A DNA stretch of 34,801 nucleotides from a virus. Positions within the stretch are counted from its first letter, which is position 1; each line of letters begins with the position of its first letter. Below the pieces are notes generated by a model. It saw only the letters and a program-made list of their open reading frames with translations, was not told the DNA's origin and searched no databases. The stretch spans positions 1-34,801 of IMG/VR virus record IMGVR_UViG_3300030109_002436; one strand, written 5' to 3'. Shown one piece after another: positions 1 through 34,801 of the stretch. A program made the translations under genes and the position numbers.

Positions 1-122
1 ATAGTGTAAGCAGTTGATATTTTAACTAGTTTCCATTGTATAAATGGTAAATCGTTTGGATTGTTGTATGTATAAGGATGCAAAGGATTGCGTTTAACAT
101 ATACATATTTTGGTGGTGTCAT
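1..122 (-). CDS. Partial hypothetical protein (N-terminal 40 residues)
   Basis: An open frame on the minus strand begins with ATG at 122-120 and stays open to the window edge. It encodes 40 visible residues beginning MTPPKYVYVKRNP, rich in proline, tyrosine and asparagine. A good ribosome binding site (AAGGAG, about 7 nt before the ATG, at 131-136) supports the start. I do not recognise the protein and the rest lies outside the window. It is divergent from the plus-strand gene at 219, so 123-218 is a shared control region. The frame could only be wrong if the open stretch is chance, which the ribosome binding site makes less likely. Confidence 0.6.
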   Translation of the reverse strand, partial: MTPPKYVYVKRNPLHPYTYNNPNDLPFIQWKLVKISTAYT

Positions 123-141
123 TTAATTACTCCTTAATTAC

Positions 142-170
142 TTGACAAAATTGCTTTGTATCTTTATGAC
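142..170 (+). promoter_or_regulatory. Sigma70-type promoter candidate for the gene at 219
   Basis: A perfect -35 box TTGACA (142-147) is followed, after 17 bp, by TATGAC (165-170, four of six -10 positions). Transcription would start near 177, giving a leader of about 42 nt before the ATG at 219. It would serve the only plus-strand gene in this part of the window. Confidence 0.5.
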
Positions 171-218
171 TATAGATATTACCTAATAATGGGTAATATA
201 ACAACTAAAGGTGAAGAA

Positions 219-629
219 ATGGCAACATTTACAAGCGATATGGTTAGTGGTAACCAATCTTTCAAACCTTTTCCAAGTGGAAATATGGGTGTAAGAAAGG
301 GAAAAATCACAATAACTGCAGCACCAAACGCAGCTGACATATACCAATTGGTAGATGTTTTTGCTGGTGAAACAGTTCACGATGTGTTCATCAAATCTAG
401 CGATTTAGACGGCGGAACAGCCCTTGTGTGGGATGTTGGCGATGGTACTGACGCAGATTATTACATTGATGGTTCAACATGTGGACAAACTGGTGTTGGT
501 GATAAAACCGATGCAAACGTAATACCTAAAGAATACACAGCAGATGATACAATTGATATCACTTGCCAAGTAGCTCCAGGTTCAGACGTTGCAACTGGTA
601 CTTTAGAACTTTGGGTATACGTATCTTAA
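219..629 (+). CDS. Probable virion decoration/structural protein
   Basis: The product is 136 residues. The open frame reaches back to 156, but the ATG at 219 is the better start: it has an AAAGGTG-type ribosome binding site and the product then begins MATFTSDMVSGNQ, while a start at 156 would lie inside the promoter. The protein is rich in Asp, Gly, Thr and Val, has no membrane segment, and alternates short beta-strand-like stretches (KGKITITAA, DTIDITCQV, TGTLELWVYV). This pattern is common in small phage head-decoration proteins; the family assignment is by pattern only. It stands alone on the plus strand between minus-strand genes, with its own promoter and a hairpin after it. It could instead be a fibre-associated or unrelated beta-sandwich protein. 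Confidence 0.6.
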   Translation: MATFTSDMVSGNQSFKPFPSGNMGVRKGKITITAAPNAADIYQLVDVFAGETVHDVFIKSSDLDGGTALVWDVGDGTDADYYIDGSTCGQTGVGDKTDANVIPKEYTADDTIDITCQVAPGSDVATGTLELWVYVS

Positions 630-641
630 GTTAAAAGCGCA

Positions 642-673
642 TAGCCCAAGCCGGGTTCCCGAATCTTGGGCTA
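642..673. terminator. Hairpin between convergent genes, possible terminator
   Basis: TAGCCCAAG (642-650) pairs perfectly with CTTGGGCTA (665-673), a 9-bp stem. The loop itself contains CGGG-TT-CCCG. It lies 13 bp after the stop of the 219-629 gene. There is no strong T-run on the plus side; on the minus side a TTTT follows after about five bases. It probably stops transcription from one or both sides. Confidence 0.55.
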
Positions 674-678
674 TACTA

Positions 679-803
679 ATGCCACTCCTTGGCATGTAAG
701 ATTAACTCTCTATCTCCGTCTCGTTGTCATACGGCCGACTGTTGTCTGTATGAATGTGCACGTGCTCTGCCAGCGTTGGATGGCTTTTCGTCAAGAGAGT
801 TAA
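679..803. other. Structured non-coding spacer (possible small RNA or terminator cluster)
   Basis: This gene-free stretch between convergent genes is dense in inverted repeats. ATGCCA (679-684)/TGGCAT (690-695) forms a tight hairpin. TTAACTCTCT (702-711) is the exact reverse complement of AGAGAGTTAA (794-803), enclosing about 80 nt. Inside that are TCATAC (727-732)/GTATGA (748-753), the palindrome GCACGTGC (758-765) and GCCA/TGGC (769-784). A closing 10-bp helix around inner hairpins is what a folded RNA domain looks like. I see no tRNA features. The open frame across 754-978 is not convincing as a gene. Confidence 0.4.
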
Positions 804-808
804 ATTTG

Positions 809-1021
809 TTAATGAACTATACCGTGTGGTACGCCTGAATAAGGATCTAATTCAGGGTGTTCTTGAACATAATCAGTCCACGTGCCGTCATAAGCATCTG
901 CAAATAACACGCACGTTCTTACATCATCTATTGGTATATCAAAATGTTGTGCAGCTTTTTCTACACCTATATCCATAGCTTTGTAACCTATGTCCATCAT
1001 TGTTGATTTAAGTTTTCCCAT
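809..1021 (-). CDS. Hypothetical protein, 70 aa
   Basis: The last gene of the minus-strand operon encodes 70 residues, MGKLKSTMMDIGYKAMDIG onward, mildly acidic and without a membrane segment. An ideal ribosome binding site (AAGGAG, 5 nt before the ATG) supports the start. The start lies inside the end of the upstream gene, which overlaps it by 14 bp, so the two are probably translationally coupled. I do not recognise a family. The stretch VEKAAQHFDIPIDDVRTCVLFADAY could form two helices with a turn. The gene ends in the structured spacer at 679-803, which may close the transcript. Confidence 0.7.
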   Translation of the reverse strand: MGKLKSTMMDIGYKAMDIGVEKAAQHFDIPIDDVRTCVLFADAYDGTWTDYVQEHPELDPYSGVPHGIVH

Positions 1022-1196
1022 AATCGCTCCTTGGGTACATTTCTTGAAACTTCATTTCTGCTTGTTCTTGCGTTAATTCTGTTTCAATATGTTTCCTACG
1101 TTCAAAATTAACAGCATCAATCCAATTGCTCATGTTAGCTTTGTAACTGAATTCTGGATTGTATTGCCATTGTTTTTCATTAGATTCAATAGTCAT
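1008..1196 (-). CDS. Hypothetical protein, 62 aa
   Basis: A small soluble protein beginning MTIESNEKQWQYNPEFSY, with many aromatic residues in its first half and a helical charged second half (TQEQAEMKFQEMY). It starts just after the stop of the 1198-2022 gene, whose GGGGGAC sequence near its own stop could act as ribosome binding site, and overlaps the next gene by 14 bp. This tight packing supports a real gene. No family is recognised and there is no signal or membrane segment. Its position at the end of the operon gives no specific clue to function. Confidence 0.65.
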   Translation of the reverse strand: MTIESNEKQWQYNPEFSYKANMSNWIDAVNFERRKHIETELTQEQAEMKFQEMYPRSDYGKT

Positions 1197-1197
1197 A

Positions 1198-2022
1198 TTA
1201 ATCGTCCCCCAATAATTTATTACCTAATAATACCTCATTCATAGAGTCTTTCAACTCATCTGGTATCGTATCAATAACAGTTTTAGTAGTTGACGCACGT
1301 TTTTTAACAGTATTCATACGTTGTATAGCTTCTTGTGGAACTAAAGACTTACCAGCAGGCCAGTCGTCAAGAAACTGTTTAAGTGTATTCTTTTTATCAA
1401 GACTTATTTTAAACGTTTCAGTTTCTTTAGCTATTCTGTCTTCTATTTCACCAATAGGCGAAAAAGCTTTACAAAGTTCAGGGTCAGATATAATTACAAC
1501 TGCATCCCCAGTACAATGTGGAGCGTATTGTTTTTCACCCCAACCTCGTTCATAAGATAAAGATAAAGACAATGGGTAATAATACTTAAGATCTTCTATT
1601 TTAACAGCTACATCATCTGGCAAGTAATTTGTTTGTTTTACTTCATCTGAATTGCTATATGCTTCTGTATAAGGAGCATCCCAACTTTTTAAAAAAGTAA
1701 GATTATTTTCTATTGGTCTATTAGGGTTACAAACTAAACCAATTTGTGTATTTGGTTTTAGCAAATTTTCTACTAATCTAGAATGATAATGTCCTATAGA
1801 CTGTATATTGTATGTTTTTGCTAAATCAGGTAATAACAATTGATATTGTTTTTCCATAGCTATTACATCTTGAAGATAATCAGAACTATTTTCTAAAGAA
1901 TAAATTACTTTGTCTAAAGATTCTTGTATGTTGTAAGACTTACGATAAGCTTTACCTAATTCTTTTGTAAAAGCATTTGTAATATCGTCTCTTAATCTTT
2001 GTGATAATTGTACACTAGCCAT
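1198..2022 (-). CDS. Paralogue A of a two-member family (Nmad5-like pattern)
   Basis: The product is 274 aa with a good ribosome binding site (GGAG, 7 nt spacing) before ATG 2022. Both ends match the 220-aa protein at 3964-4626. The N terminus has VQLSQRLRDDI against VRLSESLKYDI. The C-terminal third has a TL(K/N)Q segment, then LVPQEAIQRM against LVPQERLQKM, and both end in (N/D)KL(L/M)GDD. The centre differs and is longer here, with two cysteines near residues 98 and 170. The layout (helical start, variable beta-rich middle, 'TLKQFLDDWP...VPQ' near the end) reminds me of the phage Nmad5 family (nucleotide-modification-associated domain 5); this is recall without a search. It is the distal paralogue, after the membrane-protein genes. 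It overlaps the preceding gene by 8 bp. Function unknown; a partner or substrate of the MoxR/VWA module is an inference from context. Confidence 0.75.
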   Translation of the reverse strand: MASVQLSQRLRDDITNAFTKELGKAYRKSYNIQESLDKVIYSLENSSDYLQDVIAMEKQYQLLLPDLAKTYNIQSIGHYHSRLVENLLKPNTQIGLVCNPNRPIENNLTFLKSWDAPYTEAYSNSDEVKQTNYLPDDVAVKIEDLKYYYPLSLSLSYERGWGEKQYAPHCTGDAVVIISDPELCKAFSPIGEIEDRIAKETETFKISLDKKNTLKQFLDDWPAGKSLVPQEAIQRMNTVKKRASTTKTVIDTIPDELKDSMNEVLLGNKLLGDD

Positions 2023-2281
2023 TGTTTTGCTCCTTTTTAAGTTTAGTAACAGTTTTGTTTATTACTCGTTCTGCCTCTTCTTTATCAGGTGCACAGTTAT
2101 ATATTTGGTCTAGAAAATAAGCTAAACCTAAAGTTAAATAATGAACTGCGTTTAGTCCTGAGAAAGATACAAGTTGTGTTATTGAATTTAAACCGTCATT
2201 GAAAGCATCGTGTGCAATTTCTTCAGGTGAAATTTCTGTACCACAATTACTACATTCTATATTATCTTTTTTATCTGACAT
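2015..2281 (-). CDS. Hypothetical protein with one CxxC knuckle, 88 aa
   Basis: The start is taken at ATG 2281, giving MSDKKDNIECSNCGTEIS, because it has a GGAGG five bases upstream and sits in a TAATG overlap with the stop of the preceding gene. A start 11 codons earlier would lose both. One CSNCG motif near residues 10-13 resembles half a zinc ribbon, but no second cysteine pair is present, only one later Cys near residue 63, so any metal site would need a dimer or a partner. The middle (LNSITQLVSFSGLNAVHYLTLGLAYFLDQIY, in two parts) is hydrophobic and could be a buried helix pair or a weak membrane segment. The C terminus is lysine-rich. No family recognised. Confidence 0.7.
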   Translation of the reverse strand: MSDKKDNIECSNCGTEISPEEIAHDAFNDGLNSITQLVSFSGLNAVHYLTLGLAYFLDQIYNCAPDKEEAERVINKTVTKLKKEQNNG

Positions 2282-2613
2282 TATGACCTCCAGTCTGGAT
2301 CTACAGTTTTCCATCGTGTTTTAACTGTAGGGATTTTAACTTGAACGGGTTTGTTAAGTATAACTCGTTCGCTTTTGACAACTTCTAGTTTTTCGTGTGT
2401 CATAGTTTTTTTCATAACAAATAAAACTAAAGACGCAGTCAAACCGCCAATCATCGCTGCAGTCATACCGCTGAATGTACCGTAAAAGCACACCATTAAC
2501 GTGACTGTAATTAGAACGTCAACAAAGACGTCATGACCGATGGTCTTACGACCACCTGCTTTAAGCGCAAGCAGTAACAGGCCTAGCGCGGAAAGTATTC
2601 CTACCATTAGCAT
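2281..2613 (-). CDS. Small membrane protein, three predicted helices (holin-like topology)
   Basis: The product is 110 aa. The start is at ATG 2613 because GGAGG lies 7 nt upstream; an in-frame ATG 36 bp earlier has no such site. Three hydrophobic stretches can be seen: residues about 1-19 (MLMVGILSALGLLLLAL), about 29-48 (VFVDVLITVTLMVCFYGTF) and about 50-68 (MTAAMIGGLTASLVLFVM). A basic soluble tail of about 40 residues ends in DPDWRS. Size and topology fit a class I holin or another early membrane protein. No lysozyme lies beside it (the lysozyme is at 9311), so the holin role is only a guess. The gene overlaps its upstream neighbour by 53 bp in another frame. Confidence 0.7.
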   Translation of the reverse strand: MLMVGILSALGLLLLALKAGGRKTIGHDVFVDVLITVTLMVCFYGTFSGMTAAMIGGLTASLVLFVMKKTMTHEKLEVVKSERVILNKPVQVKIPTVKTRWKTVDPDWRS

Positions 2614-2713
2614 TTTTGTTCCTCCACATAAGATAAGCCATATAGCCAAACTGTATAGCTTCGATTAATATCCACAACACTGTTGTAAGCGTATTTACTA
2701 CTGCTGCATTCAT
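2561..2713 (-). CDS. Single-span membrane micro-protein, 50 aa
   Basis: A 51-codon frame starts at ATG 2713 with AGGGAG six bases upstream, in an ATGA overlap with the stop of the gene before it. The product begins MNAAVVNTLTTVLWILIEAI and has one membrane helix (about residues 5-30), followed by a basic tail (MWRNKNANGRNTFRARPV). The last 53 bp are shared, in a different frame, with the start of the 2281-2613 gene, whose ribosome binding site and start lie inside this gene. The nesting of two membrane-protein genes is like lysis cassettes in other phages, but there is no other proof. Function unknown. Confidence 0.6.
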   Translation of the reverse strand: MNAAVVNTLTTVLWILIEAIQFGYMAYLMWRNKNANGRNTFRARPVTACA

Positions 2714-2886
2714 AATAGTCTCCCTAATAAATATATAATTGAGCCTAAGCCAATGCCTACGCCCAGTAGAATTAATGAGTAATGCAAACTAGTTGCAATA
2801 CCAAATAGTAGAAAAAGAACACCAGTGCCTACCAACACTGATATTGCATAGTCTTTTGCTACATTAGATTTTGATGATTTCTCCAA
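2710..2886 (-). CDS. Small membrane protein, 58 aa, TTG start
   Basis: The frame is open further upstream, but the best start is TTG at 2886-2884, six bases after a perfect AGGAGG. It gives a protein beginning MEKSSKSNVAKDYAISVL. Two hydrophobic helices follow (about residues 15-33, VLVGTGVLFLLFGIA, and 36-55, LILLGVGIGLGSIIYLLG) with a very short turn, a hairpin topology. The first eight codons overlap the end of the metallopeptidase/VWA gene, and the stop overlaps the next start (ATGA), so translation is probably coupled through three genes. Such a short two-helix protein could be a holin-like or antiholin-like protein or a membrane anchor. No family recognised. Confidence 0.65.
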   Translation of the reverse strand: MEKSSKSNVAKDYAISVLVGTGVLFLLFGIATSLHYSLILLGVGIGLGSIIYLLGRLL

Positions 2887-3964
2887 AAGGGGCCTCCTCA
2901 GAATAATTAGTAATCCACAAGACTGGATATTGTGGCTTGTCGCCAAATTCATTTGCTTCTAAATCTGTAAGATAAATAACAGCTGCAGTATGTGGATACT
3001 TTTCGTTAATATATGTAAAAGCTGGCTCAAATGCTGTGCCACCTCTACCCTCAAATGTTACCTCAAGTGGTAACGATTCCCGACTGTATTCTTCATCTTT
3101 ATTGACTTCATAGTCACATTGAATGAGATGAATACGTTCTGGATTAAGTTCTCGAAGAATATAAGATATTTCTCCAAGGTCTTGATTTAGTTCTTTATCT
3201 GTTCTTGAACCAGATGTGTCGCACACAACACATATTTCTTCAAGACATGGGTTGTGCATAGATGGTAAATACAAACCGTTTGCAATCATGCGTCTGTTTG
3301 GCCTTTGCCATGTAAAGTCTGCTTTGTTATTAGCTCGTAAAAACCTTGCAAGCACTGCTTTCCAGTTAACTTTAGGTTCTACTACACCATTAACAAGAGT
3401 CTCTAAATTGCCTGAAAGCTTACCTTGAGCTTTGGCTTGTTCAGACGCTTGGTTAATTGCAACAGTAAGTTGAGTTTCTATGTTGTTAGCTTTACCTTGC
3501 GTACCGTCCATGTCAGGGTGATCAAGAACACCACCGCACTTGCCGGGATCTAGCAGACCGTTCTCTCCTGAGTTAGAATCAGGTAGGTCTGCATAGATTG
3601 TTTCCGACATCATGTTTTCATACTGTTCATCTATTAAACCACCGCGTGGAAGAATAAAACCTTCTTTAACAAGGTGGTTATTAATAGCATAATCAGCTGC
3701 AATATTCCAACGTTCTGGTTCACGTTCTTGTCTACGAGTGTGATGCATAAGAACTACATGCATTACTTCGTGTGCAAGAAAACCTACACGCTCTAATGGT
3801 GTTTGTTTTTCAAACCATTTAGGATTGTAAAACAAATGAACACCATCAGTAGCACCAGTAGGCATATCCTCCGTTTCAACAGGTTTTAAACGTAAACATA
3901 AAGTGCCAAAGAAAGGTTGGTCAAGGATAAGTGACGCCCTAGCTTTAGTAAAAAGTTCATTCAT
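2864..3964 (-). CDS. Metallopeptidase-like/VWA protein (DUF2201 type), MoxR partner
   Basis: The product is 366 aa, close to the usual size of DUF2201 proteins. The N-terminal half carries a zinc-metallopeptidase signature HEVMH (residues 65-69) followed by WNIAADYAINNHL, typical of the 'putative metallopeptidase' domain of this family. The C-terminal half (from about 245) is a VWA-like domain with an intact metal site: D249-x-S251-x-S253 (CDTSGS), a GGT near 308-310 and D334 in LTDLE. In known systems such proteins work with a MoxR AAA+ ATPase that loads or remodels them; here that ATPase is encoded at 4636-5646, with one small gene between. The start overlaps the previous stop (TAATG). All key residues are present, so an active enzyme is likely; the substrate is unknown. 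A role in virion maturation, host takeover or counter-defence is inference. Confidence 0.88.
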   Translation of the reverse strand: MNELFTKARASLILDQPFFGTLCLRLKPVETEDMPTGATDGVHLFYNPKWFEKQTPLERVGFLAHEVMHVVLMHHTRRQEREPERWNIAADYAINNHLVKEGFILPRGGLIDEQYENMMSETIYADLPDSNSGENGLLDPGKCGGVLDHPDMDGTQGKANNIETQLTVAINQASEQAKAQGKLSGNLETLVNGVVEPKVNWKAVLARFLRANNKADFTWQRPNRRMIANGLYLPSMHNPCLEEICVVCDTSGSRTDKELNQDLGEISYILRELNPERIHLIQCDYEVNKDEEYSRESLPLEVTFEGRGGTAFEPAFTYINEKYPHTAAVIYLTDLEANEFGDKPQYPVLWITNYSEEAPFGEIIKI

Positions 3965-4626
3965 TAATCATCTCCCATAAGTTTGTCTTCTAACAAAACT
4001 TCACGAAGATCCGCTAACTCATGTTCAGCAAGTTCTGCTTGTTCTTTAGCTCTTGCTTTCCTATCGTCTTTCTCATGCATTTTTTGTAGTCGTTCTTGTG
4101 GAACGAGGTCTTTAATGTATGGTGCGTTCTTAACTAACTGATTTAAGGTAGAAAATTTGTTAATAGCTGTAGCAAGCTTGTCAACATATTCTCTTTCTTG
4201 TTGTTCAAGTTTGTCGTTAAACATTCTTACAGACATGCATTCAACAAATGTTTCATCTTCACTTGGCACGTTAAGATAATAATCTCCGTATCTTGTTAAG
4301 AAACTAGGCACTTCTACATTAGCAAGAGGCAATCCGAATTGATGTTCGTCGGTTACTTCATAATCAGCACCGTCTTCATCTACACGAAACTCAGTCCAAT
4401 CACCTTTGATGGTTACAGTATCTGGCTGTTCTGTAGGTAAACTTCTGCCCCACAACTCACTAAAATATTTTTTAGTTTGTTCTAGTTTGTCAATAACACC
4501 GTAACGCACAAGAATAGAGTATCCGTCAGTTGGATACTCTTTCTTTGGGTTTGTTTTATTGAACTTTTTTCTAGCCTCTTTTCTGATGTCATATTTTAAT
4601 GACTCTGATAATCTAACAGTTTTCAT
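3964..4626 (-). CDS. Paralogue B of a two-member family (Nmad5-like pattern)
   Basis: The product is 220 aa and sits between the MoxR ATPase and the metallopeptidase/VWA gene. Its first residues (KTVRLSESLKYDIRKEARK) and its C-terminal segment (LVPQERLQKM ... VLLEDKLMGDD) align with the 274-aa protein at 1198-2022. The middle is acidic and beta-like (VTIKGDWTEFRVDEDGADYE) and unlike its paralogue. The C-terminal quarter is highly charged and helical, possibly coiled coil. Overlap of its stop with the start of the VWA gene suggests coupled production, as expected for a complex. As for paralogue A, the pattern recalls the phage Nmad5 family, without a search to confirm it. A substrate-recognition or adaptor role for the ATPase/VWA pair is inference. 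Confidence 0.78.
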   Translation of the reverse strand: MKTVRLSESLKYDIRKEARKKFNKTNPKKEYPTDGYSILVRYGVIDKLEQTKKYFSELWGRSLPTEQPDTVTIKGDWTEFRVDEDGADYEVTDEHQFGLPLANVEVPSFLTRYGDYYLNVPSEDETFVECMSVRMFNDKLEQQEREYVDKLATAINKFSTLNQLVKNAPYIKDLVPQERLQKMHEKDDRKARAKEQAELAEHELADLREVLLEDKLMGDD

Positions 4627-4635
4627 AGTTCGTCC

Positions 4636-5646
4636 TTATAGTATGACGTTTGCATTTTCTTTGAGCCATGCTTTAACGTCTGGGTGTTGTCTTAGGTCTT
4701 TTGATTTAGAGACACAGCCTCTAACCATGACCACCTGATACTCTGTTTGTATCTTTTTAGCCAATTTCATAATGTTTGGCATTTTAGATTCTTCTGCTCT
4801 AGATGCTACAGCAGTTGACAGAGCGTACAAGATAGCTGGGTCATCATCTCTCTTGTATTTTGATGGGTCAGCAAGTAACTCATCAACATTTGGTAGCTTG
4901 TCTGCAATTTGTTTGAATGCAACAAATTCGCCAGCTGGGCCGTCGCCAACCAATGAGGCTACGCCATAGAACAATCGTTCTGGGTCAGTGTTTTTAGTTA
5001 GTCGTTTACTAACTAATGACCACGCACGAGGCGTTGGAAAAGCGTTCTCATCTACACTAAAGTTATAGAGTAGATTTGACCTATAATTTAAGAACGCAAT
5101 AATATCAGTGTCGATATTATTTTTGTGAGCCCAATCAGTCCAATCTTTGAGAACAGGTTCTAGTTCGTAATGAGCTAGTCTGTTCTTTACGGGAGTAGAC
5201 ATCTGGTAAACAGCAGCACCGTCAGTGATTCTGTTACCAGCAGCGACTATTGCCCAGCCAGCTGGCAAAGTATAGTCAGCAATCTTACGATTAAGTAATA
5301 ATTGTAAGAAAGCATTTTGTGTAGCAGGTGGAGCAGTTGGCAATTCGTCGATAAGCAATATACCGCGGTCACCGTCTCTTTCTGCTATTGGAAACACATC
5401 AGGCACAGCCCAAGATGTGTATCTTTGTCCTGACTCTTTCTTAAGTAAGAAAGGTATACCGCGCACGTCGACTGGGTCGAACAAATTAGCACGGAAATCA
5501 AGAAGGTTCATATTTAATTCAGCAGCAACTTGTTGTGGTATTTCTGATTTACCAATACCTGGGCCACCCCAGATCATCGCTGGATAACCAGATATAATAC
5601 AATCTTTAAGTTCTGCTTTAAGCATATTTGGATTTATGGTTTGCAT
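4636..5646 (-). CDS. MoxR-type AAA+ ATPase
   Basis: The product is 336 aa with all core AAA+ features in order: Walker A GGPGIGKS (residues 27-34), Walker B ILLIDEL (96-102), sensor 1 AAGNR (N138) and a TPVKNR segment whose R156 may be the arginine finger. The C-terminal part is a helical lid domain. MoxR-type ATPases are chaperone-like machines that pair with VWA-domain proteins; the partner is encoded two genes downstream at 2864-3964. The start (ATG 5646) has AGGA at suitable distance. The gene leaves only 9 bp before the next gene, so they form one operon. The enzyme would act in the host cytoplasm early in infection, judging by its place outside the late operon. A DNA helicase role is less likely because no helicase motifs follow. 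Confidence 0.9.
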   Translation of the reverse strand: MQTINPNMLKAELKDCIISGYPAMIWGGPGIGKSEIPQQVAAELNMNLLDFRANLFDPVDVRGIPFLLKKESGQRYTSWAVPDVFPIAERDGDRGILLIDELPTAPPATQNAFLQLLLNRKIADYTLPAGWAIVAAGNRITDGAAVYQMSTPVKNRLAHYELEPVLKDWTDWAHKNNIDTDIIAFLNYRSNLLYNFSVDENAFPTPRAWSLVSKRLTKNTDPERLFYGVASLVGDGPAGEFVAFKQIADKLPNVDELLADPSKYKRDDDPAILYALSTAVASRAEESKMPNIMKLAKKIQTEYQVVMVRGCVSKSKDLRQHPDVKAWLKENANVIL

Positions 5647-5671
5647 AGTTTTTCCTGTTTATAGTTATAAT

Positions 5672-6148
5672 TTACCAAGAGCATATATATACTACTTGGC
5701 ATCCTTGTTGTAGCCAGATTAGAGCATCTTTGCAGAAGTCTAAATCTTGCTCTTTGTATTCCTTATTAGTTTCTTCTTGGAACTGATGTCCCCAAAAGAA
5801 GCTGTCAGGACAAAATGGTAAGTTGTCATTCTCTACAAGTTGTTGCAACTTAAGAATGTCTTCTTCTTGAAGCTTGATGTAACCGTTTAATGAATGCATT
5901 ATGCCTTGCATAGAACGTTCTTCTATACTTATACCATTTCGTTTGTCGTGTAATTGCATCATAAACTGTTGTAAACGTGCATGTTTACGCCAGTAATATG
6001 GCAATTCAGCATTGTCATAGACATACTCTTGTGAGTCTTCTATTTTATCTGCTATATCAACAACAGCTCCATCAGCTGTCGTTTTAGATTGTTTTGGCTT
6101 ATATAAATCTGTTTCTTTAATAAAGCCAGCATGGACATCTAATCCCAT
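5672..6148 (-). CDS. Conserved phage protein of the 'MGLD...YWRK' family
   Basis: The product is 158 aa. It begins MGLDVHAGF, has YYWRKHARLQQFM near residue 53, then LPFCPDSFFWGHQ near 110 and a C-terminal helical part. This order (MGLD start, YWRK-h-x-L-h-x-h, 'LP...SFFWG', then D-h-x-x-h) matches a conserved family of unknown function that I know from many phages, where typical members start MGLDMYL. No catalytic motif is obvious; the conserved Trp, Arg and Lys suggest a ligand or nucleic-acid site, as inference. AAGGAG six bases before ATG 6148 supports the start. It lies immediately upstream of the MoxR ATPase and probably shares its transcript. Confidence 0.75.
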   Translation of the reverse strand: MGLDVHAGFIKETDLYKPKQSKTTADGAVVDIADKIEDSQEYVYDNAELPYYWRKHARLQQFMMQLHDKRNGISIEERSMQGIMHSLNGYIKLQEEDILKLQQLVENDNLPFCPDSFFWGHQFQEETNKEYKEQDLDFCKDALIWLQQGCQVVYICSW

Positions 6149-6180
6149 AATAGTCTCCTTGGTCGATTGACCAGTTATAG

Positions 6181-6414
6181 TTAAGTTTGAGTTCTATATT
6201 CATTTACGAAAGCACTGCGTAATACAGATTTTCCGACAGAATAGCGTGAGGACTCAGCGAATTTAGAACAGAGCTTTAGATCATCTTTAAGAACGTTCGC
6301 ATCTACTTTTCTGCGATGCGACTTAGGTGGTTTCTTCTTCTCTTGTTTAGGTAATATACGGGGCACAAGACCTTGTAGTATTGTCCCGTCATACAATTTG
6401 TTACGTCTGAACAT
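6181..6414 (-). CDS. Small basic protein, first gene of the MoxR operon
   Basis: The product is 77 aa, MFRRNKLYDGTILQGLVPRIL onward, with a strongly basic middle (KQEKKKPPKSHRRK) and a helical second half containing one Cys. A GGAG seven bases before ATG 6414 supports the start. As the promoter-proximal gene of the minus-strand operon, next to the TGGTTCCA array, it could be a nucleic-acid-binding regulator, but no known DNA-binding fold is recognisable. There is no membrane segment. It is followed by 32 bp and then the MGLD-family gene. Function unknown. Confidence 0.65.
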   Translation of the reverse strand: MFRRNKLYDGTILQGLVPRILPKQEKKKPPKSHRRKVDANVLKDDLKLCSKFAESSRYSVGKSVLRSAFVNEYRTQT

Positions 6415-6524
6415 AATATACTCCTTATTATAATATAAATGACTGTCTTTCTCATTCCAGTCGTGTGTGTTCGGTCACAACCCTAACAACACATTTAACT
6501 TAGATTGTTGCCTATCTCATTGAA

Positions 6525-6600
6525 CTATATGCCAGCGAATCACAGGTCAGACAGACCATGTGATCACAAGCTATATGTAGTAAACGACCTGTGTATTCGC
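6525..6600. ncRNA. Long bulged hairpin, copy 1 (structured element)
   Basis: On the plus strand, CTATATGCCA (6525-6534) is followed by GCGAAT (6535-6540) and CACAGGTC (6541-6548). These pair with GACCTGTG (6586-6593) and ATTCGC (6595-6600), giving 14 bp with a single bulged T at 6594. The loop of about 37 nt contains smaller inverted repeats (GGTC/GACC, TGTGATCACA). A second element with the same flank, same bulge position and different stem bases lies at 8403-8455. It sits 120-190 bp upstream of the start of the minus-strand operon, so it is either a leader RNA of that operon, a plus-strand small RNA, or a DNA hairpin recognised by a protein. Confidence 0.55.
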
Positions 6601-6606
6601 CTACGA

Positions 6607-6930
6607 TGGAACATCCTTGTTAGTCACCATTTGGTTCCACGTGGTTCCACTTGGTTCCATGAGTCGTGGAACACGATTAACAGCGTAAGAACGCGCGTTC
6701 TAGGACATGGTTCCATGGTTCCATATAATATTTAACTTCGAATAGATATTAAATAACTACGATCCACGGTCGACTGTAGCAAACTCGTGTTTGATTTACA
6801 TGGAACCGTGGAACCACGGGCATTGTTATTATCTGCAAACGCATACATTTAAAGGCGCGGGCATGGTTCCACTTGTTGGTTCCACATGGGGTTAGAGTCG
6901 TGGAACCAGTGGAACCCGGCGCGGGCATTG
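6607..6930. repeat. TGGTTCCA repeat array, candidate origin or operator
   Basis: Exact TGGTTCCA copies start at 6632, 6642, 6652, 6708, 6716, 6864 and 6877. Exact reverse copies (TGGAACCA) start at 6809 and 6901. Near copies with the first six or seven bases intact start at 6607, 6667, 6801 and 6910. The first three are spaced exactly 10 bp apart (one helical turn) and two more are back to back. CGGGCATTG or CGGGCATGG recurs at 6817, 6858 and 6922, beside three of the copies. Between the left and right groups is an AT-rich core (6721-6757) with TATTTAA (6729-6735) and TTAAATA (6749-6755) facing each other. This is the look of iterons next to an unwinding region, or of multiple operator sites controlling the flanking minus-strand operon. 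Frames that cross it are repeat-derived and not believable genes. Confidence 0.75.
6688..6701. repeat. Perfect 14-bp palindrome inside the repeat array
   Basis: AGAACGCGCGTTCT reads the same on both strands. It lies between two groups of TGGTTCCA copies and close to TCGTG-GAA-CACGA (6664-6676), another symmetrical site. Such sites are typical for dimeric regulators. Confidence 0.6.
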
Positions 6931-7008
6931 ATACCTTGCCTATGTTTCGCAAAAAAACTTGCTCGCATTCGCTCGCAAGCCCGATGATAGTAGTAAAAGG
7001 ATTGAAAT

Positions 7009-7026
7009 GCCCCCTGAAGCGGGGGC
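7009..7026 (-). terminator. Terminator of the 8343-7032 minus-strand operon
   Basis: Read on the minus strand, GCCCCC-GCTTCA-GGGGGC forms a six-pair GC stem just after the stop of the 7032-7307 gene (6 bp away), followed by ATTTC and, a few bases on, TTTT. It is a short but GC-strong intrinsic-type terminator that would separate this operon from the repeat array. Confidence 0.65.
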
Positions 7027-7031
7027 TAGAA

Positions 7032-7307
7032 TTAGTTAACTAAGAGTTTAGTATTTTGAGAGTTGGTGAACAGACTGTCCGTCTCAATTTGGGTAGTGTA
7101 TTCTTCTAAAGCTATGGAACAAGCCTCGCAAAGAATAGAGTATTTATAAGCTAGAGCTTTAGCTTGTAGTCGCGACCTAGGGTCTTTTGAATTTGCGACG
7201 ATACTTGCGTATTTATCTAGCAGGTTGATGTAACCATCAAAGTCTTTATTGAGTTGTTCAAACTCTTCTAAAGAATCTGGGGTTGCAATAGAAATGTTAA
7301 ATGCCAT
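7032..7307 (-). CDS. Hypothetical helical protein, 91 aa
   Basis: The product begins MAFNISIATPDSLEEF and is mostly alpha-helical by composition, with two cysteines (LCEACSIAL) near residues 60-63. The start has GGGAG at a good distance, 2 bp after the stop of the preceding gene. No membrane segment or known motif is seen. It is the last gene of the small minus-strand operon and is followed directly by a terminator hairpin. The length and a conserved-looking 'SRLQAKALAYKYSILCEAC' segment suggest a real soluble protein; I do not recognise a family. Confidence 0.7.
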   Translation of the reverse strand: MAFNISIATPDSLEEFEQLNKDFDGYINLLDKYASIVANSKDPRSRLQAKALAYKYSILCEACSIALEEYTTQIETDSLFTNSQNTKLLVN

Positions 7308-7317
7308 TTTCTACTCC

Positions 7318-7443
7318 CTATATGATGATAAATGCTACAATTGCTAATAGGATTGCAATAGGTTTAAGCACATACCAGTTAAATTTCTCAAGCCCCTTCA
7401 TGTTGCCAAGAAAGGACTTGAATTCGTTGTAATAACTACGCAT
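7318..7443 (-). CDS. Tail-anchored membrane micro-protein, 41 aa
   Basis: A 42-codon frame runs from ATG 7443, which overlaps the stop of the preceding gene (TGATG), to TAG at 7318. The product starts MRSYYNEFKSFLGNMKG and ends in a strongly hydrophobic helix (residues about 23-41, WYVLKPIAILLAIVAFIII), so it would be anchored by its C terminus with the N terminus in the cytoplasm. No ribosome binding site of its own is obvious; translation probably depends on coupling to the upstream gene. Because that neighbour is a membrane protein with an SSB-like tail, the two may act together. Function unknown. Confidence 0.55.
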   Translation of the reverse strand: MRSYYNEFKSFLGNMKGLEKFNWYVLKPIAILLAIVAFIII

Positions 7444-7622
7444 CAGAATGGTATTTCGTCGTAGTCAAAATCTGAATTATCTTCGAAGTCAATCTTTTTA
7501 TCTTCTTTAGCGAAGTATTGATGTAAAAGATAACCATACATAAGCATCAAGCCGCCTTTGATAATCATAGACATTATGAAGTAAACAGAAACGATAATGA
7601 GTGTAATCTGAACTAAATCCAT
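7443..7622 (-). CDS. Membrane micro-protein ending in an SSB-like acidic tip, 59 aa
   Basis: The frame of 60 codons starts at ATG 7622 in a TAATG overlap with the preceding stop, with AAGGAG just upstream. Residues about 3-33 (VQITLIIVSVYFIMSMII then LMLMYGYLL) form one long or two short membrane helices. A short linker (FAKEDKKID) leads to an acidic tail ending DFDYDEIPF. The conserved tip of bacterial SSB is DFDDDIPF or close to it, and in SSB the final Pro-Phe is essential for binding many repair and replication proteins. Here both residues are exactly at the end. The protein has no OB fold, so it cannot bind single-stranded DNA as SSB does. I infer a membrane-held decoy or docking peptide for SSB partners. 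The gene itself is likely real because of its packing; the mimicry is a proposal. Confidence 0.7.
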   Translation of the reverse strand: MDLVQITLIIVSVYFIMSMIIKGGLMLMYGYLLHQYFAKEDKKIDFEDNSDFDYDEIPF

Positions 7623-7972
7623 TATTCATCTCCTTTTGGTTCTGTTAGGTCAACTGCAATTGGTGCAAATCCTAACTCTTTAGCCATTTTGTCAATTTCA
7701 GTTGCTGTGTAAACACAAACTTCGTTGTCAACATTAATGAACTCGATGATTGGCTCTGCTAGCTCGTCATCTACACCAAGGCGGTGTAATTGATTAGCCT
7801 CTGCAAATTCAGCTACATCTTGTTCTGTTACTTCGTTATGGTTAACAGGGAGGGCTCCTCTCTGTGTTTCCGTAAGACCTCTGCTAAATTCTTTAATAGA
7901 ATTACCAGTTAGTCTGCCGAAGAATCTACCGAATGAAGCAGTCAGTAGTCCTGCACGATAAGAGATATTCAT
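7622..7972 (-). CDS. Hypothetical protein, 116 aa
   Basis: The start chosen is ATG 7972 (product MNISYRAGLLTASFGRFFG) because GGAG lies seven bases upstream; an in-frame ATG 42 bp earlier lacks one. The N-terminal 35 residues are basic and amphipathic, and the rest is acidic (VTEQDVAEFAEANQLHRL and DDELAEPIIEFINVDNE). The C-terminal part could form a small alpha/beta domain. No family is recognised. A UUCG-type hairpin (7985-7996) lies directly before the ribosome binding site and might tune its translation. The stop overlaps the start of the SSB-tip membrane protein, so the two are probably made together. Confidence 0.7.
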   Translation of the reverse strand: MNISYRAGLLTASFGRFFGRLTGNSIKEFSRGLTETQRGALPVNHNEVTEQDVAEFAEANQLHRLGVDDELAEPIIEFINVDNEVCVYTATEIDKMAKELGFAPIAVDLTEPKGDE

Positions 7973-7984
7973 ATATCTACTCCT

Positions 7985-7996
7985 TGCCCGAAGGCA
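7985..7996 (-). promoter_or_regulatory. UUCG-loop hairpin beside a ribosome binding site
   Basis: On the minus strand TGCC-TTCG-GGCA forms a four-pair stem closed by C-G around UUCG, a very stable RNA loop. It abuts the AGGAG site of the 7622-7972 gene. It could mark an mRNA processing end or protect the leader. Confidence 0.45.
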
Positions 7997-8004
7997 TTTG
8001 ATGA

Positions 8005-8029
8005 TAGTAGGCATGCATGCATGCTACTA
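8005..8029. repeat. Near-perfect palindrome with CATGCATGCATG core
   Basis: TAGTAG (8005-8010) and CTACTA (8024-8029) flank CATGCATGCATG, giving a palindrome interrupted only by one extra G (8011). It lies in the gap between the 8056 and 7972 genes. The 11-mer GATGATAGTAG that leads into it also occurs at 6983-6993. It may be a hairpin that partly terminates the 8056-8343 transcript or a binding site; no T-run follows in the minus direction. Confidence 0.5.
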
Positions 8030-8055
8030 CCGGTTAATAAAAAAAAGGAAAAGTC

Positions 8056-8343
8056 TTACGACTCTTCCTTTGGATTCCAAACAGAGAGTGTGCCAGTAAC
8101 TTCAGTGTCTCTGAAAACAATCTCTCCTTTTTTGTTTTTATAATGAGGTATTTGTTTCATCATTGCTTGCACAAGATAATCAAATCTAATCTCCATAAAA
8201 GGATTAGTTCCCTCTTTATTAGGTGTTTGTTCCCACCCCTTGCCAACAACTAAGTTCTGGCCATTAACAACATCTCCCTCATTATTAATAAATGAAGATG
8301 CTGATTGAGTAGTAACGATGTAAGGTTTCTTATTATTTGACAT
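8056..8343 (-). CDS. Hypothetical protein, 95 aa, first gene of the small minus-strand operon
   Basis: The frame is open to 8607, but the gene almost certainly starts at ATG 8343: GGAGT lies seven bases upstream, the product begins MSNNKKPYIVTTQSAS, and the region further upstream is a control region. The protein is soluble, with a glycine/asparagine-rich start (DVVNGQNLVVGKGWEQ), a helical middle (MEIRFDYLVQAMMKQI) and a beta-like C terminus (RDTEVTGTLSVWNPKEES). It is promoter-proximal and so probably among the first proteins made. I do not recognise a family; a small DNA-binding or host-takeover protein is possible but unproven. Confidence 0.7.
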   Translation of the reverse strand: MSNNKKPYIVTTQSASSFINNEGDVVNGQNLVVGKGWEQTPNKEGTNPFMEIRFDYLVQAMMKQIPHYKNKKGEIVFRDTEVTGTLSVWNPKEES

Positions 8344-8402
8344 AATATAAACTCCAGTCATACATAGAACAAAACAGAATTGATTTGCCCTGTGACACTT
8401 AT

Positions 8403-8455
8403 CTGTATGCCAGCGAACCGAGTGGGCTATGGCCTCGACGCCCGCTCGTGTTCGC
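8403..8455. ncRNA. Long bulged hairpin, copy 2 (structured element)
   Basis: CTGTATGCCA (8403-8412) precedes GCGAAC (8413-8418) and CGAGTGGGC (8419-8427). These pair with GCCCGCTCG (8440-8448) and GTTCGC (8450-8455), with one bulged T at 8449 and a 12-nt loop. As plus-strand RNA all 15 pairs form (one is G-U); as minus-strand RNA one pair becomes C-A. The 5' flank and the bulge match copy 1 (6525-6600), while most stem bases differ yet still pair. It lies 60-112 bp upstream of the 8343 start codon and about 190 bp upstream of the small-terminase start, so it could belong to either transcript. Confidence 0.55.
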
Positions 8456-8478
8456 TCTCTATGAACTTTACGAAACAA

Positions 8479-8495
8479 GGTTCCAAGAGTTGGAA
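8479..8495. repeat. Palindrome related to the TGGTTCCA repeat
   Basis: GGTTCCA (8479-8485) matches seven bases of the array repeat, and TTCCAA-GAG-TTGGAA (8481-8495) is a perfect 15-nt symmetrical site. It is the only clear relative of the repeat that I found in the second control region, and may bind the same protein. Confidence 0.45.
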
Positions 8496-8524
8496 TACAG
8501 TTCTTGTCTTCTGGAGTTGGAAAA

Positions 8525-8560
8525 GGGGGAGGGACTGTCTGTCGGCACGAAGGGGAGGGG
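8525..8560 (+). other. G-rich tract with four G-runs (possible quadruplex)
   Basis: GGGGG-A-GGG (8525-8533) and GGGG-A-GGGG (8552-8560) are 18 nt apart. Four runs of at least three G fit a two-tract quadruplex with one long loop. This is a marked departure from the AT-rich surroundings and lies downstream of the minus-strand promoter candidate, so it would be C-rich in that transcript and G-rich in a plus-strand one. Confidence 0.4.
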
Positions 8561-8577
8561 ATGAGAGAGCGATATAG

Positions 8578-8607
8578 ACTATATTTTTTTAAAAAAATTT
8601 TCATCAA
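8578..8607 (-). promoter_or_regulatory. Promoter candidate for the 8343-7032 operon
   Basis: On the minus strand TTGATG (8607-8602) is followed after 18 bp by TATAGT (8583-8578). The spacer contains T7A7 (a rigid AT tract). Transcription would start near 8571 and yield a leader of about 230 nt that holds the bulged hairpin copy 2. TATAG-A-CTATA (8573-8583) is symmetrical, so the -10 could serve both directions. Confidence 0.5.
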
Positions 8608-8647
8608 AAAATTTACAAGATATACCCCAATGTGTTACTTTTAGCAC

Positions 8648-9169
8648 ATGAGTATATTAAATCCGCAAGCCACTGAAGTTACTCAAGCTGATCGAGCGGA
8701 GTTACAGTCCCATTTTCCGTACGCCGGGGTTAAGTTATCTGAGCTTTCTGTACAAGAAGAAAGGTTAATTTTGTTCCACATAAGGGGTATGAGCAAAGCG
8801 GCCGCGGGTCGTGCTGCGGGGTACAAAGACATGGACACTGTGTACGCAGTTTTTAAACGAGACAAAGTTAGTCAAGCTTTAAATTACCTAAGACAAGAAA
8901 TGCGGGAAGAAGTAAAGTTCGACCGTAATACGGCAACCGTTATGTATTTAGAAGCGCACCGTAAATCAGCAAACTCTACAGAAGAAAAAAATGTTGTTGA
9001 TTCGTTATGCAAGCTCCACGGCCTATTTGCACCAGAACAAGTTACACAAGTTAACCTTAACGTAGAGAAACTAGAAAGGTTAGAAAGATTACCAGACTCT
9101 GAGCTATTAAAACTAGCAGGAGTAGATAATGAGTATTTAGAACCAAAAGGAGATAAGGATGTCGACTGA
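8648..9169 (+). CDS. terS: Terminase small subunit (DNA recognition)
   Basis: The product is 173 aa. An N-terminal helix-turn-helix (ILFHIRGMSKAAAGRAAGYK, residues about 40-59) is followed by a helical oligomerisation region. In it, ATVMYLEAHRKSANSTEEKN and CKLHGLFAPE resemble the segment shared by many phage small terminases ('EAH..A....E...V..LCKLHGL'). Small terminases bind the packaging site and stimulate the large subunit, which is encoded at 11191. The start ATG has no clear ribosome binding site (GTGTTACTTTTAGCAC upstream), which is unusual for this window. It is the first gene of the late plus-strand block, after the divergent control region. Confidence rests on motif pattern plus position. 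Confidence 0.78.
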   Translation: MSILNPQATEVTQADRAELQSHFPYAGVKLSELSVQEERLILFHIRGMSKAAAGRAAGYKDMDTVYAVFKRDKVSQALNYLRQEMREEVKFDRNTATVMYLEAHRKSANSTEEKNVVDSLCKLHGLFAPEQVTQVNLNVEKLERLERLPDSELLKLAGVDNEYLEPKGDKDVD

Positions 9170-9311
9170 GCAAAATATAAAATATAAACAACAACAGCAA
9201 GCTAGACAGCAAAAGCGTACTATTACTAAAGTTAATATTTCTCAAAAGAAAGATGGCTCTATGTCTATTGACTCAGTAAGAAATAAGCCTGATGGTTTAG
9301 CCAAAAGATAA
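9159..9311 (+). CDS. Small Gln/Lys-rich protein, 50 aa
   Basis: A frame too short for routine gene lists runs from ATG 9159 to TAA 9311. AAGGAG lies just before the ATG, the start overlaps the end of the small terminase gene, and its stop overlaps the lysozyme start (TAATG). This packing supports a real gene. The product begins MSTEQNIKYKQQQQARQQK and is basic, glutamine-rich and probably disordered; the second half (VNISQKKDGSMSIDSVRN) may form short strands. It may bind nucleic acid or a virion protein. No family recognised. Confidence 0.6.
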   Translation: MSTEQNIKYKQQQQARQQKRTITKVNISQKKDGSMSIDSVRNKPDGLAKR

Positions 9312-10534
9312 TGGCAACTTCAACAGAAATAAGAAAAAACATAAACGATATTACTAGTAAACCTACTACTAATGATTCTTCTTATAAACTGTCCCAACTA
9401 CACCAAGATCTAAAAATTGCTAACAAACAGGAAGTTTTTGACTATCTAATAGAGAAAGATCTTCCTTACAATGCCGTGTTAGGGCTAATGGGAAATATAG
9501 ACCACGAAACGGGTGGGTCTTTTGATTATACACAACAACAATACAACGACGGGCCTGGGTATGGGTTGTGGCAAATGGAAGGGTTAAAAAAACAAGCTTA
9601 TGATTTGTACACTGAACGTAGACCTGACTCAATGGAAGCTCAGGTAGACTTTATGGTAGATAGTGTTTATAACCCCAACAATCTTCCTGACTCAGTTTTA
9701 TCTCTTATGAAATCAGATAGAACTAAAGCAGATATTGTAGGGCCAGGAAATGCTAGGGACTTACAAGAAGTTTTTGCAAATGGATCTGTAGAAGATGTAA
9801 CCACGGCTTTTATGAACATGTGGGAAATGCCTAAAGATTATCTTTTACATAAAGAAAACCCAAACAATCAAACCTATTATGAAAATTACCAAGAAAATTT
9901 AGGGCAACGTATAGCTGATGCTAATACAGCAAAAGGTTCTTTTCCACCCCCTACAGAATTTAAAGGAGAAGGATTAGGTAAAGTAGCTATGGGAAATGTT
10001 AACGATGGAAAAGTGTTACCTATGAAGACTATGGACGATGATACTGTTCCAACTTTAGCTAAAAGTACGCAACCAGAATTTAGTGGAAATCCGTGGGATA
10101 TAAACTACCAGTATTGGGCTAAACAGTTTGGCGAAAACATACCAGCGATATTAGATAAAGAAAAAAGGATTTCTACAACAAGGTTTGCAATCAATAACGA
10201 CATGGAACAAGCAGTTGCAGACGAAGCTGCAACTTTTATCCAAGACGACCAAGGTAAATACCACATGGTTGCTGCGATAGATTTAGATGGCTCTATTACT
10301 GGAGAAATAGCAGGAAAATTAACTGAAGAACAGGTACAAGAGCAAGCTAACAAAGCTATAACGTCAGGACAGTTTAGGGGGTATGACACAGAAGAAGAAG
10401 CTAGAGATGCTGGGTTGTACACGCTTGATTTTATAATGAAAAACTACCGTCCTAAAGCTACTAAAAAGAGAGGTTTTGTAAGACCTGAATTTTCATATCA
10501 ACCGGGAGGCTACCAACGTCTGCTAGACTCATAA
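9311..10534 (+). CDS. Phage lysozyme-domain protein (peptidoglycan hydrolase)
   Basis: The product is 407 aa. Residues about 40-145 show the phage tail-lysozyme pattern: AVLGLMGNIDHETGGSFD, with probable catalytic Glu66, then GPGYGLWQMEGLKKQAYDLY, then a segment that binds the sugar chain (EAQVDFMVDSVY). Such domains cut peptidoglycan either as virion-borne entry enzymes or as endolysins. The C-terminal 250 residues have no recognised catalytic motif and end in proline- and glycine-rich QPGGYQRLLDS. Its place between the terminase subunits, away from any holin gene, and the long non-catalytic tail make a virion-associated role more likely than a simple endolysin; this is inference. The start overlaps the previous stop (TAATG), and there is no signal peptide. 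Confidence 0.75.
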   Translation: MATSTEIRKNINDITSKPTTNDSSYKLSQLHQDLKIANKQEVFDYLIEKDLPYNAVLGLMGNIDHETGGSFDYTQQQYNDGPGYGLWQMEGLKKQAYDLYTERRPDSMEAQVDFMVDSVYNPNNLPDSVLSLMKSDRTKADIVGPGNARDLQEVFANGSVEDVTTAFMNMWEMPKDYLLHKENPNNQTYYENYQENLGQRIADANTAKGSFPPPTEFKGEGLGKVAMGNVNDGKVLPMKTMDDDTVPTLAKSTQPEFSGNPWDINYQYWAKQFGENIPAILDKEKRISTTRFAINNDMEQAVADEAATFIQDDQGKYHMVAAIDLDGSITGEIAGKLTEEQVQEQANKAITSGQFRGYDTEEEARDAGLYTLDFIMKNYRPKATKKRGFVRPEFSYQPGGYQRLLDS

Positions 10535-10544
10535 GGAGAAAAAT

Positions 10545-10643
10545 ATGCATTGTATAAACGCACCAATGAAAAAAATGAAAATGTCTAAAAAGAAAAAATC
10601 TAAAGGACATACTAAAAAGAAATATAAAGGGGGTAAAAAATAA
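10545..10643 (+). CDS. Ultra-basic micro-protein 1, 32 aa
   Basis: ATG 10545 follows AAGGAG at a normal distance and the frame ends in a TAATG overlap with the next gene. The product, MHCINAPMKKMKMSKKKKS onward, is about half lysine, with four methionines and no acidic residue. It is the first of four consecutive highly basic small genes. Such proteins are expected to bind DNA or RNA non-specifically; a role in DNA condensation or packaging is inferred from the position next to the terminase. Internal ATGs (10566 and later) are possible alternative starts. Confidence 0.6.
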   Translation: MHCINAPMKKMKMSKKKKSKGHTKKKYKGGKK

Positions 10644-10813
10644 TGCCTAAGAAAAGTAAATACCATACTACTAAAAGTGGTAAAAGAGCTAAAAAGGGTT
10701 TGTGGTACAACATAGCCCAAAAAAGAAAGAAAGGTAAACCTATGCGTAAAAAAGGCGCAAAAGGTGCACCTACTGCAAAAGCTTTTAAAAAATCACAAAG
10801 GAAGAAAAAATAG
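10643..10813 (+). CDS. Ultra-basic micro-protein 2, 56 aa
   Basis: The frame starts at ATG 10643 (TAATG overlap) and stops at 10813, where TAG overlaps a GTG start of the next gene. The product begins MPKKSKYHTTKSGKRAKKG and carries a single aromatic patch (GLWYNIAQKRKK) between lysine-rich arms, ending QRKKK. There is no acidic residue. The composition is close to histone-tail or ribosomal-protein extensions. Likely binds nucleic acid; function unknown. The tight overlaps on both sides argue that it is translated. Confidence 0.65.
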   Translation: MPKKSKYHTTKSGKRAKKGLWYNIAQKRKKGKPMRKKGAKGAPTAKAFKKSQRKKK

Positions 10814-11097
10814 TGCCAAGAAAACGAGATAAAATGCCTAAAAGAAACAAAAAGAACTTTAGGCCAACAAAAAAAGGCGCTGGAATGACCAAAGCGGGTA
10901 TAAAAGCCTACAGAAGGAAGAACCCAGGGTCAAAACTTAAAGGAGCAGTAACGGGAAAGGTCAAAAAAGGCTCAAAAGCAGCTAAAAGACGTAAATCTTA
11001 TTGTGCAAGAAGCGCAGGACAGATGAAAAAGTTCCCAAAAGCAGCAAAAAACCCAAATTCTAGGCTAAGACAAGCTAGAAAACGTTGGAAATGTTAA
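10813..11097 (+). CDS. DUF6321-like basic phage protein, 94 aa
   Basis: The C-terminal half carries a block I know from many phages: KGSKAAKRRKSYCARSAGQMK, then FPKAAKNPNSRLRQARKRWKC, typical of the DUF6321 family. It has two cysteines, the second at the very end, and is strongly basic. The start is GTG 10813 in a TAGTG overlap, with AAGGAAG upstream; ATG 10834 (MPKRNKKNF) is an alternative. Function in the family is not known; conservation of the Arg/Lys pattern and of Cys suggests a nucleic-acid or capsid-interior role. It is flanked by three unrelated ultra-basic micro-proteins and by the large terminase gene. Confidence 0.8.
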   Translation: MPRKRDKMPKRNKKNFRPTKKGAGMTKAGIKAYRRKNPGSKLKGAVTGKVKKGSKAAKRRKSYCARSAGQMKKFPKAAKNPNSRLRQARKRWKC

Positions 11098-11109
11098 AAA
11101 GGAGTAAAA

Positions 11110-11187
11110 ATGTACGGATATAAGAAAAAACCGGCAAAAAAAGCTAAAAAAGCTAAGAAAAAAGCTAAAAAAAGTAAAAAATACTAA
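11110..11187 (+). CDS. Poly-Lys/Ala micro-protein, 25 aa
   Basis: ATG 11110 has AAAAAGGAG just upstream. The product starts MYGYKKKPAKKAKKAKKKAK and ends SKKY: lysine and alanine make up most of it, in a KKA repeat like the tails of histone H1 or HU-type proteins. The DNA itself is a short run of AAAGCT repeats, so slippage could change its length. It stops 3 bp before the GTG of the large terminase. With so short a frame coding is less certain, but the ribosome binding site and the three similar neighbours support it. Confidence 0.5.
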   Translation: MYGYKKKPAKKAKKAKKKAKKSKKY

Positions 11188-11190
11188 ATA

Positions 11191-12831
11191 GTGGACGTCA
11201 AAAAGATAGAATGCTATAAGTGTAAGAAACTTTTAGCAGATAACCTCGTATTACCTAAAGGTTTATGCGTTTATTGTGCTGCAGACGAGGCAGAACAACT
11301 ACCTGAGCCTAAAAAACAAGAAAAATCGTCAAAAAAAGAAGAAAATGCTCAAATTCGTGCAGAACAAGAGCTAGCAAAGAGAATATTAGCTAGAAAACGC
11401 ATGTTACCCTTTGTAGAACGGTTTAATCCTGATTATCAGGCAGGTTGGGTGCACAAAGACATCTGCCAAAGGCTTGAACAGTTTAGCCAAGACGTTGCAG
11501 ATAAAAAATCTCCTAGGTTAATGTTATTTATGCCTCCCAGACATGGAAAATCTACTTTAGCTAGTATAGCCTTCCCTGCTTGGCACCTCGGACGTAATCC
11601 TGGGCACGAATTTATTAGTTGTTCGTATTCTGGGTCTTTGGCTATGAATTTTTCTAGAAAAGTTAGGCAAGTACTAAGAGAACCTAATTACAGAAACATA
11701 TTTGAAAATGCAAAATTAGATAAAGACTCACAATCAGTAGAGTCTTGGCAAACAACCCACGGCGGTGGTTATGTAGCAGCTGGTGTTGGCGGTGGTATCA
11801 CCGGTAAGGGTGCGCACGTGTTATTGATCGATGACCCGGTAAAAAACCGAGAAGACGCAGAATCTGAAAATAATAGAGAAGCTACTTGGGATTGGTATAC
11901 CTCTACGGCTTATACAAGGTTATCTCCCGGCGGAGGTATACTAGTTATTCTTACGCGTTGGCACGATGATGACTTAGCAGGGCGTTTGTTACAACATGCA
12001 AAAGATGGCGCAGATGAATGGGAAGTTGTTAAATACCCAGCAATTGCAGAAGAAGATGAAGAATTTCGTTCGGTTGGTGAAGCGCTGCACCCGGAACGTT
12101 ACAACACGGATTCTTTAGAAATGATACAAAAAGCTATCGGGCCTAGAGATTGGACAGCTTTGTACCAACAAAATCCAGTATCAGATGAGGGTGACTATTT
12201 TACTAGAGATATGATTAGGTATTACCAGCCACATGATATTGATTATGACAGGCTTAAATATTACGCCGCTTGGGATTTAGCTATAGGTCAAAAAGATAGA
12301 AATGACTATTCTGTAGGTATAACAGTAGGTATTGATGAATATGACAATATGTTCGTGGTAGATCTTGTCCGAGGAAAATACGACGGGTACGAACTAGTAG
12401 AAAAAATATTAGACTTTTATGAACAGTGGAGACCTGGTATAGTGGGGATAGAGCGTGGACATATAGAAATGGCTATCGGGCCATTTTTAGAAAAACGTGT
12501 AGCAGAAAGAAAATTAAGTTCGGCTTATTTTAAAGATTTAAAAGTAGGGCGACGTGATAAAGAACTAAGAGCAAGAGCCATTCAAGGTAGAATGCAACAG
12601 GGGAAAGTATTTTTCCCAGAAGACTCAGTTTGGACGGGGCCACTTATAGCAGAACTATTACGTTTTCCAAACGGAGTACATGATGACCAAGTTGACGCAT
12701 TAGCTTGGGTTGGTCTCATGATTATGGAATACGCTACATTTTATGAAGCGCCAGAACATATACCTTCTTGGCGAGATAGGTTAGAATTGATAGCAAAAGG
12801 GGCTAAAAAGAAGTCCGCAATGAGCGCATAA
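11191..12831 (+). CDS. terL: Terminase large subunit (packaging ATPase and nuclease)
   Basis: The product is 546 aa. The ATPase has Walker A PPRHGKST (residues 115-122), Walker B VLLIDDP (210-216) and the coupling motif ILTRWHDDD (253-261). The nuclease has AAWDLAIG (D362), VGIERGH (E421) and HDDQVDALAW (D498, D499, D502). All catalytic acids are present, so both packaging ATPase and headful-type cutting should work. Unusually, residues 8-29 form a zinc-ribbon-like CxxC...CxxC (C8, C11, C26, C29), followed by a lysine/glutamate linker before the ATPase; most large terminases lack this. The start is GTG 11191 without a clear ribosome binding site, but it must lie near here to include the cysteines. 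Followed by the portal gene after 1 bp. Confidence 0.95.
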   Translation: MDVKKIECYKCKKLLADNLVLPKGLCVYCAADEAEQLPEPKKQEKSSKKEENAQIRAEQELAKRILARKRMLPFVERFNPDYQAGWVHKDICQRLEQFSQDVADKKSPRLMLFMPPRHGKSTLASIAFPAWHLGRNPGHEFISCSYSGSLAMNFSRKVRQVLREPNYRNIFENAKLDKDSQSVESWQTTHGGGYVAAGVGGGITGKGAHVLLIDDPVKNREDAESENNREATWDWYTSTAYTRLSPGGGILVILTRWHDDDLAGRLLQHAKDGADEWEVVKYPAIAEEDEEFRSVGEALHPERYNTDSLEMIQKAIGPRDWTALYQQNPVSDEGDYFTRDMIRYYQPHDIDYDRLKYYAAWDLAIGQKDRNDYSVGITVGIDEYDNMFVVDLVRGKYDGYELVEKILDFYEQWRPGIVGIERGHIEMAIGPFLEKRVAERKLSSAYFKDLKVGRRDKELRARAIQGRMQQGKVFFPEDSVWTGPLIAELLRFPNGVHDDQVDALAWVGLMIMEYATFYEAPEHIPSWRDRLELIAKGAKKKSAMSA

Positions 12832-12832
12832 T

Positions 12833-14956
12833 ATGGCATACAGTAAAAAACCAAAAAAGAATTTATCAAAAGCAGAAGAACTTACTTTGGCAAAAAGCCA
12901 ATGGAACTGTTACACGCGCGCCCGGGACGCGGGGCACGATGAATATATCCACATGGCACAAAGATGTGATGCTTATTACAGAGGAGAACAGTGGGACGAG
13001 TTCGACCAACAACAGTTAGATGACCAAGGCAGACCTGCTTTAACTATTAACACTATACTACCAACTATAAATGCAGTTATAGGAGAACAAAGTGCTAAAA
13101 GAGCAGACATACAATTCAAACCTAGAGGTGGCGGTAACCAAGAGATTGCAGACGTGCTTACTAAAGTGTATGGGCAAATAGCAGATAACAATAAATTAGA
13201 TTGGGTAGAAGCCCAAGTTTTTCAAGACGGTCTTATACAAGACAGAGGTTGGTTTGACGTTCGTGTAGATTTTGATGACCATTTACTTGGTGAGATTAGG
13301 TTAGAATCTAAAGACCCATTAGATATTCTTATAGACCCTGATGCAAAACATTATGACCCAAGAACTTGGAATGAAATATTTGAAACCAAGTGGATGAGTC
13401 TTGATGAAATAGAAGAAACGTATGGCCAAAACAAAGCGGACAAGTTGAGGTTATTAGCAGAAACTGGTACTACTTTAGGTGCGGACTCTATGGAATTTGA
13501 AGAAAGCAGGTACGGAGAAACTGACCCAAGCGAATATTCAAGTGCACCTTACCCAGCTGACCCAGAAAATTCAAGAATGCTTAGGTCTGTTAGAGTTATA
13601 GAAAGACAATACTATAAACTACACGATTGTATGTTTTACGTAGACGCAGTTACAGGAGACCAAAGGCAAGTTCCTTATAACTGGAGTAAAAAGAAAAGAG
13701 AAAATTTTGCAGACCAATTTGGATTAGATATTATTGAGAAAAAAATGCGAAAAGTCCGTTGGACTGTAACCGCTGATACTATTGTGTTATTCGATGACTG
13801 GTCGCCTTATGCTCATTTTACTCTTGTTCCTTACTTCCCGTACTTTAGACGAGGCAAACCGTTTGGAATGGTACGAAACCTTTTATCGCCACAAGAACAA
13901 TTAAATAAAATAACTTCACAAGAACTGCACATTGTGAACACAACTGCAAACAGCGGTTGGATCGTAGAATCTGGTTCCTTGTCTGGAATGACAGCAGATG
14001 ATTTAGAAGAACATGGGGCTGAAACAGGGTTAGTATTAGAGTTTAACAGAGGCTCTACTCCTCCCGGTAAAATTCCTCCAAACCAAATACCGACTGGTTT
14101 AGATAGGTTAGGTCAAAAAGCTGCTAACAATATAAAACAAATAAGTGGCATATCAGATGCTATGTTGGGCATGGACAGTCCAGAAGTGTCTGGCGTTGCT
14201 ATTAAAGCAAAACAAGGTAGAGGCTCTACTATGTTGCAAGTGCCTTTAGATAACTTAGCTAAAACAAGACAGTATTTAGCTGAAAAAATTCTACAACTTG
14301 TTCAGTCTTACTACACTGAAGAAAGAATAGTTCAAATAACAGACGAAGAAGATCCGTACAAACCTAGAAAACCTATGCGTGTTAATCAAATGACACCAGA
14401 GGGAGAAGTTATAAACAATTTACAGATAGGAGAGTATGACGTAATTATTGGTTCTGCTCCTGCTAGAGATAACTTTGACGAAATGCAATTTGCTGAGGCA
14501 ATATCTTTACGACAAGCTGGAGTACCAATACCAGATGATCTAATTGTTGAGTACTCACACTTATCACGTAAAGCTGATATAGCAGAAAGAATAAGACAAA
14601 TGCAGGGATTAGGCGAGAAGTCTGATCAACAAATGCAGCTTGAACAATTCCAAATGGAATCACAGATCAGAAGTACGCAGCTTGAAATAGCTAAGCTAGA
14701 AGCAGAAGTTACTAAGTTGCAATCTGAAACAGCGCTGAACGCCGCAAAAGTTGGCCAAGCAGAAGCTGAACCCCAGTTGAAGGTTGCTGAATTACAGAGT
14801 AAACTACAGGCAAAACGTGAAGAACTTGATTTACGTGAACGTTTATCAGAAATGACAAACGAAATGCGTAAGAATCAAACTGACACAGCAGCAGCCGCTA
14901 AAATGGCTACTGAAGCAATGAAATCTTTTAATACACCTACAGGAGGTACGCAGTAA
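12833..14956 (+). CDS. P22-type portal protein
   Basis: The product is 707 aa, a typical length for P22-like portals. Early residues include the 'RCDAYYRGEQWDEFDQQQL' segment and then GRPALTINTILPTINAVIG, which match the start of the P22-type portal fold. Further on come RVIERQYYKLHDCMFYV and the clip/crown region with LSPQEQLNKITSQELHIVN. The last 130 residues (from about 580) are a long charged coiled coil rich in Glu, Gln and Lys, reminiscent of the P22 barrel. Twelve copies should form the DNA channel at one capsid vertex and dock the terminase encoded just upstream. The stop overlaps the scaffold start (TAATG). Confidence 0.9.
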   Translation: MAYSKKPKKNLSKAEELTLAKSQWNCYTRARDAGHDEYIHMAQRCDAYYRGEQWDEFDQQQLDDQGRPALTINTILPTINAVIGEQSAKRADIQFKPRGGGNQEIADVLTKVYGQIADNNKLDWVEAQVFQDGLIQDRGWFDVRVDFDDHLLGEIRLESKDPLDILIDPDAKHYDPRTWNEIFETKWMSLDEIEETYGQNKADKLRLLAETGTTLGADSMEFEESRYGETDPSEYSSAPYPADPENSRMLRSVRVIERQYYKLHDCMFYVDAVTGDQRQVPYNWSKKKRENFADQFGLDIIEKKMRKVRWTVTADTIVLFDDWSPYAHFTLVPYFPYFRRGKPFGMVRNLLSPQEQLNKITSQELHIVNTTANSGWIVESGSLSGMTADDLEEHGAETGLVLEFNRGSTPPGKIPPNQIPTGLDRLGQKAANNIKQISGISDAMLGMDSPEVSGVAIKAKQGRGSTMLQVPLDNLAKTRQYLAEKILQLVQSYYTEERIVQITDEEDPYKPRKPMRVNQMTPEGEVINNLQIGEYDVIIGSAPARDNFDEMQFAEAISLRQAGVPIPDDLIVEYSHLSRKADIAERIRQMQGLGEKSDQQMQLEQFQMESQIRSTQLEIAKLEAEVTKLQSETALNAAKVGQAEAEPQLKVAELQSKLQAKREELDLRERLSEMTNEMRKNQTDTAAAAKMATEAMKSFNTPTGGTQ

Positions 14957-15996
14957 TGGCAAAAAAAGATAACACCAATGAAATAGATGACAAAGTTTTA
15001 TTTGACACTATGCCCGGGGCTGATAAAAAAACAACTGAAGATGCAGAAGGTTTTAAGGTCGATATGAATTTTGAAACTGACGACGAAGTTGAATTTCCCA
15101 AGGAGGACGAAATTGAAGAAGTCGAAGAACAGGAACCCACTCTTGATACAGAAGAAACGCAAAAAAGCGAAACTGAGGAAGGAGAAACAGAAGAGCCTGA
15201 AACACCAGACGAAGGTGAAGAAAGTGAAACAGAAGAAGGAGTACTGGAAAACGATGAAACAGATACACCAGAACCTGAAGGAACAGCTCAAGACCCAATT
15301 GACGAAGGATTATCAAAAGAACCAATGATACCTAAGTCTAGGTTTGATGAAGTTTTAGCTAAACAAAAAGCTTTACAGAAAAAATTAGAAGAAGCTACTA
15401 CGCCTCAAATAGAAGACATAAAAGAAGCACCTAATTTTAACTTTGAGGAAAAAGAACTAGAATATCAAAATGCTGTTTTAGATGGAGAAACTGAAAAAGC
15501 TACTCTTGTTAGAAGTGAAATAAGACAAGCTGAAAAACAACAAATGATGTTTGAAGTTCAAGCTAAGATGGGTCAAACCATGAACCAAACTAACGAGATG
15601 CAAGAGTTACAAGCTAAAGCTCAAGAAATCCAAACTAATTTTCCTGTGCTTGACGAAAATCATGCTTCTTATAATGAAAACAAAGCTAGTGAAGTAATGG
15701 AGTTACGGGATGCTTATATGATTCAAGGCTATACAGGAGCGCTTGCTTTACAAAAAGCTACAGATTTAATTATGGGACAAGTTCAAGAACCTTCCAATAA
15801 AGTTCAAGAAAAAGTAACAGAAAAGAAAAAAGTAGCTAACACTAAAAAGAAAATAGAAGCTGCAGAATCTCAACCCCCTTCTATGAAAGGGCAAAGCAAA
15901 ACAGAGAAAAAAGTAGATTTAAACGTATTATCAACAGAAGAGTTTGATGCGCTACCAGAAGAAACTTTAAAAAGAATGCGTGGCGATTTCGGATAA
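14956..15996 (+). CDS. Probable scaffold / capsid assembly protein
   Basis: The product is 346 aa and lies between portal and capsid genes, the usual place for a scaffold. Residues about 25-110 are extremely acidic (many Glu, Thr, Asp, Pro: EEVEEQEPTLDTEETQKSE) and likely disordered. The middle (130-260) is helical and glutamine-rich (MGQTMNQTNEMQELQAKAQ), suitable for coiled coils. The C-terminal end is basic (KKVANTKKKIEAAES) and closes with LKRMRGDFG; basic C-terminal helices of scaffolds bind the capsid protein in several phages. Sequence-level homology is not visible, as is normal for scaffolds. It would be removed before DNA packaging. Confidence 0.8.
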   Translation: MAKKDNTNEIDDKVLFDTMPGADKKTTEDAEGFKVDMNFETDDEVEFPKEDEIEEVEEQEPTLDTEETQKSETEEGETEEPETPDEGEESETEEGVLENDETDTPEPEGTAQDPIDEGLSKEPMIPKSRFDEVLAKQKALQKKLEEATTPQIEDIKEAPNFNFEEKELEYQNAVLDGETEKATLVRSEIRQAEKQQMMFEVQAKMGQTMNQTNEMQELQAKAQEIQTNFPVLDENHASYNENKASEVMELRDAYMIQGYTGALALQKATDLIMGQVQEPSNKVQEKVTEKKKVANTKKKIEAAESQPPSMKGQSKTEKKVDLNVLSTEEFDALPEETLKRMRGDFG

Positions 15997-16009
15997 ACTG
16001 TGGTATAAA
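15981..16009 (+). promoter_or_regulatory. Extended -10 promoter candidate for the capsid gene
   Basis: TGGTATAAA (16001-16009) is an extended -10 box (TG-n-TATAAA). The -35 region 17 bp upstream (TGGCGA, 15981-15986) is poor, as is common when the -10 is extended. It overlaps the last codons of the scaffold gene and would start RNA near 16016. Confidence 0.5.
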
Positions 16010-16025
16010 TGAAATAAGTTCGCAC

Positions 16026-16184
16026 GCCAAAGCGATATTTGGCCTGGGTCGTTCCAGTAAAAAATCGTCTTCGCCTACTATGGCGTTAATATAGTCGGAG
16101 TCGTACTCCGTAATTAACGAGAGCGTTTCCCCTACGACAGTGGGTATACGGATAGGTAGTCGCTCCAAAAGACGACTGGTTTTT
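16026..16184 (+). promoter_or_regulatory. Structured leader of the capsid gene
   Basis: Between scaffold and capsid genes lie 214 bp without a gene but with consecutive short hairpins: GCCAAA/TTTGGC (16026-16043), CTGG/CCAG (16044-16057), CGCC/GGCG (16072-16085), CGGAGT-CGT-ACTCCG (16096-16110) and AGTCG/CGACT (16158-16177), the last followed directly by GG and TTTTT, like a weak terminator. The stretch is richer in G and C than its neighbours. It could be a long mRNA leader that stabilises or controls capsid synthesis, an attenuator, or a small RNA. Confidence 0.6.
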
Positions 16185-16210
16185 AAACAACTTTGATAAG
16201 GAGAATTATC

Positions 16211-17356
16211 ATGGCAAATACAAACTTTGCCGCGTTGACCAGTGAACAATTAACTATCTGGTCGCGTGATTTTTGGCGTGTCGCTAGGAATATGTCCTTC
16301 ATCAACCAATTCGCGGGAAGCGGATCTAACGCAATGGTTCAGACTATATCTGAACTTACACAATCAGAAAAAGGAGCTAGAGCTGTATTAACACTTTTAG
16401 CTGACATGACTGGTGATGGTATCGTTGGAGACAATACCCTAGAAGGTAATGAAGAAGCATTAAGAGCTTACGACATCGTTGTACAACTTGATCAACTAAG
16501 ATTTGCGAACAGACTTTCAGGTAGAATGAATGATCAAAAATCAGTTGTGAACTTTAGAGAACATTCTAGAGATGCCCTTGCTTACGCAATGGCTGATAGA
16601 ATGGATCAATTAGCATTCTTAACTCTAAGTGGTATTGGTTACACACTTAAGAACAATGGAGCATTAAGACCTGTTCAGAATTCTGGACAAAATCTTGGTG
16701 ATTTAGCGTTCTCAAGCGATATAACTGCCCCTACCTCAAATAGACATAGAAGATTTGACGCTACAAATGGTATCGTAGCTGGTGATGTTACTGCAACTGT
16801 TGCAGCTGACAAACTAACTTACGGCGCTATTGTAGACTTAAAAGCCTATGCTAAAGACCAATATATGAGAGGTCTTAGAGGTGCGGGTAACGACGAGACA
16901 TATCATCTCTTCGTAACACCACAAGTAATGGCTGACCTAAAACTTGATTCAGATTTTCTTGCTAACGTAAGACAAGCTGGAGTAAGAGGGCCAGGTTCAA
17001 GCTTATTCTCAGGTTCATCAAGCTTAATGGTTGATGGAATCATGGTGCATGAGTTTAGACATGTGTTTAACACATCTAGTGCTACAAGTGGTACATCATC
17101 AAATGCTGGTGCTGCTGGATACAAATGGGGTGCTAACGCTGATATTAACGGTTCTGCATGTTTATTCTGCGGTGCTCAAGCATTAGCGATGGCTGACATT
17201 GGTATCCCTGAAATAGTTGAAGACACCTTTGACTATGGAAACCAAAATGGTATATCAATTGGTAAAATATTTGGTCTTAAGAAGCCTAAGTACAACTCTG
17301 ACCACACAGGTCAAGTTGAAGACTTTGGTGTAATTAGATTAGATGTCGCATACTAA
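16211..17356 (+). CDS. Major capsid protein (DUF4043 / N4-gp56 type)
   Basis: The product is 381 aa. ATG 16211 is preferred over an upstream in-frame ATG because AAGGAG lies seven bases before it and the product then starts MANTNFAALTSEQL. Recognisable family segments are IWSRDFWRVARNMSFINQF, VQTISELTQSEKGARAVLTL, DGIVGDNTLEGNEEALRAYD and FREHSRDALAYAMADRMDQL, which together match the DUF4043/N4 gp56 family of HK97-fold capsid proteins. Several hundred copies build the head. The gene has its own promoter candidate, a structured leader and a strong terminator after it, which would give a separate abundant mRNA. No fusion or truncation seen. Confidence 0.92.
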   Translation: MANTNFAALTSEQLTIWSRDFWRVARNMSFINQFAGSGSNAMVQTISELTQSEKGARAVLTLLADMTGDGIVGDNTLEGNEEALRAYDIVVQLDQLRFANRLSGRMNDQKSVVNFREHSRDALAYAMADRMDQLAFLTLSGIGYTLKNNGALRPVQNSGQNLGDLAFSSDITAPTSNRHRRFDATNGIVAGDVTATVAADKLTYGAIVDLKAYAKDQYMRGLRGAGNDETYHLFVTPQVMADLKLDSDFLANVRQAGVRGPGSSLFSGSSSLMVDGIMVHEFRHVFNTSSATSGTSSNAGAAGYKWGANADINGSACLFCGAQALAMADIGIPEIVEDTFDYGNQNGISIGKIFGLKKPKYNSDHTGQVEDFGVIRLDVAY

Positions 17357-17369
17357 TTGTGCTATATTT

Positions 17370-17397
17370 TATGGGTGGTTAATTATGACCACCCATA
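17370..17397 (+). terminator. Terminator after the capsid gene
   Basis: TATGGGTGGT (17370-17379) pairs with ACCACCCATA (17388-17397), a perfect 10-bp stem with an eight-base loop, followed by TTTT. It is a good intrinsic terminator 14 bp after the capsid stop and probably lets only part of transcription continue into the connector genes. Confidence 0.85.
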
Positions 17398-17413
17398 TTT
17401 TAAGGAGTAACAA

Positions 17414-17779
17414 ATGAAAATAGTTTCTAATGATGATAAATACGTAGCTTCAACTTGGGGCGCAAGTATATCTTTAAAAGCAGGAGAACCAAAAGAAGTT
17501 TCACACGAGCTAGGTTTATTGTGTCTACAAGAAGGCTGTACAGAGTACAAAGGAGAAATGCCAAGTCCTGTTATAGAAGACACACCAGTAATAGATGAAG
17601 ATTCTGGTGGGGCCGCTGAAGAAGTTCCAGTAGAAGAACCTGTTGAAGAAGCAATCACACCAGATTTACACAGTATGACTAAAGTTCAATTAGAAGAATA
17701 CGGTCGTACAGTTGGTATTGAACTTGATAGAAGAAAAAAGAAAGATACTCTAATTCAAGAACTAGAAGCTGCTAAGTAA
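17414..17779 (+). CDS. Head-region protein with C-terminal SAP/LEM-like motif, 121 aa
   Basis: The product starts MKIVSNDDKYVASTWGASI after a good AAGGAG. The first 45 residues look like a small beta domain (SISLKAGEPKEVSHELG). The centre is an acidic proline/valine linker (PVIEDTPVIDEDSGG and EEVPVEEPVEEA). The last 35 residues (MTKVQLEEYGRTVGIELDRR then KKKDTLIQEL) have the helix-turn-helix pattern of HeH/LEM/SAP-type motifs often found at the end of phage head proteins. It directly follows the capsid terminator, so a minor head or head-completion role is likely, by context. Function not proven. Confidence 0.7.
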   Translation: MKIVSNDDKYVASTWGASISLKAGEPKEVSHELGLLCLQEGCTEYKGEMPSPVIEDTPVIDEDSGGAAEEVPVEEPVEEAITPDLHSMTKVQLEEYGRTVGIELDRRKKKDTLIQELEAAK

Positions 17780-17790
17780 GTAGGTGAGGA

Positions 17791-18477
17791 ATGGGTACAC
17801 TTACAGGTGCTAACTTAATTACAAGAATACAAGATACGCTACAAGATACTACCGGCGTAAGATGGTCTGAAGCAGAACTTCTTAGGTATATCAACGACGC
17901 GCAACGGGAAATTGTAAACTTTAGACCAGAATCTTCCGCAGACCATGCTAATGTTCAATTAGCTACTGGTACTGAACAGTCTATCCCAGATGTAGGTTTA
18001 AGATTAATAAAAATAGTTCGTAACATGTCAGCAACTGGAGGTAGTGCTACAGGTGCTAAAGCAATTCGACTAGTTGATGTTAATATTCTTAATGCACAAG
18101 AACCTGACTGGCACGATCCAACTGTAACAGGAGATGCTACGCACGGAACTATAGTTAAGCACTATGTGTTTGATGAAGATGACCCAAGAAAATACTACGT
18201 GTACCCAGGCGTATCAGGAAACGCGTACGTAGAAATTGTTTTTTCTAGAACCCCTACAGATTTAGCAAACACTTCTGCAACCATTTATATAGATGATATA
18301 TACGGAAATGCAATTGTAGATTTTGTTTTATATAAAGCCTACATGAAAGACGCAGAGTTTGCTTCTAATTCGCAAAGAGCAGGACAACATTATCAATTAT
18401 TTACATCTAGTTTAGGTCAAGGTGGTAGTGCACAAAACATACTTAGCCCTAACAACGACGCTGTAGGAGTTTCATAA
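17791..18477 (+). CDS. Phage adaptor protein (DUF6682-like head-tail connector)
   Basis: The product is 228 aa. The beginning (LITRIQDTLQDTTGVRWSEA and ELLRYINDAQREIVNFRP) is typical of phage adaptor proteins that bind below the portal. The middle has DVNILNAQEPDWH and YYVYPGVSGNAYVEIVFSR, and the end DDIYGNAIVDFVLYKAYMKD with a GQHYQLF segment, which I recognise as the DUF6682 pattern. Twelve copies would form a ring between portal and tail nozzle. GGTGAGGA upstream gives the start. Its last codon overlaps the next start (ATAATGG), so the two adaptor-like proteins are co-produced. Confidence 0.8.
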   Translation: MGTLTGANLITRIQDTLQDTTGVRWSEAELLRYINDAQREIVNFRPESSADHANVQLATGTEQSIPDVGLRLIKIVRNMSATGGSATGAKAIRLVDVNILNAQEPDWHDPTVTGDATHGTIVKHYVFDEDDPRKYYVYPGVSGNAYVEIVFSRTPTDLANTSATIYIDDIYGNAIVDFVLYKAYMKDAEFASNSQRAGQHYQLFTSSLGQGGSAQNILSPNNDAVGVS

Positions 18478-19151
18478 TGGCTACTTTTAATTCTTTAGTT
18501 AAAGAAATATTACCTTACGTGCCTTTTTGTCCTGACCCTTTGGTAGAGTCACATTTACGTTCTGCTACTATAGAATTTTGTGAAAGGTCTAAAGCGTATA
18601 TATACGATATGGATGCCTTTAACACTGTATCAGGTGTATATGAATATGACTTTGATATCCCTACAGGAACACAAGTCCATCAAGTCTTGTTAATGACGCA
18701 TGATGGTAATGACATGGATCCTATAAGCCCTAGAAGTTTAGAGTTAAATTATCCAGACTGGAGAGATAAAACAGGAAACCCACATGTATATTTACAAAAG
18801 TCTGCTAGTTTATTTTGGATAGTGCCTGTGCCTAGCGGGGCAAAACAAGTGCTAGCTAGCGTAGCTTTAAAACCAACTAGGACAAGCAATAACATTGATA
18901 CAGAATTTTCTAACACTTACAGAGACGGGATTATTTATGGTACTTTATATCGGTTACTACGTATGCCTAGTAAAGAATGGACAGACGTAAATGCTGCTAG
19001 AGAGTATCTTTTACAGTTTAACCAAGAAATCCAACAAGCTGAACTAAGAGGCAGAGGTGGAGATTTAGGAGTAAAAAGAAGGGTTAAATACAAAGGAATA
19101 GGACTACCAAGGAGACGGTATGGAAAGTACGGGAAGGAAATCGACTATTGA
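18477..19151 (+). CDS. Second connector / tail-adaptor-like protein, 224 aa
   Basis: The protein begins MATFNSLVKEILPYVPFCPD, then PLVESHLRSATIEFCERSKAY, a helical pattern like adaptor proteins whose N-terminal helices pack on a portal ring. A central beta part follows (GVYEYDFDIPTGTQVHQVLL and SASLFWIVPVPSGAKQVLA). The C terminus is basic (RVKYKGIGLPRRRYGKYGKE), and the last 32 bp overlap the next gene in another frame. Order and length fit a second head-completion or tail-attachment protein in podoviruses, such as T7 tubular A or P22 gp4-like proteins; the exact family is not recognised. Confidence 0.65.
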   Translation: MATFNSLVKEILPYVPFCPDPLVESHLRSATIEFCERSKAYIYDMDAFNTVSGVYEYDFDIPTGTQVHQVLLMTHDGNDMDPISPRSLELNYPDWRDKTGNPHVYLQKSASLFWIVPVPSGAKQVLASVALKPTRTSNNIDTEFSNTYRDGIIYGTLYRLLRMPSKEWTDVNAAREYLLQFNQEIQQAELRGRGGDLGVKRRVKYKGIGLPRRRYGKYGKEIDY

Positions 19152-19560
19152 AGAACCTGTTTATACTGACATACGGAAGTGTTGGAACGTTATAAAAACA
19201 GGCATACTCGAAGTTTTAAAAGAAAATCCTCACCTTACTTATATCCCTGAGGATGTTTACAGCGAGTGTGTAAACGAAAGAGCGTTTCTTTACACTTCTC
19301 CTGTAGGTTTTTTAATACTGACTACAGAGGTAGACCAGTTTACAAAAGACAAGACATTGTTGCTATGGATAGCGTATACTTATAACAAAGGTGGGCATAA
19401 CTGGTTATCCCACGAAGAATGGTTTAATAACCTAGCAAGAGAAGCAGGTTGCAAGTATCTCGAAGCGAGATCGCGAGTTCCAGAAATGGAGTCGTACGTG
19501 GAACAGATCGGCTGGGAATTAGACACACGAATATATAGGAAAAAAGTAGATGGGAAGTAG
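19120..19560 (+). CDS. GNAT-fold-like virion-cluster protein, 146 aa
   Basis: AAGGAG five bases before ATG 19120 sets the start, inside the previous gene. The fold pattern is that of a small acetyltransferase: a helix (RKCWNVIKTGILEVLKENP), strands (RAFLYTSPVGFLILTTEV), then DKTLLLWIAYT, a helix with 'NNLAREAGCKYLEARSRV' and a final YVEQIGWELDTRIYRKKV, like the last strands of GNAT proteins. Similar small genes follow the connectors in many podoviruses. No acetyl-CoA loop (Q/RxxGxG/A) is visible, so enzyme activity is doubtful; it may be a structural use of the fold. This call is by pattern only. Confidence 0.5.
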   Translation: MESTGRKSTIEEPVYTDIRKCWNVIKTGILEVLKENPHLTYIPEDVYSECVNERAFLYTSPVGFLILTTEVDQFTKDKTLLLWIAYTYNKGGHNWLSHEEWFNNLAREAGCKYLEARSRVPEMESYVEQIGWELDTRIYRKKVDGK

Positions 19561-20191
19561 TAGAAGACCAAGCGGATCAGATTACGCAGCTTCAGAAGAA
19601 GAAAAAGCTTTAGCTTCCGTTAGTTTAGCGGATAAAACTTTTTTTAGAGAAAATTACCTACCTAAGTTAACAGAACTTAGAGACCAGTCTACGCAACAAG
19701 ATTACCAAGGAGTAGCTAAAGGCAGGGCACAAGCAGACACAATGCAAGCTTTATCAGGTAAACCCTCTTTATTAGCTTCACAATCTGTAGATGCCGCCGC
19801 TGATTTAGCTTCCGCAGCTTCTTCCATGCAGTTAGCAGGTGGTGCACAAGGTCTAGCAGGACAAAGACAAGACCAAATAAACGTGTTGAAAAACGCAAGA
19901 GGGCTATCAGCCACTGCTACTTCTGGTCTTAGTCAAGCTGCACGTATAGGTATGACAGATACTTTAGCAAAAGCGGGTAGGAAACAATCAAGAAGAATGG
20001 CTAGGTTACAAAACATGGGTAGGTTAGCTATGCAAGGTATAGAAAACGTACAAAGAAATAGAGGGGCTAGCGACGTAAACAAAAAAACTGAAGCAGCTGA
20101 AGAGGGTAGTATGTACGACGTTAACACAGGTGCTAGTGCTTTCTTTAGACCACCGACTTATTCAGGTCAGTATAATGCAGGGGATGATTAA
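19550..20191 (+). CDS. Internal virion protein candidate 1, 213 aa
   Basis: The product is alanine-, glutamine- and serine-rich and nearly all helical (ALASVSLADKTFFRENYLPK, SVDAAADLASAASSMQLAGG, GLSATATSGLSQAARIGMTD), with a basic RKQSRRMARLQNMGR segment. This composition is typical of the small ejection protein of T7-like phages (gp14-like), which inserts into the host outer membrane at DNA entry. It is the first of four consecutive genes with such character before the tail-fibre genes. It overlaps the previous gene by 11 bp. No sequence-level family is recognised, so the role is from position and composition. Confidence 0.6.
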   Translation: MGSSRRPSGSDYAASEEEKALASVSLADKTFFRENYLPKLTELRDQSTQQDYQGVAKGRAQADTMQALSGKPSLLASQSVDAAADLASAASSMQLAGGAQGLAGQRQDQINVLKNARGLSATATSGLSQAARIGMTDTLAKAGRKQSRRMARLQNMGRLAMQGIENVQRNRGASDVNKKTEAAEEGSMYDVNTGASAFFRPPTYSGQYNAGDD

Positions 20192-20196
20192 GAATT

Positions 20197-20745
20197 ATGA
20201 GTACTAGAATAAGAGACGAAAGAGATTTTATAGGTGGGTTACCTCAGGTAAAAGACCCTTCTGCTACTTTTGCTCAAATAACAAGACAAGACTATAACGA
20301 TTATATTAACAATTTTCGTGAGTTTGAAAAAAGATTGTTAAAAATGACAAATGACACATCTTTAATTGACCAAGCAAGGTTAGATGCTCCTAAACAAACT
20401 GAAATAGCCAGAGGTGTTAGTCAAAGAAACATAGAAAGGTATGGCGGTGCTGGGTTATCTAATGCACAACGTATGCAACAAGACCGTGCTATGCAAAGGG
20501 GCGGGCAACTAAACTTAGCCGGGAGTGTCAACAACGCACGTATTCAACAACGAGAAGTAAACCAAGCTTTATTAAATGACTTAATTGGCATTGGACAAGG
20601 GGTTAACTCACAAGCTACGCAAGGTTTAGGCAACGCATCAGCTATGGCTTCTAACAGAAGAAATGCGTATAAAAACGCTAAAACTCAATATAACAACTCT
20701 TTAATGGGTTTAGGTACAAGCGCATTAATAGCAATGATGATATAA
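20197..20745 (+). CDS. Internal virion protein candidate 2, 182 aa
   Basis: The product begins MSTRIRDERDFIGGLPQVKD and is helical, with glutamine/arginine/asparagine-rich repeats (GVSQRNIERYGGAGLSNAQR and LNLAGSVNNARIQQREVNQA). It ends in a short hydrophobic stretch (LMGLGTSALIAMMI) that could insert into a membrane. It resembles its upstream neighbour in composition (both have a 'GLSQ/GLSNAQR'-like middle), so the two may be distant relatives. It lies 5 bp after that gene and 1 bp before the next. A role in DNA ejection is inferred from its place. Confidence 0.6.
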   Translation: MSTRIRDERDFIGGLPQVKDPSATFAQITRQDYNDYINNFREFEKRLLKMTNDTSLIDQARLDAPKQTEIARGVSQRNIERYGGAGLSNAQRMQQDRAMQRGGQLNLAGSVNNARIQQREVNQALLNDLIGIGQGVNSQATQGLGNASAMASNRRNAYKNAKTQYNNSLMGLGTSALIAMMI

Positions 20746-20746
20746 C

Positions 20747-23389
20747 ATGAGTAGAAGACAACAATATTTTAACGAATACTCTAGAGGTACAGAAAGCTAC
20801 TTAAACGCGCGGCTTTTAGGTAGCAGAGACTTCAACGTAACGTACATGAATAAACGGTTATTTGAAGCTATAGATACTGAAAATTTAGAAAAAGGGTCAG
20901 GAGAATTAATCAATCAACTTAATCCAGAAGAGTGGGAAAAGTGGACAGAATTAGGTGAGGTTGATAAAGATGGGGTACGACGTTTTAAAAACCAACAAGA
21001 AATATTAGATTATTTTTCTAGCCACGCTTTAATGGAAGGGTACTTCGATGAGGAAGCAGGTACAAACAAACAAGGGACTCTTGTTGATGTATTTGTAAAC
21101 GAAGATAACCAAGTAATGTTTACTTTGGAAACACGAGACGATAAAGGTTTTAAAAAGTTAGTGCCAAAAACTATGAGGGGTACAACTAAAGATGACCAAG
21201 TAGCTGCGTTTTCTCTTAAACCTACTGAAGACGGTAGAACTACTTTTTTTGATTTAGGGCAACTGGTAGCAACTGGCCATGGGAAAAGAGAAATAAAATT
21301 TGACCGACAAATAGGTGGATCTCTTGGGCTTTCTACACAAATAGTAGCCAGTACAAAGTATGGGCAACAAAGTCAAACGCCCCCATCGCAAGGAGGAACA
21401 GGTCTAGCCTCTGGTACTAACCTTGATACCCAACCGGGTACCACTGGAACTGGTGATACTACTGGAACTGGTGATAGTAGTCCTGCAGATGGCGGGACTG
21501 TTCAAGATGCTATTGTAGATTTAGAAGATAAAATAGTAAGTAATGAGGTTCCTGTACCTGAGGCAATATCAATATACGACGAAAAGATATTACCTGCAAT
21601 TAAAAACTATAACGCAAATATAGACAAAAAGATTGAAGATGCTAAACCAACTGCAGACATGCAAACAGTTGGTGGCGAAAACGCTAAAGCAATAGAGATT
21701 ATTAATTCTTTAGAATTAGACGCAAATGGAGTGCCTACAAAATTCTTAACAGGAAAAAGTGCGGATTACGAAGGCGATGCAGCAGTCCTTTTTGATTCAG
21801 TTAAAGACTACATTGTTGCAGCTCCTAATCTTCCTAGACATAGAGATAGGGTAAAGCAACCTTATAGTTTAGATAATATAGAAAGTAAAATGAGGGTGAA
21901 TAATAATAAATGGGCTAATGGAACACGTGCATTAGAAGAAATTGCAGAAATAGAAGCCATGGATATAAACGATATACCTGATAGAAACGATAATATGGCA
22001 CACACTAGTAAATACACAAAAAGCGGCGGTGAGATTTATATTAAAGATGGCCTAGATCCTGTAACTGGCAATAAAAGATACAAAAAACTATCTACTTATA
22101 AAGCAGAACAAGAAAGAAATGTTACTATGGGTAAAGCAGGACTTACAGCAAATATACAAGCAATACAAGGGGCTATGGGGGCTGAAAGACAAACAGAAAT
22201 AAACGTAGCAAAAAGAAACCTTGCTCCTAAACAACAAAGATTGGATAGTATAAACAATATTCTAGAAGACCCTGACCAAAGAATGCGACAAACACAATCA
22301 TCTTTAGAAAGTTTAGAAAAAGAAAAATCACAGTTAGTAAAAGAAATAATGGAAATAAATAACCAATATATCTCTCCAGACGAAGCTACAAGATTTAATA
22401 TTGATCAAAAAATACCAGAAGGTAAAGACGAGTTTCTGGAATGGGCTGCAAATGAAAATAATGAAGCTAAGTTAAAAGCTTTAGGTACTGATGAAGAAAC
22501 TGTAGACAAAGCTAAACAATATATAGAGAATAACAATATAGAAAACCCAGAAGGTGTAGCAGCTGGGCCAGTCTGGGATCCTCAAGTAAACATTAGTAGA
22601 ACAGCAGTAACAGCTGCTATTATGGCGTCTACTGGTATGACAGGCAACGATTACTTTAATAACTTCTATAAAATGAGTAACTTTCAAGCTACTGGAGACG
22701 ATACTATTTCTGGAGCTGATGTAGGTAAGTTTAACATTCAACAAGATATTAAAAGAAACGAATCTTTTAATAAATATCTTATAGACCAACAAAAAGCATG
22801 GGATAAAGAAGTAGATGGTTGGAATAAACAATATGATGCGCTTATAAAAAGTGCGTATACGACAGGATACGATAGAAAGCTGGCGGGTGATAAAATCACA
22901 ACAATTAAAGATTTTAGAGAGCAGCCCCAATTAAGAAAACAAATTAAACAATTAACTGATATTTTAGACCCATATATACAAAGAGCTACTAGAGCAGATG
23001 GTAGTATTGATTTTGACAGACTTCCAGCGCAAGTACTTACCAGTTATGAGAACGTAGCAAGCCTAATGCTTGATTCTGTTTTACAATACACTCCAAATGC
23101 TGATGGGTTTGTAGAAAGGTGGAGAGATAGGTTTAGAAATGATTTTTCAACTTATGGTGCTATGGAGCAAGCAGATCATATAGTAGCTGAAACTGAAGTA
23201 ATTAAAGGAAAACGTCGTTTAGTTGGTTTTAAACTAGTTCAAAATGGGAAAGAAACTAAAGCAGAAATACCAAGATCAGTATTTAATCAGGCTTTTGGGC
23301 CAGAAGGTTCTGCAATACGTCAGATTATTATTTCTATGTCAGCTAAAGATATGGCAATGCTAGCTGAAGAGCAAGAAGATGAGGGCTAA
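20747..23389 (+). CDS. Internal virion/ejection protein candidate 3, 880 aa
   Basis: The long protein starts MSRRQQYFNEYSRGTESYLN. Its N-terminal 230 residues may fold as an alpha/beta domain. A low-complexity linker follows (GTGLASGTNLDTQPGTTGTGD and on), coded in part by an 18-bp tandem repeat. The rest is almost all helical and charged, with coiled-coil-like parts (LAPKQQRLDSINNILEDPDQ; QSSLESLEKEKSQLVKEIME). Size and helical make-up fit T7 gp15-type core proteins that form a channel through the periplasm. Its stop overlaps the start of the 3017-aa gene, an arrangement matching gp15-gp16 in T7-like phages. No catalytic motif was found. Confidence 0.65.
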   Translation: MSRRQQYFNEYSRGTESYLNARLLGSRDFNVTYMNKRLFEAIDTENLEKGSGELINQLNPEEWEKWTELGEVDKDGVRRFKNQQEILDYFSSHALMEGYFDEEAGTNKQGTLVDVFVNEDNQVMFTLETRDDKGFKKLVPKTMRGTTKDDQVAAFSLKPTEDGRTTFFDLGQLVATGHGKREIKFDRQIGGSLGLSTQIVASTKYGQQSQTPPSQGGTGLASGTNLDTQPGTTGTGDTTGTGDSSPADGGTVQDAIVDLEDKIVSNEVPVPEAISIYDEKILPAIKNYNANIDKKIEDAKPTADMQTVGGENAKAIEIINSLELDANGVPTKFLTGKSADYEGDAAVLFDSVKDYIVAAPNLPRHRDRVKQPYSLDNIESKMRVNNNKWANGTRALEEIAEIEAMDINDIPDRNDNMAHTSKYTKSGGEIYIKDGLDPVTGNKRYKKLSTYKAEQERNVTMGKAGLTANIQAIQGAMGAERQTEINVAKRNLAPKQQRLDSINNILEDPDQRMRQTQSSLESLEKEKSQLVKEIMEINNQYISPDEATRFNIDQKIPEGKDEFLEWAANENNEAKLKALGTDEETVDKAKQYIENNNIENPEGVAAGPVWDPQVNISRTAVTAAIMASTGMTGNDYFNNFYKMSNFQATGDDTISGADVGKFNIQQDIKRNESFNKYLIDQQKAWDKEVDGWNKQYDALIKSAYTTGYDRKLAGDKITTIKDFREQPQLRKQIKQLTDILDPYIQRATRADGSIDFDRLPAQVLTSYENVASLMLDSVLQYTPNADGFVERWRDRFRNDFSTYGAMEQADHIVAETEVIKGKRRLVGFKLVQNGKETKAEIPRSVFNQAFGPEGSAIRQIIISMSAKDMAMLAEEQEDEG
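21443..21478 (+). repeat. 18-bp tandem repeat, two units
   Basis: ACTGGAACTGGTGATACT is followed directly by the same 18 bases with one change. It codes for a Gly/Thr/Asp linker inside the 880-aa protein and is likely to vary in copy number. Confidence 0.8.
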
Positions 23390-26300
23390 TGGCAACCGAG
23401 TACAACGAATTAGACCAGATAGGGACACGAAGGTCTGAAGCTGAACAGCGAAAACGTTTCGTTGAAAGTACACCTGAAGTTGACATAGTAGGGACACGAT
23501 CTACCTATAACCCCATTTTTGATACCTCTGATACCCCGGTAGTAGATAACCCTGTAGAAGCTTTTATGGCAGGTGTACAATCTGGCATAAAGAACGTATC
23601 TGCTCAAAATATAAACATGAACGCGGCTTTCAAAACGTTTATGGGCAAAGATGAAGAAGCTCAAGCTTTACTAGAAAAAGCAAATACTTTTGAATACGAA
23701 GCTTCTCTTCCACTAATGAATATGGAACAGTTTGATGAGTTCTTAGAAGAACCTACTTTTGTAGGTTTTATGAATCAAATGGCAGGTGCTACAGGACAAT
23801 TTATACCATCTGCTGTAGCAACGCTTGTAGAAGCTGGAGCAATTGCAGCTGCAGGTGTAGGTTTAACAGTAGCCACTGGAGGTACAGCTCCTGCTGCTTT
23901 AATAGGAACTGGTTCTGCAGGAGCAGCTGCTCTACGACAAGTACCAAAAGGAATAGCAAGAAGAGGAAGTCATAGTAAGACTAAAGACTATTTAAATAAT
24001 ATTATAAAAAAACAATATCAAAACTCTTTAGATGTTAAAGCTAAAAGAAGACCTACTAAACCTTTAATGCCACGTGAATTAGCAGATTTAGAAAACTACA
24101 TATATCCAGCACTTCGTGCAGAAAAGCTAGCTAGAAACGGGAAGAGGGGCGCTTTATTAGGCGCATTTGGACAAGAGTTCCGTCAAGGGTCTGGTATAGC
24201 TTTCTCTGACTACGCAGACCAAGACATGAAAGGTAGAGAAGAGGCTATGAAATCTTTTGCACAAGGTGGAGTTTTTGGTCTTATAGGGGTTGGGTCAGAG
24301 TATTTAGTAGCTAGTCAAGTTTTAAAAAGGTTTAAAAAAACACCATTAACTAGAAAAAATCTAAAAGACGACATTTTTAAGTACGACAAACCAAAAAGCC
24401 AAATGTTAAAAGATTTTGGTGGTATTGCAGGAGTTACTGCTTTTTCTGAAGGTATAGCTGAAGGTTTACAAGAAGAACTGTCTGTGCAACAAAAATTTAG
24501 CATAGACGACGCTTACACGAAAGCTAATGCTAATTTAGATAGAGCCCACGCGTATTTTGCTGGATTTTTTGGTGGGCTTGGTCTAGGTGGAGGTATTGGT
24601 GGTGTTACAGCTGTAACTAACAAAGCAAGACAATTTTTACACACCACAGCAGATAATGAGTTTGCACGACGTCAAGCAGAATCAAGAGCTAGGGTAGTTG
24701 CAAATGAAACGGGTGTAATACAAGAAGCAGCAGCTGCAATACAAGACCAATTTGGTTTTGCTTTTGATACTAAAAGCACAAAAGACTCTGTATGGGTAGA
24801 TTTAGGAACTAGAACTCAATTTGAAAAAGTACAAGAAATGCTTTTTAAAAAATATGGAGACAAAATAATTGCAGTGCCTTCTTTTGGTAGAGGGGCTTTA
24901 TTTACTACAAACCCTTTAAAAGCAGAACAATACCAAGCATTTTTAGATACAAATAGAGATGACGAAGCCATGCACGATGACTTGTTATCAAAAATTTTAG
25001 GGTACACAAAACCAAGAGATAACTCAGATGGATGGGTAGTTTATATAAGAGACACTCAAACAGGAAACCAAGTGTGGTACCAACAAACAGATGCAACGCC
25101 TGATGAAAGTAATACAACAGGTGTAATGGTAGCCAAAGATCAAGCCTATAAGATACTAGGAAAGGCTAACTTAGGACAAAAAGGAAGATACGTAGTAGAT
25201 GTTCAAACTAGAGAAGAACATATACAAGAAAGACTAGATGCAATTCCAGAGTCTGAAAGAGAAGTAGCTTTCTTTGACGAAGAAACTAAACAACCTAGTA
25301 CTAAAAAACAAAATATTGACGAAACTACAACAGAAGAAACTACACCAGAACCTACTCCAGACATACCCCCTAAAGTTATGGAGACAGCACGAAGAAGGGT
25401 AGGTAATAGAAAGAATGTTTCTAGGGATGTTAATGCTGAAGATGCTATGCGACCTATAATTAATAATTTTGGTACAGATGGAGCAATAGCTTTTATAAAT
25501 GCAGCTTATGACCAAGCAAACGAAAACGCAGAAGCTGATACAAAAATAACACCAGAAAGAAAACAAAGAATTATTGAAAGCAACGAAGCACAACGTCAAA
25601 AAGATATAAAAAACCTTGAAGACCAAAGACCTGATCCAAAAGATAGAAAAGCTTTTATGGATATGGACGATGGTTTAGATGGTACAAGTGAGACTACTGA
25701 AGAAGGAGAACAGAGTATAGATGTTGAAATTGAAGCTCTTATAGACGAACTAAAAGGAGCTACACCAGACAGTCTAAAGGGAATTAACCAACAACTTCAA
25801 CTATATGGTATGGATCTTACTTATCAACAAGTAAAAGCTGTTCAAAGTATATTAAATTCAATAGGTTCCTCAAGGGGTAAAGTATACAGAGAAACAGGCG
25901 AATTTGAGACAAAACAAGAAACAAAACGAAGAACAGATTACACAGATGCTCAATTAGAAGAAGGAAGAAGATTTTTACTTAAAAGAAAAATAATCCCGCC
26001 AAAAACAAGAGCAAATGAAGAAAACATTGCAAAATTAAATAAAGCCATAGCAGAACTTGCGCCTTTTGAAACTTTATCAGAAACAGAAAAAAACAAAATA
26101 GCTAAAGAACTTAGTGAAATACCGCCTTCTGAATTACCTCAAAGTCTTAACTTAGGACGAGAAGTAGTAAGTGAAAAACAAGTCCCAGTAAAAGAAGTAG
26201 TAGACCTAGGTAAAAAAACTATAAAAGATTTACCAAAAAAACAAAAACAAGCGCTTTTGGTTTTTATACAAGAATTAGATAAAGGCATATCTAGTTTAGA

Positions 26301-29300
26301 AGCTCAGATAGACACAAAACCACAAGACGCTGAAATTTTAGAAGCGTTAAAACTTGTACGTAGCGATTTACTTCAATATATAAACCCTTTTGTTAAATAC
26401 CTTGAAAGCGGGTTAGAAGAAGAGGTTTCTGCGTTAGGAGACAGTGTTATAGCTGAAGTAGAAAATATTACCCCTCTTACTAGTTCTGAAGCAGAACTTA
26501 CCCCTAAGTCTACCCCTCTTGATAAAGCTAATATAAAAGATGCTATAAAAGGGGAAAAGATTTTTAAAATAGATGACCCAGTGATAATGGAACGTGGTGG
26601 TAACGGTACTTTACAAAACCCTTTTACAGACCCATCTCAACTAAATGGGAAAAATACTACTATAGAAAATTCTGCTTTTTATATCAGAAAAGGTGACGAA
26701 AAAGCTAACGAAGGGTTAATTAGAGAAGCAAGAAGTTTAATACACATCAACTTTAGAAAAGAGTTTGATGCAGTTAGTGATAAATTTTCAACAAACTTGC
26801 TTAAAAGATTTATTGAAAAAACTAGAAAAGATAGAAAAACTATAATAAAACAAAAAGAAGATTTAGAAAGTTATCCAGAACTTTTAAACCAACAAAAACA
26901 AGTTGAACAAGATTTTAATAAGTTACGAAATGAAATTGATAACACAAAAGATTTAAAAGATACTGCAACACAAAATGCAGAACGTTATAAAGAATTAACA
27001 GAAAGAAAAGCAGATATTGCTCGTAAGCTAGAATTATCTTTGCAAGAAGCTGAAAACGTTACAGAGTTTTTACGTATTGTTCCTTTAGCTGAGTTAGGTA
27101 CATTGAGAAGGTCTGTTGATGTTGTGCAAGAGTTAGACATGCAAAGTGATGATAAGTTTGTATTAGTTATGCACGAAGTTGACAACGCACAGCCTCTTAT
27201 TAGACAAAGTAAAAACTCTATAACTAATATAGAAGAGTACATAAATGATATTGTAGCCTACGGGATTGATGCTGGAAAAAATAGGAACGAAAACAAACAA
27301 CTTAAATTTAGAATAAAAAGTGCTTACAACCACAAACGAAACTCAAAATCAAAAGGACAAGATGCTGACATAGGAGTTATGGCTAGTAGAATGGTCACAT
27401 TAATGAGGTATACGCAACGAAGAGACCAAACTATAGACAAAATAGGCGACAAGAGTTTCGAACAACTTAGAGCTTTAGGTTTTGTAGATTTAATTAACGC
27501 TCTTAATTCATATGGTCACGTTTTAGAATATTACCCAGAAGGTACAAAAAACATGAACACCATGAAAAATAAAAAAGATTTTGGGCCAGGAATAACTTTA
27601 ACTAATAATTTTATAGTAGGTAGTAATGCAAAAACAGTTAAAGCTATCTTAAGAGATCTTCAAAATTTGCAAACAAAACAAGACAAAGGAGCTAATACTG
27701 AAATAGAACAAGAACTAACAGACATGTTTGGTAAAAAAGCTATGTCTGTTGTATTAGGTGATAAACGTACAAAAGCTAGGTCAAAACTTAATCTAGAACC
27801 TAAAAATGAAAAAGCAACACCATCTGTTCCTATTACTTCTAATTTTGTATACGGTATGATTTTAGAAGACCCTACTTCTGGTATATATAAATTATCTGAT
27901 GGCACTGAACTAAGTTTTACTGCTATAAATAAAACTTTTCTCAAACAAGAACAAAGTGTAAATATTTTAAATACGTCACAAAAACTACTTTACATTAAAA
28001 GAATTGATTTATATAAAGAGAAAGTAAGTCTTCAAGACGCTACTGAAGCAAATGCTAAAAGGCTTGGTTTTGATAGCCTAGAGGAGTTTATAGAAGCTAC
28101 AGAAGGTTACGTAGGAGATGTAAATCTTGAAACTATTTCTAATAAAATGGATAAATTAGTAGAGTTTGGTTATGTTGGTTTTTTGCCTGATGGTTCTTAT
28201 GATCCAGAAACAAAAGTAGAAGAAGCGTCTGTAAATAGAGAGTCTGATTTAGGTTCAGGTAGTCAAGTTAGACGTATCCCAACTGTGTTAGTAAGAGAGG
28301 AACTAAGCAAAGCTTATAAAACAATAATAAGAACACTAGAAGATGGTACTCAAGAAGTATTAAACCCTGCGTTAGCAAAAAAATATCTTAAAAAAATTAA
28401 AAGAAAAGACGGAAAAGAAGAGTATGCTTGGAAAGGTAAAGATGTACAACAAGGCTTGCCGTACAAAGGGCGTACTTATAGAGACCGATTTTTTGTGCCA
28501 ATTAGTTTTCTTAGTTATTGGAAAAATGAAGTAAAGGGCAACAAAAACATAAAAGAAAACAGGTCGTTTATACAATATGTACAACAAACAATTGATGGCG
28601 TTGCGTTTCCTCTAATGCAACTGTCCGCATTGATGGACATAGCAGCTAAGTATGCCCAACAAACAGACCAAGACCCAATAATTATAAATGAACCTATAAA
28701 TGTATGGTTAGAAGACGTTGTAGGGGTTCAAGACGCTTTAAAAGATCCAGATATATCTGATCAAGGTAAAGCCTACGCAGAAAACTTAGATACTTTAATA
28801 GCTGGGGTAGGAGACAAAGCAGCACAAAATTTTGAAAAAGCTAGAGGAGAAGCTGACTTGTTTAGTCAAATGGCAGAACAAGAAGAGATAAGGTTTAGAG
28901 GAAGGGGTGGTAGATATTCCCCGGATCTAGCTAAACCTATTCTTAAAGATGCAAAAGGAAAACCTATTTTAGATAAAGATGGTAATGAGCAGCTTTTAGA
29001 AGAAGCCCAAAGAAAACAACTACTAAAAGAGTTTGTAAATTACGAAATAGACGAAACTTTAGAACAACAAGAAATTGAAGATAGTTTTTTTGGGGTTCCT
29101 AGTGACATGACTGTTGAAGACGCAAAAAAATTGGTTTTTGAACCTCTTCAAATGGAACAAGCTAAAGGCGGAAAAATCGACTCTACATATATAATTGCAA
29201 AAAGAAAATTTGTACCGCCTCGTAAGTTAGAAATGCCTAAAAAAACAATACCTAAAAACCCTAAACCTAAAACTATAATAGCTCCTAAAATGGAACAAGA

Positions 29301-32300
29301 GTTAAATAATATAGAAGACTCTTCTTTACCAGATAACCTACTATATTCTTCTGACGCTTTTTCTGGTGTTTATGAACCCGGGGGTCAACAAATACAAACT
29401 GAACCTGAGCCACAAGAAGAAAGTACTTTTGAAGGGTTACCAGACGCTGAAACAATGGCTGAAATGACTACAGAAGAACAACAAGCTATTTTTGAAGAAG
29501 GGTACGAAGATTATCAAATGTCTCAAGAACAAGAACAAAAACAGCCTAAAAAACAAACAGAAGCAAGAAAAAGAGTAGAAGCTAAAAAGAAAGCTAAAAA
29601 ACAACAAACTCAAAATAAAGCAGCTAACGCACTAAAACAAAGGCAAGCTAGAATATTACAACAAAGAAAAGCAAACAAAGCTAAGTTAGAAACTGCTAAT
29701 AAAACTAGAATTACTATTACAGAAAGGATACTCCAAGCTGCAAGAAGGTTAGGTTTGCAAAGAGATGTACAAATAATACATATAGATGAACAAATAGGCA
29801 GAGAAGCAGACGGTAACTTTAGTCTTGGTTCTGGTGGGGCAAACGCTAAATTACAAAATGCTATCGATGATTTAAAAGCTAGAATAGATAGAGGGGAGAA
29901 AAAATTTGGAAGAAACGTACGATTTAAAAATGGAGATGTAATTATAATAGCGCCTAACGCTACAGTTATAGGTAAAGCAAAAGGATATTACACAACTTTA
30001 ATGCATGAAATAGGAGAGTCTTTTGTTAACCAAGAAATAGATAGAAGTTTAAAAAACCCAAGAATACGAAAAAAACTGTTAGAAGCTTTTAATAAAGTAA
30101 AAAATAAAACCCCTGCTTATCAAAAAGAAAATGGTTTCTACGAATGGGTAGCTGATAATTTTGGTTCTGCAATTAGAAAAGAATTAGGTATTACAAAAGA
30201 TTTATACTCTGAAACGTTAGAAAAAATGAACAAACCTGCACAAGGTTGGTTTACAAGGTTAGCAAAACAATTAGTAGGGTTTTATAACGCATTGCCAGAT
30301 GCTTTAAAAATAAGAATGGAAGCTAACGAAACTGCGCAAGAGTATATAGATAACATAGCAAAAGGTATAAGATTTCCTATTTCTAATGCTAAATTGTCTT
30401 ATGAAACAAAAGCTAAAATAGAAGAAGAACTAGACTTCCTCATGGGGCCAGAAACTTATAGTGAAAAAGAATTAAGAAAAATAGTATTAAAAGCACAAAA
30501 ATTATTACGTAGCGATAAATTACCAAATTGGTTACAAAAAATATTTTTTACAGGTGATAGTAGGTTAAGAAATTTAGGGCCTATAGGTGAAGCGATTGCA
30601 AACTTTTACTATAGCCAATCTAGAACTAAGACTAAAACAGGACTCCTACTTGCTAAACAAGCTAAAGCTCAACAGTATATAAGTAAAGTAGCTGATATTT
30701 TAGAAGTAACAGATAACTTTAATGTGCTCCAAGCTAATTTTTATTCAACCTTAACTGATGAGCAAAACGCTATATTACAAGCTGCAGAAAGTGATATAGC
30801 AACTGCAGACTTACAAAACCCTAAAGCAGTTGAGTTAAGAAACCTATTAAAAGAAATGTACGAAGACTTAGGTTTAAAAGAATTAGGAGTAAAAGAACGT
30901 GCTAATTTCTTCCCTCGTATTATTGCAATATACGAATTAGCTGGTAATGAACAAGTAAGAACAGATTTAATTAATTTATTAGCTGAAAAAAACCCTAAAG
31001 TAACTAGAGCAGAAATAGTAAATGCGGTAGATAACCTTGTTAAAAAAGGACAGGGGCAAATAGATTTTGAAGCAAAAACAAACGATCCTTTAGAAATAGG
31101 AGTGTTGTTTAAATATAAACCTTTATTTGAAAATGTAACAAGGACTGAGCTTAGAAACATAAATGCTATAGAAGCACCAGAAGTTGCTCTTAAAAAATAT
31201 ATAGACAAAGCTGTTATGAGGCACGAGTTTGAAAAACGTGGCGGTGTTGAATACTTGCGTAATTTAATGGATAAACTTACTCCAGAGCAACAAGAAATTG
31301 CACAAGAAATACAAGACGGTATTATGGGCAGAGTTACTCCTATACAAAACGGAATGCTTAGGTGGGCTAATAATGTAGGGTTGGTTTTAAATATAATAAC
31401 TTTATTAGCATTTACTGTACTTGCCTCTTTACCAGATTTAGCAGGGCCAGTTTTAAGATCTAGAAGCGCAGATGTACGTCCTATATTTGACACGATTAAA
31501 TATATGATAAAAAATCCACAAGAAGCTAGAGAATTATCTAAAGAAATAGGAGTAATAGGAGTAGACGCCATGTCTACTTTCTTTATTAATGCTGGAGAAG
31601 TTGATTTCTTAAACCAAACAGGACAAAAAGTTTCTAATACTTTCTTTAGAGTTACAGGCTTAGAAGCCTTTACTAGGTTTACAAGAGTGTTTGCTACAGG
31701 TATGGGTAAACAGTTTATGATAAATCATGCTAAAAAAGCTAAAGCTGGAGACCTAACTTCTCAAAGTTACTTAGAAGAGCTACAAGTAACAGCAGACGAA
31801 GTACTTTTATGGTCACAGGGTAAAGCAAGTCCAGAAATTAGAGCTAAAGTAAACGAAGGATTAGCAAGGTTTGTAGATGAGTCTATCGTGCGTCCAAACT
31901 CTGCAGAGAGACCTACATGGGCGAATGATCCTAGATACGCTTTAATTTGGCAATTAAAATCTTTCTACTATGCTTACGGTAAAAATATAGTAGGAGGAGC
32001 TATGCGTGATGCAAAAGGTAATGCTAAAAATGGTGGTATTAGTGCGGCCGCTATGCCTTTAGTGTTTATGGCGTTAATGTTATTACCTTTAACTATTTTA
32101 GGTTGGGAAATTAGAGAATTTACAAAAGCAGGTTTAGCGTGGTTTTTACCTGGTGTATCTCCAAACGACCCGGGAGTAGACTATTATAGAACCGACAGTA
32201 TGACTAACGGGCAATACTATACAGAACTTATTGATAGGACAGGTATGCTAGGGCCAGGTTCTATGGCGCTTCCCATGTTTTTAGAAAGTCATAGACATGG

Positions 32301-32442
32301 AAAACCTTTTTGGGTTAGTCCTTTAGGGCCTGCTGCGGAAAGGGTTTATGATGGCGTAACTTTTAATTTAAAACCAGCTGACTTTATCCCTTTATATAGT
32401 CAATTAGATACACGTGCATTTGGGGATGCTGCACGACAATAA
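23389..32442 (+). CDS. Giant 3017-aa polyvalent virion/ejection protein
   Basis: One uninterrupted frame fills a quarter of the window. Parts by approximate residue: 1-130 soluble start; 138-183 and 290-410 glycine/alanine-rich hydrophobic segments; 410-620 alpha/beta part; 640-780 acidic linkers; 780-2000 long helical charged stretches; 2040-2120 Gln/Lys coiled coil; about 2120-2330 a domain with YYTTLMHEIGESFVNQEI (His2206, Glu2207), like a zinc peptidase but with Glu where the second His of HExxH should be; about 2420-2655 helical; 2663-2690 and about 2882-2908 membrane helices; and a C-terminal region with FVDESIVRPNSAERPTW and WQLKSFYYAYGKN, which I associate with the LPD38-type end of large phage polyvalent proteins. 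It should be carried in the head and ejected with DNA, as T7 gp16 is. I see no RNA polymerase or transglycosylase motif. Confidence 0.8.
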   Translation: MATEYNELDQIGTRRSEAEQRKRFVESTPEVDIVGTRSTYNPIFDTSDTPVVDNPVEAFMAGVQSGIKNVSAQNINMNAAFKTFMGKDEEAQALLEKANTFEYEASLPLMNMEQFDEFLEEPTFVGFMNQMAGATGQFIPSAVATLVEAGAIAAAGVGLTVATGGTAPAALIGTGSAGAAALRQVPKGIARRGSHSKTKDYLNNIIKKQYQNSLDVKAKRRPTKPLMPRELADLENYIYPALRAEKLARNGKRGALLGAFGQEFRQGSGIAFSDYADQDMKGREEAMKSFAQGGVFGLIGVGSEYLVASQVLKRFKKTPLTRKNLKDDIFKYDKPKSQMLKDFGGIAGVTAFSEGIAEGLQEELSVQQKFSIDDAYTKANANLDRAHAYFAGFFGGLGLGGGIGGVTAVTNKARQFLHTTADNEFARRQAESRARVVANETGVIQEAAAAIQDQFGFAFDTKSTKDSVWVDLGTRTQFEKVQEMLFKKYGDKIIAVPSFGRGALFTTNPLKAEQYQAFLDTNRDDEAMHDDLLSKILGYTKPRDNSDGWVVYIRDTQTGNQVWYQQTDATPDESNTTGVMVAKDQAYKILGKANLGQKGRYVVDVQTREEHIQERLDAIPESEREVAFFDEETKQPSTKKQNIDETTTEETTPEPTPDIPPKVMETARRRVGNRKNVSRDVNAEDAMRPIINNFGTDGAIAFINAAYDQANENAEADTKITPERKQRIIESNEAQRQKDIKNLEDQRPDPKDRKAFMDMDDGLDGTSETTEEGEQSIDVEIEALIDELKGATPDSLKGINQQLQLYGMDLTYQQVKAVQSILNSIGSSRGKVYRETGEFETKQETKRRTDYTDAQLEEGRRFLLKRKIIPPKTRANEENIAKLNKAIAELAPFETLSETEKNKIAKELSEIPPSELPQSLNLGREVVSEKQVPVKEVVDLGKKTIKDLPKKQKQALLVFIQELDKGISSLEAQIDTKPQDAEILEALKLVRSDLLQYINPFVKYLESGLEEEVSALGDSVIAEVENITPLTSSEAELTPKSTPLDKANIKDAIKGEKIFKIDDPVIMERGGNGTLQNPFTDPSQLNGKNTTIENSAFYIRKGDEKANEGLIREARSLIHINFRKEFDAVSDKFSTNLLKRFIEKTRKDRKTIIKQKEDLESYPELLNQQKQVEQDFNKLRNEIDNTKDLKDTATQNAERYKELTERKADIARKLELSLQEAENVTEFLRIVPLAELGTLRRSVDVVQELDMQSDDKFVLVMHEVDNAQPLIRQSKNSITNIEEYINDIVAYGIDAGKNRNENKQLKFRIKSAYNHKRNSKSKGQDADIGVMASRMVTLMRYTQRRDQTIDKIGDKSFEQLRALGFVDLINALNSYGHVLEYYPEGTKNMNTMKNKKDFGPGITLTNNFIVGSNAKTVKAILRDLQNLQTKQDKGANTEIEQELTDMFGKKAMSVVLGDKRTKARSKLNLEPKNEKATPSVPITSNFVYGMILEDPTSGIYKLSDGTELSFTAINKTFLKQEQSVNILNTSQKLLYIKRIDLYKEKVSLQDATEANAKRLGFDSLEEFIEATEGYVGDVNLETISNKMDKLVEFGYVGFLPDGSYDPETKVEEASVNRESDLGSGSQVRRIPTVLVREELSKAYKTIIRTLEDGTQEVLNPALAKKYLKKIKRKDGKEEYAWKGKDVQQGLPYKGRTYRDRFFVPISFLSYWKNEVKGNKNIKENRSFIQYVQQTIDGVAFPLMQLSALMDIAAKYAQQTDQDPIIINEPINVWLEDVVGVQDALKDPDISDQGKAYAENLDTLIAGVGDKAAQNFEKARGEADLFSQMAEQEEIRFRGRGGRYSPDLAKPILKDAKGKPILDKDGNEQLLEEAQRKQLLKEFVNYEIDETLEQQEIEDSFFGVPSDMTVEDAKKLVFEPLQMEQAKGGKIDSTYIIAKRKFVPPRKLEMPKKTIPKNPKPKTIIAPKMEQELNNIEDSSLPDNLLYSSDAFSGVYEPGGQQIQTEPEPQEESTFEGLPDAETMAEMTTEEQQAIFEEGYEDYQMSQEQEQKQPKKQTEARKRVEAKKKAKKQQTQNKAANALKQRQARILQQRKANKAKLETANKTRITITERILQAARRLGLQRDVQIIHIDEQIGREADGNFSLGSGGANAKLQNAIDDLKARIDRGEKKFGRNVRFKNGDVIIIAPNATVIGKAKGYYTTLMHEIGESFVNQEIDRSLKNPRIRKKLLEAFNKVKNKTPAYQKENGFYEWVADNFGSAIRKELGITKDLYSETLEKMNKPAQGWFTRLAKQLVGFYNALPDALKIRMEANETAQEYIDNIAKGIRFPISNAKLSYETKAKIEEELDFLMGPETYSEKELRKIVLKAQKLLRSDKLPNWLQKIFFTGDSRLRNLGPIGEAIANFYYSQSRTKTKTGLLLAKQAKAQQYISKVADILEVTDNFNVLQANFYSTLTDEQNAILQAAESDIATADLQNPKAVELRNLLKEMYEDLGLKELGVKERANFFPRIIAIYELAGNEQVRTDLINLLAEKNPKVTRAEIVNAVDNLVKKGQGQIDFEAKTNDPLEIGVLFKYKPLFENVTRTELRNINAIEAPEVALKKYIDKAVMRHEFEKRGGVEYLRNLMDKLTPEQQEIAQEIQDGIMGRVTPIQNGMLRWANNVGLVLNIITLLAFTVLASLPDLAGPVLRSRSADVRPIFDTIKYMIKNPQEARELSKEIGVIGVDAMSTFFINAGEVDFLNQTGQKVSNTFFRVTGLEAFTRFTRVFATGMGKQFMINHAKKAKAGDLTSQSYLEELQVTADEVLLWSQGKASPEIRAKVNEGLARFVDESIVRPNSAERPTWANDPRYALIWQLKSFYYAYGKNIVGGAMRDAKGNAKNGGISAAAMPLVFMALMLLPLTILGWEIREFTKAGLAWFLPGVSPNDPGVDYYRTDSMTNGQYYTELIDRTGMLGPGSMALPMFLESHRHGKPFWVSPLGPAAERVYDGVTFNLKPADFIPLYSQLDTRAFGDAARQ

Positions 32443-32458
32443 TATGGTAGAATAAATT

Positions 32459-32833
32459 ATGGCGTATTCAGACACAATAAAATTAGTAGTAGGAGACACA
32501 CTTCCTGAACTTACTTTTAACTTAAAAGACAGTAATACTGCTGCTTCTGGTAAAACTTTAGATGCAGAAGATAGCACAACTTGGGCTGCAGTTAATTTAA
32601 CTGGTGGTGCTGTAAAGTTAAGAATAAGAGAAGTAGGCAAAACGACTGTGTTATCTACTATTACAGCTACACTTTCTGCCCCTAGTGCAGGCACTTGTAC
32701 TCTGATATTCCCATCAGGAACATGGTCAACCGCAGGTACTTTCGAAGGCGAAATAGAGTTTACTAAATCAGATGGCAATATCCAAACCGTACAAGACTTT
32801 ATTAAGTTTAAAGTACGTGATGACTTTGATTAA
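32459..32833 (+). CDS. Small beta-sandwich tail protein (BppU-like N-terminal pattern)
   Basis: The product is 124 aa starting MAYSDTIKLVVGDTLPELTF. The pattern 'VVGDTLPELTFNLKD', then 'NLTGGAVKLRIREVG' and later TFEGEIEFTKSDGNIQTVQD fits the Ig-like domain seen at the start of BppU-type baseplate proteins and in many small phage tail proteins. It is all-beta, with no membrane segment. It is the first gene after the ejection block and before the fibre-type genes, so it is probably an adaptor for fibres or a neck decoration. The ribosome binding site is weak (GGTAGAATAAATT). Confidence 0.65.
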   Translation: MAYSDTIKLVVGDTLPELTFNLKDSNTAASGKTLDAEDSTTWAAVNLTGGAVKLRIREVGKTTVLSTITATLSAPSAGTCTLIFPSGTWSTAGTFEGEIEFTKSDGNIQTVQDFIKFKVRDDFD

Positions 32834-33837
32834 TGGCATTCAAAGTTGTAGTAAGTTTTCAAAGCTTACAAGCTGTAATAGACACAGATTCTGTTGAGTC
32901 TGTAAGTGTATTTCAACACCTTAAAAACACGGTACAGTATCTAGATTTACAACAAATTGTTGCATTTCAACAGCTTACTGCTGCAGACGTAACAATAGAC
33001 GCAGACACCTTAAACAGGTACTTTACTGCACAATACAACTCTCCTAACGCAGAATCTTTTAGTTTTACTGATTCAGAAGTGTTTGAGGTTGGTAAAGGAC
33101 TAGGCGACACGCCAACAATAACAGAACAATTAGCTAACGCTATGCAAAAACCTTTAACAGAATCTGTTTCTGTAAGTGAAGATTTTAGTAAAGTAGTTAC
33201 TTACCTTAGAGATTTTACAGAATCTACTAGTGTATCAGAGTCCCATACGTACGCTTTTGGTAAAAACCCATCTGATTCTGTAAGCATTAGTGAATCACAA
33301 GTCTTTGATGTAAGCACAGTATTAGCGGATAGTTATTCTTTTAGTGATTCTCAAGTACTAGAAATGTCTAATTTATTAGAAGATTCCTTTAGTGTAGGCG
33401 AATCTTTAGCTAGAACAGTAGTTTACTCACGTGATTTTGCAGATGCTTATGGTCTAGATGACACAGCTTCTGCTAGTGATGATTTAGCTACAGAGAGCAA
33501 TTTAAACAAAACGAACATTGTTACAATGGCAGAATCTTCTGCATTTGCGTTCACCCCAGGTGATATTGCAGAGGGAATATCCGTGTCCGAATCTTACGTT
33601 AGTTCGTTCGTGCCGGGTGACATTGCAGAGGGAGTGTCCGTAGCAGAGGCCTATGTGTCTAGTTTTGCTATGGGTACTATAGCGGAAACGGCAACAATTA
33701 GTGAGAGTGCTGCATTTGTCTTCTCACCAGTTTTTGCAGATACTGCTACAATAAGTGAATCAATTGATGTAGAATTGATACAAGGAGGCGGGCCTATTAA
33801 TGTCACACCTCTTAATAATAGTATGTTAAACGCTTAA
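32833..33837 (+). CDS. Repetitive 'SVSES' tail/fibre protein, 334 aa
   Basis: After a start region of about 75 residues the protein is built from imperfect repeats of 18-20 residues, each with a core such as ESVSVSED, ESTSVSES, DSVSISES, DSYSFSDS or DSFSVGES, separated by hydrophobic spacers (VVTYLRDF, QVFDVSTVLA). Near the C terminus are two very similar 19-residue units (GDIAEGISVSESYVSSFVP type) and a third, weaker one. Alternating Ser/Val and regular spacing suggest stacked beta-strands, as in a solenoid or a trimeric fibre shaft. It ends with NVTPLNNSMLNA, which may be a bracket for the next tail part. The start overlaps the previous stop (TTAATGG). Host binding is plausible but not shown. 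Confidence 0.7.
   Translation: MAFKVVVSFQSLQAVIDTDSVESVSVFQHLKNTVQYLDLQQIVAFQQLTAADVTIDADTLNRYFTAQYNSPNAESFSFTDSEVFEVGKGLGDTPTITEQLANAMQKPLTESVSVSEDFSKVVTYLRDFTESTSVSESHTYAFGKNPSDSVSISESQVFDVSTVLADSYSFSDSQVLEMSNLLEDSFSVGESLARTVVYSRDFADAYGLDDTASASDDLATESNLNKTNIVTMAESSAFAFTPGDIAEGISVSESYVSSFVPGDIAEGVSVAEAYVSSFAMGTIAETATISESAAFVFSPVFADTATISESIDVELIQGGGPINVTPLNNSMLNA
33559..33729 (+). repeat. Three tandem 57-bp coding repeats
   Basis: Units start at 33559, 33616 and 33673. The first two differ at few codons (GDIAEG...SSF); the third is more diverged (GTIAETATISESAAF). They are less AT-rich than the rest of the gene. Such units allow quick length change of a fibre shaft. Confidence 0.75.
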
Positions 33838-33849
33838 AGCGAGGTAATT

Positions 33850-34278
33850 ATGTCTAAAATACAAGACAACCTAAAAATGAAAGGTCGTTTGCAAGTTAGC
33901 CTAAATGGCGAAGTTGTACGTGACATTGACAACTTAGTGGTTACTGCAGGTAAAGGCTATGTAGCAGACCGTATGAAGAATAACTCCAGCGTCATGTCTC
34001 ACATGGCTATTGGTAGTGGTACAACAGCGGCAGCTGCTGGTAATACAGCATTAGGTACAGAACTTGGTAGGGTTTCTCTAACAAGTACTACTGTTTCTAG
34101 TAATGTTGTTACTTACGTAGCTACTTTTGCAGCAGGCACTGGCACAGGCGCAGTTACAGAAGCAGGTATACTTACAGCCTCTTCTGGTGGAACTATGCTT
34201 TGTAGAACAGTGTTCTCAGTTGTCAATAAAGGGTCAGCTGACTCAATGACCATCACTTGGACTGTAACAGTAAGTTAA
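33850..34278 (+). CDS. Conserved phage tail-region protein, 142 aa
   Basis: The product starts MSKIQDNLKMKGRLQVSLNG. It contains a motif I know from many phage structural proteins, 'MSHMAIGSGTTAAAAGNTAL' followed by GTELGRVSLTSTTV, and ends with TITWTVTVS. It is all-beta, rich in Thr, Gly and Ala. Members of this family lie among tail-fibre genes and are often annotated only as structural proteins. GAGG before ATG 33850 supports the start; the gene is 12 bp after the repetitive fibre gene and 14 bp before the next. Confidence 0.75.
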   Translation: MSKIQDNLKMKGRLQVSLNGEVVRDIDNLVVTAGKGYVADRMKNNSSVMSHMAIGSGTTAAAAGNTALGTELGRVSLTSTTVSSNVVTYVATFAAGTGTGAVTEAGILTASSGGTMLCRTVFSVVNKGSADSMTITWTVTVS

Positions 34279-34292
34279 AATAGGAGTAATTT

Positions 34293-34801
34293 ATGGGCGT
34301 AGTTTTTACAAACAATGCCGAAACTACTCTAGCAGCGGCTATATCTAGTACAAGTGCTACCAGCATATCCGTTACTAGCAGTAGCACCTTTCCTACCGTA
34401 GGCGCAGGAGAATATTTCTACGCCACGGTAACTGACGGCACTAATCTTGAAATTGTTAAGATTACTGCTGTTTCAGGCACCACATGGACTGTAGTTCGTG
34501 CATCAGACAATACTACTGCAAGAACCTTTGCTAATGGTTCTACGGTACAGTTAAGAACGACTGCAGCGCTTCTTACGGACATACAAGAGAACATTGCATC
34601 TAAATCAGCTAACCAGACAGTTTACAACGCTACAGCGGCTTCTAGTGCAACTGCCTATGATGTAGGTATAAACCCAGGCGTAGAAGCTAATGCTATGGTA
34701 TTTCTTGATGGTGTTATGCAACACCATGATACTTTTAGCTTTAGTGGTAGTACATTAACTTTTGATGCAGCTCCGACAAATGGCACGAAAATAGAGGTGA
34801 T
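34293..34801 (+). CDS. Partial tail-fibre-like protein (N-terminal 169 residues)
   Basis: ATG 34293 follows AGGAG at normal spacing, and the frame is open to the window edge. The product starts MGVVFTNNAETTLAAAISST and has the N-terminal fibre pattern 'YFYATVTDGTNLEIVKITAV', then TARTFANGSTVQLRTTAALL, common in phage tail-fibre proteins where it connects to the tail. A following part (VEANAMVFLDGVMQHHDTFS) resembles a repeated fibre domain known from marine phages. The receptor-binding end is outside the window. Confidence 0.75.
   Translation, partial: MGVVFTNNAETTLAAAISSTSATSISVTSSSTFPTVGAGEYFYATVTDGTNLEIVKITAVSGTTWTVVRASDNTTARTFANGSTVQLRTTAALLTDIQENIASKSANQTVYNATAASSATAYDVGINPGVEANAMVFLDGVMQHHDTFSFSGSTLTFDAAPTNGTKIEV

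Follow-up and report, generated by a model that had tools for sequence, protein, structure and literature searches.

The window, the whole 34,801-nucleotide (34.8 kb) IMG/VR viral record that was analysed, contains on its minus strand a gene coding for a 59-aa membrane microprotein, MDLVQITLIIVSVYFIMSMIIKGGLMLMYGYLLHQYFAKEDKKIDFEDNSDFDYDEIPF, the free C-terminus of which, DFDYDEIPF, forms an SSB-like docking tip. The docking-tip peptide itself is already known; its membrane microprotein carrier is new. From its distribution among related phages, the tip appears to be an optional lure for DNA-repair proteins of the host and not the core function of the family to which the microprotein belongs.

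The terminase, portal and major head genes of the record lie in a plus-strand run, and the gene for the terminase small subunit (terS) is flanked by a divergent minus-strand block of small genes, beyond which is located the gene for a MoxR-type ATPase (Table 1). The initial annotation had drawn attention to a frame with a long hydrophobic segment that ends in DFDYDEIPF, and this frame was confirmed as a real gene, a member of the operon of small genes between terS and the MoxR-type ATPase gene, on the grounds of a good ribosome-binding site and of homologues that share its start, its reading frame and the order of the surrounding genes. The stop codon of the preceding 117-aa gene overlaps its ATG (TAATG) and its own stop codon overlaps the ATG of the ensuing 41-aa gene (TGATG), an arrangement which, together with the AAGGAG site, places it within a small-gene cluster and argues against a chance frame. 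Between this operon and the MoxR block, positions 6600-6930 are apparently non-coding and rich in GGTTCCA/TGGAACC repeats, and motifs resembling these can be seen at related loci.

Table 1. Features of the window discussed in the text (coordinates are those of the window).
Feature	Coordinates	Strand	Basis or remark
MoxR-type ATPase (phrog_1297)	4636..5646	-	Syntenic anchor on the opposite side of the microprotein gene
91-aa soluble protein	7032..7307	-	Next operon gene after the 41-aa gene
41-aa C-tail-anchored membrane protein	7318..7443	-	Window subclade only
59-aa single-helix membrane microprotein gene	7443..7622 (stop codon included)	-	ORF; 24 distinct homologues in addition; helix predicted over residues 3-41
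SSB-like C-terminal tip DFDYDEIPF (codons 51-59)	7446..7472	-	DYDE[IV]PF kept in L002 and L087
Microprotein codon 22	7557-7559	-	Lys or Arg in 22/22 aligned members
Membrane-spanning part of the microprotein helix (codons 3-21)	7560..7616	-	Hydrophobicity
117-aa protein upstream of the microprotein	7622..7975	-	Alternative start: ORF to 8014
AAGGAG ribosome-binding site, 7 nt 5' of the microprotein ATG	7630..7635	-	
95-aa all-beta protein, first gene in the small-gene operon	8056..8343	-	Without family or fold match
Terminase small subunit (terS), divergent	8648..9169	+	Syntenic anchor for family sampling

Structure prediction with AlphaFold2 returned a single helix spanning residues 3-41 (32 residues with a pLDDT of 90 or more) followed by a disordered tail. 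The protein possesses a single long helix of hydrophobic character with charge at its boundary, and the invariant Lys or Arg at position 22 is predicted to mark the membrane edge. As no positive residue precedes position 22, the positive-inside rule suggests that the N-terminus lies outside and that the C-terminus, and with it the tip, is probably cytoplasmic. No Pfam match was obtained for the microprotein, including the OB-fold SSB domain PF00436, and sequence matches in PADLOC, Pfam, PHROG and the PDB were all at chance level; the PADLOC and PHROG models thus gave no significant link to a known defence or anti-defence family. Neither a phage SSB-tip mimic nor a layout combining a membrane helix with an SSB tip was found described in the open-access literature searched, in keeping with the initial annotation, to which no described family of this kind was known.

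The family was sampled by means of two neighbours that are independent of the tip, the MoxR and terS genes (80 loci each), and its members were gathered both by profile and by place; since later automatic HMM iterations drifted to minus-strand frames, only matches in the expected position and orientation were retained. The resultant 24 distinct sequences plus one from a MAG contig (L195), a total of 25, constitute a fast-evolving, undescribed family in marine podovirus-like phages. Relatives of either the microprotein or the DNA region were absent from the isolated-phage records, and homologue searches started from single members or from the 41-aa gene yielded few further sequences. The first homologues recovered already differed at their ends: L002, 62% identical to the window protein, keeps DYDEIPF, and L003/L004 keep the helix but terminate in FPFGRDEPRTDS.

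Taken over the whole family, a terminal acidic-[I/V/L/F]PF ending is present in 5/25 distinct members, namely the window, L002 and L087 (DYDE[IV]PF), L064, which is identical to L066 (DIDDLPF), and L037, which is identical to L038 (EQEDFPF). A further five members (L003(/L004), L027, L032, L035 and L091) carry FPFG followed by 2-9 additional residues, N[DE] in the last four and RDEPRTDS in L003/L004, and the remaining 15 of the 25 have no PF-type motif, many of them ending NPNL[DN][FTYN]. Homologues that keep the membrane part and lack a terminal Pro-Phe, the finding that the initial annotation had named as counting against its reading, make up most of the family (20 of the 25 members are devoid of a terminal PF); a family-wide function of the tip is accordingly not supported, and the tip is better regarded as a lineage-specific add-on of the family. 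The search for homologues in related phages that the initial annotation had proposed did, by contrast, reveal related acidic PF tips at three places on the terS tree: the window clade, L066 alone on its branch, and L037 nested among NPNLDF forms, its extreme C-terminus differing in length, in frame, from that of the near-identical L119. The conserved columns are located in the helix (Y14, Y31 and K/R22), and the tails vary by lineage. Differing membrane helices with a common SSDQFN-type tail were also recorded at L026 990-1151 (+), L036 1099-1254 (+) and L009 1548-1718 (+), which suggests that helices and tails may be exchanged in modular fashion within the microprotein gene.

Within the window subclade, the comparison of tip and linker suggested by the initial annotation showed the tip to be the more conserved at the peptide level: 7/7 and 6/7 tip residues are identical between the window and L002 or L087, respectively, and the linker has 7/12 and 4/14 identities (the helix part 21/37 for L087). 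The tip codons are likewise the same (6/7 and 6/6), however, and this identity continues without interruption into the beginning of the overlapping 41-aa gene, which is itself conserved (20/25 and 21/24 codons). Part of this conservation may consequently have no bearing on the peptide, and it constitutes weak evidence; recurrence of the tip in other lineages, mostly with different codons, is the stronger argument.

That recurrence gains in weight from the rarity of such endings elsewhere. Of 2,005 distinct non-overlapping ORF tails, drawn from loci not chosen for the tip, only seven end in PF, five of them from the microprotein family and two from outside it, and in a set of mostly spurious overlapping frames a PF end was recorded in 1/2,720 tails and an acidic one in none. 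The tip is therefore commoner in the microprotein family than in unrelated ORFs (5/24 distinct sequences versus 2/~2,000). When 2.9 million viral contigs were scanned, DYDE[I/V/M]PF-stop was encountered in 20 stretches, including the family members L086 and L180. Recognisable owners outside the family comprised an Erf/Rad52 annealing protein, a primase, two SSB-like proteins and a gp2.5-like ssDNA-binding protein, and owners of unassigned role fell into five kinds, one being a small phrog_1811 protein. It was apparent that DYDE[IV]PF-stop occurs on proteins working on ssDNA more often than on any other recognisable class. The three tree positions, the rarity of the ending elsewhere and the ssDNA-protein owners of DYDE[IV]PF-stop together support its identity as a genuine SSB-type tip.

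The C-terminal tip of E. coli SSB (SSB-Ct) is DFDDDIPF. The microprotein matches bacterial SSB-Ct in presenting acidic residues and then I-P-F at a free C-terminus, in closing a disordered stretch, and, as the initial annotation had noted, in placing Pro-Phe directly before the stop codon, the pattern documented for SSB (PMC10164576). Unlike bacterial SSB, however, it has neither an OB fold nor a DNA-binding domain, and its tip is borne on a membrane helix of ~40 residues. Individual members of the gp2.5-like phrog_112, the SSB-like phrog_18154, the Erf/Rad52-type phrog_1097 and the primase phrog_21866 share DYDE[IVM]PF-stop, but these are soluble, DNA-handling proteins and not membrane microproteins. 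Closer in setting is pA_gene0001 (UIS74216.1) of Aeromonas phage phiA008 (OL774570.1; L006 174-311 (+)), the sequenced phage with the most similar terminase (51% identity) and the source of one of the two non-family PF tails: this 45-aa protein ends RDDDSIPF and is encoded by the first gene divergent from terS, a place matching that of the window operon, although its body is non-homologous to the microprotein and a membrane helix is not clearly present. Other phages yielded no convincing relative of it. The small phrog_1811 proteins of L183 (4005-4223 (+)) and L185 similarly end FDYDEIPF, on a tail that extends beyond the family profile, but are unrelated in sequence and lack a hydrophobic helix.

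On the preferred reading, the small-gene operon heading the replication-side (minus-strand) genes would yield a single-pass membrane microprotein, the disordered acidic tail of which would present a free SSB-type tip, DFDYDEIPF-COOH, in the cytoplasm. The tip might then occupy the SSB-tip pocket of such host proteins as RecO, ExoI, PriA, RecG or pol III chi, which would be held at the membrane and away from phage ssDNA. That the cytoplasmic tail captures, at the membrane, those host repair proteins that bind SSB tips is considered plausible, albeit at somewhat less than even probability. Being recurrent but optional, the tip is read as a host-directed accessory gained or lost with the host and not as a core replication component; its gain and loss among relatives is easier to reconcile with such an accessory than with a constant component of the replisome. 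A wider proposal, advanced more tentatively, is that phages repeatedly append a true SSB-Ct to unrelated microproteins, thereby giving rise to a group of decoys that would use the SSB tip to draw host nucleases and repair proteins off phage ssDNA, the present example being membrane-anchored; proposed instances are the membrane family at its three tree positions, phiA008 gene0001 and possibly the phrog_1811 members.

The PF-less majority of the family, its conserved helix columns, the differences in tail between lineages and the presence of other small membrane proteins among the neighbouring genes would be anticipated were the membrane helix the functional part, serving in membrane perturbation, antiholin-like control or superinfection exclusion, with a drifting tail and an incidental SSB-like ending. 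This explanation is nonetheless thought rather unlikely, given that drift would hardly produce an acidic PF end at three tree positions when only 2/~2,000 tails elsewhere possess one. A somewhat different possibility, that acidic-hydrophobic-P-F is a short docking motif for another partner and has no need of a free C-terminus, draws on the sister clade (L003, L027, L032, L035 and L091), which keeps the acidic stretch and then an internal F-P-F-G, so that the PF motif may predate its terminal position. The SSB-tip pocket accommodates the terminal Phe side chain, its basic lip the alpha-carboxyl group, and removal of the Phe abolishes binding (PMC10164576); tails that continue beyond FPFG would be expected to lack the alpha-carboxyl contact on which tip pockets depend, and FPFGND should not bind this pocket in the same way, a point against the preferred reading. 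In two further lineages (L064/L066 and L037/L038) Phe is the very last residue, and elsewhere the identical ending is a mark of ssDNA proteins; a motif independent of the free C-terminus is accordingly regarded as quite improbable.

It could also be envisaged that the tip brings host or phage replication and repair proteins to the membrane so as to establish a site of phage replication, with no titration involved. The gene heads the strand that in the nearly full-length relative G002 (L032) bears the DNA polymerase, primase and helicase genes, and phage replication proteins make use of the same tip; G002, however, has these replication genes and no terminal tip, which indicates that replication in this phage group is independent of it, and the proposal is accordingly deemed improbable. 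In this relative, the gene for a CsrA-like regulator (L170 2866-3051 (-)) lies between those for DNA polymerase and primase. The phage's own SSB was considered as a tip carrier but is not put forward, no Pfam SSB having been found in the contigs of 12 relatives. Nor is any claim made for the 95-aa beta protein of the operon as a split SSB, its model having a pLDDT of 68 and no usable fold match. An SSB recovered from a MAG containing a relative phage contig was set aside as a guide to the host SSB tip, since its neighbouring genes look phage-like and it therefore says nothing about the host.

The tip of E. coli SSB acts as a hub directing at least 17 proteins to ssDNA (PMC7145534), and inhibitors of SSB-Ct are sought as antibacterials (PMC10143822). 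If a phage does display this peptide from the membrane, a single gene would give it a way to disarm or relocate many of these proteins, and the microprotein would provide a natural model for SSB-Ct inhibitors.

Several other features of the window were recorded. Two phrog_1965-kind proteins (3964-4626 (-) and 1198-2022 (-)) end LLEDKLMGDD and LLGNKLLGDD, respectively. Their conserved L-[LM]-G-D-D C-terminus recurs in L003 and L170 and resembles a further docking motif of the C-terminal type, its partner being perhaps the MoxR ATPase of a neighbouring gene. The protein at 2864-3964 (-) bears the PHROG label HNH endonuclease (phrog_1314), but in its L003 homologue, near a MoxR ATPase, GFLAHEVMHMVLMHH forms a metalloprotease-like HExxH motif. 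In the virion region, positions 23389-32442 (+) encode a 3,017-aa protein with no Pfam match, the G002 counterpart of which comprises 2,605 aa.
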